A stretch of 64,000 nt of DNA from assembly GCF_047948215.1 (NCBI RefSeq), contig NC_134456.1, positions 85,698,515 to 85,762,514 of the forward strand. The letters are read 5' to 3'. Positions 1 to 64,000 of the stretch are shown one piece after another. Both the position numbers and the translations under genes were made by a program. The notes under the pieces are model-generated. The model searched no databases and was not told the origin of the DNA. It saw only the letters and a list, made by a program, of their open reading frames with translations. Within the stretch, counting starts at the first letter, position 1. Every line of letters starts with the position of its first letter. Origin of the DNA: Lycorma delicatula (taxonomy: Eukaryota > Arthropoda > Insecta > Hemiptera > Fulgoridae).

Positions 1-62
1 ATTCTCTGTAGTAATACCTGAACGGTAATTCCCGGAGGCTAAACAGGAAAAGAAAGAAAAAG
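1..62 (+). mobile_element. SINE-A, 3' end fragment
   Basis: This is the 3' tail of the SINE-A family: a CTGTAGTAATACCTGAACGG stretch, then GGAGGCTAAACAGG and an A/G-rich tail. The same tail ends the full copies at 6801-7092 and 38839-39139. The 5' part lies outside the window. Confidence 0.8.
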
Positions 63-2269
63 GGTTTTATTTCTGGAATTTTTTACTTTTGATACAAGCT
101 GTAGAATTTTGTCATATAGCAAAATTAATTTATTATAAATTTACTACTGCAATAAACGTTACTAAAAAATATACTACTACAATAATAGTAAGTTTTCTAA
201 TGTTACTACAATTCAGTGATGAACTCTTGAAAAAATTGCAATATGCCCATCATCATTTTATAAATATTTATTTGGTAAAAATGGGAAAAAATGTCTCGTT
301 GGATTTAATTTTTATGATATGAAACTAATCATTATAGTCAGTGATATCACTGTGATATCAATTTCTTCCTCTTCTTTTACATTCGATTCTGACATTTATG
401 AGTGTAATTGAAGAACTAACAGTAAAATACTATGTAATATGATCTTCAACAGTTAATTTTATATATTTATTTACAAATAATTTGACAATAATAATAGTTC
501 ATTACAATATTAATTATACTATAAAAAAAAATTACAGGAAAAATTATGTAATTTTTTTTCTGTACAAAATTAGAACTTTTCTACTCTTTTCATTCTAGTC
601 AGAACACGCTCACTTTAACATAGCATTTAAAAACAATAACTAAACCAAATTTAGTGTTTACTTCAATTTGTTTTTCCTTTTTTAGTACTCGCATAAAACA
701 AGAATGCCTAAACTGATTTTAATAAAAATTTATAGGTAAACTTGAAATCCTTTCGATATCTAAATTTAAATTATTTATTCAGAGCATCACTTTTTATTTT
801 AAAATAAATTTATGAATAAAATTCTAATTTCTGATGGAAATATTATCTGTTATTCACTAATTAGTTAAGGTTGAATTTTAGAAAAATATTTCGAAGGACA
901 AACTAAAGAAATTCAAACTAAAATACTTCAAAGATTTTTCAAAAGCTTCAAACTAATAAACTTTTCTCATGATGAATTTTCTTTTTTACCTACGATGGAA
1001 CAGAGACGGTATATGCGTTTGGTGTATGAGGATGTGTGATTGTGTGTGTATTACATAGGAATCACTTCAGAGCAAGTTTTCTTAGATATGTTTTACGGTT
1101 ATAGGCCAACAGTGGTCGCTGCATTAGATGTGTTTCTCTAAAACAATTGGGTCGATTTTGATGCGGTTTTTTTCATTACATAGGTATCATCTCAGAGCAG
1201 GTTATAAGCCGCCAGGAGGCTCTACAGTAGATTTCCTCAAAAAACTTCTGAGTGTTTTTTAGTTTTTCTAATTAATATTTTTTTACTTAACGTTTATTTC
1301 GTCGTGGGTTTTCTAAAATTTTTAATTTTATTTACTTGTAAAAATTTTCAAAAAAAGGTTAAAATATTTATTTTCTGCAATTAAACTTATATTAACTTTT
1401 CTAAAACAGTCTTCATATTTTTAATAGAGGGTTTCAATTACTTTTATAAACTGTATCTTTTAATTTATCAAAGGATTGAAATAAAAGGCTATATGTAAAC
1501 GTGGATTTCCTTCCTGGCAATAGATAAGAGCTGGTAAACAGAATTTTATTATTGTTCGCAAAACGTGCAAGATGAAGGAAGACGGTTTCACACCGATTAA
1601 ACTTTAAAATTAACCTTGTATTTTATATAAATAGGATATTAATAAAGGATGAACAGGTCAAATAGCTCTTCAGTCGTTAAACGCAGAAAAATAAATTTAG
1701 CAAGCTCAAAACAATTTATTTCTGGATATGAGACCATACTACCGCAAGCTTCCAGAAGGCTCCCATGTGGATGCAATTAAAAAATTGTAATGGAAAGGTT
1801 AGGGTTGTGGTATATAACTTAAGGGCATTAAAAACATGAAATAAAAAACTTTGAGCTACTACTACCCAAACCAAAATGAAAGTCATTTAATATTTTCGAC
1901 CCCTAATTTGAAAAGTGGCATACAGTACTTCAAAAGAAGCAGCATCGCGCCAAAAAATTCATCGTTGACGTAGGAACATTTGATAAATTTTATTTGCTAA
2001 GAATCAAACCAAATGGCTTTTACATAAGAAGGTTCTGTTTTTCAATGTTCTTTACAATAATGTTTACAACCCTACCCTTTTCATTTTAAATCGTTTGAGT
2101 TGTTCCCTCAAGGGACTTGTAGTGTGGTGATCTCATATCGAGAGATAGAGTAGTTTTGATGTAAGAGCATTTATTAAATTTAATTTTGCTATGTTTCACG
2201 GTAGCAAAGTTATTTATGCTTTAAGTAATATATAAATTTAAGTCATTCCCATAATTTGTTAATACTTTT

Positions 2270-2272
<3 letters not shown>
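63..2272. other. AT-rich intergenic DNA, no gene seen
   Basis: No open frame here resembles a known protein; the longest is a 77-codon, low-complexity frame at 89-322. Two diverged copies of a short motif, TTACATAGGAATCACTTCAG and a relative, lie at about 1050 and 1175. They suggest an old unclassified repeat at roughly 1045-1260. Confidence 0.6.

Positions 2273-2306
<34 letters not shown>
2273..2306. repeat. (TA)n microsatellite
   Basis: Uninterrupted alternating T and A for about 34 bases. Confidence 0.9.
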
Positions 2307-2310
<4 letters not shown>

Positions 2311-2576
2311 CTATTCTCATTTTACAAAACTTTTATCGAAAGATCAATAGGAAGACTAATTTTCCTACTGTTTCCTCATAAGATTAATTTGAAAACAAAA
2401 ATCAAAATTAAAGTATATCAAGTTAAGTTCTTTTGTTTTCATCAGTTTTTGTATCACTCCGTCAACGAAGTTTTGACATAATACTCTTATAATATTAAAA
2501 CGTTTTTCGCTTGCGGTTAAAAGAAAAGAGTGAAATAGAATAATTTAAAAAAAAATCGTTCAAATTTTACTCTATA

Positions 2577-2690
2577 CCGGATGATGGTTGGGGTTTAATT
2601 GACCACAAGTCTCAGGAATGGTCGGCCTGAGTCTGTACAAAACTACACTTAATTTACATTTCATACATATCATCCTCATCTTATTGGGCA
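2577..2690 (+). mobile_element. SINE-A, internal fragment
   Basis: This matches the middle of SINE-A on the plus strand: GATGGTTGGGGTTTAATTGA, then CTCAGGAATGGTCG, then GAGTCTGTACAAAACTACAC and the CATATCATCCTCATC segment. Both the tRNA-like head and the CTAAACAG tail are missing. Confidence 0.75.
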
Positions 2691-3080
2691 TGCGGAATTG
2701 CTTATTGTTCACTAGATGAACAGATTGCAACGTAAACGTTAGGAAAATAATAAAAAATCTTTTCTCCATTTTTGTTGTTGTTGAAAATGTAATGAAAACA
2801 TTGCGATTGGTGTCTTATTTGTTTACCTATACTATTAAATACAATACTTCTTCACACCTAAGTAAACAATGATTTCTTACCGTCTAATTAAGTATCTATT
2901 GATTAGCATAAAGTAATGTATACAACATTATGTATTAAACAATAACACAAAATTATATAGTTTTGTTTTCTTATACCTTAAGTATGGAATACGACTTTAA
3001 AAACAATAGCTTAATTACAAGTAGAAATATGAGTTAATAAAATTAAATTAATTACCGTCTTTCTTATTTTATCGTAATTG
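2691..3080. other. AT-rich DNA, nothing recognised
   Basis: No feature could be supported here. The minus-strand frame at 2572-2769 is a chance frame across a SINE fragment. Confidence 0.6.
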
Positions 3081-3209
<129 letters not shown>

Positions 3210-3419
3210 TCGATAATTTTTATTTTCTAATATCTCTCTTCTTTTTTTCCTTTTATCTTTCTTCTGTAATACTTGTAAAATATCTGAAAAAACCTAAGAA
3301 TTAGTTAAAACGCTTTCTCTGAAATTAATGATATTCACTCTTCAGTCAGTTCTTATATGGAGCAAAGAGAAGCGTTAGTTAAATAGCTAAACATCAGGGG
3401 CTGATATGTAACATTATAT

Positions 3420-4310
3420 CGGGTTATTCAAAAAGGACTTCATAACTCTAAAAGAAAATAAAAAAAATTTATTAACGTAACTTAAAAATTAGATTGAGAT
3501 CTCATTCATATAAAATAACATCAAGTTTGTCACCCAACATTCACCTTGGTTCGATATGGCTCTCCTTTGTAATGCGACATACACCCTACCTGAAGTCGAT
3601 TTCATTCCAGACTGTAGCCAGCAAGTCGGACTTAATCGAAGTCTTAGCTCAACAAGATCAGCAGGCAAAGACGGTACACGAACTCGACATTTAATGAAAC
3701 CCTACAAGAAAAGTCTAGCGGGGTAAAATCTGGGAATCGAATATCAAGAAAATCTCGGAATTCTAGGCGGTAGTGACATGGTGCCCCTTCTTGCTGATAG
3801 TAATGGCGTCCATCTTGGTCATCATCATCTAACTGAAGAATTACATTTTTTGAAGCACTTCTAAATAAACGATATCATTTACGGTTACCTCCTGGAAGAA
3901 CTATCGTACAATCTTTGTTTGCTTAGGTCAAAAAAAACATTAACCTTAGGGCTAACATGATTGTGCTGCAAAGTTTCATGAGGGTTTTTGCTACCCCATA
4001 TTGTGCAGTATGGAAGTTCACCTTGCCGCTGATGTAAAACGTTGACTTATCACTAAAAATTACATTGTTTAAAAATGTATCGTTGTCTGAAATTCTATCC
4101 GTAATTTCCACACAAAACTGCAGCCGAATAATTTTGTCATCTGTATTGTGCTGAACCACGGTTAGTTTGTATGGCTTCAAGTGCAACCGTTTACGGAATA
4201 CGCGCCAAACAGTCGTTTGTGGAATGCCAGTTTCGCGTGACTTACGTCGAGTTGATTACTTTGGACTACGTGCAAAGCTTTCTCTGAGTTGTCCACAACT
4301 GATTTTGTTT
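3420..4310 (-). pseudogene. Tc1/mariner-like transposase relic
   Basis: The minus strand at 3923-4186 reads like the catalytic start of an insect Tc1/mariner-superfamily transposase: a LKPYKLTVVQH segment, then QFCVEITDRI, then FLNNVIFSDKSTFYISGKVN. The SDKS segment holds the first catalytic aspartate. The same reading scheme is seen in the relic at 7223-7519, so these belong to one broad family. Stops and frame changes break the rest, including the region of the second and third catalytic residues at 3494-3920. The low-coordinate edge, GGGTTATTCAAAAAGGACTT at about 3420, looks like the terminal repeat of such elements. No paired terminal repeat was found on the other side. Confidence 0.7.
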
Positions 4311-4382
4311 GTTTAACAGAACAAGCTGTCTCAACGAAGGTTTGGTATCAAGAGTAAATTGTATGCCTAATAGGAGGCTCCC

Positions 4383-4500
4383 TACCGTATTCTCTAAGAA
4401 AATTACGGTGTACGCATTACTAATTACGCACCGAAAACTATCAAACTGGATTCAAGGATGGTCAAAATGGATATTTCAACTGTTTGGACCGTTCATATTA
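4383..4500 (+). repeat. small fragment related to MITE-1
   Basis: The stretch ACTGGATTCAAGGATGGTCA with following AAATGGATATTTC is similar to the 3' part of the MITE-1 repeats at 16320-16365 and 25250-25300. It is short and diverged. Confidence 0.45.
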
Positions 4501-4539
4501 CCTGACCGCTTAAATGTTGAGGTCTACTTGCACTTTCTT

Positions 4540-5370
4540 TAAGAAGAATTTGAAGATGCAGCTGTTTGAAGATGTTTCTCTAGCGCTGAGTCGCGAAGTA
4601 TACTTGCAGCACGATGACGCGCTTCCTTACGTTTCTTGTGCCCTTTCCATTCACTTGGATCATCATTTCCGTGAGAAATGGATCGGTCATGAAGGTCCAT
4701 ATTCGTAGCCATCAAGATCGCCTGATCTAACACCTTTAGACTTTTGCTTCAGGGTGGATGAAAAATATTGTATATAAAACAAAAATACATTCTCGTGAGA
4801 AATTAATGGTCTGTATGACGGGTACGGCTGAACAATAAAGATGTATTCTAAAGAATTAAAAAGAGTAATAAAAGTAGTACAGACGAGTGCCAAGAAATGT
4901 GTTGAAAATCATAGGCTTAATTTTAAACATTTAATATAAACTGATACGTGTATTGCACTTTGACCTAGGTACTGTTATTAAATAAAATTCGAATTTTTCT
5001 AATTTTTTGTATAATTTAATTTATCTTATAGCGTTTTGTCCAGAATTAAATTTTCTACAAGTTTTGATTAAAAGTTTTATACATTTATTACCTATTTAAT
5101 AAAGTTATTGTTCGTCAAACAAAAACAGGGCTTTTAACCCAATTTATTGTTTTTCACCCCAGATTTCTCAAAAACTGTTGCAGATACGGTTCTGGTATCT
5201 ACTTTATTCGTTCAGGTATAAAAACCATAATAAATAATTAATTATGCCCCCTTTATTAAAGGCCTAAAAATTTCAGTACGATCGCATTTTACCGGGGTAG
5301 TCGAAATCCGAGCGCCGTAGAGTAGGTTTTGAAAGCCTCGGGAGAACTTCGTGATACACTCTGTATATAA
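4540..5370 (+). pseudogene. Tc1/mariner-like transposase relic (C-terminal half)
   Basis: The plus strand at 4590-4780 encodes the second half of a Tc1/mariner-type catalytic core. It shows QHDDALPYV (the usual QQDGAPPH position), then KWIGHEGP, a stop, then RSPDLTPLDF, which holds the third catalytic aspartate. The frame then decays through stops into a C-terminal region ending near 4915. A 3' untranslated part seems to follow, with TTTTTCACCCCAGATTTCTC at about 5152 and CACTCTGTATATAAC at about 5353. It lies opposite in orientation to the relic just upstream, so the two are separate insertions or a rearranged pair. It is clearly non-functional. Confidence 0.7.
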
Positions 5371-6460
5371 CTTTAATGGATATATCATCATCAATATAAA
5401 AGCTAAAAATCCATTTACGACACGCAGGCTATTTTTTGCAATCGTCAAAAAATGGTATTTTTTGTTCCGCACAAAATGATGGACGTGGTACATCGGTATA
5501 TAATTAATTTAATAATCACAACAATTATTTCAGAACAATTTCTGTCGTTCTACATAGAGTAAGCGGTAGAAATGTATAAAATTAAAAGTAAGGATTGTCT
5601 AGAATTATTATTAAATAAAAGGTATTTAAATAATTTTTCTAATTTTACATATCAGGACACTAATTATATATAGTACATGTTTGTACTTACTATTTCTCCT
5701 TGTGGTTCACGAGGCTACTGATGTACCTCCTTGTACATAAAATAATTACAGTACCAAAACTTATCTGTAATATAATCGGTTTGCTACGTTTACTTTCTCG
5801 TAACCCAAAGTAAATCTTTTAACATAATAGCTTCATTTGGTAATATGAAACAGGAAGTATAATCACGATAACTAAATTAATAAACACTTAACAATAGATT
5901 AATCAAAAACTTAACATTATCAGCAAAAATTATTTCATAATAATATAAAGTTAAGTAGAGTAATTTATAAAATCCTGTTACAAGGAAATAATATTCATGA
6001 CACTGCAACATCATATTTACGTGCCATCGGGTTGGCAAAATCTTGTCGCGTGAAGACAGTACACGCATTGAAACTAGGTTACGCAACAAACTTTCACAAA
6101 AGTAAATTCGTGACAGTTATTTCGCGATCTTTATTAGGTTCCTCTATAAACATTAATCTTCCACTGTCTAATTACCCAATAAAGTAAGTTTTATCCGATT
6201 TTTTTTATATTAATAAATGTGCAAACTTAAAAAAGAACAAATGTCACTCATTCTTAAAAAAAAAAAAAACGCTATCTAATCAGACAAAAAAATCTTCCAT
6301 AAACGTACGTCGGTTTATGATAAGTTGCTTTACTGTGTTTTGACGTGAAATGTCTTTAAAATCACAGCGAAACATCGGGTACCAGAACAGAAATTTTTAG
6401 CGTAACTAAAAGGTTTACGTCGCCCTGCCTTAATAACTGTACACTAATGATAATGTACAA
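5371..6460. other. AT-rich intergenic DNA, no gene seen
   Basis: Only short chance frames are present; no recognisable repeat or RNA gene. Confidence 0.6.
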
Positions 6461-6572
6461 CTGATGAACTGCACATTAAATGAACGAGAAACACTCCAAG
6501 TTTATAGGTGCGGAAGCTAGCGCATGCGCGTTGTGTTTCCAGTATACGCAAGCAGCACGTACGCGTCAGTCA

Positions 6573-7870
6573 TCATGTTTGCAGTGCAGAGGAAAGTTGA
6601 ATGTGTGTTGCGGCTTGCTTTGTTTGAGTCGACGATACGTGTTAGGCGAGAATATAGTCGTATATACGACGAAGACCCCCTCAGCATGAAAATAATATTC
6701 GGCGATGGAATGAATCTCAAAGAAACAGGAAGCATACAGAAGCAAACACGTTCAGAACGGCCATCAGTGTCTGATGAAACGATTGAAGCAGTGCGAACAA
6801 CTAACCCATCGGGTTGGTCTAGTGGTGAACTCGTCATCGCAAATCAGCTGATTTCGAAGTCGAGAGTTCTGAGGTTGAAATCCTAGTAAAGGCAGTTACT
6901 TTTATACGGATCTGAATACTAGAATGGGGATACCGGTGTTCTTTGGCGGTTGGATTTCAATTAACCACACATCTCACGAATGGCCAAAATGAGACCATAC
7001 AAGAGTACATTCTTAATATCATCCTCTGAAGTAATACCTTACGGTGATTCTGGCTAAACAGAAAGGAAGGAAGAGAGGCTAAACAGAAAAAGAGTGCGAA
7101 CAAGTTTCGTGCGTAGCTCAAAGGTATTTGTGCAAAAGTGTTCTGAACAGTCGGGCATTCCTAAAACAACTGTTCACAATGTGTTAAAAAAACAGTTACG
7201 TTTCTCTGCGTACAAAATTTAGGTGTTACAACAACTTTCCCTACAGGACAAAGTGAAACGATTTGATTTTGCTGTAGATATTCTGGATAGGTTAAAGCTG
7301 TTTGATGATTTTTTAAATAAGTTCATTTTCAGTGATGAAACAATGTTTCATGTTTCTGGACAAGTATATCGGCATAATGTTCAAATACGAGCTACTGAAC
7401 CCCCACATGCCGTTATTGAAGGTCAACGTGACAGTGAAAAAGTGAATATGTGGTGTGCTATTGGACGAGACAGAGTTATTAACCCCTTCTTTTTTTCTGA
7501 AAAAAAAAAAAAACAATAACGGAAAACATCATCCTCGATAAGTTAGAAAAGTATGCAGCGCCCCAAATACCGGAGAATTCCATTTTCCAGTTAGACAGAG
7601 CTCCTCCACATTTTACCGCAATCGTGCAGGATTTTCTTAACGAAACACTTCCTCAGCGATTGGTCGGATGAGAAGGTGGATCGCTTGGCCCCCCACGGTC
7701 TCTAGAACTTACCCCCCGTGGATTTATATTATTGGAATTATGTAAAACTACAAGTGTATTCGGGTTAAGTTCGAAATTTGGATCAATTAAAAGAAAGGAT
7801 CACTGAAGCTGTTCTTTTACGTCACTCTGAATGTTCTCTGCCATGTATGGCAAGAGAATGAATATCGTCT
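6573..7870 (+). pseudogene. mariner-type transposase, broken by a SINE and stops
   Basis: The N-terminal part, 6573-6789, begins MFAVQRKVECVLRLAL and resembles the helix-turn-helix region of insect Tc1/mariner transposases. After the SINE, the gene resumes with SGIPKTTVHNVLKK and then the catalytic core at 7223-7519. IFSDETMFHVSGQV contains the first aspartate, and VNMWCAIGRDRVINPFFFSE follows. The region of the second and third aspartates, LDRAPPHF and a degenerate LTPVDLYYW, can be read in shifted frames at about 7590-7735. Removing the SINE would still leave a stop after SAYKI and several frameshifts, so the gene was probably dead anyway. Confidence 0.8.
6801..7092 (+). mobile_element. SINE-A, full-length, with 11 bp target duplication
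   Basis: This is a complete tRNA-derived SINE. It starts CTAACCCATCGGGTTGGTCT. The A box is TGGTCTAGTGGT and a degenerate B box, GAGGTTGAAATCC, follows. The body runs GATACCGGTGTTCTTTGG, CAATTAACCACACATCTCAC and CATCCTCTGAAGTAATACC. The tail is a GGCTAAACAGAAA motif present twice. It is flanked by AGTGCGAACAA at 6790-6800 and again at 7093-7103. The perfect duplication shows retrotransposition into the transposase gene. Confidence 0.93.
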
Positions 7871-7970
7871 CGATGTCTGCAGGGCAACTAAGGAAGCACA
7901 CATCAAAATCTATTAAACAAGTAAGAAACTTGGAGTGTTACTCTTTCACTTAACGTTTAGTTCATCTCTC

Positions 7971-9300
7971 TACAATGCTTTGTTCCGAAGTTGTAACCAT
8001 TTAAAACCCCCACTATTATTTTAGGGACACACTGTGTATATACGTTATACACGTATTTAATTTATATATTTTATTGAAATACTGTTAAGATATACGAATT
8101 ACGATACTAATTATAAAAAATAACGACAAAGTTATTCATACTTCTGAAGACGTTATTAAGTTTTTTCGAGCAAATATTTTTATACATTTTGAATCCTGAA
8201 AATTCTGTTTTTAAACTTTTCTATTAGCATTTGTAAAAATTCATCCACAGAGTATTTGTTCGTGAAATATAAATTCTTTCAGTTGTATCTTAAATAAACT
8301 GGTCGGAAGATGTTTTTTCATTAGTTCGATATTTTATTAAAAATGGCAAAGGAAATGTAATAAGGTAATTTCTCTTAAACCGAAGTATTTCGTTGAATTA
8401 TACAAAAACAGTTCTGTTGTCTGGTTTGATAGAGATGATTATTGATATCTTTTGAAAGAACAATTGACTAATCTTTTAGCAAAATTGTACAATCATAAAC
8501 AAATCTTAAGGATAAGTTATAAATTTTAATTTTGTAAATAACGGTCTAACGATATCGGCAGCCCCGATAATATTATATCTTGGTCGGGATAATAAGAAAC
8601 AAAATATCCTATAAGAATAATAATGTTGAAAATCTTCGCATTTTATTAAGCAGCTTTAAAGCAAGGTAATGTTTGATTTTATTGAAAAGAATCAATTTTA
8701 TCATTTTAAGAGAATTTGTCATGTAATAAAAATGCTACAAATTTCACTCTATGAGTAACAAAAATACTATCGTTATCATTAATTAGAATTCTATTCATGC
8801 GGACAGCATTGTTACTTCGACGTGAAAACATTCTATGGAATATTGTATTCCATTATTCTTTAATGTTTTTTTGTTTCAAAAAAGAAAATTGAATTTTTGC
8901 AGTTAACGATTTTTTTCTCATTCTCTTCATTTATATAATTAAATGAAAATAATTTTTTTTTAAATTAAATTTTTGATTTCTTTAGAAATATTTTGTTATT
9001 CAATTTTAAACATTAAAATAGATCTTATTATGTATATTCTTCAGTAAAACCCTGTAGTATTTATTAAAAAATTATTAAAATTGTAAATGATGGATAATTT
9101 AATCGATGTTTTCCATTGACTTTGTAACTTATTAACCAGTTTTATCATAATTAAATTAAATATTTTAGAAAATATTAATTATTGGTTGCAATTTTAGGTC
9201 AAAATATTTGGCTTAAACCTTTTATATGCCTTTTGGCGTTTTTAGAACAATTATGTAATTTTTTTAAAAACTTTTTAATATTTATACATTACTTCCCAAT
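7971..9300. other. AT-rich intergenic DNA, no gene seen
   Basis: No frame over about 60 codons and no recognisable repeat. Confidence 0.6.
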
Positions 9301-9725
9301 CTAGCGGTATAGCAGAGCTATAGCTTTGGAAGGGAAAGTATTGTAATCGGTCCAATTTGGGCATATGCGGTTTTCACTGGATCTTGACGTTTTGACTCCT
9401 AAGGAACCCAAAAAAAATCAAAAACAGGATGGAAATTTTCCAGATGTTCGTATGTACGTGCAAGTGTTCGGGTGTCTCACACCTTATATCTCCAGAACTA
9501 CAGGATCGATTTTGACCAAACTTGGTCAGATTACTTGTGAATATGGGGCATTGATGCCATTAAATTTCCAATTTAAAAGGTCAAGGAGGCAAGGCTGTAG
9601 AGCAAGGTCATCCTCAGTATCTCGAGATTTCGCCTGATTAAGATCTTATTTTTCTTAGACACATTTGTTAACAAAAAATAATATTTCAAAACAATGTTTT
9701 TGAAAAATCGTACCCACCCCAAAAA
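9301..9725 (+). repeat. interspersed repeat REP-3, copy 1
   Basis: About 425 bases recur in inverse orientation at 13894-14330. Shared landmarks are AGCTATAGCTTTGGAAGGGA near one end, CCAGATGTTCGTATGTACGT, ATATGGGGCATTGATGCCAT, CTCGAGATTTCGCCTGATTA and the GTACCCACCCC end. No credible coding content was found; the 90-codon frame at 9365-9637 is a by-product. It is probably a non-autonomous DNA transposon or an old LINE tail. Confidence 0.75.
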
Positions 9726-10157
9726 AATGATTTAAATAAACCACCGACGAAGTGGGTATACTGCCACAATATTACCCCCTCTCACCACACTAGTTTAGCA
9801 CTGATGTACAGCTGTTGTAGCCGTTCGCTATGTTGTGACGTCACAGGTGACCGGTAGAATTAAATAAATGAATAATATTTAAAATTTTAACAAAAATAAA
9901 GTAATAAAGTATAGTAAAGTGTAGTTAAAAATAAAAAAATAAAAATCGACTTCAAAAATAGTAGTAATAAATTGTTACAAATAAGTATATTTTTATTTAT
10001 TTACAAAAGTAAAAGTATTTACAACAAATAATTATTTTTGAAATCGGTGTAAGCCAACACAAATTAAACAAAGAAAACCTACGATCTGTAAAATACAAAT
10101 TCTATTTCAATCAATTCAAAATTGGTAATAGCAGTTTTACTAAACTAAAATGAGATC
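9726..10157. other. AT-rich DNA, nothing recognised
   Basis: No supported feature. A GC-richer patch at 9775-9860 has no coding signal. Confidence 0.55.
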
Positions 10158-10373
10158 TTTTTTTCTTTTTCTGTTTAGCCTCCGGAACCACCGTAAGATA
10201 TTACTGCAGAGGATGTAAATGAAGTGTAGTCTTCTACAGTCTCAGATCGACCATTCCTGAGAAGTGTGGTTAATTGAATCCCAACCACCAAATTGATCCC
10301 CACCTACACCAATATGCACGATCTAGTATTCAAATCCGTATAAAAATAACTACCTTAACTAGGATTTGGATCT
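10158..10373 (-). mobile_element. SINE-A, 5'-truncated
   Basis: The minus-strand copy shows the inverse of the SINE-A tail (CTGTTTAGCCTCCGGAACCA), then AGTCTCAGATCGACCATTCC, GTGTGGTTAATTGAATCCCA and ACGATCTAGTATTCAAATCC. It ends just after the B box region, so most of the tRNA-like head is missing. Confidence 0.85.
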
Positions 10374-10499
10374 ATATATTATATAAGAATAAAATTCGAT
10401 ATACAAAAATATGATATAACAACAATACTTTATATAAGCTTAGATAACTCAATATGATCGTGAGATACTCTCTTTTATATACTCTTGAAGGTCCTTGTA
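10374..10499. other. spacer, nothing recognised
   Basis: Short AT-rich spacer with no supported feature. Confidence 0.5.
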
Positions 10500-11350
10500 T
10501 AGATCTATACAGGATTTGAGGGGAAGGTATGCCTCTCCTTTCTGTTTAAGGGCAACGGGAGCCCGAGTGCTCTCCATCCATGTAAATTTAAACCAATATT
10601 TGTTTCGGTTCCGCCTGGCAGCTGATGGACTGTACGTCTGCGGGGAGGTCTAGTCCAACGAACACATGATGTTCGACTGCCCAGCTCTTGGAGTTGGCAG
10701 AACTCAAGCCACCCTGGAACATAAAGATCAAGGGGAAAATTTACCACTCACAAGCGGCGAGTCAATGTGGCGAAAGCCCCATTGTCGGACCGAGTGGAAG
10801 TTCCTTGATGCGGTTGCTTTGTTCAACCGAGATCAGTAGTTTACCTAAGGAAAAGATTCCTACGCGCTGTTGTAGGAAGCTAACCGAAAGATATGGCTGG
10901 CTACCAGCCAGATTAAGGCTCCAAGCGCTTTAACGGTGGACAGGTATTTGCTGACATTCAGCGGCCTAGGCGTGGTATCGAATTGCTGTCTTTGACGAGA
11001 TAAATTTAATTATTAGTCATATAAGTCTTAGATAGTCATATAAGTTTTAGTAGTTGACGGGGTTCGCCTACCCATTTTATTGATAAATGACAAGCGGTTG
11101 GTGGGACACGCAAGCGAGTGGTGTATGGCACCACGCTTATATGTTAGCTCTAGGAGCTAGTTAGGATACTGGTCGCTAAACTGTTTCGAGGCCCAGTAGT
11201 CGTTAGCGGCACAGACATTCGGTCTTATGCTTTAGGGCGACCGAATGGAGTGGTAGCGGGAGAAATGCCAAGCAAACCAATACCCTTCAGATCCCATTTT
11301 ACATTTGAGAATCCAGTTTAGCCGCCTAGCGGTTGATTGAGGTACTAAGG
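10500..11350 (+). pseudogene. LINE-R (R1/LOA-like) 3' fragment, copy 1
   Basis: This is the end of a non-LTR retrotransposon on the plus strand. The first part translates, with stops, as the C-terminal CCHC region of an R1/LOA-like ORF2. It reads YLFRFRLAADGLYVCGEV, then SNEHMMFDCPALG, a C-x-C, H, C arrangement. A long 3' untranslated region follows, with GACGGGGTTCGCCTACCCAT and GGGACACGCAAGCGAGTGGT. Two more copies, at 21935-23583 and 33195-34395, confirm the family. This copy is 5'-truncated and mutated. Confidence 0.8.
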
Positions 11351-13730
11351 AACCTTTTGTTTAACTTATGCTGACTGGCACGGACTTCAAAAATAATTAT
11401 TTGTTGTAAATACTTTTACTTTACTAAATAAATAAAAATAAAATTATGTGTAACTTTTCAGTACTATTATTTGCCAAAGTACGTTCTTATTTCTATTTTT
11501 TATGAATTATTTTGTAAATCCTCCTCATTTGTACTATGCGAGCGGTCAGCGGGTAAGGATATCGAGCCGTTTGTTTTTTTGGTATTTTTCCTAATATTAC
11601 CATCGTATATTGTTAAAATTAGCAGGGAACCATTCTGAAAGTACACTCTTTCGATTAAAAAACAAAATTATCGAAATCGGTTTACTAACGTCGAAGATAT
11701 TGGCGAAACATACATTAAAAAATAATTGTGGAATTGATTACCTTCTTTTTTGAAATCGTTTAAAAAAGTATTTAAAATGGCCGCTAGTATCGCCACACCC
11801 GCGCGAATGAAATACGGTATGCGCGCGAGCTTTAGTTAGAATCATTGAATTTAAAAAAAAATATATATATATATATATTTAAATAAAATGATAAATATTT
11901 TAAATTAAGTTGTGTGTGTAAGCCGTGCATCAGAAAAAACCGTCTGATGGGAAAGTCCTATAACTGTGTGGTCAGCTCTTTTTTTGTCTGTTTAGAAAAA
12001 TTATTATACCTGGATATTTCGTTACATTGTTGGCATTCTGCTTAACTTGTATGTTACGACACTACATTATTTTCCATTACCTTTTTGATTACTTATTCAT
12101 GAAAGTAAAAATAGAAAAATTCGATTTGAAAGCGATTAATTTTATTTGTAAATCTTTAAAATTCATTGAATTCAGAGATCATTTATACAATAAAAAAAAA
12201 ATTGTTCAGAATTACTAAAATTAACTGCTTGTACAAGTTTTAATGAATCATATACAAAAAAATAGTACAGATGTAATTATAGGAAACTAAATTACATTTG
12301 TTGATAATGACTTTTTAATGACTTGTGTTTTGTTTTAGTAACAAAATGATAAATCATAAGATGTTTTAATTTTTTTACCTACTGTTAATGTAACTTTATC
12401 GTCATAGAATCATAAGCTTGTCTACGCATAAATAACACATTCATCTCATTATTTTAATTCTAATACTATAAACTGAGTATTTTAAACGTTTATGAAATAA
12501 TCAATGTCAGTTACTAGTTCATCAAAATTCTTTAGGAGAAAATCTTATTTCAAACAGATTTAGAAATGTTATTAACAACAAAAAATTATGTGTATAATTA
12601 ATCTATATTAAAATTTAAAAAAAAATATTATACCTACAGATTTTTACATCTTACCCTAGGAACTCATTACTTTTTCATACAGTATTAATAATTTTATACT
12701 TAGAAAATTTACTCTTAAAAGAAAATAATAAATTTGTTTTATTCAGTAACTGTTTAAGAATAAATGTAACAAAGATTCAATTTCTTTAAATGTAGTACAG
12801 TAAAAATAAAAAATAAAAATCATTACGTGATTTGTGCTGCTAGAAGTGCTAACACTCATGAACCGGTAGGTAATAAGCAACACTGCTTAAGGCGAAGAAA
12901 GCACAACAACGGTCGGTTAATCAACCTGCTTGCATAAAGTCTTTTAGCTGACACGATCAGATCAACGAGATTGTTTCAGAACTTTACAATACGCATTCAT
13001 GCTTGATTATAATTTATCTAATTGTTCAGAGAGTGCTTCGATTCATTTGCGTTCGATGAACTGCTGTTATTGAATTGTTAATAATTGTTTTAATTATTCC
13101 AAATAAGTCCGTCATTTATTATCTTTTATCTGATTAAAATTATATAACATAAAAAAATTATCGATTTGCAAAATAATAATAGCAGAAAAATTTACTAGAG
13201 TAGAACAATTTTTCAATAAAGATATAAATAATCGATAAAAAAAAGATTGGACTACGGCATAAAAATGAAGGAATAAAATAATAAAAATGTTGAAGCACAA
13301 ATTGAAGATATACGTTTTTAAAAATGTTACAGAGTATGAAAAGATACATTAAAAAAAAATAGTACAGGACAAAAGAAAACTTCATATAAATAAAGCCTTT
13401 TCTAATATAAAAATCAAAAAAGAATTATTTTCCAGAAATTAAATGTGAAGCTTTAAGCTGTAGTAGAACATCGTGATTATAAAGCGACAGAAGAATAAAA
13501 AATAAGACTGGAAGTGTCATGATGCAGTTTAATAAAATGCATCTCATCAATAAGTTAAAAACAGAACAGTCCACAAGAATTAAAAAAAAAAGCTGACAAA
13601 CCAGTTGTAGGACTATCCTGTCACGCGGCTTACACACGCAACCTAAGTTAAAACGTAAATGCTACACTAGCGCTTCTTATGGTGAAGAAGGTACTACTGT
13701 CGCAGTATAATCAGAATTACTTACTAAAAA
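11351..13730. other. AT-rich intergenic DNA, no gene seen
   Basis: Only chance frames occur. A short (AT)n run lies near 11858-11878. A GC-richer patch at 11540-11840 and another at 12830-13000 show no protein similarity I can recognise. Confidence 0.55.
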
Positions 13731-13893
13731 CGGATTTGAATGTTAGATTTCGGTGTTCTATAGTGGTTAACTTTCTTTTGCAGTTTAGCCTCCGGGAATT
13801 TTCGTTCAGATATTACTTCAGAGAATGAATGAGGATGATGTGTGTGAGTGTAAATGAAGTGTAGTCTTGTGCAGTCTCAGTTCGACCAACTTT
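13731..13893 (-). mobile_element. SINE-A pieces in head-to-head arrangement
   Basis: A short plus-strand piece at 13731-13771 (CGGATTTGAATGTTAGATTT, then GGTGTTCTATAGTGGTTAAC) is joined to a minus-strand SINE-A 3' half at 13772-13893 (AGTTTAGCCTCCGGGAATTT to AGTCTCAGTTCGACCA). The junction with REP-3 is immediate on the right. Confidence 0.75.
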
Positions 13894-14330
13894 TTTTGGG
13901 TGGGGGTGCGATTTTGCAACCAACTTTTTGAAAATATTATTTTTTAATTCTTAACAAATGTGCCTAAGAAAAATAAGACACTAATTAGGCGAAATCTCAA
14001 GACACGGGGAAGACCTTGCTCTACAGCCTCACCTCCTTAACCTTTTAATTTGAAATTTTAATGGCATCAATGCCCCATATATAGAAGTAATCTGACCCAG
14101 TTTGATCAAAATCGGTCCAGTAGTTCTGGTGGTATAACGTGATTTAAAGTGCAATATCGAACACACACACACACACCCGTACATACGAACATCCGGAAAA
14201 TTTCTAACCAGTTTTTGGTTCAATAGGTGTCAGAACGTCAATTTCATCCGTGAAAACCTCACATGCTCAAATTGTAACGATTATTATACTTTCCCATCTA
14301 CAGCTATAGCATTATATTGGAAAACAAACA
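13894..14330 (-). repeat. interspersed repeat REP-3, copy 2
   Basis: This is the inverse of the repeat at 9301-9725: GGGTGGGGGTGCGATTTTGC, AATTAGGCGAAATCTCAAGA, TGGCATCAATGCCCCATATA and TTTCCCATCTACAGCTATAG. It carries an internal (AC)n run at 14162-14176 that copy 1 lacks. Confidence 0.75.
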
Positions 14331-15057
14331 AATTTACTGAAGAAGAGAAAAAGAAAAATTATTAACTGACAGGTAATAACAGGTTAATGATATATTAACA
14401 GGTATATATGATATATGATACATGATATATTAATGAATATTAACAGGTTAACCTGTTAATATAATAAATGTAATTAATTTATGAATGCATTGGCCTATCT
14501 GTGAAATGTTTTCCTTCAAACCTTTTTTATTTTAAGAGAAAACCATTAATGGAAAACTTATAGTAAATACTTAAAAATAATTTTTTAACACACACATATA
14601 TATCAGATGACGGTCGGACATCGTATGATTCAGTCTCCAGATTGTTTTGGTAGAAAAGCTTTGTTTGCAATTTATCACTTGATCTAAAAAAGTAGATGAG
14701 ATTGGTTTATTAAGAGAACAGAGTGGCTACAGATAAATTTATTTATCTTATAAATAAATTTATAGGTACAAAATTGAATAAAAATGTTATTTTACAAGTT
14801 GTAAAAAGAGGTGTGCATATGTGTATTTGTGTGTGTGCATAAGCGCGCGATCACACACACACTGTATTTATTTATTTTATTAGTTGCTGCAAAATGTGAC
14901 TATGCAAATATAATCTTATTATGTAAAGTAGTATGTACATGTATATATGCATATATCTGTTTTTTATAATACGCATTTATGGCTTGTTTTACAACCTCTT
15001 TTTCTTTTTAATTAATGAAAAAGAAAAAAATATATTTTTCACCTTTTAAAAATTCGC

Positions 15058-15060
<3 letters not shown>
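14331..15060. other. AT-rich DNA with short GT/CA tracts
   Basis: There is no gene. AGGTTAA/ATATTA-type repeats occur at about 14370-14460, and a GT/CA-rich patch at 14810-14870. Confidence 0.6.

Positions 15061-15110
<50 letters not shown>
15061..15110. repeat. (GA)25 microsatellite
   Basis: Fifty uninterrupted bases of GA directly precede a SINE-A fragment. Confidence 0.97.
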
Positions 15111-15111
<1 letters not shown>

Positions 15112-15320
15112 GGTTATATTTGAATACTAGATCGTGTATACCGGTGTTCTTTCGTAGTTGGGTTTCAGTTAACCACACATGAGAAGACTACAAGACTACA
15201 CTGCATTTACATTTATACATATCATCCTCATCATCCTCTGAAGTAATTTCTTACGGTGGTTGCGGAGGTAATTTTTACAGTGGTTCCTGAGGCTAAACAG
15301 AAAAAGAAAAAAAAACCTCT
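15111..15320 (+). mobile_element. SINE-A, 5'-truncated
   Basis: The plus-strand copy starts at TTTGAATACTAGATCGTGTA, continues CCGGTGTTCTTTCGTAG and GTTAACCACACATG, and ends CTGAGGCTAAACAGAAAAAG plus poly-A. A partial duplication of the tail (TTACGGTGGTTGCGGAGGTA) is present. Confidence 0.85.
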
Positions 15321-15757
15321 TGTATATGTAAACATTCAAAAGTGGTGTGTGTCTTTTTTGTAACTTCATAGATAAATGTTGAAAACATAGATAAATGATA
15401 ATTTCAAAACTATTTTACAACTTCTAAAGCAATTACAGAAACTACATCACCGGAAGTAAACTATTAAAAACGGTTTGTGAAACAGCAATTATTTATAATC
15501 GAAAAATGGAAAATTAAATTTAAAATAATAAATATTTTCATTAAATAAATCTATGTAAAGATAAAAAAATAGTTATTTATATTATAAATTTTTTTAACCT
15601 GAAATGTACATTTATTTTAAAATATTGCGTTTTTAGTGCCTCAATGAAGATATAAGTTAGAAATCTTCTTTTCACGATCACTCCGAAGTCAGACTGTTTA
15701 CCTATTAAATATAAAAAATAATTCTTTAAACAAAAAAACTGATGTGGACACTACATG
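15321..15757. other. AT-rich DNA, nothing recognised
   Basis: No supported feature. Confidence 0.5.
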
Positions 15758-16427
15758 ACTTTCTTGTACGCCTATTAAATTACATATACACATTTTTAAA
15801 ATTAAGAGTACATAAAATTTTATGCCATTAATAACTTCCGATATTTTAACTTTTTTTTATTGTTATTATTGAATTATTATTTATCGTACATTTTTTTTTA
15901 CAATCGGAGGTTAATAATTGAAATTATATTAAATCAATATATTTAAATTAAAAAAAAAATGGAGATTAAATCTGATTCGAACTGATGTGCCTTCCCGTTT
16001 TAAGATCCAAATATTTCATTAATTAAAATTTCGTTTGACTATAACTCTGGAACCAATGAAAATAATTACCACTTACGATAAATCATTGAAAAGCTCTCAA
16101 TGAGGGCTTATTACTGCAGTTAAGAAAAAGTCCAAAATCCAGAATTTTTTAATTTTGGGTTTTTTTTTTGGATAGTTTTGGTCCAGTCGATTACAATAAA
16201 AAGAAGAGGTGGCACAACTAGATGTTACAACAGTCCTAAATCTAAACTTTCAATATCCTATGGCTAATCATTTTTGAGTTACGCGAGATACATACGTACG
16301 TACGTACAGACGTCACGCCGAAAGTAGTCAAAACGGATTCAAGGAAGATCAAAACGGATATTTCGGTTGAAATATGGAAACCGAAATTTTTCGTAATCAC
16401 AATACTTCCTTTACTTCGTACGGAAGT
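15758..16427 (+). mobile_element. MITE-1, copy 1
   Basis: A roughly 670 bp non-coding repeat shared with 24395-25350 and, inverted, with 35525-36095. Its ends are imperfect inverted repeats: ACTTTCTTGTACG on the left and GTACGGAAGT on the right. Landmarks are GATTCGAACTGATGTGCCTT (inverse of a tRNA B-box-like sequence), GAAAAGCTCTCAATGAGG, AGTTACGCGAGATACATACG and CAAAACGGATATTTCGG. The 98-codon minus-strand frame across its end is not a gene. Confidence 0.75.
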
Positions 16428-16650
16428 AAAATGAAAAGTAAACCGGTTCTGAGTAAAAGTAATTATCTCATTTTTGTATCGTTCGGTTTTTAAATAAAAA
16501 GGAACATAAAAATATTCTCTTATAAAGAATAATTTCACACTATTTAAAAAACATTTGTACGATTTAAAAAAAAAAAATAAAAATATACAGTGATAATAAT
16601 AATCAGATAGGAATTTAATTAATTATGGAAATCTAAACCAGTTGTTCTTA
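16428..16650. other. AT-rich spacer
   Basis: No supported feature. The target duplication TGTTCTTA of the next element lies at 16643-16650. Confidence 0.6.
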
Positions 16651-16854
16651 TGGTACTTTTTCGTTTTATTCCACCCAAAAAATCTTGCCCAAATCAACTC
16701 AAAAATAATTATGTGGAAAAAAAATTTTTAGGCGAGAAAAAACGTAAAAAAAGTTTTTGTTTCAATTTTTGAAAAATTGTTTTTGTCAAAAACATATTTG
16801 GCAAAAAATGCAATAAGCATTGTTGTTTATAATTACAGATATAAATTAAGAAAA

Positions 16855-17205
16855 CGTACGCTCGCTTCGCTTGCTAACCTCGACTAATTAACAGTAATGT
16901 TTTCATTATTTAAATAATATATAATTGCAATTATTACTGAATTTATTTCTTTTTTCTGTTTAGCCTCCGGTAATTACCGTTCAGGTATTACTTCAGAGGA
17001 TGATATGTATGAGTGTACATGAAGTGTAGTCTTGCATAGTCTCAGTTCGATCATTCCTTAGATGTGTGGTTAATTGAAACCCAAGCACCAAAGAACACCG
17101 GTATACAGGATCTAGTATACAAATTCGTGTTAAAATAATTTATTATTTAATTACTCAAAACATTACTGTGTTAATTATTCAAGGTTAGCGAGCGAAGCGA
17201 GTGCG
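16855..17205. mobile_element. hairpin MITE interrupted by a SINE
   Basis: Inverted arms at about 16858-16920 and 17141-17203 match over about 60 bases. The left reads CTCGCTTCGCTTGCTAACCT then AGTAATGTTTT; the right holds the inverse ending GGTTAGCGAGCGAAGCGAG. Between them sits SINE-A. Confidence 0.7.
16947..17140 (-). mobile_element. SINE-A, 5'-truncated
   Basis: The minus-strand copy runs from the inverse tail (CTGTTTAGCCTCCGGTAATT) through GGTATTACTTCAGAGGATGA and GTGTGGTTAATTGAAACCCA to GATCTAGTATACAAATTCGT. The tRNA-like head is missing. Confidence 0.88.
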
Positions 17206-17749
17206 GGTTATGTTTGGTTAAATTATATTTATAGAATAAATAAATATAAATGGTTATATAGAATCAGTTCCTATCATGTTCTCAACCTGATTTGGCGAGG
17301 GAAAATTATTTTTTTTTAATTTTGAAAAATATTTTTTTCTTTATTATTTTGATTTAAAAATTATTTGTATGTTCAAAATAAGGAAATATAATGATTGTTC
17401 AGTGGGTTTGGGGGACGGAGCGCCACCGATCGTTACAATATTCGGATCATAAATGTAAAATTACAATTTTACATTCCTATAATTTTACTCTGAAAACTCA
17501 AAGTGAATTCCTAACATTATGAAAACTCATGTTTCACCTAGTCAAATTGCTAGAATTTCAGGTATGTAAAATAGTAACAGTGAATTCTATATGATGTGAG
17601 TAAACAAATACGTTCAGTAGTTAATCGACCGTGGCAGCGTACACGTTATTTTCAATCGCTCGAGAAATTAGTAGCAAAGAAAGTGCCGTAACATTCTTAC
17701 AAGATAAAAATGTATTACGTAGGATTCCAAAGTGTAAAAAACAAACATC

Positions 17750-18513
17750 AAATGACATTGAATTTAAATGGACGTGATAGGTGGCTAGGCAAAGAACAAA
17801 CTTGTCGATCAGAAACTGGTTTACGCAATAATATATGATTAAAAGACACGCAATTATAATTTGATACTATTATTATATTTATTTACTGCTGGTCAAAGGA
17901 ATATACCACTGCAAAATTTTGTAAACATGAATTAGGAATGGCATCGGAGGCGATCAGAGATTGGAAAAACTATTTACGTGAAGTATGTGCTGGTGATATA
18001 TTGAAGAATCCCAAAAAAATTGATAGACCAGGAATGACCAGAAATAGACGAATCTAGCTTTTCAAAACGAAAATATAATTGAGGTGGTGTGTTCCCAAAT
18101 CATTGGTTTTTTGGAGGAATCTGTCGTGAAACACGTGAGTGTTTTATGTATGGGGTGCTAGATAGAAAAAAGAAACGTTGTTTAGCAACATAACATATTG
18201 CATTGAGAAAGGTTCAATAATAATATCTGTTAAGTGGAAAGCCGATGATAGTAATTCTTTATTAGACGGTTACGATTTCCAACATTATACCGTGAACCGT
18301 AGTGAACATTTTGTAGCTCCAGAGAGTGATGCTCACACACAAAATATCGAAGATTTATGGGCACGTGCTAAGCGACACAACAAGAAAGGAAATAATACCG
18401 CTAGAACTACGACTGATTCTTATTTATGTGAATTCTTGTGGCGTAATCGACACAGGGAAGAAGATCTGTTTGAAGTAATGTTAGAAAATATTTCAAATTT
18501 TCCTATTACTTAA
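17750..18513 (+). pseudogene. Merlin / ISXO2-type transposase, decayed
   Basis: The translation across frames matches the DDE transposase of Merlin elements. HELGMASEAIRDWKNYLREV is the usual N-terminal zinc and helix-turn-helix region. PEIDESSFSKRKYN at about 18033 holds the first catalytic acid, and GGICRETRECFMYGVLDRKK follows in another frame. From 18178 the frame stays open for 111 codons: HYTVNRSEHFV, DAHTQNIEDLWARAKRHNK and DSYLCEFLWRNRHREEDLFE, typical of the C-terminal ISXO2-like domain. At least two frameshifts and several stops interrupt the upstream part. It fits the surrounding inverted repeats, so it is the element's own former transposase. Confidence 0.85.
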
Positions 18514-18639
18514 ATCAATTTTTTGTTACTTTATTTGCTTTTTTTATTTAATATGTTCATGTATTCATATCGTACGTAGTAGAGACAGAAAGGAATGTCG
18601 GGCCAGAGTGTTCAGCTGAGATTTTTACTTGTACGGGTT

Positions 18640-18880
18640 ACTTTTATCTTTCTTTTTCCTGTTTAGACTCCGGTAATTACCTTTCAAATAATACTTCAGA
18701 GGATAATATGTACGAGTGTAAATGAAGTGTAGTACAGTCTCAGTTCGACCATTTCTGAGATATGTGGTTAATTGAAACCCAACCACCAAAGAACACCGAT
18801 ATCCACGATCTAGTATTCAAATCCGTGTAAAAATAACCAGCGTTCAAATTCTAGTAGTCAGTTATTTTTACACGGGTTGG
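18640..18880 (-). mobile_element. SINE-A copy with inverted piece at its head
   Basis: The minus-strand SINE-A runs from CCTGTTTAGACTCCGGTAAT to GATCTAGTATTCAAATCCGT at 18640-18838. It is followed by a plus-strand piece of the same SINE (CAGCGTTCAAATTCTAGTAG, TCAGTTATTTTTACACGG) at 18838-18876. Confidence 0.82.
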
Positions 18881-19552
18881 GTTCTTTTATCTGCCGGGAG
18901 ATAGCGTCACTGCATGAAGAAAAACCAATTGTATGTGAGTACTGAGGGTGGACGCCGTTTGCTGCTTTATTCTAGTTATTTTTAAAAATTCATGATTTAA
19001 AGGTAAGTGTTATAAAATTTATTTTGATAACTTCATTTATTTTTATTTATTAACAGTAATTTATTTAAATTTTGTATTTATTTATGTTTTTGGCAAAAAA
19101 ACTTTACAGTTTTTAGAACATATGACACAGGAAAACGTTTGATTTAGAACCTGGCGGCTAGAGCAATCAGGTCCAGCCGTGACAGGAGTACGTAGGTCTA
19201 CTGGTCCTATGTGCCCCTAACCATGTGATTTCATTTCATTAATCGAATCAACATTACTTATCAATTTATAAAATGAGAATATTTAAATACATTTGAAAAT
19301 TAATATATAATTAATTTTAAAATTACATACATTTCTTTTACTAATAAAATTAATGTAAATTTTTTTTCATTGACGTAATAATGAACTAGTTTTATAAAAT
19401 ATTAAGTAAAAGTTTTCCTACAATCTTCCTTATTTGACATGTTATTATTATCTATTATTAAAAAGTAATAGATTACAAATTAATAAAATTAGCCTCAATA
19501 TAAATTATTATGAGAAACAACCAGTAAAGTTTCTTTTTGTTTGTCCTCGCAG

Positions 19553-20105
19553 ATGGTACGAACTTATAAGAAGAAAACTTCAGGGCCAACCTGGACAGAG
19601 AAGCAAGTATCCTGCGCTCTTGATGCTGTAAAGAAAGATATGAGTATACGAAAATCTTCTCTTTCTTCTTTTAATATACCAAAAACATGTCTTCTGAAAA
19701 GGGTAAAATGGAACATTGTCTCGGGCCCTACAAATGATAACTTCAGGCCAGTGTTTTCCGCAGTTAAAGAACAACTGCTGATAAAACATATTCTTGATAT
19801 GGAAGTTCCTATTTTACCGACTTACAGCTATGAATGTTAGAAAAAAAAAAGACAGGCCTAATACTGCACTTGCGGGAAAGCCTTATTCTAAGACGAGTTG
19901 CAGGGAAAAAAATATATCCAATTGAAGATTCAAGTATTGACGATCAGGATAATTATCCGTGCATTTATTGTCAGGATAGCTACTTATGTTTGAAATCGGA
20001 AGGACGGATAACGTGCAAAACTTGAAAAAATTGGGCATGTACAGGGGCAGAAGTAAAAGATGACAGTATCATATGTGACGCTTGTAACAAGAAAAATAAT
20101 AAATA
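19553..20105 (+). pseudogene. pogo/Tigger-like transposase, internally deleted
   Basis: The first part, 19553-19840, begins MVRTYKKKTSGPTW and contains ALDAVKKDMS and SFNIPKTCLLKRVK. This is the psq-type helix-turn-helix that starts insect pogo-family transposases. The second part, 19846-20105, resembles the extreme C-terminus of the same family: AGKPYSKTSC, then DNYPCIYCQDSY, then ACTGAEVKDD and IICDACNKK, a small cysteine-rich zinc-binding tail. The whole DDE catalytic domain, some 250 residues, is absent between them, and the tail has a stop. It could bind DNA at most and could not cut it. Confidence 0.7.
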
Positions 20106-20711
20106 AATAGCATGAAACAATATAAATTTAGTTATAAATGTAGTAATAAAAATAAATAACGTAATAAAATAGTTTATATACGTATAACTAAATATAATTT
20201 AACAATAAAAAAATTATGTGCAGTTTATTTTCATTACATTTTGGCACACATGGGACTAGGCGATCCTATGTACCCCAAAGCATGGGGCACAGAGAACGTG
20301 TTGCTTACGTTAACTTTTATCGTTTTTCCGGAAAATGTTGCTAATTAAAACTTTCCAATCAATTGCTGCAATAATACAAAGTACAAGTATTAAAACACTA
20401 TTTTTTGAATTTAAAAAAAAATTGATTGCAAGATACACGCGAAAATAGCTTAGAGGGTACTCTGTACCTCGACCTCCCCTATATATTGAATATTATGATA
20501 TTTTTACAATTAACGATTTATTATGTTCATGTATTCATAATGTATAATTCAAACATTTTTTGACAAAAAAAACATTTTTTCAAGATTTGAAAAAAAAATC
20601 TTTTTTCATTTTTTCTCGTTTAGAAATTGTTTTTTTCAACATAATTATTATTTCTGAGTTGATTTGAGCAAGGAATTTTGGGTGGAATAAAGCGAAAAAG
20701 TTCTGTTCTTT

Positions 20712-21138
20712 TAACTAATTTTCTCGAATAACAAAACGAAAAGTATTGTAAATCTACATCTGTAAATTTAAGTAAAATATTACTTTTTGGAACAATTATA
20801 ATGTAGAACTGCTAATATTAATACTGTGCTTTACCTTTACCACCTGTACAATTAAATTTTCTACGATTAAGTTTCTTAAGAGAAATTAAAATTATCTAAC
20901 CTTATATAATACATGTTTCATTCATACATAATACAAAACATATTATTTTTATTAAGTCATTGTGTAGTTACAACAAAAGATGTTGTAAATAATGTAATAT
21001 ACAAATCAATTATAAAATAAATTTTACTTTATCTCTTGTAGTTTTTTATTTGAATCAATATTATTTAAAACAATATAAACTAAAACACTAAGTCATTACT
21101 TTTAATAACGAACATCTCAGTAGATTTCTAATAATTAT
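20712..21138. other. AT-rich DNA, nothing recognised
   Basis: No supported feature. Confidence 0.55.
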
Positions 21139-22133
21139 ACGGAATGTTCTGGGACGTATTCTCCGAACTTCTACTACTGATTCAGGAAACCAAAATGACC
21201 AAAAAAGTTCATATCGACATAAATGCTATTTTGTTTTGTTTTCATACTGGACGCCATTTTGTGATTTTCAACAAAACTTATTTCTCAGAAACTGGTAAAT
21301 ATAATTTAACTAAGTTTGGAAAATCTAAGACTAGTATGTTAATCTAAAAAATAAACAATTTTGAATAAGTCACCTTCAAAAATTTCAAGTTGGCGGCCAT
21401 CTTAATTTTTTAATCTTCAATAACTTTATAATTATTTGTTTGATCAAACTTTTACTATTACAAAACTTAAGCATTTTTATTTTAAAAAGGATATCTCATT
21501 TGTAAAACTACGTTGACAAACAATCGAGTTATTGCAGACAGTTAACCCGGCAGTACGTTTACACACCATAATGCAATCTGATAATTTTTTGCCTGTTTAT
21601 ATTTTCTCCAATAAATGTAATAAAAATTATTAATAATAACAAATAATAGTAAATTAATTAAAATTATAACCTTTCATTACGGTGCGCACGGGTACTGCCG
21701 GGTTAATTGTCTGCAATAAGTCGATTGTTTGTCAATGAATTTTTACAAGTAAGTTGTCATTTTTTCAAAATAAGATGCTTAATAAATTTTGTAATGAGTA
21801 AAAATTTGATCAAACAAATAATTACAAAGATATTGAAGATTTAAAAATAAATACGGCCGCCGGGTTTAAATTTTTGAAGGTGACTTATTCAAAATTGTTT
21901 ATTTTGTAGATTAAGACGCTACTTTTAGATTTTTGGTTTGTCTGGTATTTCTCCCACCACCACCATCACCAACCCATTCGGTAACCCTAAAGCATAAGAC
22001 CGAATTGTCCGTACCACGGCTACTGTTCTTCCAAACGGTTTAGCGACCAATATCGTAATTACCTCCTAGAGCTTACCTAACTGCGTGGTGCCCTACATCA
22101 CTCGCTTGCGTGTCCCATCGGTCACTTGTCATA

Positions 22134-23432
22134 CACGAGATGTGTGAGAAAAGTAATGAGATTGGTAACACTGCGAACGATCTGGCAACGCTGTGTCTAC
22201 CGGTCTGTGCTAGACCGGCTTGTTCATCCCTTCCACATGCTCAGTACGAGTTTCAATTTCGTTCAGCCAACACATTATTTTTGACAGCGCCATCAGTGAA
22301 GTTGTGTTTTTGTTGTGCGTTACGAAAATGAAGCAACGGAATTTAGAGCAACGTTGTGCAATCAAGTTTTGTGTTAAACTTGGGGAATCCGCGAATGTGA
22401 CCTTGTTGAAACAGGCCTATGGAGAACATTGTTTATCAAGAGCACAAGTTTTCCGCTGGCACAAATCATTTTTGAAAGGCCGAAAACACGTTGAAGATCA
22501 ACCTCGCTCAGGGAGACCTTCAGCTTCAAAATCTGACGAAAACGTTGAGCGTGTGAGGGTTCTTGTGAGATCAGACCGTTGTTAACAATAAGGATGATGA
22601 GTGAACAGTTAAATTTAAACATTTCACCGTACATCAAATTTTGAGAGACGATTTGGACACGCGAAATTTGTGCCGAAAAATCTCACAATGGAACAAAAAG
22701 ACAACCGAAGAAACGTGTGCGTTGATCTTCTTGAGAGGAGTGACAACGACTAAGAATTCTTCAATCGTGTGATCACAGGTGACGAATCGTGGATATTTGA
22801 GTACGATCCTGAAATAAAGCGGCCAAGTGAAGAGTGGCACACTCAGTCATCTCCTCGACTGAAAAAATGTCGAATGAGCAAATCAAAGATCAAAACCATG
22901 CTGATTTGCTTTTTAGACAGTAGGGGTATCGTGCATAAAGAATTTGTTCCTCCAGGACAAACTGTCAACCAAGTGTTTTACAAAGGTGACCTTGAAAGGC
23001 TCAGAAAAAGAGTGATTCGCGTGAGACCAGACATTGCAGACAAGTGGATGCTTCAACATGACAATGCCCCGTGTAACACGGTCATTTCCATCAGGGAATT
23101 TTTGAACTCAAAACGCATTCCTACGGTTCCTCAACCCCCCTATTCACCTAATTTGAGTTCTTGTAACTTTTTCCTTTTCCCGAAATTGAAAAATGTCTTA
23201 AAAGGACGTTATTTTAGAAATCTGGGGAACATTCAAAAGACTATGACCGACCAGTTAAAAGCCCTACCAGTTGTAGCCTTCCAGCGCTGCTACTAGGAGT
23301 GGGAACAACGACTCCCCCGGTGTATAGTTGCCCAAGGGAACTACTTTGAAGGGGATATTATTGTTGTTTGAAAAAAATAAAAACTTTGGTAAAAAGTCAG
23401 TCTCATTACTTTTCTCACACATCTCGTACTAT
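22134..23432 (+). mobile_element. mariner element (DD34D type), full length but inactive
   Basis: The inverted repeats are ACGAGATGTGTGAGAAAAGT with AATGAGA on the left (22135-22161) and its exact inverse on the right (23400-23427). TA dinucleotides flank both ends. The 1.3 kb length is normal for mariner. It inserted into the LINE-R fragment. Confidence 0.9.
22328..23371 (+). pseudogene. mariner transposase with mutated catalytic triad
   Basis: The N-terminal paired-like region is open at 22328-22585 (MKQRNLEQRCAIKFCVKLGE, then LSRAQVFRWHKSFLKGR and DQPRSGRPS). It breaks in the linker at about 22585-22768, and the catalytic domain is open at 22769-23296. The first acid is in VITGDESWIFEYDP and the second in QHDNAPCNT. 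The third position, normally aspartate about 34 residues on, reads SSCNFFLFPKLK, so asparagine replaces it. The nearby SPNL also has N for the usual D. A stop after AFQRCY cuts off the C-terminus, which continues as EWEQRLPRCI and GNYFEG. Frameshifts, stops and the missing acid make it inactive. Confidence 0.9.
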
Positions 23433-23814
23433 TAAAATGGGTAGGCGCCCCCCGTCTACATACTAAAATATATGACTTGTCAGTAAATTAAAATTTATTC
23501 CGTCAAGGGCAGCAATTTGCTGCCACGCCTAGGTCCCTAGGTAGCTGAATGTTTGTTAGTATTACTTTCGTTTAATGTTACTAGTTTTAGATTTGCCAAA
23601 TTTAATTAGATTTACCCGTTTCTAAGAAATAATTTTTTTTGTTGAAAATTCAAAAATGGCGTCCAGAAGGAAAACAAGGCAGACTGCCTTGCTTGGTCTG
23701 CTTTGCTTCTTTTTTTAAGTCTATGAACTTATGTCGATATGAACGTTTTTGCTCATTTGGTATACAAAATTAGTACCCGAAGTTTGGGAAATACGTTCCG
23801 GAATACCTAGTATA

Positions 23815-24394
23815 ATAAAGATGAAAACATTAATATGTTCTATCACATAACTTTTATTTATGTTTTTACGAAGCAACCTCATTCAACGGCAACACATAAG
23901 TCCTGTTTTTATTCTACTTTTTGATCTTTGCTATGTTTGTAAATTATGGGATTGCGACCTAACCTGTTTGAAATTTTATAATAAATTTCCTTGCTATTAG
24001 AGGTAATTAAGCGTATGAAAAGATTTCTCATAAAACTTCCCTTTTCTACAGTTAGGTTACAATTTTTCTTAGACGCGAGGATGGAATGAAAACTAGTAGT
24101 GGAGGGTGATTTTCTAGAGTCAAACCACTAGTAAATGCTCTCTCTCTCTCCCTTTCCGTCTGAACAACCTATTGTGATATCACTAACAATTGTAGTCTGC
24201 CTCTCAGAATGTGCATAAAATTATTTACTCTTTCAAGTTTACTCCACCTAAAACTTAATATTTATATCTTAAATCTGTTTACTTCTACGCAACATTGTCT
24301 TTTTCGTCAGTACGGTATTAAACACTTTATCTTAATTTAATTTTTTTGTAAAATTATATTTTTTTCAACGAACATTTTATTATTAAAAAAAAGT
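23815..24394. other. AT-rich DNA, no gene seen
   Basis: Only a CT-rich tract near 24135-24160 stands out. Confidence 0.55.
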
Positions 24395-25350
24395 CTGATG
24401 TGGACACCACATGACTTCCCTGTACGCCTATTAAATTACAGATACAAATTTTTGATGCACTTCATTGAAACTTATTTCATTTGAAAGTAAGATATGATTC
24501 TCCAATTCTTTAATAAACTGGACAGTTACACAACTGCATTGTGGTGGAAACCACACCGCATCAAATTTTTTTGTGGTGTCCGTATTGGCATTTTATATTG
24601 GTTTATACATTAATTTTGTTTCATGTCGCTGAAGAAGTAAGATCGTGTCGGAACCGTAACCACACACATATCGGTTCGAATCCGATTTCATATACATATA
24701 TTTTTTTTTATTCTTTTTAATTTGAATATATTGATTTATTCATAATTATTAACCACCGTAAAAAAAAATTAAATTAAAATAAAAAGTACATAAAATTTTA
24801 TTTCACAAATAACTTCTGACTTTTTTTTAATCATAGGTTAATAATTATTTATTAATAAATCAATATATTTAAATTAAAAAAAAAAAAGTTAAAAAAAGGA
24901 AATTAAGTCGGATTCGAACCGATGTGCCTTCCCCTTGAAAGATACAAATATTTCATTAATTAACTTTTTTGGGGTATAACTCTGGAACAAATGAAAATAA
25001 GTACCACTTATGATATATCGTTGAAAAGCTCTCAATGAGGTCTTATTACTACAGTTAAGATAAAACCCAAAATCCATTTTCTTTTTATTTTGGGCTTTTT
25101 TGGACACTTTTGATCTAGTCGATTGCAATCAAAAGGGGAGGTGCCTAACTAGAAGTTACAACAGTCCAAAATTTCAACATTCTACGGCTAATCGTTTTTG
25201 AGTTACGCGAGATACATACGTACGTACCCACAGATGTCACGCCGAAACTAGTCAAAATGGATTTAGGGATGGTCAAAATGGATATTTCCGATCTGAAAAC
25301 CGGAGTTTTCGCGATTACAATCCTTCCTTTCGTTCTTACAAGGAAGTAAA
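24395..25350 (+). mobile_element. MITE-1, copy 2, with inverted internal duplication
   Basis: This shares the MITE-1 start (GATGTGGACACCACATGACT), body and end (CTTACAAGGAAGTAAAA). Relative to copy 1 it carries about 320 extra bases at 24457-24780. The latter part of that insert, CGGTTCGAATCCGATTTCAT and ATATTGATTTATTCATAATT, is the inverse of the copy's own central segment at about 24840-24925, so the region can fold back on itself. Confidence 0.7.
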
Positions 25351-25649
25351 AACACAAAAAATGAGGAATAAAATGATTCATGAATCAGTAATATCTGATG
25401 ATCCAGAAAAGAATACTTACAATATAATTAATAATGGAAGATTAAATTGTAACGCTAATCTTTCATAAAAGTTCACCTTTACCAATTCCGTTTTGTTCGT
25501 AAAGTTTCACTTTGTTATTTAAATTTGATTGTTCTGCTCAATTTACTTAAAAGAAGAAATGTCTGGAGTTTATCAAAACTACTACTACGGTTAACTACGT
25601 TTTACGAGATTGTTTAAATTATCAGTAAACAATAAAAATATTAATTTTG
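25351..25649. other. AT-rich spacer
   Basis: No supported feature. Confidence 0.5.
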
Positions 25650-26045
25650 TTGTTTTTTTTTTGTTTTTTTTTGTGTAGGGAAGTGGAAATGCATTTTGTA
25701 TTTACGCACGGAGTGTCGGACTCCCACTAATGGTATTGTCCAATCACATCAGCAGACTACCGACTAAAACCACACCTCTTTCTACCAGGACTCGACCCGA
25801 AACCGTTTAATATATTAATTCCGGCCGACTCTTTCTATACCAGACTGAGAAGGCACTGCCTCATTTTCAGGGCTATCCAGGTCACCCTTCTTGGTCATGA
25901 TAATGCTGCCGACGAATCTGGCTACACTCTTCCAGCTACTCAGTTTACGGAGCATCATCGCAACCACGTTGTGGGAGCTCAGTGTTTCGAGATTCGCCTC
26001 TAGAGTCCCTCGATTTACCGCCGACCGAACACATTTGAAAAAATA
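25650..26045 (-). pseudogene. LINE 3' end with C-terminal coding remnant
   Basis: On the minus strand, 25825-26040 stays open and includes LEANLETLSSHNVVAMMLRK, then SWKSVARFVGSIIMTKKGD. This resembles the extreme C-terminus of R1-type LINE ORF2 proteins, where a TPENIV..ML...W..V segment precedes the stop. A roughly 150 base 3' untranslated region follows. A poly-T run at 25650-25672 represents the poly-A tail. Only the last part of the element is present. Confidence 0.5.
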
Positions 26046-26384
26046 ATAATAATGCCAAAAAACAGATTTATTTGATAAAAAAGGTAAGTTTAGGAATGAA
26101 TTATGCAACTATAATGCCAGTTGAAAATAGTACATCTTTCTCCTGTTGATTGAAGAAGTAAACTTTTCCCATTGAGTGAAGAAGTAAATTTTATTCCTAT
26201 TGATTATTCACGACGTATCGTTTCTAACATGAAGTTTTCATTATATTATTACTTAATACAACTTACACAGCCTTCTTATGGCTAAAATACAAGTAGAAAA
26301 CGAAAGTACACTAGTACTTGAAGTTGCAATTGTCAAAACCTTTTTTTCTTAGAGTAATTGAATAGCTGTTCAATTAAGGAAGAT
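26046..26384. other. spacer, nothing recognised
   Basis: AT-rich with no supported feature. Confidence 0.5.
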
Positions 26385-27352
26385 TTTTTTTTTTTTTTTT
26401 TTTTGTCTTCAGTCACTTGACTGGTTTGATGCAGCTCTCCAAGATTCCCTATCTAGTGCTAGTCGTTTCATTTCAGTATACCCTCTACATCCTACATCCC
26501 TAACAATTTGTTTTACATATTCCAAACGTGGCCTGCCTACACAATTTTTCCCTTCTACCTGTCCTTCCAAAATTAAAGCGACTATTCCAGGATGCCTTAG
26601 TATGTGGCCTATAAGTCTGTCTCTTCTTTTAACTATATTTTTCCAGATGGTTCTTTCTTCATCTATTTGCCGCAATACCTCCTCATTTGTCACTTTATCC
26701 ACCCATCTGATTTTTAACATTCTCCTATAGCACCACATTTCAAAAGCTTCTAACCTTTTCTTCTCAGATACTCCGATTGTCCAAGTTTCACTTCCATATA
26801 AAGCGACACTCCAAACATACACTTTCAAAAATCTTTTCCTGACATTTAAATTAATTTTTGATGTAAACAGCTTATATTTCTTACTGAAGGCTCGTTTAGC
26901 TTGTGCTATTCGGCATTTTATATCGCTCCTGCTTCGTCCATCTTTAGTAATTCTACTTCCCAAATAACAAAATTCTTCTACCTCCATAATCTTTTCTCCT
27001 CCTATTTTCACATTCAGTGGTCCATCTTTGTTATTTCTACTACATTTCATTACTTTTGTTTTGTTCTTGTTTATTTTCATGCAATAGTTCTTGCGTAGGA
27101 CTTCATCTATGCCGTTCATTGTTTCTTCTAAATCCTTTTTATTCTCGGCTAGAATTACTATATCATCAGCAAATCGTAGCATCTTTATCTTTTCACCTTG
27201 TACTGTTACTCCGAATCTAAATTGTTCTTTAACATCATTAACTGCTAGTTCCATGTAAAGATTAAAAAGTAACGGAGATAGAGAACATCCTTGTCGGACT
27301 CCCTTTCTTATTATGGCTTCTTTCTTATGTTCTTCAATTGCTACTGTTGGAA
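26385..27352 (-). mobile_element. LINE-J, 5'-truncated insertion
   Basis: A minus-strand LINE fragment ends in poly-A (poly-T at 26385-26403). Just inside is the tail motif TCACTTGACTGGTTTGATGC, shared with 28260-28300 and 38355-38385. GGAAGAT at 26378-26384 and 27349-27355 may be a short target duplication. Confidence 0.85.
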
Positions 27353-27370
27353 GATAGGATGAAGGAAGAT
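26409..27370 (-). pseudogene. LINE-J reverse transcriptase, C-terminal part
   Basis: A 281-codon open frame at 26409-27254 is preceded in frame by more coding sequence. Reverse transcriptase motif B is in GVRQGCSLSPLLFNLY at about 27260-27305, and motif C is in MLRFADDIVILAEN. Motif D/E follows as EFCYLGSRITKDGR. The thumb and C-terminal part have YVWSVALYGSETWT, EAFEMWCYRRMLKI, IGHILRHPG and GRPRLEYVKQIVRDVG. No RNase H domain follows. The family is very common in insect genomes. The clade (RTE-, CR1- or Jockey-like) cannot be settled here. The endonuclease and motifs 0 to A are missing through 5' truncation, so it is dead although the remaining frame is intact. Confidence 0.88.
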
Positions 27371-27556
27371 AGAATGAAGATATCGACTATATATATTATT
27401 TGCGTTTCAGAAGGCTTATGTTTATATAAACTTGAACATTTGGTTCACTGAAGAAGGCGAGGGAAAACTTTCTTAATTCTCACTTTTTTAGTAAGCTTAG
27501 CATGGGATGTTATTTATTCTTGGAAATAGTTATCCTACTAAAGGCACGTTACTTAG
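27371..27556. other. spacer, nothing recognised
   Basis: No supported feature. Confidence 0.5.
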
Positions 27557-27744
27557 ATACGGATATGAATACTAGATCGCAGTTAGCGATGTTCTTCGGT
27601 GGTTGGGTTTCAATTAACCACACACCTCAGTAATAGTCGACCTGAGATTGTACAAGACAATACTTTATTTACATTCATTTACGTATCATCCTAATTCAGC
27701 CTCTGAAGTAATACTTTACGGTGTTTCCCGAGGCTAAACAGAAA
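27557..27744 (+). mobile_element. SINE-A, 5'-truncated
   Basis: The plus-strand copy starts ATACGGATATGAATACTAGA and ends CGAGGCTAAACAGAAA. The central ATTAACCACACACCTCAG and CCTCTGAAGTAATAC segments are clear. Confidence 0.88.
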
Positions 27745-27904
27745 TTATGTTATGCCACTCAATTATATCTTTATCATAAATTTTGTCAAAGTAACTTATT
27801 TACATTTAGTTTTTATTCAGTACTTTAAATGTAAATGTAAATAAGTTACTTTGACAAAATTTATGATAAAGATATAATTGAGTGTCATAACATAATTTCT
27901 GTTT
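27736..27904. repeat. near-perfect palindrome with overlapping direct repeat
   Basis: Two arms of about 72 bases, 27736-27807 and 27832-27904, are inverse copies with one visible mismatch, separated by a 24-base loop. The outer arm ends include the AAACAGAAATT tail of the SINE. In addition, TTACATTTAGTTTTTATTCA with following GTACTTTA occurs as a direct repeat at 27799-27826 and 27905-27932. Confidence 0.92.
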
Positions 27905-27935
27905 TTACATTTAGTTTTTATTCAGTACTTTACCC

Positions 27936-28312
27936 CGCCTATGAATCATGAGACCTTGCCGTTGGTGAGGGAGCTTGAGTGCTCAGGGATACAGAGTAGC
28001 TGGACCGAAGGTGCAACCATATCAGAGAGGTATCTGTTGAGAGCCAGACTAAGGAATGATTCCTGAAAGAGGGCAGCAGCTCTTTCAGTAGCTGTTAGGG
28101 GCGTGAGTCACAATGACTTAAACGGCCATATCAACATCACTCAGTCCTCTGTACTGCGCAGCTGAAAGCAATGGAAAACTACAGCTGTTTTTTTTTCCAA
28201 GAAAATGTGGCTCTCTGCATTTTCACACAACAAACGACTAGCACTAGATAGGGAATCTTGGAGAGCTGCATCAAACCAGTCAAATGACTAAAGACAACAA
28301 AAAAAAAAATCA
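27936..28312 (+). mobile_element. non-autonomous LINE-J derivative (5' leader joined to 3' end)
   Basis: The first part, CCGCCTATGAATCATGAGAC to about 28190, is a leader sequence typical of a widespread arthropod LINE. The end, CTAGATAGGGAATCTTGGAG then CATCAAACCAGTCAAATGAC and poly-A, is the 3' terminus also seen inverted at 26404-26460. The coding body is absent. TCAGTACT at 27923-27930 and 28311-28318 is a likely target duplication. Confidence 0.75.
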
Positions 28313-28318
28313 GTACTA

Positions 28319-29084
28319 AAAAAAAATTATTATTTTTTTTTTTAACAGTTATTCAACTTTCTAAAATAGAGAGAATATCTTATACTATAGCCTATTAGTG
28401 TACCAAACATAATAACAAAACTAATATACCAAACATTTTTGTCAGTGGAGAAGAACGTTTGAAGTTTGTAAAAGATTAAACTATTAGGTCAGGTCAGTAT
28501 AATATTTTTAAGTATGAGTTTGTCTCTCTATTATAGGAGTTATTAACAATAAAATAACTCGTGTTTTATTAGAAAATAGATAATTTTATTACAAAAATAA
28601 ATATATCTTTTACTTTTCGACCAAAAAAAAAGATATTACAATCTGGTATTGCTAAGTAAAATTAAATATGAACAGTATTTATTATTTGTACAAATAATCA
28701 TCACGAAGAAAGTTAATATTTACACGTATAAATTAATCAAACAAAAGCTTTTTAATCCTTCTTTTATTTATTTAACATATAAAAATTTACAAAGGATTGG
28801 CACTAAATAAAACACAAAGGAAAAAATACGCCGCTATGATTTTATTTACTATAAAAAAGTCTTTTGTTATATTTGCAGCGATAGAACATGATTATTTTTT
28901 TAAAAAATATTATTTATTATGTTAAAATGATAATTTACAGTATTATTTCACTTAGTAAAACTGTTTTGGGTAAATTATTGATATAAATTTTTCTCATGTA
29001 TGTTATCAGAATATTTTTTATATGGTATCAAACATAATTTCTCTAATACCATTTTAAATCCATATTAATAATATAGGAAGAAAA
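28319..29084. other. AT-rich DNA, no gene seen
   Basis: No supported feature. Confidence 0.55.
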
Positions 29085-29283
29085 ACCCGACGGGTTAGAC
29101 TAGTGATTAACCTCGTCGCCAGTCTTTGGCGCTACTGGGAACGTCTCGGCTTTTCATCCGGAGGTCCCGGGTTCAAATCCCGGTCAGTCATGGCATTCTC
29201 ACCCCCTACAAAATTGCCATTTCATCTCATTGTCCACTGAAGCAATACCTAACCGTGGTCTCACAAGCTAAAAAACTATATGT
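29085..29283 (+). mobile_element. SINE-B, tRNA-derived
   Basis: A second SINE family: ACCCGACGGGTTAGACTAGT (A-box region, TTAGACTAGTGATTAA) and a strong B box, CCCGGGTTCAAATCCCGG. A body follows with GTCATGGCATTCTCACC and CACTGAAGCAATACCTAACC. It is not a functional tRNA gene, because no acceptor stem closes around the boxes. Confidence 0.78.
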
Positions 29284-29590
29284 TTCAACTCGTTATCCCA
29301 AAATTAGCTGATTTTCGAAGTCGAGAGTTCTAAGGTTCGAGTTCTCGTAAAGGCAGTTGATTTTATATGGATTCGAATGCTACACTGTGGATACCGGTGT
29401 TCTTTGATGGTTGGGTTTCAATTAATCACACATCGACCCGAGTCTGTTGCAGATTACATGTTTACCAGTGAGTTACACTTATATTGCACTACGTATATAG
29501 CTACGTCATGCCTGGCAAGCCGGTAGCGAGATTGCAGTTGCTGATTCAGACACGGCAGTAACTGGAAAACCGGTTGGAGAAAACAAAAAA
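29284..29590 (+). mobile_element. SINE-A head joined to an unrelated tail
   Basis: From about 29300 the sequence follows SINE-A: TTCGAAGTCGAGAGTTCTAA, GGATACCGGTGTTCTTTGAT, TTTCAATTAATCACACATCG. At about 29440 it leaves the family and ends in a different sequence (CATGCCTGGCAAGCCGGTAG, GGAAAACCGGTTGGAG) with poly-A at 29585. It begins directly at the end of SINE-B. Confidence 0.7.
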
Positions 29591-29908
29591 AAAACTAATA
29601 TAAAAAGAGTTTTTGCAAATTTTCTGAATGTCGGAAAAATATAATTTTACATTTTAATTTGTATTATTATAAATCATATAATTTTATTTGTGCAGGACAT
29701 TTATTACATAACTCTTTTTTCGTAACATTAGGCTCATTCAGAAAATGAGTATTCTGCAATACAGCGGGTACTATTTTCGTTAAAAGCAAAAATTCTTTCC
29801 ACAAATAAAATTTAAATTCCAAACAATAATTCTATAAAAATATTTAGCTTACTTATAAATATTTCTAACTGTACATAGTATAAAAAAAAAATTATACTTG
29901 TAGTAATA

Positions 29909-30192
29909 CCTTTCTTTCTTTTTCTGTTTAGCTTCCGGAAATACCGTTCAGGTATTACTTCAGAGGATGAATGAGTGTAAATGAAGGGTAGTTTGTACGG
30001 TCTCAGTTCGACCATTCCTGAGATATGTAGTTAATTGAAACCCAACCACCAGATAACACTGGTATCCACGATCTAGGACTCAAATCCGTATAAAAGTAAG
30101 TGTCTTTACTGGGACTTGAACGCTGGAACTCTCCTTCCAAATCAGCAGCTGATTTGTGAAGACGCGTTCACCACTAGACCAACCCGGTGGGT
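29909..30192 (-). mobile_element. SINE-A, full-length, 17 bp target duplication
   Basis: This complete minus-strand copy runs from the inverse tail to the inverse head (CCACTAGACCAACCCGGTGG). The B box reads GGGACTTGAACGC on the plus strand. The flanks TTATACTTGTAGTAATA (29892-29908) and TTATACTTGTATTAATA (30193-30209) differ at one base, so the insertion is fairly old. Confidence 0.93.
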
Positions 30193-30209
30193 TTATACTT
30201 GTATTAATA

Positions 30210-31529
30210 GATTATTATTACACTTCCCTTCATCAAGCGAGTCATAAAACGAATAAAGGTTATCAAAATATTTCATTTGAGTTATATATATCTATATTAA
30301 ATATTAGGTCTATACCCTACAGCATTGATTCTCAGACTTTTTCACCCACTGCCCACATTGAGAATCAAAACTTTTCTAGCGCTCCCGAAATGTTTCAGTT
30401 TACCATCTCTTAAAAATAATAATTGCAATAGCTGTTTTTAAACGAGGCATATACTACTTCTGAGCTGAAACTTAAATTTTACTTTACATTTTAATTTGAA
30501 ATAACAGGAAAACATCATTTTTGCCTTATTTTTAAAACAGCCATCGCATTTCTAGACTGCCTGAATGCCCCCAGTTTTCTGTGGGCCTTCTACCGCCTCC
30601 TCCTGAAAGCCTTCAGCGCCCACAAGAGGGCGTTATCGCTTACTTTGGGAACGAATACCCTACAGATTATAATAATTTGACCAGCTTAGTCAAATAGTGG
30701 AACAGCTTAGTCATTTTATACGTATTCATCATAGTAATTGTCATCGCATTATTGACTTATAATCAATACTAATGTTTACTTTTCATTTTCAGTAAACAGA
30801 TTTACTTCGATTCTCGGCGTTTCCCGGTTCGAATGGTAAATGCATCGGCCCATATGTTGGCGCAGGAACTAGAATTTTGCATGCACTGGCCTCTGTTTAT
30901 TAATTAAACTAAAAACAGTGTCATTTTCTATATGTTTTTTGTGGTATGGTAATATATAAAAACAGGTTTCATAAACTTGCTGTAGCGTATGTAAGTGTTG
31001 AGTTTTATTCTAAATTATATTTTAATGATGTGATCTAGGCCTACTTCCTGTTGTATAGCAACTAATAATAGTAGAATCATTAATGAATCGTACATGACTA
31101 TTGCTATTTATGGACTGTTGTAAACACAACACGCAATTCTAAGAATTTCATTTCTAATTTTTAATATACTCTAATCATTGCGCTGTGAAGAATTATGTCA
31201 CACATCGCTTGTAATTATGTTATAAGAGTGTGGTTATTATAGAAACATTTATTACGGTATATATTTTACCTAATGAAGTGAATAGCTGTTAATGATTTAT
31301 TTTTACTATTTGTTGTTTTCATTTAAGGCTTAGTCATAAATTCAATCACGTAAATTTTTAATATTTTAATACAGTTATTTTCTTTTAAAATTCCCAAGTT
31401 AAGAGGAAAGATACAGTAGTTCATAGTCAGACTAAGGAAATTGTATTCAATGTTTATAATATCTTTTAACAAAACAATGCCGGAACCGGAATAGGAGGAA
31501 AACTTAAGTGCTGAATACGGTTTTTTCAA
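30210..31529. other. AT-rich DNA, no gene seen
   Basis: A GC-richer patch at 30540-30660 has no recognisable coding content. No repeat shared within the window was noticed. Confidence 0.55.
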
Positions 31530-32720
31530 GCGACAGAAGTATCAAAACGAACGGTTCAAAGAATTGTAGCAGAAGGGAAATCAAATGAATCTGAGAAACC
31601 ATCCGTGTTCATTTCGCCAAGAAAACGAGTAAATCGCCCCAGTGCTGTGTGCAATTTAGATTCATTTGACACAAGTTACTTTGAGACGTTTAATAAATAA
31701 ATTTTATATAATCGAAAAATGCGTTCCTTTTGTGAAGAGAATTATGCAAAAAGCCCGCGAAAATGAAATTAATTTCAAAGGGATTGAAAGATCTTTAAGG
31801 AGAATATTACGTAAAATAGAATTTAGATGGGAAAAAACAGAAGACAACCGGAAATACTGATAGAACGGTATGAAATTAAAATGCAAAGAATTTATACGAC
31901 AAATTTCCCTGTTTCGCGAAGAAGGAAGATTATATACAAGATGTAATCTACATTCACAGTTGTCATGCGACACCAAAATCGTGGTTAAACACAAAAAACT
32001 TCATGAGGGACTGAAAACACCAGTATCCAAGGGATCACTATTAATAATTATTCAGGCTATAATAAAGGATTCATTAACAATGCTTTACTTACGTATGAGT
32101 CAAACAAGAAAGGAGATAGTCACAAATCGATGGATTCCGAAAAGTGTATGAAATGGTTACGGCAGAAGTGTATTCTTAACTTGCCAATTCGGTCGGTCAT
32201 AGATAAATCATCGTATATGTTGATGTATAACATTATGAATTTACATAACATATGATAAAATGGTTAGCCGAACAACTAATTAACTGTTTTCCTGCTATGG
32301 TGAATACGGAATTATAGATATTATAAAATTACACAACAAAATGAAAAGAAATTTCTAATAGATGACATTTTCGAAAATTATGATCACACAGTTCTACGAT
32401 TGCCACTTTATCACCCAGTCTTAAATGCCATTAAAATGATTTCAAATCAAGGGAAAGGGCAAGTAGTTAAATGAAATACAACTTTTAACATGTCGGACGT
32501 TCTTAAGTTAGCTGAAGAGGAATTTCATAATGTGTCTGAAGCTGAGTGGAGCAATGTCTGCAAGCATGTTGTCACCGTTAAAAAAAATCATTGAAAATTA
32601 ACATTTATATGATGTGCACATCGACAATTTTGTAATAAATGTGAATTCACAATCGCACACGAGTTCTTCAGAATCTACAGACGACAGCGACTTCGAAATT
32701 TGTGAGCTACAGTAATAAAG
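31530..32720 (+). pseudogene. Tc1-like DDE transposase relic
   Basis: A heavily decayed gene of a DDE transposase family common in insects is readable in pieces. The N-terminal helix-turn-helix is around 31530-31860, with ERSLRRILRKIEFRWEKTED. A central core lies at 31870-32150. The C-terminal catalytic part is at about 32360-32700: DDIFENYDHTVLRLPLYHPV followed by LNAIKMISNQGKGQVVK, then LAEEEFHNVSEAEWSN and an acidic tail. The usual glutamate of the LNPIE-type motif is replaced. Many stops and frame changes exclude function. It belongs to the same family as the split relic at 32990-36930. Confidence 0.6.
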
Positions 32721-32989
32721 TAAGTAGAAAAAAATAATTATTTAAAAAACTTTAAAATAAAAATATTAATCGGGATACGAAACTAATTTTAATAAAATAG
32801 CATCGTATGTATTTTTGGTTATAAATATCATCTATACCAACCTGACAATATTTTCAGTCGGCCTACTACCGTGACAAATGTTTGCTGAATGCTGTTAGTT
32901 TTTTGTGCCAACTTACATGTCATTAGTTCTACAGTTATTTACTTCTGTGGGGCGTGTTAGTTACTGTTTTGTGTGTATTAACTATGTAT
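32721..32989. other. spacer between related transposon relics
   Basis: No supported feature. Confidence 0.4.
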
Positions 32990-33194
32990 GTATACTTTTT
33001 GAGTTTACTGTTACTGAATTATTTTGCAATGGCAGAATTTAAACCCATAGTTAAGAAAAAAATGTTCCGTAGTCAAGTTCGTGAAATAGTTAATAATGCA
33101 CACGATTTTATGAAGTTATGAAGCTATAGTTAGAAAAATTAGAAGACAAACGTTTAATACGCATTCAAAAAGTGAAGAATGAACCCCTGCAGCT

Positions 33195-34395
33195 TTATTG
33201 GTTTGCTTGGCATTTCTCCCGCCACCATCCCATTCGGTCGCTCTAAAACATAAGATGGAATGTCTGTGCCATAAACGGCTACTGAGGCTCGAAACAGTTT
33301 AGCGACCAGTGTCTTAACTAGGTCCTCGATCTAACCTAAAGGAGCGAGAAGAATAAGCGTGGTATCATACACCACTCGATTGCGTGTCCCACCACCCACT
33401 TGTATATCTCTAAACTGGGTAGGCGCACCCCGTCAACTATTAAAACATATATGACTATCAATAATTAAATTTATCTCGTCAAAGACAGCAATTCGCTGCC
33501 ACGCCTAGGCTGCTAATGCCAGCAAGTACCTGTCCACCATTAAAGCGCTTGGAGCCTTAATCTGGCTGGTAGCCAGCTACGTCTCTTGGTTAGCTTCCTA
33601 CAGCAGCGCGGTAGGAGCCTTTTCCCTTAGGTAAACTACTGATGTCGGCTGAACAAAGCAACCGCATCAAGGAACTCCCACTGGGTCCGACAATGCGGCT
33701 TTCGCCACAATGACTCGCCACTTGTGAATGACCAATTTTTCCCTTGACCTCTAAGTTCCAAGACTGCCTGAGTTCTAGCCACCCCCCACAAGAGCTGGGC
33801 AGTCGAACATCATGTGTTCGTTCGACTGGAACTACTCGCAGACGCACAGCTCATCAGCTGCCAGGCGGAATCGAAACAATTATTGGTTTAAGTTTACATG
33901 GTTGGAGAGCACTCGGGTCCCCGTTGCCCTTAAAAACGAAGGAGAGGCATACCATCCCTCCATATCCTGCATAAATCTATACAAGGACCTTCCCTTAGTC
34001 TTGGCGTGTCATTCTTGCTGCCATGCCTCCATCGCGAGGCTGTAAAGCCTCCTCCGCAGGCGGGAGATGGGCAACTGTTCGAAATTTATAAGCGGTGCAT
34101 TGATAGCGCCGTTCCGCTCCAGTACAGGCACGGCTCGAAATCGCATCCCAAATACCTCGGCCTCCCTGCCTCAATTTCCACATGGCCGCCCGGACTTTCA
34201 CCACTAAATCGATTGGGAGAGCCTTTCCCGATACAATGGTATCTTCGTAGGAGGTTGTTTTAAAAACACCAGTGCACACAATTAATGCTCTGCGCTGGGC
34301 ACTCCTTAAATTTTGAATAAGTGCTCGATTTCTTTCCAACCTATGCGCCCAAACGGACGTCGCGTAAGAGGTCATACTACCCATCCAGCTTATGG
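33195..34395 (-). pseudogene. LINE-R (R1/LOA-like) 3' part, copy 3
   Basis: This is the longest copy of the family. On the minus strand, 33995-34384 is open: SYATSVWAHRLERNRALIQN and LRSAQRRALIVCTGVFKTTS. This is the post-reverse-transcriptase segment typical of R1/LOA-like ORF2 (an RSAQR...TGAFRTTS motif). Downstream, with a frame change, comes the cysteine/histidine motif around 33790-33860 (a CVCGE, EHMMFDCP equivalent). The 3' untranslated region follows to 33195. CAGCTTTATTGG at about 33190 and CAGCTTATGG at about 34387 may be its target duplication in the host transposon. Confidence 0.8.
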
Positions 34396-34984
34396 AATTT
34401 CAGGATCAGATGTTCAGAAATTCAAGAAATAAAAGCATAAATCTAAATCACAGTGGTGCTCATTCAGCACACCTAAAAAATATAAACAACGTTCGAAACA
34501 ATTTAGTGGATTAGATAGTTTCATCAAGTCGTTGTAAGAACATTTAACGAGTTTCACGCAAAACATAATGGACTGCCTGCATTAAATAAATTACTTGAAA
34601 AACTTCAAAAGAATATTCGATGTAAAGGTTCTAGAACTACACTAGTAGCTATCCTGAAAGAGTTAGGGTTTAAGTGGTGTAAAACTGATGATAATAATAG
34701 CAAACATTTTATTGAGAAAGAAAATATCCAGTGGAAGAGGATAGAATATTTAAGAAAAATGAATGGTTGCAGGAAAGAAAAGTTTTTGATTGTTTATTTG
34801 AACGAATCGTATATTTTAACCTCCCATGCGACGAAAAAATCATGATCGGTTGAAAGTGGTACAGGGATAAAAGTTCCGATTAATAAAAGTGTTCGATTTA
34901 TCATAATTCACGCTAGGAAAAAAATGGGCTTTATTCCGAACGCGTTTTTCAACGAAAACGAGTTCAAAAAGCGGTGACTATCAC

Positions 34985-35524
34985 GACATCCTGAACCCTG
35001 TAGGAGAAGACATCCGCCTTGTGACGATCCGGTCGCCAACCAACCACTCCATTCCCAAGCACTCATGAGCGTTACCGGAGGTCGTCTTTTAGACCCTCCG
35101 ATAACACATCACATCAGTTTGGCCTCTGTTAGGTTGTCAGACATATCTGTCAGTGTATTTACACAACTTACTATCGCCTTCATATGGCATCATCCAACTA
35201 CGACCACCTACCATAACTTACAACCTTCAACTATGAAATTAACCGATTCGATTCCCGCACCTTCCTCTGACACCGAAGGTTTCACACAAACAAGCTTCCT
35301 ATATCTAACTACAATTAGACTATGCACTCAGATCATTACTTGATTGAGTCTAAACACCAAATAGTCCAGGCGGTTTCTGTTTTGGGTTGAGCTTTTCCAT
35401 ATGATCGCTAATTTTTGCTTTAATGCCTTCGAAATATTATCAGAAATGATTATTTCGTTATGCGCCCGTTGAAAAAGACGTGCTTAAAATTTTTTAAACA
35501 AAATGTAGAAAAAACGAAAAAATA
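34985..35524. other. GC-richer stretch of unknown origin
   Basis: An open frame of 92 codons at 35065-35343 (serine/threonine-rich) has no similarity I can recognise. It lies between a transposase fragment and MITE-1, so it is probably part of another insertion. Confidence 0.35.
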
Positions 35525-36095
35525 TCCTTTTTTTACTTATGCAAAGAACAAGTAAAGAAAGTATTGTGATCACGAAAAATTTCGGTTTTCAGATTTCAAC
35601 GGAAATATCCATTTTAACCATTCCTTAATCCATTTTAATTAGTTTCGGCGTGATGTCTGTACGTAAGTATGTATCTCGCACAACTCAAATCCGATTAGCC
35701 GTAGGATGTTGAAATTTTGGATTTAAGACTGTTGTAACACCTAATTGTGCACCTCCCCTTTTGATTGCAATCGTTTGAACCAAGAGTGTCCAAAAAAAGC
35801 CCAAAATCCCAAAATATTTGGATTTTGGACTTTCTTAATTCCAGTAATAAACTCTTATGGAGAGCTTTCCAACGCTATGTCATAAGTGGTACTTATTTTC
35901 ATTGGTCCAGAGTTATAGCCAAATAAAATTTTAATTAATGAAATATTTGATCTTGCAAGAGGAAGGCTCATCGGTTCGAATCGGATTTCATCTCCTTTAT
36001 AACTTTTTTTAAAATTTAAATATATTGTGTAAATGTAATTTAAATTTAATAGGCGTACAAGGAAGGGATGCTTTGTCCACTTCAAATTTTTTTCT
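35525..36095 (-). mobile_element. MITE-1, copy 3
   Basis: This is the inverse of copies 1 and 2: GAAAAATTTCGGTTTTCAGA, GGTGTTGAAATTTTGG-like body sequence, GGCTCATCGGTTCGAATCGG and the outer end AATAGGCGTACAAGGAAGGG. It is slightly shorter than copy 1. Confidence 0.75.
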
Positions 36096-36930
36096 CCTAT
36101 TTTCCTAGACTCGATAACTGTTCATTTTAGAGAAAAAATCAAGAGATAAAAAAGTTTTGTTATTACATTTTACACGCATTATCATCGGTTTCAAATCGAA
36201 AAATTTATTATTGATGAATAATAGAAATAACTGTAAAATAAATGAAAAAACGAGATTTTTTGGGAATTTTTATTCGATTACTTATATTATACATAGGACT
36301 AACAGTTTTTTCTCAAAGAACATTTTTATATGATAAAGCAATACGCCAAATTTCAACAAAATGGGTTTGACAGTTTTTGCACAATAATTTTGCAATCCAG
36401 ATTTTTAAAAAAAATGCGATTTTTCTAAATTGTGTAGAGCCTGTGGTGATAAAGTCTCTAGATACTTAAAAATTTAATTGCATTTAAAAAAGCACTCAAA
36501 CTGACAAATGCATTTTGAAAGATTTAAGTTGGTAAATTAGGTAAGCCTACGGAATTTTTCAAACATTTCTTTTATGCATCGAGAGGTAAGTTGGCCTATC
36601 TATCCTTCTTGGCATAATAATGTAATTGGTGCTCAGTCGCAAGAATATCAATGGGCTTAATACCATAAATAACAAGGACCTCCTATCGAGGGAAAACAGC
36701 GTCAATAATTTTATGAATTGGGCATCTGAAAATTAATTTCTGGTCTTCACCCCCCAGTCTGTGGTTGTTATTAATAATGCGTTAAACCACAATTCACTTC
36801 AATAGAAGCCTCCGAATTCAAATTATAGCAAAAGTGACATGATTAATTGGCTACAAAAAGAACAATATTCCGTTTAATAGAGCGATGTTGTACGATATAA
36901 TTAAATCACATAGAAATTCAAAAATAAAGT

Positions 36931-38344
36931 CCATTTTGATGAACTACTAAAAAAAACAGAGGCATCAGGTTCTGCGAGTTCCACCTTAACATCCCGATTT
37001 AAATCTGATCGAGATGGTATAGCCGGATCTGAAAAGATATGTAATAACACATCATTATTAACGTCAGATATTAAAAGATTAGCTAAGGAAAAAATGAATG
37101 AAACGAATAAGGATTATTGCGAACAAGTAAAAACAGTTGAAACTGAGTAAAGAAGGTGGAACCGTTAATCGACGAAATTTCGGATAAATTAACGTATCAT
37201 ATATATCTAGACAGCGATAGGGAAAGAGACTGTTCCTATGTTTTTTTTTGACTAGATATACTAGTGGGCCCTGAAACCTAAAAATATACAAAAACCCCGA
37301 TACCCCATTTTTGAAATTATCACCATACTTTCCCCTTTAATTTAGTCTAGCTATATTTACCTGGAAAATATATATATATATATAAAATAAAAATATTATT
37401 TTGAAAGCTTTTAATTGATTTATGTGATATGATTATGTATTGGGAACTATAAAAATATATCGTATATTACTGTTTATAGAAACAAAGATTTATTATTGTT
37501 GTTGTTATAAGATTATTATTTGCTGGAAGGCATAAATGATACTCAAAAGAAAACAATAAATTTTTTAACTGTAAATATGTACGTTATTCTTCTAATATTG
37601 GAAAACTTGTTAAAATTGCACCTTTTTAAAAGTTAAGGGACTTGTTAAGTTAATACCTTGTTCTCGTAATAAATAACTTTTACGATCCAAGGTATCGCAT
37701 TCAAAAGTTCATACAGAATACGAGCTAAGACGTAAATCATTTATACAATTATTATTAAAATAATAATAAGAATGGTAGGCCTGTGGATGGTGTCTTAATT
37801 CCGAAATTGATTAACTCTGTTCCAAGGTAGTTTTCAGTTATAAATAATTATCAAAATTTGAAAAGGAAATTAAATATTATCATGTGCTGTATCATATTGT
37901 CATGGGTAGTAGATATAACTTCATCTTCTAGGCTTTACTTTTTGTTCCTCTATTTTTTCTTCATTATATTATAGACTTTTACACTTCTGTTAATAATATT
38001 GTTTAATAGTATGCAGTTTAATAGTATTAAATAACTATTAATCTGAAAATTAATGTTCAAGTTAAAACAAATTAATATTAGTAAAATTATTATTAGTTAT
38101 ATGTTTAAATTAATAGAAAATGAACATTGACGAATACTATTTAAGAAAACATTTTTAATTCCCTGAATAAAATAATTTATAAAGAAAATTTGTGATTTAA
38201 TATAAAATCTGATGTTATACGTTTTACATTCAATATATCCGAATCTTTTCCGGAGATACACGCTATTCCTACAACAGTTTCCTTAGAATGCTTCCATATT
38301 ACAAGAACTTTATAACAGTTAACGTGATCTTTAAATATATATTT
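36931..38344. other. AT-rich DNA, no gene seen
   Basis: A short (TA)n run lies near 37366-37382. An AAG-rich patch at 36900-37150 gives no recognisable protein. Confidence 0.5.
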
Positions 38345-38717
38345 TTTTTTTTTTCAATCATTTGAGTGGTCTGATGCAGCTATCCAAGCTTACCTATCTA
38401 GTGTTAGTCGTTTAATTTCGGTATACCCCCTACATCCTACATCCCTAACAATTTGTTTTCCATATTCCAAACGTTTACTGCCTGCAACATTTTTCCCATC
38501 TATCTGTCCCTCCAATATCAAAACGACTATTCCAGGGTGCCGCAAGATGTGACCTATAAGACTGTCTCTTCTTTTAGCTAGATTTTCCAAATAATTCTTT
38601 CTTCATCAATTTGCCTCAACATCTCTTCATTTGTCAATTTATCCACCCATCTGATTTTTAACATTTTCCTGTAGCACCACGTCTCAAAAGCTTCTAATCT
38701 TTTTTTCTTAGGTATTC

Positions 38718-39252
38718 TCTCTTTTTTCTGTTTAGCCTCCGGAACTACCGTAAGGTATTACTTCAGAGGATGAATGAGGATGATATGTATGAATGTAAAT
38801 GAATTGTAATCTTGTATAGTGTCAGATTGACCATTCGTAACCCACCGGGTTGGTCTAGTGGTGAGCGTGTCTTCCCAAATCAGCCGATTTGGAAGTCGAG
38901 ATTTCCAGCGTTCAAGTCCTAGTAAAGTCAGTTATTTTTACACGGATTTTGGTGTCCACGACACTGGTGTCGTGGATACCAGTGTTCATTGGTGGTTGGG
39001 TTTCAATTAACCACACATCTCAGGAATAGTCGAACTGAGTCTGTACAAGACTACACCATTTATAATCATACATATCCTCATTCATCCTCTGAAGTATTAT
39101 CTGAAAGGTAATTACCGAAAGCTAAATAGGAAAATCAAAAGATTGATCATTCGTGAGATGTATGGTAAACTGAAACCCAACCACCAAAGAACACCGGTAT
39201 CCACGATCTAGTAATCAAGTCCGTTTAAAAGTAACTGCCTTTACTAGGATTC
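38718..39252 (-). mobile_element. SINE-A (outer), interrupted by another SINE-A
   Basis: The outer copy is minus-strand, in two pieces (38718-38838 and 39140-39252). Its target duplication in LINE-J is TTCTTAGGTATTC (38705-38717) versus TTCTCAGGTAGTC (39253-39265), two mismatches. Confidence 0.85.
38839..39139 (+). mobile_element. SINE-A (inner), full-length
   Basis: This complete plus-strand copy starts AACCCACCGGGTTGGTCTAG (A box) and has the B-box region GCGTTCAAGTCC. A small local duplication (GTGTCCACGACACTGGTGTC) is followed by the normal body and tail. The flanks AGATTGACCATTCGT (38824-38838) and AGATTGATCATTCGT (39140-39154) are its target duplication in the outer SINE. Confidence 0.92.
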
Positions 39253-39345
39253 TTCTCAGGTAGTCCGATCGTCCAAATTTCACTTCCATATAAGCTACGC
39301 TCCAAACATATACTTTCAAAACGTTTACCTGACGTTTAAATTAAT

Positions 39346-41172
39346 ATTACAAGGAAAAATAAAAAGTCTACTGATACAAGCAAATTTCATTTCATAAAAA
39401 ATTACAAAATAATTCATTTACCGATACCTGCTGTATAATAAATAAAAGCAATCGTTTTTAAACATTAAATTACTTTTAACAAAAACATTTTTTAATTAAT
39501 GCTTTTTTCAAAAGTCCAAAATATATATCAAGGACTTTAATGATTCAATGAATAGAGTAATTTTAAATAATAGTATGAAATTTGTGACTTAACTTCTAAT
39601 AGTTTAGCAAGTTCTGTCTAGTTTTTTTATCAAAATACCTTTCGTTCTATAATAAATTATATAAATAATAAATAAGGAAAAACCATAAAAGTAATCGCAA
39701 TGTTAAAATTTATTGCGCTTATTAAAGCAAATATTTTAAGGTCAGTGCAAACGGCGGGAAAGTACAACAAAATTGTTGAATGAAGATTTATTTTAAAACA
39801 TAAAGTAGACATCGCTGTCGGTAATTTAACGAACTGAAAGGTTTAATCCTTGTAAAGATTGAAAACACTAGAAACCTTTCTAAGAAATAATTATTTATGT
39901 TTTATATGTTAAATTTAGAATATCGCTTATGTTGAGTGCAGGTTATCATTATTTGTAATTTATTAAAAAGTTTGATAGATACTATAAATTTATTATTATG
40001 TAATCTTTTCTTTTTATACTTGAAGATAAAATCAAATAACGCAATACAACTGATAATTTTATTTTATATAAATAAGTTTTAAAAGTATTCTGGTGAAATA
40101 AATACTTATCCAAGAAATTTTTTAAGCAATAAATAAAAAATAGACCTCGTTCAACGGACAAAACGCAAATGTTTTTAATAAGTACAACATTGCACAACAC
40201 AATTTTAATCTACTTTACTTTTTATAAGCTTTTATTTAACTTACTTTAGTTATAATCAAATCTTACAACTGCTATATCTTTTGATCTATCGTATGAAAAT
40301 CAATGAAATTTGATACACGTTTGTAACTTCGATGACAATACAGCACTACGGTGTCGGAATTTGCTATGTCCCACCCCCACGCGCTAACCCTATCATGCAT
40401 TTAGTAGATAATTTTCATTTCTCATAAACTATCGTATGAAAATGATTGAAATTTGGTACACGTATGTAACTTCGATGTATAAAAATAAATACTTTTACTT
40501 TTTAGTCTTAATAAAAAAACAAACTTGAAAAAACAATAATATTCAGATATAAATATTATTAAGAATATTTTTTTTGATGTAAAAAGTTTATTGTTCATTA
40601 ACACTAAAAAGTAAAAAATAAAAAAAATTACAAAAATATATTTGATTACATATAAAAAATAATTTTTTTAAAAAAGCTTTTATTTAACTAATATTAACAT
40701 AAGAATTAAATCAAATTGAGAATTTTAAACAAAAAAATATAATATATTAACAAATATAAAAATGCACTGAAAAGTAAAAAATAAATTATATAAATATCAA
40801 ATAAATAACCAATAAATAAAAAAATAAATAAATGTAATAATTATTAAATTTTAAAATTAAAATTAATGAAAACATTTAGTTAAATAAAAGCGTGGCGCAG
40901 TTTTTATAATAATCTTTTAGAGGTTGTTTAGTATATGTATATACTTTATTTATCTGTAATAAAATAACTCAAGTTTTAATTCTTTGATGTTTCAAATTTG
41001 CACCGAGCTGATCTTTAAGGGTTAATAAGATTAAAAATAAAAATTAAATTTAGAAATCTTGCACAAAGTTATTACATTTTGACGGTAATTTGAAAAATTA
41101 TTAATTATTATCTATATTATAATTGTAATCGTAATTATGAATTCGTTAAATAAAAATTCATAATTAATTAAA
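39346..41172. other. AT-rich DNA, with a ~165 bp spaced duplication
   Basis: There is no gene. Two similar segments, CTATCGTATGAAAATCAATG at about 40287 and CTATCGTATGAAAATGATTG at about 40428, each continue into ACACGT-TGTAACTTCGATG. They form a diverged direct duplication. Confidence 0.55.
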
Positions 41173-41466
41173 ATGAAACTTTTAGCGGAAAGAGTGCGTT
41201 CAATTTGGCTTAGATTACAAGCAGAATTCGAAGATGAACTTCAACTATGTGAGAACACGTACAAAGAAAGCGAGCCGGCGCATTTTCCCAGATTGTTACT
41301 TGCAGCTAGTCAGTCTCAACTGGAGAGGTTCCAGCAGACCTTTCCGCCTCTTCGCGTCGTTATTGAAAATGAAAATGAAGATAATTGTTGTAAAAATAAC
41401 TTTTTTGCTCACTTTAAATTCTTTTTTAAATCTTACGAATTTCTAACATTTTTAATTAAAATATAA
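41173..41466 (+). CDS. hypothetical open frame, possible host exon
   Basis: A 97-codon frame begins MKLLAERVRSIWLRLQAEFE and includes DELQLCENTYKESEPAHFPR then LLLAASQSQLERFQQTFPPL. The middle, 41185-41385, is markedly GC-richer and more protein-like than its surroundings: amphipathic, charged, with a leucine-rich helix. The end (NNFFAHFKFFFKSYEFLTFL) looks like AT-rich non-coding translation. It could be an internal exon, since TTTTAG at 41179-41184 is a plausible acceptor. I do not recognise the family, and no good donor site stands out. A chance frame or an old retrogene piece remains possible. Confidence 0.3.
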   Translation: MKLLAERVRSIWLRLQAEFEDELQLCENTYKESEPAHFPRLLLAASQSQLERFQQTFPPLRVVIENENEDNCCKNNFFAHFKFFFKSYEFLTFLIKI

Positions 41467-41541
41467 AATCGAGTAAAACTGTTTTTTAACTAAAAATAGC
41501 TTAAATCATTTGATAAAAAACGTGTTGATATCATAAATACT

Positions 41542-41892
41542 CCTCTCACTTTTTCTGTTTACCCACCGGAACCAACGTAAGGTATTAATTTCAGTCATCC
41601 TCTTAAGTATTATCTGAGATAATCACCGGAGGCTAAACAGGAAAAAGAAAGAATGAATGAGGATCATATGTATGAATATAAATAAACTGTAGTCTTGTAC
41701 GGTCTCAGGTTGACCATTCCTGAAATGTATGGTTAATTGAAACAAAATCACCAAAGAACATCGATATCCACGATCTAGTATTCAAATTTGTATAAAAGTA
41801 ACTGCCTATCCTAGGATTTGAACCTTAGAACTCTTGACTTCGAAATAAGCCGATTTGCGATGACGAATTTAACCACTAGACCAACCCAGTGG
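41542..41892 (-). mobile_element. SINE-A, full-length with inverted internal piece, 18 bp target duplication
   Basis: The flanks GTTGATATCATAAATACT occur at 41524-41541 and 41893-41910 without mismatch. Near the tail, a plus-strand SINE-A end (CACCGGAGGCTAAACAGG, about 41590-41652) is embedded within the minus-strand copy. The head shows CCACTAGACCAACCCAGTGG. Confidence 0.92.
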
Positions 41893-41910
41893 GTTGATAT
41901 CATAAATACT

Positions 41911-42239
41911 GTTATTTTTCACTGCGACATAAGATGAAATTGTAAATGATAATAACCTATGGTAGTCGATTTAAGAGAGGAAGCATCCTCAGAGGTAATA
42001 GTCTATCACATCTAGGCCGTAGATAGCTGGCCTAATTTTTTTTTCTTGGGCAAAAATCGCTTTCGCGTTATTATCGCCCGGGTTAGACATTTCTTCTCGG
42101 ATATTAAAATATTAAATAAAATAGCAAAATAGGGTTAAAACTATGATGAAAACCAATATAATAATAGAAATAAAGCTGAAACAGTAAAAAAAAAAACTGC
42201 AACAATTAGGATAATACATGAAGCGTGAATAATCAAATA
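41911..42239. other. spacer, nothing recognised
   Basis: No supported feature. Confidence 0.5.
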
Positions 42240-42486
42240 ATATAGAAAATTTGACAGTTAAATCTTATTAAGTAAATTAATTCTTTTTAGAAGTAGTAAT
42301 ACCCTGGTTAGTACATTCTTGTCATTTCCTAGGACGCGCCGTGTGTCCCTCCCCAATTGAAATTTACGACGTAAGGCCGAGTAGCATATATAGTCCATAA
42401 GGATGCGGTGTACAGTCAAGCGGCAGTCGCGGCGTACCCACAGTGGTGCGCTTTCCGCTGACATCAGGTGTCCGTGAATAGCTTTG
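42240..42486 (-). pseudogene. I-like LINE ORF2, last ~75 codons
   Basis: The minus strand reads RLRLGLTKAIHGHLMSAESA, then RLTVHRILMDYICYSALRRK and NVLTRVLLLLKRINLLNKI. This is the C-terminal CCHC-like tail (x..C..LTVxHILxxC.xY) that follows RNase H in I-like arthropod LINEs. One cysteine of the motif is replaced by arginine and another by tyrosine. Only this end survives. Confidence 0.65.
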
Positions 42487-42985
42487 GTAAGTCCTAATCG
42501 AAGTCGACATGACTGTGGGGAGCAGGATACGGCGGAACACATAGTCGTTTTCTGCACGAGATGGAGAGACTTGAGGGCCGCCATGATGGATCACGGCCCA
42601 GTAAGTGTGGATAAGTATGATGCTGGGTGATAGAGCTTGGACGAGAGTAGCAATTGAGGTGTCAACCATAATTCGAAACAAGGGTGGAGGAAAAGGGCAG
42701 GCAGGCTGGAAGTCTGTAGTTAACCTGAGGCGGAGCGATCGATGCCGGATGTCTGTGGGCGGCGTGGGCTCCTCAGAGTCGTCGTTCACCGATGATCCAA
42801 TGGGAACGTCGCACTGGCTATTCTAATTCGGTGACAAGAGCGCCCGGGTGATTGCGCAGGGGCTGCGTACATACCATGTGGATTAGGTCTGGCCCCTATG
42901 TGACTAGACGGGGAGGTTTTTTAGCGGGTGAGAGCCCCACACTTGCCAGAACGGGCGGCGGCTGGCAGATTTATGAGATTAACAA
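42487..42985 (+). pseudogene. R1-like LINE ORF2 C-terminus and 3' end
   Basis: The plus strand reads DCGEQDTAEHIVVFCTRWRD, a C..C..H..C motif of R1/LOA-like ORF2, then LRAAMMDHGPVSVDKY and RAWTRVAIEVSTIIRNKGGG to a stop at 42825. A GC-rich 3' untranslated region follows, with GGGGAGGTTTTTTAGCGGGT and AGAACGGGCGGCGGCTGG. It abuts the minus-strand fragment at about 42486, making a convergent or back-to-back junction of two truncated LINEs. Confidence 0.7.
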
Positions 42986-43677
42986 AAGTTACAGATTTCT
43001 TTGTGTCGCATAAATAGAAGTTAATAATAATTAAACTATTCCGTTTAGTGAAGTCCTGGTTAAAAATGTTAATTAAGAAGTTACAATGTAAAATATTCAG
43101 TTTTTATTATTGGATTAATTGGTGAATAATCAGAAATGAAAAAAAAACCATCATACAGGAAAAGAGAGATAAGATGACGAAATATATCTCAAAAAAATGA
43201 AGAAAATGTTAAAACCAAAGAAAAAAAATGCGGTAAACAAAGAAAAAAATATAAACATTAAGAAAATATGATAAATATAAAGAGGAAGAAACAATAAAAA
43301 CATTAAGACAGGATGATGGTTTCAAAGAGAGAGAAGATTTGAAAACTACAGAACGTGTACACAAATTAAGATCATAAGAATTATATCAAACCAAACAACG
43401 ATTAATGATTGGCACCAAAAATAAGTAAACGAAGTAATGATCAAATCCGACTTAAGGAGAATATTGTCCGACAATATCAGAGGAGTAATGGACTAAAAGA
43501 TAAGAATTTTTTGCAATTTATTAAAGATCAGGCGTGTATGCTTCAGTGTATATGTTGTACTTGTAAGGCTCTATTTTTCAGTCACTCTGTAGTTAACTTT
43601 AATGTAGATAAAATTAAACAGAAATTACAGAACAATTAAATACAATTAAACAAAAATTAAACTGGAAAATCCCAAAA
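42986..43677 (+). other. lysine-rich remnant, possibly Helitron-like N-terminus
   Basis: Frames at 43130-43640 encode lysine-rich sequence and then SNGLKDKNFLQFIKDQACML followed by QCICCTCKALFFSHSVVNFN. A cysteine pair after an FxxxIK segment resembles the N-terminal part of arthropod Helitron proteins. Stops interrupt it and no helicase follows. The tandem retrotransposon array begins at its right edge. Confidence 0.25.
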
Positions 43678-43701
43678 TAATAATAATAATAATAATAATA
43701 A
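43678..43701 (+). repeat. (TAA)8 at the left edge of the array
   Basis: Eight TAA units, then a T and the first base of element A. This is the shortest of the five TAA arrays and the boundary with unrelated DNA. Confidence 0.95.
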
Positions 43702-43702
43702 T

Positions 43703-43807
43703 GCCCTGAGGTAGATAATCCCCACGTCCGGAACACAACATCTATGTTCCACGTCCAGGGCGGCAACAGCTGTACCTTTGTACATCACATATAGCTGGCT
43801 AACGGGG
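43703..43807 (+). ncRNA. HDV-like ribozyme, element A
   Basis: Numbering from G43703: P1 is 1-6 (GCCCTG) with 54-59 (CAGGGC). P2 is 18-21 (CCCC) with 102-105 (GGGG). P3 is 22-25 with 49-52 (ACGT/ACGT). C26-C27 could pair with G60-G61 as P1.1. P4 is 65-69 (CAGCT) with 91-95 (AGCTG). The strand joining P4 to P2 is GCTAAC (96-101), so C97 would be the catalytic cytosine. GGCAACA follows P1 as in hepatitis delta RNA. An extra stem (28-33/43-48) lies within the P3 loop. P1 has 6 pairs and P2 only 4, shorter than usual. Cleavage would fall between T43702 and G43703. Confidence 0.65.
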
Positions 43808-44061
43808 TTCCGAGTAAATTCCTCGGTTATGCATTGTTGAGTTTGACCTGGTTCCAACTTCAGGTCACTAAACGGACTGGATTTTTGGCTACCTGCAGGA
43901 AATGGAGTAACATATGATTTTGGAAATGGATTCATACCATTCTTAGAGCTGGCGATGTGGCGGCCAGGGTCAATGTTATTGCAGGTGTAACGGAGACCCT
44001 TCCGTTGTCCACATGCCCCCTGCGATGGCAAGCATGTAGTTAAGGTGCCCATGTTCGGAGC

Positions 44062-44247
44062 ATGGGAGCCCTGAAAGCTTCGGTGTGTAGGGGCCTGGAG
44101 TCAGTGCAGAGACTGCGCATCCGCTCTCTGCCAGGACATATGCCGGTTCCACCGGAGTACCGGATAGGACCTCCAAGGTTAGTAGCCCTGGAGTGGGGGT
44201 GTACCCCGGCGGCTAGCCTTGCTACAGAAGGGATCCACTGTTCATGA
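44062..44247 (+). CDS. upstream ORF overlapping ORF1 start (ATGA)
   Basis: A 61-codon frame in the leader begins MGALKASVCRGLESVQRLRI and ends TPAASLATEGIHCS. Its TGA overlaps the ORF1 ATG as ATGA, at 44244-44247. Equivalent frames with the same overlap exist in C and D; in B a one-base deletion removes it. The DNA here is far more conserved between A and C than ORF1 is. The product may be unimportant, and the arrangement could serve termination-reinitiation onto ORF1. Confidence 0.4.
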   Translation: MGALKASVCRGLESVQRLRIRSLPGHMPVPPEYRIGPPRLVALEWGCTPAASLATEGIHCS

Positions 44248-45896
44248 ATTTTTCTGAACAAACTAACGTGGCAGAGGGTGCACGTAAACACCCTCGTTTG
44301 GAAACCGCCGATTCGCCACAAGCGAAGCGGAAAAAAAGTAAGGAGAGTGATAGAATTAGAAAAGATGCTGATAAAATCAGTAAAGATTTGAGAAAAGCTT
44401 TGTTTGGTAATAATGTTCCCAAACCAAGATTTTTGGTCATTACAAAAGAGAATGGTAACTTCCAAAAGGTAAGTCCATTCTTAATTGCTAGAGAGATTAC
44501 AAATTGTGCTGGTGGTCCTGTCAAGGATATCCGTAAGACGTTTAACGGATTACATGTCGAAACTATAAACGACATGCAAAGTCAGAAAGTCCAGGCGTTG
44601 AAGAAGATCGGTGAATTTGCGGTTACTGTCCAACCGCATAGTACACTTAATTCATCTAGAGGAGTTGTTGTTTGCCGTGATCTTCTTAACTGTACTGAAG
44701 AAGAAATAGTGCAGGAAATGTCTAGTCAGGGAGTGACACATTGTCGCAGACTTTCTATGAGACGAAATGGTGAGATTCTTCCTTCGGCCTCTCATGTATT
44801 GACATTCAATAGGCCAAGTCTTCCTGAAAAGGTACGAGCTGGCATCCATCGGCTTGATGTACGGGCATTTATTCCGCAGCCGATGAGATGTTTTAGATGT
44901 CAACGTTTCGGACACACTGCCGCTAGATGTGAAGCGCAGGAAATTTGTATATGCGGAATGAAGATTCATGAGGGTGATCCATGTAAAGACCCTCCAGTCT
45001 GCATTAACTGTAAAGGGCACCATAACTGTCGATCCAGGAACTGCCCAGTATACAAATCAGAAACAGCCATTCAGGAGGTTAAAACGCTTCAAAAAGTCAG
45101 CTACCCTGAAGCGAGGAAGATTGTAAACCTACGTACACCTAGACCATCGACTTCATACGCAGAAGCAGCTGCTGCTCCCCCCACACCTAAAATCAACGTG
45201 GAGCAGTTGCTTAATACGATGGCGCCAAGTCTCGCGACAATGATAGAAAGAATCATTGATTCCAAGATCGAGTCGACTCATCAGATACAACAAAGTAAAC
45301 ATGAGAAGGCTCATTCCCGGACTGACGTCGCCGACAGAAGACCCGTACCAGCTCAGTTTAAAAAACCGGCAAAATCTTCGATTATAACTCCAGCAATAGA
45401 CGTAATGAAGAAAAATCTTGATTTATCCGACAAAGATCTAAAGATCATCCCGACGACGAGTCATATAGCTAAGGATACTGTGACAAGAGTACAGGAAAAA
45501 TCTGCGTCAACCAAAATGGAGGTGCAAGTAACTATCCAAAAAGCACCGGACACAGACGATATTAAAACTGTACCTACAGAGGCCCCAAAAGCTCAGAGAA
45601 CAACTGTGGCGAGAGCATCTGTATCAGCCGGTCCAAGCACAGCCTTAGACATAGAATCGAGTTCATCAGCCGCCGAAAGTGCATCGGTTGCAAGTTTAGA
45701 CTCAATTGCAACGATGCTCACAGCACCATTGAAGCTTTCATCACCTGATGTAAGCCGGCGAACGTCATTGGCGTCAGAAAGAGAAGACGATGCCATGTCC
45801 GAAGCCTCAGACACTCTGTCGTCGGAAGTTGAGGCCGTTCGCAGAATGGAAAAGCGGTGTAAAAAGGGTTGGCCGAAAGGAAAGCCTAGAAAGTGA
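44244..45896 (+). CDS. ORF1 protein (Gag-like, three zinc knuckles), element A
   Basis: A 550-residue RNA-binding ORF1 protein of I-like LINEs, expected to coat the element RNA. The N-terminus is basic (about residues 15-55, with KRKKSKESDRIRK). An RRM-like or gag-like fold spans about 60-210, with FLVITKENGNF and SRGVVVCRDLLNCTEEEIV. Three knuckles follow: C216, C219, H224, C229; C235, C237, H242, C247; and C253, C256, H260, C267 (CINCKGHHNC ... CPVYKSE). The rest is low-complexity and acidic to serine-rich, ending in a basic KKGWPKGKPRK tail shared with C and D. The start is the first ATG after the upstream frame. The frame is intact. It has no RT partner in the same element and would need one in trans. 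Confidence 0.92.
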   Translation: MNFSEQTNVAEGARKHPRLETADSPQAKRKKSKESDRIRKDADKISKDLRKALFGNNVPKPRFLVITKENGNFQKVSPFLIAREITNCAGGPVKDIRKTFNGLHVETINDMQSQKVQALKKIGEFAVTVQPHSTLNSSRGVVVCRDLLNCTEEEIVQEMSSQGVTHCRRLSMRRNGEILPSASHVLTFNRPSLPEKVRAGIHRLDVRAFIPQPMRCFRCQRFGHTAARCEAQEICICGMKIHEGDPCKDPPVCINCKGHHNCRSRNCPVYKSETAIQEVKTLQKVSYPEARKIVNLRTPRPSTSYAEAAAAPPTPKINVEQLLNTMAPSLATMIERIIDSKIESTHQIQQSKHEKAHSRTDVADRRPVPAQFKKPAKSSIITPAIDVMKKNLDLSDKDLKIIPTTSHIAKDTVTRVQEKSASTKMEVQVTIQKAPDTDDIKTVPTEAPKAQRTTVARASVSAGPSTALDIESSSSAAESASVASLDSIATMLTAPLKLSSPDVSRRTSLASEREDDAMSEASDTLSSEVEAVRRMEKRCKKGWPKGKPRK

Positions 45897-46906
<1,010 letters not shown>

Positions 46907-47344
46907 TTCCGAGTAAATTCCTCGGTTATGCATTGTTAAGTTTGACCTGGTTCCAACTTCAGGTCACTAAACGGACTGGATCTATGGCTACCTGCAGGAA
47001 ATGGAGTAATATATGATTTTGGAAATGGATTCATACCATTCTTAGAGCTGGCGATGTGGCGGCCAGGGTCAATGTTATTGCAGGTGTAACGGAGACCCTT
47101 CCGTTGTCCACATGCCCCCTGCGATGGCAAGCATGTAGCAATGGTGCCCATGTATGTCGGTGCATGGGAGCTCTGAAAGCTTCGGTGAGTAGGAGCCTGG
47201 AGTCAGTGCAGAGACTGCGCATCCGCTCTCTGCCAGGACATATGCCGGTTCCACCGGAGTACCGGATAGGACCTCCAAGGTTAGTAGCCCTGGAGTGGGG
47301 GTGTACCCCGGCGGCTAGCCTTGCTACAGAAGGGATCAATGTTC

Positions 47345-48997
47345 ATGAATTTTCCTGAACAAACTCACGTGGCAGAGGGTGCACGTAAACACCCTCGTTT
47401 AGAAACCGCCGATTCGCCACAAGCGAAGCGGAAAAAAAGTAAAGAGAGTGATAGAATTAGAAAAGATGCTGATAAAATCAGTAAAGATTTGAGAAAAGCT
47501 TTGTTTGGTAATAATGTTCCCAAACCAAGATTTTTGGTCATTACAAAAGAGAATGGTAACTTCCAAAAGGTAAGTCCATTCTTAATTGCTAGAGAGATTA
47601 CAAATTGTGCTGGTGGTCCTGTCAAGGATATCCGTAAGACGTTTAACGGATTACATGTCGAAACTATAAACGACATGCAAAGTCAGAAAGTCCAGGCGTT
47701 GAAGAAGATCGGTGAATTTGCGGTTACTGTCCAACCGCATAGTACACTCAATTCATCTAGAGGAGTTGTTGTTTGCCGTGATCTTCTTAACTGTACTGAA
47801 GAAGAAATAGTGCAGGAAATGTCTAGTCAGGGAGTGACACATTGTCGCAGACTTTCTATGAGACGAAATGGTGAGATTCTTCCTTCGGCCTCTCATGTAT
47901 TGACATTCAATAGGCCAAGTCTTCCTGAAAAGGTACGAGCTGGCATCCATCGGCTTGATGTACGGGCATTTATTCCGCAGCCGATGAGATGTTTTAGGTG
48001 TCAACGTTTCGGACACACTGCCGCTAGATGTGAAGCGCAGGAAATTTGTATATGCGGATTGAAGATACATGAGGGTGATCCATGTAAAGACCCTCCAGTC
48101 TGCATTAATTGTAAAGGGCACCATAACTGTCGATCCAGGAACTGCCCAGTATACAAATCAGAAACAGCCATTCAGGAGGTTAAAACGCTTCAAAAAGTCA
48201 GCTACCCTGAAGCGAAGAAGATTGTTAACCTACGTACACCTAGACCATCGACTTCATACGCAGAAGCAGCTGCTGCTCCCCCCACACCTAAAATCAACGT
48301 GGAGCAGTTGCTTAATACGATGGCGCCAAGTCTCGCGACAATAATAGAAAGAATCATTGATTCCAAGATCGAGTCTGCTCAACAGATACAACAAAGTAAA
48401 CATGAGAAGGCTCAATCCCGGACTGACGTCGCCGACAGAAGACCCGCACCAGCGCAGTTTAAAAAACCGGCAAAATCCTCGATTATATCTCCAGCAATAG
48501 ACGTAATGAAGAAAAATCTTGATCTATCCAACAAAGATCTAAAGATCACCCCGACGACGAGTCATATAGTTAAGGATACTGTGACAAGAGTACAGGAAAA
48601 ATCTGCGTCAACCAAAATGGAGGTGCAAGTAACTATCGAAAAAGCACCAGACACAGACGATATTAAAACCGTACCTACAGAGGCCCCAAAAGCTCAGAGA
48701 ACAACTGTGGCGAGAGCATCTGTATCAGCCGGCCCAAGCACAGCCTTAGATATCGAATCGAGTTCATCAGCCGCCGAAAGTGCATCGGTTGCAAGTTTAG
48801 ACTCAATTGCAACGATGCTCACAGCACCATTGAAGCTTTCATCACCTGATGTAAGCCGGCGAACGTCATTGGCGTCGGAAAGAGAAGACGAAGCCATGTC
48901 CGAAGCCTCAGACACTCTGTCGTCGGAAGTTGAGGCCGTTCGCAGGATGGAAAAGCGGTGTAAAAAAGGTTGGCCGAAAGGAAAGCCTAGGCGGTAA
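47345..48997 (+). CDS. ORF1 protein (Gag-like, three zinc knuckles), element B
   Basis: A 550-residue intact frame, very close to that of A, with scattered substitutions such as GLKIHEGDPC for GMKIHEGDPC and a final RR for RK. It has the same basic N-terminus, gag-like fold, three knuckles and KKGWPKGKPR tail. The start is MNFPEQTHV. A second ATG two codons upstream (47339, MFMNF) also exists here, created by the leader change that breaks the upstream frame. Keeping the frame open in two diverged ORF1-only copies suggests selection on the protein, or very recent spread. Confidence 0.92.
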   Translation: MNFPEQTHVAEGARKHPRLETADSPQAKRKKSKESDRIRKDADKISKDLRKALFGNNVPKPRFLVITKENGNFQKVSPFLIAREITNCAGGPVKDIRKTFNGLHVETINDMQSQKVQALKKIGEFAVTVQPHSTLNSSRGVVVCRDLLNCTEEEIVQEMSSQGVTHCRRLSMRRNGEILPSASHVLTFNRPSLPEKVRAGIHRLDVRAFIPQPMRCFRCQRFGHTAARCEAQEICICGLKIHEGDPCKDPPVCINCKGHHNCRSRNCPVYKSETAIQEVKTLQKVSYPEAKKIVNLRTPRPSTSYAEAAAAPPTPKINVEQLLNTMAPSLATIIERIIDSKIESAQQIQQSKHEKAQSRTDVADRRPAPAQFKKPAKSSIISPAIDVMKKNLDLSNKDLKITPTTSHIVKDTVTRVQEKSASTKMEVQVTIEKAPDTDDIKTVPTEAPKAQRTTVARASVSAGPSTALDIESSSSAAESASVASLDSIATMLTAPLKLSSPDVSRRTSLASEREDEAMSEASDTLSSEVEAVRRMEKRCKKGWPKGKPRR

Positions 48998-49772
<775 letters not shown>

Positions 49773-50023
49773 TTCCGAGTGTTGTTTCTCGGATATACTT
49801 TCTTCGGTCGATTTACATCCATAGGCCGAATTACAGGACTGGACTTTACGGCCACCTGCAGATATGACATTTTTAACGATTACGGAAATGGATTTATACC
49901 GCCTTTAGAGCTGGCGATGTGGCGGCCACGGTCAAAGTTATTTGCAGGTGTAACGGAGACCTTTCGTCGTCCACATGCCCCCTGCGATGGCAAGCATGTA
50001 GTTAAGGTGCCCATGTTCGGAGC

Positions 50024-50209
50024 ATGGGAGCCCTGAAAGCTTCGGTGTGTAGGGGCCTGGAGTCAGTGCAGAGACTGCGCATCCGCTCTCTGCCAGGACA
50101 TATGCCGGTTCCACCGGAGTACCGGAACGGACCTCCAGGGTTGGTAGCCCTGGAGTGGGGGTGTACCCCGGCGGCTAGCCTTACTACAGAAGGGATTTTT
50201 TGTTCATGA
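50024..50209 (+). CDS. upstream ORF overlapping ORF1 start (ATGA), element C
   Basis: A 61-codon frame homologous to that in A (MGALKASVCRGLESVQRLRI ... LTTEGIFCS). Its stop overlaps the ORF1 ATG by four bases, at 50206-50209. Confidence 0.4.
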   Translation: MGALKASVCRGLESVQRLRIRSLPGHMPVPPEYRNGPPGLVALEWGCTPAASLTTEGIFCS

Positions 50210-51738
50210 ATTTTCCTGAACAAACCAACGTGGCAGAGGGTGCACGTAAACACCCTCGTTTAGAACCAGCCGTTTCGCCTGAGGCAAAACGGAGGAAGAG
50301 TACGGAGAGTAAGAAGATAGAGATTGAGGCTAGAAAAAGCTTACAGAAGGCTTTTTTTAAAAGTAGTAATGTACCGAAACCTAAATATTTGGTCATTACA
50401 AAGGAGGATGGAAATTTCTCGAGGGTGAGTCCTTTTCTCATCGCTCGAGAGATAAACAAATGTGCTGGAGGCCCTGTAAAGGAAATACGGAAAACTTTTA
50501 CGGGACTTCATGTAGAGACTGTTAATGATATACAGTCTCAGAAGATTTTAGGGCTGAAGAAAATTGGAGAGCTAGCGGTACGCGTTGATCCCCACGGCAC
50601 GCTCAACACCTCAAGGGGTGTTGTGGTCTGTCGGGATCTTTTAAACTGTTCGGAGCAAGAGATTGTAGAGGAGCTGGCAGCACAAGGAGTAATAGAGTGC
50701 CGTCGGTTAAACATGAGAAGGAACGGTGAGGTCTTACCCTCGGCTTCTCATGTCCTTACTTTCAACCGGCCTACTTTGCCAGAAAAGATAAGAGCGGGGA
50801 TTCACCGTTTGGATGTGCGGGCATTTGTCCCACAGCCGATGAGGTGCTTCAAGTGCCAACGCTTTGGCCACACCGCTCTTAGATGCGAAAGACCGCAAAT
50901 ATGCGTGTGCGGTGAAGAGGTGCATGAGGGAGAGCCATGTAAAGAGCCTCCTACATGCATAAACTGCAAAGGAGCGCATTCTTGTAGATCAAGGAATTGT
51001 CCTGTCTACAAAGATGAGGTAGCTGTGCAGGAAGTAAAAACCCTGCAAAAAGTCAGCTACTTCGATGCAAAAAAAATAGTTAACGCCCGTAAGCCTAGAG
51101 CAGCAACATCTTATGCTCAGGCTGCGGCTACTGTTCCTGCTCCTGCTCCGATTGCTGTAGATGAGGTACAAATTATAAATAAACTTGCTCCCACTTTGGC
51201 TAACATGATTGAGAGGATCATCGAAAACAAGATGAAACCTCTTGGCAATAAAGAACTTGTTAAGCCAAAGATAGTGATACAGCCTGCTGAAGATAAGTCG
51301 ATAAAAGTGAAAGTTGCTCCTCCAGAAAAGAAAACGGACAATAAACCTGAATGTCAAGTCCGTCTCAGCGAGATCCTCGATGAAAAGAAAAAGGCGATAC
51401 CTACAGAGTCTGTTATGGAGGCTCCCAAGCCTCCTGTAACTGAAGTGGCCTCTAAGCCTCAGAGGCCACAAAAAATCACACAGGGGGGGCGAGTGTCCCC
51501 CCTCCCACAGGCGGTGACCGGTGCGACCCCCGTGTTGGGGAGCGGGCAGGTTGTCGCCTCTCAATCGGCGCCTGAAACCGGCGCCGATCCATGCCCGTCG
51601 TCGTCGGCGGCTTCGGTGGTCTCCGATACGGAGACCGGAAGCTTTACAGGCGACGACCTTCTCCGCGAACACGATGCTGTTCGCAGGATGGAGAAGAAAA
51701 GGAAAAAGGGATGGCCGAAAGGAAAACCCAGGCAATAA
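50206..51738 (+). CDS. ORF1 protein (Gag-like, three zinc knuckles), element C
   Basis: A 510-residue intact ORF1, clearly homologous to A and B but strongly diverged, about two thirds identical by eye and mostly in the gag-like and knuckle regions. The knuckles read CFKCQRFGHTALRC, CVCGEEVHEGEPC and CINCKGAHSCRSRNC. The C-terminal third is different from A (proline, lysine and glutamate-rich), but the last residues KKRKKGWPKGKPRQ are conserved. I chose the ATG of MNFPEQTNV, matching A; a TTG two codons upstream is not a credible start. ORF2 follows in the same reading frame after two stops. Confidence 0.93.
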   Translation: MNFPEQTNVAEGARKHPRLEPAVSPEAKRRKSTESKKIEIEARKSLQKAFFKSSNVPKPKYLVITKEDGNFSRVSPFLIAREINKCAGGPVKEIRKTFTGLHVETVNDIQSQKILGLKKIGELAVRVDPHGTLNTSRGVVVCRDLLNCSEQEIVEELAAQGVIECRRLNMRRNGEVLPSASHVLTFNRPTLPEKIRAGIHRLDVRAFVPQPMRCFKCQRFGHTALRCERPQICVCGEEVHEGEPCKEPPTCINCKGAHSCRSRNCPVYKDEVAVQEVKTLQKVSYFDAKKIVNARKPRAATSYAQAAATVPAPAPIAVDEVQIINKLAPTLANMIERIIENKMKPLGNKELVKPKIVIQPAEDKSIKVKVAPPEKKTDNKPECQVRLSEILDEKKKAIPTESVMEAPKPPVTEVASKPQRPQKITQGGRVSPLPQAVTGATPVLGSGQVVASQSAPETGADPCPSSSAASVVSDTETGSFTGDDLLREHDAVRRMEKKRKKGWPKGKPRQ

Positions 51739-51747
51739 TTTAATTAA

Positions 51748-52602
51748 AAATTAAAAATTAGCGAGTCGATTGTACAATGGAACATCAATGGATGTTTTTC
51801 AAACATCCATGAGCTCCAACGCTTGGTACATGACGTAGACCCGATTTGTATATGTCTGCAAGAAACGCATTTCCGCCGAAATGAAAATTTTAAATTAAAA
51901 GGATTCCATATATTTCGGCGAGATCAACCGCCAAATGTAAGAGTTAGAGGTGGAGTAGCTATATTAACATCGACTAGAGCTACCACCGAAGCGGTTGTTC
52001 TAAACACCAACCTACAAGCGGTCGCCGTTAGAATGAAGCGACCGCTTAAGATCACTGTGTGCAGCATATACTTACCGAATTACGATTGGAATAAGGATGA
52101 CATAGAAAGATTAATTTCCGAGCTTCCCCCACCTGTTTTACTGGTGGGTGATTTTAACGCTCATAATTCTCTCTGGGGATCGGATCGAGTAGATCCCCGT
52201 GGAAGAGAACTGGAAGGGTTCCTGATGAATTCTGATCTTATTATTTTAAATGACGGATCAGGAACCTTTTTCAATGCCAGAGATGGATCGACGTCCTGTA
52301 TAGATCTTGCACTCATAAGCGGATCGATAGCACCGAGGTACAGCTTCCATGTTATAGACGATCTGCATGGAAGCGATCATTTCCCGGTGCAAATTGTAAC
52401 TGATGTTACTAGAACAATATATCCCATCCCTAAAAGATGGTTATTTGAAAAGGCAGACTGGACGAGCTTCACAGCTAGAACGATGCTCCCAGAAACAACT
52501 GGAGTTATCGGAGACGATGTCGACGCCATAACAAATGCAATAATCGAGTCGGCATCGAGATATATTCCCAAAACATCTGGGAAACTTACAAAGAAACCGT
52601 AA
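51748..52602 (+). pseudogene. ORF2 endonuclease part, element C
   Basis: An APE-type endonuclease that would nick the target. Catalytic segments are in order: IVQWNINGC (asparagine), CICLQETHF (glutamate), LLVGDFNAHNSLWGS (aspartate and asparagine), SCIDLALIS and GSDHFPV (aspartate and histidine). All appear intact. The open region begins right after a stop at 51745-51747, in the same frame as ORF1. It has no ATG before the WNINGC motif; the first in-frame methionine is after the QET motif. The frame ends at TAA 52600-52602, just before the conserved VPWWND segment. Confidence 0.85.
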
Positions 52603-54942
52603 GAAACTTACAAAGAAACCGTTCCATGGTGGAACGATGAAATAAGTGAAGCTATAAAAAGAAAGAAAAGGGCGTATAATGCCTTTAAGAAGCGTCCTAG
52701 TATAGAAAATCTTGTTGCCTTTAAGAAATACAGGGCGTATGCAAAACGTGTTATGATAGATTCGAAAAAACGATCCTGGCAGCAATACGTGTCATCCATT
52801 GACAAAACTACTACTGCATCAGATGTTTGGAGGAAAGTGAAGGCGATTTGTGGGCGTAATGATTTTACTCCCATAACTAGCCTTCAAGATGAAGATGAAA
52901 TAAAAGATACTCCATATGAAATTGCAGAGCTGTTATCCAATCATTTCGAAAAGGCCAGCAAAACGGCCAACTACGAGGAAGGTTTTCGAACCAAAAAAGA
53001 AGAACACGAAGGTCTACTAAATTTTGGAACTGAGTATAATTACTCATATAATGTACCATTTAAAATGGAAGAATTCGCGAAGGCGTTGGAAAAATCAGGT
53101 AACACAGCTGCTGGTCCGGATGAAATCCACTATAATATGATCAGGCAGCTGAATACCACTGCAAAGTGTAGACTATTAGAACTTTATAATAAAATATGGC
53201 GGGATGGAACGTACCCGCAGCAGTGGAAAAAAGCTCATGTTGTTCCAGTACCAAAGAAAAATAAAAATTTAACAGACCCCAATAGCTACCGTCCTATTTC
53301 TTTGACGTGTGCTATGGGGAAAATATTGGAAAAAATGATTAATAATCGACTCGTCTGGGTTTTGGAAAAAGAAAACCTGATATCATCGTATCAAGCAGGT
53401 TTTCGACAATACCATTCTACCACTGATCAAATGATCAGCTTAGAGGACATTATATATAACAGCTTTATTACAAGGAAACATTGTGTCGGAGTCTTCTTTG
53501 ATCTTCAGAAGGCTTTCGATATGACCTGGCGTCATGGTATAATGCTCCAGTTACATGAATGGGGCATTCGTGGCAATTTGCCTATACTGCTCAGCAACTA
53601 CATGAATGACCGTACCTTCCAAGTACGCGTCAACAACGAATATTCATGTGAAAGAATCTTGGAAAATGGCATACCGCAAGGTTCGCCGTTGAGCGGTACC
53701 TTGTTTACCATTGCCATTAATAAATTGATATTAGCCATTCCAGTAGAAATCAGCAAAAGCGTCTATGTTGATGATCTGGCAATCGTATATGCCAGCAACA
53801 AGACTGCTATAGTGAGGTACAAATTGCAACGAGCGATCAATGCTCTAAATGAAGTTGCAAGGAATACAGGATTCCAATTCTCACCAGAAAAAACGTGCTG
53901 TGTACACTTTTGTAGGAAGAGAATTCCTCATCAAAGTCCTGCTCTGACAATTGATGATAATCCAATACAATATAAAGACAGTGTAAGGTATTTAGGACTA
54001 GTATTGGATAAATCCCTCACATGGGGATTACATATACAGGACTTAAGTGATAGATGCAAAAGAGCCCTAAACATTATAAAATGTTTATCGAACCTAAATT
54101 GGGGCTCAGGAAAAGAGACATTATTGAGACTGTATAAAGCATTGGTTCAATCTAAACTAGACTACGGATGTATCGTATATTCATCCGCTAGAAAGTCGCA
54201 CTTAAGAAAGTTAGACGTAGTTCATAATAGCGGAATAAGATACGCAACAGGTGCTTTCCGCACGAGTCCGGCGGCTAGTCTGATGTCTGAAGCCGGAATA
54301 ATGCCACTACATTATAGAAGAGAGATCCTCTTGTTAAGATATGCAGCAAATATATGGGCTTTCCCTGCCCATATAAATAATAAATTGTTTATGAATCATC
54401 CCATGGCTGCATTATACGAACGTCGTGCTACCTATTCCAGACCAGCCGGAATTAGGTACCACGAATTAAGAAGGAAATATGAAATTGCTATACCAGAGAC
54501 ACTAGCAATTTCTACTAGAGAAATACCGCCATGGCTCTTGCCAGCGGTAAATACAAGTTTGGATCTCTCTCAAGGAGAATTAAAAAAGAAACCAGCAGTG
54601 ATCATCCAGCAGGAATTTTTAGCAACCGTCAGTAGTTACGAAGAACATATTAGAATTTATACTGACGGTTCTAAAACCGAACATGGTGTTGGATGCTCGA
54701 TACATGTAAATGAAGAAGCCCACTCTTGGAGACTGCCAGATGTGGCCAGTGTCTACACGGCAGAACTCACTGCAATTCAGCAAGCTCTTCGCTACACTGA
54801 ACACTATTGCGAAGAGAGAGTGCTAATATGTTCCGACTCATTAAGTGCACTTGTCGCAATTCGGAACAAGAACATTAAGGATGTCCTAATTGCAAACATC
54901 CTGTCCATTTTATACGTTCTAAAACAACGAAGAACATATTAG
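52603..54942 (+). pseudogene. ORF2 reverse transcriptase and partial RNase H, element C
   Basis: The frame resumes after the stop in the same phase with ETVPWWNDEISEAI. RT motifs: AGPDEIHYNMI; WKKAHVVPVPKK and SYRPISLTCAMGK; QAGFRQYHST; GVFFDLQKAFDMTW (A); GIPQGSPLSGTLF (B); SVYVDDLAIVY (C); FSPEKTCCVHF (D); YLGLVLDKSLTW (E). RNase H begins with IYTDGSKTEHGVGC, then YTAELTAIQQAL and ICSDSLSALVAI. It runs into a 289-bp tandem duplication and stops at 54942. The catalytic YVDD is intact, but the protein would lack the last RNase H acid and the C-terminal CCHC. Confidence 0.9.
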
Positions 54943-55216
54943 AATTTATACTGACGGTTCTAAAACCGAACATGGTGTTGGATGCTCGATACATGTAAAT
55001 GAAGAAGCCCACTCTTGGAGACTGCCAGATGTGGCCAGTGTCTACACGGCAGAACTCACTGCAATTCAGCAAGCTCTTCGCTACACTGAACACTATTGCG
55101 AAGAGAGAGTGCTAATATGTTCCGACTCATTAAGTGCACTTGTCGCAATTCGGAACAAGAACATTAAGGATGTCCTAATTGCAAACATCCTGTCCATTTT
55201 ATACGTTCTAAAACAA
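54639..55216 (+). repeat. 289-bp tandem duplication inside RNase H, element C
   Basis: The unit 54639-54927 is repeated at 54928-55216. The junction falls at the shared tetranucleotide ACGA. Since 289 is not a multiple of three, it shifts the frame. Element D has a single unit. Confidence 0.95.
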
Positions 55217-55738
55217 CGAGGACAGCGATGCGTATTTGTATGGACTCCGGGGCATGCTGGTATTACAGGTAATGAAATCGCAGACGAAGCTGCCAGAAAG
55301 GCAACAGTCTGCGATGATTTGGATGCATTTCCTGTAAGAGTGGCAGATATTAAAAACCGTCTAACAAATATAGTAAGAAACAAGTGGAACGCTGAATGGA
55401 GGAGTTTAAATACAAAATTAAACTCAGTTAAAACTTCTCCTTATAAATGGAAAAGCGACTTTAAATTGACTCGCCGTGAACAAGTAGCGGTGACCAGACT
55501 TAGAATCGGTCACACGCGATTAACAAATTTATATTTGTTAACCGGCGAAGTGAGACCAATGTGCGGTGTTTGCAATAAAACACTGACAACCAAGCATCTA
55601 ATAGAAGAGTGTACCATATATGAGGACCTCAGAAAGAGGTTCTGTTTTACAAATAATATTAGTGCTGATCTGGATAATGGAAATGAAGAAAATATAGTTG
55701 CATTTTTACACGCCAGTGGACTTCTTAAAAGTCTGTAA
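55031..55738 (+). pseudogene. ORF2 C-terminal RNase H and CCHC part, element C
   Basis: Downstream of the duplication the frame continues in another phase: YTAELTAIQQALRYTEHYCE again, then VWTPGHAGITGNEIADEAAR (final RNase H residues), a basic stretch, and the C-terminal zinc motif CGVCNKTLTTKHLIEEC (C-x2-C-x7-H-x4-C). Apart from the phase shift, it matches element D. Confidence 0.9.
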
Positions 55739-56545
<807 letters not shown>

Positions 56546-56796
56546 TTCCGAGTGTTGTTTCTCGGATATACTTTTTTCGGTCGATTTACATCTATAGGCC
56601 GAATTACAGGACTGGACTTTACGGCCACCTGCAGATATGACATTATTAATGATTACGGAAATGGATTAATACCGCCGTTAGAGCTGGCGATGTGGCGGCC
56701 ACGGTCAAAGTTATTTGCAGGTGTAACGGAGACCTTTCGTCGTCCACATGCCCCCTGCGATGGCAAGCATGTAGTTAAGGTGCCCATGTTCGGAGC

Positions 56797-56982
56797 ATGG
56801 GAGCCCTGAAAGCTTCGGTGTGTAGGGGCCTGGAGTCAGTGCAGAGACTGCGCATCCGCTCTCTGCCAGGACATATGCCGGTTCCACCGGAGTACCGGAA
56901 CGGACCTCCAGGGTTGGTAGCCCTGGAGTGGGGGTGTACCCCGGCGGCTAGCCTTACTACAGAAGGGATTACTTGTTCATGA
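56797..56982 (+). CDS. upstream ORF overlapping ORF1 start (ATGA), element D
   Basis: A 61-codon leader frame identical in layout to that of C, ending TEGITCS. The stop overlaps the ORF1 ATG at 56979-56982. Confidence 0.4.
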   Translation: MGALKASVCRGLESVQRLRIRSLPGHMPVPPEYRNGPPGLVALEWGCTPAASLTTEGITCS

Positions 56983-58511
56983 ATTTTCCTGAACAAACCA
57001 ACGTGGCAGAGGGTGCACGTAAACACCCTCGTTTAGAGCCGGCTGTTTCGCCTGAAGCGAAACGCCGAAAGAGCACGGAGAGTAAGAAGATAGAAATTGA
57101 GGCTAGAAAAAGCTTACAAAAGGCTTTTTTTAAAAGTAGTAATGTACCGAAACCTAAATATTTGGTCATTACAAAGGAGGATGGAAATTTCTCGAGGGTG
57201 AGTCCCTTTCTCATCGCTCGGGAAATAAACAAATGTGCTGGAGGCCCTGTAAAGGAAATACGGAAAACTTTTACGGGACTTCATGTAGAGACTGTTAATG
57301 ATATACAGTCTCAGAAGATTTTAGGGCTGAAGAAAATTGGAGAGCTAGCGGTACGCGTTGATCCCCACGGCACGCTCAACACCTCAAGGGGTGTTGTGGT
57401 CTGTCGGGATCTTTTAAACTGTTCGGAGCAAGAGATTGTAGAGGAGCTGGCAGCACAAGGAGTAATAGAGTGCCGTCGGTTAAACATGAGAAGGAACGGT
57501 GAGGTCTTACCCTCGGCTTCTCATGTCCTTACTTTCAACCGGCCTACTTTGCCAGAAAAGATAAGAGCGGGGATTCACCGTTTGGATGTGCGGGCATTTG
57601 TCCCACAGCCGATGAGGTGCTTCAAGTGCCAACGCTTTGGCCACACCGCTCTTAGATGCGAAAGACCGCAAATATGCGTGTGCGGTGAAGAGGTGCATGA
57701 GGGAGAGCCATGTAAAGAGCCTCCTACATGCATAAACTGCAAAGGAGCGCATTCTTGTAGATCAAGGAATTGTCCTGTCTACAAAGATGAGGTAGCTGTG
57801 CAGGAAGTAAAAACCCTGCAAAAAGTCAGCTACTTCGATGCAAAAAAAATAGTTAACGCCCGTAAGCCTAGAGCAGCAACATCTTATGCTCAGGCTGCGG
57901 CTACTGTTCCTGCTCCTGCTCCGATTGCTGTAGATGAGGTACAAATTATAAATAAACTTGCTCCCACTTTGGCTAACATGATTGAGAGGATCATCGAAAA
58001 CAAGATGAAACCTCTTGGCAATAAAGAACTTGTTAAGCCAAAGATAGTGATACAGCCTGCTGAAGATAAGTCGATAAAAGTGAAAGTTGCTCCTCCAGAA
58101 AAGAAAACGGACAATAAACCTGAATGTCAAGTCCGTCTCAGCGAGATCCTCGATGAAAAGAAAAAGGCGATACCTACAGAGTCTGTTATGGAGGCTCCCA
58201 AGCCTCCTGTAACTGAAGTGGCCTCTAAGCCTCAGAGGCCACAAAAAATCACACAGGGGGGGCGAGTGTCCCCCCTCCCACAGGCGGTGACCGGTGCGAC
58301 CCCCGTGTTGGGGAGCGGGCAGGTTGTCGCCTCTCAATCGGCGCCTGAAACCGGCGCCGATCCATGCCCGTCGTCGTCGGCGGCTTCGGTGGTCTCCGAT
58401 ACGGAGACCGGAAGCCTTACAGGCGACGACCTTCTCCGCGAACACGATGCTGTTCGCAGGATGGAGAAGAAAAGGAAAAAGGGATGGCCGAAAGGAAAAC
58501 CCAGGCAATAA
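56979..58511 (+). CDS. ORF1 protein (Gag-like, three zinc knuckles), element D
   Basis: A 510-residue intact frame, almost identical to C; the visible protein change is GSLTGDD for GSFTGDD. It has three knuckles, a basic N-terminus and a KKGWPKGKPRQ tail. At DNA level several silent differences cluster near 57037-57082 while the next kilobase is nearly unchanged, hinting at recombination or conversion between copies. The role is to bind element RNA and probably to bring in ORF2 protein. Confidence 0.93.
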   Translation: MNFPEQTNVAEGARKHPRLEPAVSPEAKRRKSTESKKIEIEARKSLQKAFFKSSNVPKPKYLVITKEDGNFSRVSPFLIAREINKCAGGPVKEIRKTFTGLHVETVNDIQSQKILGLKKIGELAVRVDPHGTLNTSRGVVVCRDLLNCSEQEIVEELAAQGVIECRRLNMRRNGEVLPSASHVLTFNRPTLPEKIRAGIHRLDVRAFVPQPMRCFKCQRFGHTALRCERPQICVCGEEVHEGEPCKEPPTCINCKGAHSCRSRNCPVYKDEVAVQEVKTLQKVSYFDAKKIVNARKPRAATSYAQAAATVPAPAPIAVDEVQIINKLAPTLANMIERIIENKMKPLGNKELVKPKIVIQPAEDKSIKVKVAPPEKKTDNKPECQVRLSEILDEKKKAIPTESVMEAPKPPVTEVASKPQRPQKITQGGRVSPLPQAVTGATPVLGSGQVVASQSAPETGADPCPSSSAASVVSDTETGSLTGDDLLREHDAVRRMEKKRKKGWPKGKPRQ

Positions 58512-58520
58512 TTTAATTAA

Positions 58521-59375
58521 AAATTAAAAATTAGCGAGTCGATTGTACAATGGAACATCAATGGATGTTTTTCAAACATCCATGAGCTCCAACGCTTGGT
58601 ACATGACGTAGACCCGATTTGTATATGTCTGCAAGAAACGCATTTCCGCCGAAATGAAAATTTTAAATTAAAAGGATTCCATATATTTCGGCGAGATCAA
58701 CCACCAAATGTAAGAGTTAGAGGTGGAGTAGCTATATTAACATCGACTAGAGCTACCACCGAAGCGGTTGTTCTAAACACCAACCTACAAGCGGTCGCCG
58801 TTAGAATGAAGCGACCGCTTAAGATCACTGTGTGCAGCATATACTTACCGAATTACGATTGGAATAAGGATGACATAGAAAGATTAATTTCCGAGCTTCC
58901 CCCACCTGTTTTACTGGTGGGTGATTTTAACGCTCATAATTCTCTCTGGGGATCGGATCGAGTAGATCCCCGTGGAAGAGAACTGGAAGGGTTCCTGATG
59001 AATTCTGATCTTATTATTTTAAATGACGGATCAGGAACCTTTTTCAATGCCAGAGATGGATCGACGTCCTGTATAGATCTTGCACTCATAAGCGGATCGA
59101 TAGCACCGAGGTACAGCTTCCATGTTATAGACGATCTGCATGGAAGCGATCATTTCCCGGTGCAAATTGTAACTGATGTTACTAGAACAATATATCCCAT
59201 CCCTAAAAGATGGTTATTTGAAAAGGCAGACTGGACGAGCTTCACAGCTAGAACGATGCTCCCAGAAACAACTGGAGTTATCGGAGACGATGTCGACGCC
59301 ATAACAAATGCAATAATCGAGTCGGCATCGAGATATATTCCCAAAACATCTGGGAAACTTACAAAGAAACCGTAA
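58521..59375 (+). CDS. ORF2 endonuclease part, element D
   Basis: It has the same APE-type motifs as C: WNINGC, QETHF, GDFNAHN, IDLALIS, SDHFPV, with no lesion inside the domain. It is in frame with ORF1, separated by TAA, two codons and TAA (58509-58520), and has no early ATG. It closes with TAA at 59373-59375 between two copies of GAAACTTACAAAGAAACCGT. If that stop is absolute, only a free endonuclease of about 280 residues could be made. Confidence 0.8.
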   Translation, partial: KLKISESIVQWNINGCFSNIHELQRLVHDVDPICICLQETHFRRNENFKLKGFHIFRRDQPPNVRVRGGVAILTSTRATTEAVVLNTNLQAVAVRMKRPLKITVCSIYLPNYDWNKDDIERLISELPPPVLLVGDFNAHNSLWGSDRVDPRGRELEGFLMNSDLIILNDGSGTFFNARDGSTSCIDLALISGSIAPRYSFHVIDDLHGSDHFPVQIVTDVTRTIYPIPKRWLFEKADWTSFTARTMLPETTGVIGDDVDAITNAIIESASRYIPKTSGKLTKKP

Positions 59376-62222
59376 GAAACTTACAAAGAAACCGTTCCAT
59401 GGTGGAACGATGAAATAAGTGAAGCTATAAAAAGAAAGAAAAGGGCGTATAATGCCTTTAAGAAGCGTCCTAGTATAGAAAATCTTGTTGCCTTTAAGAA
59501 ATACAGGGCGTATGCAAAACGTGTTATGATAGATTCGAAAAAACGATCCTGGCAGCAATACGTGTCATCCATTGACAAAACTACTACTGCATCAGATGTT
59601 TGGAGGAAAGTGAAGGCGATTTGTGGGCGTAATGATTTTACTCCCATAACTAGCCTTCAAGATGAAGATGAAATAAAAGATACTCCATATGAAATTGCAG
59701 AGCTGTTATCCAATCATTTCGAAAAGGCCAGCAAAACGGCCAACTACGAGGAAGGTTTTCGAACCAAAAAAGAAGAACACGAAGGTCTACTAAATTTTGG
59801 AACTGAGTATAATTACTCATATAATGTACCATTTAAAATGGAAGAATTCGCGAAGGCGTTGGAAAAATCAGGTAACACAGCTGCTGGTCCGGATGAAATC
59901 CACTATAATATGATCAGGCAGCTGAATACCACTGCAAAGTGTAGACTATTAGAACTTTATAATAAAATATGGCGGGATGGAACGTACCCGCAGCAGTGGA
60001 AAAAAGCTCATGTTGTTCCAGTACCAAAGAAAAATAAAAATTTAACAGACCCCAATAGCTACCGTCCTATTTCTTTGACGTGTGCTATGGGGAAAATATT
60101 GGAAAAAATGATTAATAATCGACTCGTCTGGGTTTTGGAAAAAGAAAACCTGATATCATCGTATCAAGCAGGTTTTCGACAATACCATTCTACCACTGAT
60201 CAAATGATCAGCTTAGAGGACATTATATATAACAGCTTTATTACAAGGAAACATTGTGTCGGAGTCTTCTTTGATCTTCAGAAGGCTTTCGATATGACCT
60301 GGCGTCATGGTATAATGCTCCAGTTACATGAATGGGGCATTCGTGGCAATTTGCCTATACTGCTCAGCAACTACATGAATGACCGTACCTTCCAAGTACG
60401 CGTCAACAACGAATATTCATGTGAAAGAATATTGGAAAATGGCATACCGCAAGGTTCGCCGTTGAGCGGTACCTTGTTTACCATTGCCATTAATAAATTG
60501 ATATTAGCCATTCCAGTAGAAATCAGCAAAAGCGTCTATGTTGATGATCTGGCAATCGTATATGCCAGCAACAAGACTGCTATAGTGAGGTACAAATTGC
60601 AACGAGCGATCAATGCTCTAAATGAAGTTGCAAGGAATACAGGATTCCAATTCTCACCAGAAAAAACGTGCTGTGTACACTTTTGTAGGAAGAGAATTCC
60701 TCATCAAAGTCCTGCTCTGACAATTGATGATAATCCAATACAATATAAAGACAGCGTAAGGTATTTAGGACTAGTATTGGATAAATCCCTCACATGGGGA
60801 TTACATATACAGGACTTGAGTGATAGATGCAAAAGAGCCCTAAACATTATAAAATGTTTATCGAACCTAAATTGGGGCTCAGGAAAAGAGACATTATTGA
60901 GACTGTATAAAGCATTGGTTCAATCTAAACTAGACTACGGATGTATCGTATATTCATCCGCTAGAAAGTCGCACTTAAGAAAGTTAGACGTAGTTCATAA
61001 TAGCGGAATAAGATACGCAACAGGTGCTTTCTGCACGAGTCCGGCGGCTAGTCTGATGTCTGAAGCCGGAATAATGCCACTACATTATAGAAGAGAGATC
61101 CTCTTGTTAAGATATGCAGCAAATATATGGGCTTTCCCTGCCCATATAAATAATAAATTGTTTATGAATCATCCCATGGCTGCATTATACGAACGTCGTG
61201 CTACCTATTCCAGACCAGCCGGAATTAGGTACCACGAATTAAGAAGGAAATATGAAATTGCTATACCAGAGACACTAGCAATTTCTACTAGAGAAATACC
61301 GCCATGGCTCTTGCCAGCGGTAAATACAAGTTTGGATCTCTCTCAAGGAGAAATAAAAAAGAAACCAGCAGTGATCATCCAGCAGGAATTTTTAGCAACC
61401 GTCAGTAGTTACGAAGAACATATTAGAATTTATACTGACGGTTCTAAAACCGAACATGGTGTTGGATGCTCGATATATGTAAATGAAGAAGCCCACTCTT
61501 GGAGACTGCCAGATGTGGCCAGTGTCTACACGGCAGAACTCACTGCAATTCAGCAAGCTCTTCGCTACACTGAACACTATTGCGAAGAGAGAGTGCTAAT
61601 ATGTTCCGACTCATTAAGTGCACTTGTCGCAATTCGGAACAAGAACATTAAGGATGTCCTAATTGCAAACATCCTGTCCATTTTATACGTTCTAAAACAA
61701 CGAGGACAGCGATGCGTATTTGTATGGACTCCGGGGCATGCTGGTATTACAGGTAATGAAATCGCAGACGAAGCTGCCAGAAAGGCGACAGTCTGCGATG
61801 ATTTGGATGCATTTCCTGTAAGAGTGGCAGATATTAAAAACCGTCTAACAAATATAGTAAGAAACAAGTGGAACGCTGAATGGAGGAGTTTAAATACAAA
61901 ATTAAACTCAGTTAAAACTTCTCCTTATAAATGGAAAAGCGACTTTAAATTGACTCGCCGTGAACAAGTAGCGGTGACCAGACTTAGAATCGGTCACACG
62001 CGATTAACAAATTTATATTTGTTAACCGGCGAAGTGAGACCAATGTGCGGTGTTTGCAATAAAACACTGACAACCAAGCATCTAATAGAAGAGTGTACCA
62101 TATATGAGGACCTCAGAAAGAGGTTCTGTTTTACAAATAATATTAGTGCTGATCTGGATAATGGAAATGAAGAAAATATAGTTGCATTTTTACACGCCAG
62201 TGGACTTCTTAAAAGTCTGTAA
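59376..62222 (+). CDS. ORF2 reverse transcriptase, RNase H and CCHC part, element D
   Basis: It is open from 59376; the first in-frame ATG is 59526, giving 898 residues. Counting from that ATG: RT motif A FFDLQKAFD around residue 250, motif B GIPQGSPLSG, motif C YVDD with its first aspartate at residue 340, motif E YLGLVLDKSL. RNase H starts at YTDGSKTEHG (aspartate at about 638) and continues AELTAIQQ, CSDSLSAL and GHAGITGNEIADEA. The C-terminal zinc motif starts at about residue 841 (CGVCNKTLTTKHLIEEC). All catalytic residues are present. The VPWWNDEIS linker normally joins endonuclease to RT in one polyprotein, so this is the second half of a single ORF2 cut by one stop. Confidence 0.92.
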   Translation, partial: ETYKETVPWWNDEISEAIKRKKRAYNAFKKRPSIENLVAFKKYRAYAKRVMIDSKKRSWQQYVSSIDKTTTASDVWRKVKAICGRNDFTPITSLQDEDEIKDTPYEIAELLSNHFEKASKTANYEEGFRTKKEEHEGLLNFGTEYNYSYNVPFKMEEFAKALEKSGNTAAGPDEIHYNMIRQLNTTAKCRLLELYNKIWRDGTYPQQWKKAHVVPVPKKNKNLTDPNSYRPISLTCAMGKILEKMINNRLVWVLEKENLISSYQAGFRQYHSTTDQMISLEDIIYNSFITRKHCVGVFFDLQKAFDMTWRHGIMLQLHEWGIRGNLPILLSNYMNDRTFQVRVNNEYSCERILENGIPQGSPLSGTLFTIAINKLILAIPVEISKSVYVDDLAIVYASNKTAIVRYKLQRAINALNEVARNTGFQFSPEKTCCVHFCRKRIPHQSPALTIDDNPIQYKDSVRYLGLVLDKSLTWGLHIQDLSDRCKRALNIIKCLSNLNWGSGKETLLRLYKALVQSKLDYGCIVYSSARKSHLRKLDVVHNSGIRYATGAFCTSPAASLMSEAGIMPLHYRREILLLRYAANIWAFPAHINNKLFMNHPMAALYERRATYSRPAGIRYHELRRKYEIAIPETLAISTREIPPWLLPAVNTSLDLSQGEIKKKPAVIIQQEFLATVSSYEEHIRIYTDGSKTEHGVGCSIYVNEEAHSWRLPDVASVYTAELTAIQQALRYTEHYCEERVLICSDSLSALVAIRNKNIKDVLIANILSILYVLKQRGQRCVFVWTPGHAGITGNEIADEAARKATVCDDLDAFPVRVADIKNRLTNIVRNKWNAEWRSLNTKLNSVKTSPYKWKSDFKLTRREQVAVTRLRIGHTRLTNLYLLTGEVRPMCGVCNKTLTTKHLIEECTIYEDLRKRFCFTNNISADLDNGNEENIVAFLHASGLLKSL

Positions 62223-64000
<1,778 letters not shown>

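What the first reader, a model, noticed from the sequence alone, without database searches (positions are those of the whole stretch)
43703..43807. HDV-like self-cleaving ribozyme at the exact 5' end of each element
Seen: all five elements (also 46802-46906, 49668-49772, 56441-56545, 63528-63632) start with a 105-nt sequence that can be folded by eye as the delta-type double pseudoknot. P1 begins at the first element base, a possible P1.1 (CC with GG) follows, then P4 and a GCTAAC strand with the catalytic-C position. Differences between copies fall mostly in loops, and similarity between A and C collapses just after the fold ends. Known: R2 and several other LINEs carry such ribozymes at their 5' ends. 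Inference: cleavage would release a 5' end exactly at the TAA/element junction. An additional stem inside the P3 loop looks unusual for the class and could define a new subtype.
Basis: partly seen in the sequence, partly recalled or inferred. Interest (0 to 1): 0.88.

Follow-up and report, generated by a model that had tools for sequence, protein, structure and literature searches.

The report
HDV-like ribozyme starting a LINE
A family of jumping genes in an animal genome, probably an insect's, begins, to the base, with an RNA fold of the self-cutting hepatitis-delta type that would trim each copy's RNA to its exact start; such ribozymes are known in other jumping genes, but this one carries an extra hairpin and often sits in long TAA repeats.

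Summary
All five elements begin with a 105-nt sequence that can form every helix of the HDV-type double pseudoknot, with C97 in J4/2. A strict descriptor hits the window at the five element starts and nowhere else. In the 2.2-Gb genome, 22 of 26 copies chosen by ORF2 start exactly at G1, 39 of 39 further junctions break at G1, and one insertion has a 13-bp target duplication abutting it. G1 is thus the element's true 5' end, where such a ribozyme would cut. Elements A and C keep 97 of 105 bases although their ORF1 is only 61% identical; 7 of the 8 changes are unpaired.

Against: no compensatory change (the core stems hardly vary), no Rfam match, a 4-bp P2, no clear counterpart of the conserved L3 G, and no cleavage data.

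The element is a LINE with APE endonuclease, RT and RNase H that is common in TAA arrays but not confined to them. HDV-like ribozymes are known in R2, R4, Dong, Baggins and L1Tc; Dong also sits in TAA repeats. This is a new member; its L3 hairpin may make it a structural variant.

The parts
43703..43807 (+). HDV-like ribozyme candidate, copy A (G1 = 43703)
46802..46906 (+). same, copy B (identical to A)
49668..49772 (+). same, copy C (8 differences from A)
56441..56545 (+). same, copy D (identical to C)
63528..63632 (+). same, copy E (2 differences from A); the element runs off the window
43703..43708 (+). P1 5' strand GCCCTG, 6 bp with 43756-43761; proposed cut before 43703
43756..43761 (+). 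P1 3' strand CAGGGC
43720..43723 (+). P2 5' strand CCCC, only 4 bp, with 43804-43807
43804..43807 (+). P2 3' strand GGGG
43724..43727 (+). P3 5' strand ACGT, 4 bp (or 3 with U25 free), with 43751-43754
43751..43754 (+). P3 3' strand ACGT
43728..43729 (+). P1.1 CC, with GG at 43762-43763
43762..43763 (+). P1.1 GG directly after P1
43730..43750 (+). extra hairpin inside L3 (GGAACA/TGTTCC, 9-nt loop); 5 bp in subfamilies C and F
43712..43716 (+). J1/2 TAGAT, complementary to the L3-hairpin loop ATCTA (43740-43744); possible kissing contact, 3-8% by chance
43767..43797 (+). P4 stem-loop (65-69/91-95 and 70-73/78-81, 9-nt 3' bulge)
43798..43803 (+). J4/2 GCTAAC with the putative catalytic C97 at 43799
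43810..43826 (+). hairpin just 3' of P2 (CCGAG/CTCGG): invariant stem, variable loop in the five copies
43992..44243 (+). second conserved 5' UTR block, 96% A versus C
43703..46057 (+). element A: ORF1 (44244-45896) and poly(A) tail, no ORF2
46058..46801 (+). uninterrupted TAA array between A and B
46802..49178 (+). element B: ORF1 only
49668..56113 (+). element C: ORF1 and an interrupted ORF2 with endonuclease, RT and RNase H
56441..62594 (+). element D: ORF1, endonuclease (58596-59375), RT-RNase H (59526-62222)

Best explanation
The first 105 nt of this LINE encode an HDV-like self-cleaving ribozyme. In a transcript that starts upstream (in the TAA array, in the preceding copy, or in flanking DNA), the RNA folds into the double pseudoknot. 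C97 then acts as general acid and the chain is cut between nt -1 and G1 (inferred from the class). This frees an element RNA with a 5'-OH that begins exactly at G1, so the element needs no promoter at its own start. Reverse transcription to that end gives new copies with a fixed, complete 5' boundary. Shown here: the fold is possible, it starts at G1, G1 is the element's true 5' end, and the region is conserved. Inferred: the cleavage chemistry and the read-through transcription.
For: All core helices form in all five copies. J4/2 GCUAAC and the GG/CC P1.1 match the class pattern (recalled); cleavage in the class is at the first nucleotide of P1 (PMC4908430, passage). In the window the strict descriptor hits only the five element starts. 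Among 31 distinct copies held with a start and 40 nt upstream (eight of the loci were fetched for 105/105 identity), C97, P1, P1.1, P2 and P3 are unchanged in 29, apart from nt 1-2 of L182; the other two, L204 and L177, have indels in the fold. G1 is the true 5' end: of ORF2 hits, 16 of the 20 I looked at out of 38 listed and 6 of 6 from a second list of 38 start at G1. In 39 of 39 junctions of another subfamily the shared sequence begins at G1, with 34 distinct upstream 20-mers (picked for 105/105 identity). L192/L163 has a 13-bp duplication AAAAAAAAGGAAG abutting G1. Conservation: 92% over the 105 nt against 61% in ORF1, where dS came out undefined, which I take as saturation. ORF1-only copies A and B keep the 105 nt. 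Head-to-tail order: 27 of 30 ORF2 loci run from poly(A) into TAA, and 14 of the 30 have an exact 14-base ribozyme start within the 1.5 kb held.
Against: No compensatory change. No Rfam match at gathering score in the window or at E up to 10 in 43690-43830; over 43703-44300 only two sub-threshold, unrelated matches. P2 is 4 bp, where the R2 consensus has at least 5 (PMC3774820, section 16). The conserved L3 G has no clear counterpart: G28 is close but can pair with C48. P4 pairs are broken in subfamily F (T69C), L181 (G78A) and L201 (G95A). In copies C and E the nested minimum-energy fold pairs the P1 strand elsewhere. 4 of the 20 ORF2-selected loci do not start at G1. No cleavage data.
Confidence: 0.85

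Rival explanations
1. The fixed 5' end comes from an internal promoter: transcription starts at G1 and the conserved 5' region holds promoter elements, as in the Drosophila I factor and jockey (recalled). The fold is incidental.
For: A fixed 5' end and conservation of the first 105 nt are also expected of an internal promoter; such promoters are known in I-group LINEs (recalled). A second LINE family of this genome has a sharp 5' end without an HDV-like match there, so a fixed end does not need such a ribozyme.
Against: Changes avoid paired positions. All core HDV features fall in register from G1. The start GCCCTG after AAT or unrelated DNA does not resemble an insect initiator (recalled, read by eye, not computed).
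Confidence: 0.07
2. A ribozyme-derived or ribozyme-like fold that no longer cuts, kept as a binding site for ORF1 protein or reverse transcriptase, or for translation.
For: Short P2, no clear L3 G, no covariation. A second block of the 5' UTR is just as conserved, so conservation alone does not mean cleavage. Sow bug R2 can be folded into the ribozyme structure but showed no cleavage (PMC3774820, section 12).
Against: P1, P1.1 and C97 are kept in 29 of 31 distinct copies apart from nt 1-2 of L182, and the 5' end lies exactly at the cut site.
Confidence: 0.07
3. Chance resemblance: a GC-rich leader that happens to fit a permissive descriptor.
For: The nested fold is not significantly stable, the descriptor was written after seeing the sequence, and decoy motifs also find 6 sites in the window.
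Against: A background of 2.2-17 hits per Mb of strand puts a hit at G1 itself at roughly 1 in 60,000 to 1 in 460,000, before allowing for hindsight. P1, P1.1, P2 and P3 stay intact in the three subfamilies.
Confidence: 0.01

Closest known systems
Dong (R4 clade, Bombyx mori) 5' ribozyme
   Same: LINE in TAA repeats with an HDV-like ribozyme; the tested RNA gave a 21-nt upstream cleavage product of 7 TAA repeats (PMC3774820, passages).
   Different: Dong's start as printed in its primer is TAA-GCTCCC, here AAT-GCCCTG. Dong has a restriction-like endonuclease and one ORF (recalled); here an APE endonuclease, RNase H and a separate ORF1.
R2 ribozymes of arthropods
   Same: Same helices, 6-7 bp P1, variable P4; cleavage at the element junction in Drosophila (PMC3774820, sections 12 and 16 and passages).
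   Different: P2 is 4 bp here and L3 is longer, with its own hairpin (usual L3 length recalled); TAA arrays or dispersed sites, not the 28S target.
Baggins (Loa clade) and L1Tc/ingi ribozymes
   Same: [quoted passage not shown] PMC4035085 passages); both belong to the RNase H-bearing I group (recalled). L1Tc shares its 5' module with truncated non-autonomous relatives, as C/D do with A/B.
   Different: No sequence comparison was possible; a TAA-array habit or an L3 hairpin is not mentioned in the passages I saw.
drz-Agam-2-1 (mosquito HDV-like ribozyme with a P1.2 domain)
   Same: A peripheral element can bring P1 and P2 together (PMC4908430 passages); the possible J1/2-L3 loop contact here could play that part.
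   Different: P1.2 is a helix inside J1/2; here J1/2 is 11 nt and the extra helix is in L3.

Membership tests
HDV-like self-cleaving ribozymes | Nested double pseudoknot: P1, P1.1, P2, P3, P4 in the class order | tested here: met
   All form in 5 of 5 window copies as pairing potential; not shown by probing or covariation
HDV-like self-cleaving ribozymes | Catalytic C in J4/2 | tested here: met
   C97 in 29 of 31 distinct copies; the other two have indels in the fold
HDV-like self-cleaving ribozymes | Cleavage site at the first base of P1 | tested here: met
   Positional only: G1 is the first element base in 22 of 26 ORF2-selected copies and 39 of 39 junctions chosen by identity
HDV-like self-cleaving ribozymes | U.G reverse wobble in L3 | tested here: inconclusive
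   U25 is in place; G28 is the nearest G but at other spacing and can pair with C48
HDV-like self-cleaving ribozymes | Covariation of the helices | tested here: inconclusive
   0 pairs with a two-sided change among 3 distinct window sequences; none on reading the 14 sequences
HDV-like self-cleaving ribozymes | Self-cleavage in Mg2+ | not testable with these tools
   needs a bench assay
R2-type ribozymes (published consensus) | P2 of at least 5 bp (some with mismatches) | tested here: not met
   4 bp; consensus from PMC3774820 section 16
Rfam ribozyme families as modelled in release 15 | Match to a covariance model | tested here: not met
   0 at gathering score, 0 at E up to 10 for 43690-43830
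I-group LINEs (APE endonuclease + RT + RNase H) | Domain set of ORF2, separate CCHC ORF1 | tested here: met
   PF14529/PF03372, PF00078, PF00075; relatives of about 1,225 aa with the same set; CCHC in ORF1 read by eye, no Pfam hit for ORF1
I-group LINEs | Placement in a named clade (I, Nimb, Loa, Ingi ...) | not tested
   no clade reference sequences at hand
R4/Dong clade | Restriction-like endonuclease, single ORF (recalled) | tested here: not met
   APE-type endonuclease and two ORFs

The most novel reading that the evidence does not exclude
A structural subtype of HDV-like ribozyme. P3 runs on through a CC bulge (the P1.1 strand) into a 6-bp hairpin whose loop AUCUA pairs with J1/2 UAGAU; this would be a loop-linker clamp doing the job that P1.2 does elsewhere. 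In head-to-tail TAA arrays each ribozyme would also set the 3' end of the copy upstream, leaving it a (UAA)n tail that matches its own target.
Probability: 0.15. Interest if true: 0.7.

Novelty: new member of a known kind. Interest (0 to 1): 0.45.

Why it matters
It adds a high-copy RNase H-bearing LINE to those that appear to make their RNA's 5' end with a ribozyme. At least 80 exact copies are listed (40 of each of two sequences), and the first looks gave 968 and 1,457 candidates, which may overlap and were mostly not scored. Because dispersed and arrayed copies share the ribozyme, the genome is a natural test of how a fixed 5' end, array insertion and read-through transcription go together. 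The L3 hairpin would widen what HDV-like search models must allow; no Rfam model matched this one.

Tried and rejected
Covariation: none to find. Counting was run on the five window copies; 31 distinct copies give 14 sequences without a two-sided change. One search left out copies truncated beyond nt 3, with under 40 nt of upstream sequence or with fewer than 105 bases. More distant copies: viral contigs had no relative; genome contigs had none by the single protein and gave three distant LINE loci by the alignment, L001-L003, not shown to hold a full 5' end. Short patterns in viral contigs brought matches I take as chance, used only as background.

TAA as the element's own tail (the I element ends in TAA repeats: PMC3747384 passage): rejected as the rule, since the three copies outside arrays go from poly(A) straight into the flank without TAA.

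A second, related LINE family of the same genome (ORF2 about 1,238 aa, L206-L211): its 5' end starts CCCCGACGGGG in four of six copies; no descriptor hit at that end, one inside the element at the same site in two of six copies; in Rfam only one weak match, isrB at E 0.76.

Kissing contact J1/2-L3 loop: 5 bp, but 3% (uniform) to 8% (shuffled) by chance; kept only as a lead. Subfamilies C and F with C43 lose A33-U43 and could gain G9-C43.

Literature on L3 hairpins in this class: one search found no paper with three of its five terms; PMC3308841, PMC2897577 and PMC3185411 are not held, so absence from print is not claimed.

Full report
What was checked. The five 105-nt stretches are present as described, each directly after the same TAA phase. 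Numbering G1 = 43703: P1 1-6/54-59, P2 18-21/102-105, P3 22-25/49-52, P1.1 26-27/60-61, a hairpin inside L3 28-33/43-48, P4 65-69/91-95 with 70-73/78-81 inside, J4/2 96-101 (GCUAAC), C97. All pairs form in all three distinct window sequences except A33-U43, which becomes A-C in C and D. A further hairpin (108-112/120-124) lies just 3' of P2, with invariant stem and changed loop.

Chance. A strict descriptor, written after seeing the sequence, finds five sites on both strands, all at element starts. Sixty shuffles of the window without its TAA runs gave 16 hits (4.3 per Mb per strand), and 1,898 shuffles of element composition gave 34 (2.2 per Mb); 141 fetched loci, mostly phage DNA, gave 43 in 2.47 Mb (17 per Mb). 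Decoys with another base at the catalytic place gave 6 hits in the window, none at an element start. A looser descriptor is useless (53 hits). The five copies are one family and count as one event. Rfam models do not match.

Conservation. A and C are 61% identical over 500 aligned ORF1 codons and dS came out undefined, which I take as saturation, yet they share 97 of 105 ribozyme bases. The next 45 nt share 58%, the next 136 share 72%, and a second 5' UTR block (nt 290-541) shares 96%. Of the 8 A-C changes, 7 are unpaired. This fits selection on the RNA, but exchange of 5' ends between families is not excluded, and the second block shows that conservation is not special to the ribozyme. No compensatory change was seen, so the helices are not proven by covariation. 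P4 is the least constant: one pair is broken in subfamily F, in L181 and in L201.

Genome. Named relatives of the proteins are mostly insects and spiders, with a few molluscs and a sea urchin. Of 38 listed ORF2 hits I fetched the predicted 5' ends of 20, before knowing them: 16 start exactly at G1, L182 departs in nt 1-2, L184 and L189 are truncated at about nt 15 and 30, and L191 has no match. Six more, from a second list of 38, all start at G1, though L204 has an insertion inside P4. Two of these six and L192 belong to a third subfamily (F), 8 differences from A and 6 from C over the 105 nt. Of 40 listed exact F copies, 39 were read across the junction (the 40th, L192, was held already). All 39 begin at G1, with 34 distinct upstream 20-mers; 8 directly follow three or more TAA units and 31 do not (which looks at the last 12 bases, counts 11). 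These were picked for full identity, so they show where the boundary lies, not how often copies are complete. The base before G1 is T in 23 of the 31, against 31% T in their flanks.

Target duplications. L192/L163: AAAAAAAAGGAAG, 13 bp, abutting G1 and following the poly(A), whose As blur its left edge. L182/L152: AATATGTATAA, 11 bp, abutting a start with two altered bases. L180/L150: exact match of 8 bp ending 5 nt from G1, part of an imperfect repeat of about 11 bp. So the element ends in poly(A), begins at G1 and can insert outside TAA arrays.

Arrays. Of 30 ORF2 loci, 27 run from poly(A) into a TAA run and 14 have an exact 14-base ribozyme start in the 1.5 kb held; a decayed copy follows in a fifteenth. 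The 40 exact A-type places listed all lie on C1; 15 of the 39 gaps between neighbours are under 8 kb, against 0 of 21 for the F-type places on C1. A read-through transcript of an array would be cut at each G1 if the ribozyme works; this is inference.

The element. ORF2 of D has RT and RNase H, and C and D carry an APE-type endonuclease. In the genome, 37 of 38 listed ORF2 hits have no stop inside, with open frames of 1,225-1,227 aa in nearly all, which suggests recent activity. A and B lack ORF2 but keep an open ORF1 (A-B dN 0.013, dS 0.057). The clade within the I group was not tested.

Known. HDV-like ribozymes at LINE 5' ends are established: R2 at the junction or upstream of it, R4, Dong, RTE, Baggins, L1Tc (PMC3774820: sections 12 and 16 and passages; PMC11620745, PMC4035085, PMC4908430: passages). 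Dong combines TAA repeats with a ribozyme. What differs here is the APE/RNase H LINE, the 4-bp P2 and the L3 hairpin. PMC3774820 notes that L3 spacing is unusual in a cutting jewel wasp R2 ribozyme, and that a change of the conserved L3 G there left no detectable cleavage (sections 12, 16); this is why the unclear L3 G counts against my reading.

Verdict. Most likely a working HDV-like ribozyme (0.85) that sets the exact 5' end of a high-copy LINE: a new member of a known kind, with a possible structural novelty in L3 that needs bench work.

Noticed in passing
43992-44243 (also in the other copies): A 250-nt block of the 5' UTR is 96% identical between A and C though ORF1 is 61%; stable fold in A (z -1.88) and many upstream ATGs (13 in A's 541-nt leader); could serve cap-independent translation of an uncapped RNA.
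   Followed up: partly
43703-46057 and 46802-49178: Elements A and B carry ORF1 but no ORF2 (half-LINEs), with an open ORF1 under constraint and, by eye, a 3' tail hairpin similar to that of C and D.
   Followed up: partly
54638-55226: Element C carries a 289-bp tandem duplication inside ORF2 that D lacks.
   Followed up: no
L212-L250, base before G1: T precedes G1 in 23 of 31 insertions not directly after a TAA run (binomial 1e-6); target preference or untemplated addition.
   Followed up: partly
L206, L207, L210, L211: A second LINE family of the same genome has a sharp CCCCGACGGGGAG... 5' end that can form successive hairpins, with no HDV-like match at that end; nature unknown.
   Followed up: partly
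46058-46801, 49179-49667, 56114-56440, 62595-63527: TAA arrays of 327-933 bp lie between the elements, while the run before A is 27 bp; arrays may grow where elements insert.
   Followed up: partly
22769-23296 and 26409-27254 (minus): A mariner-type transposase fragment and another reverse transcriptase fragment.
   Followed up: no
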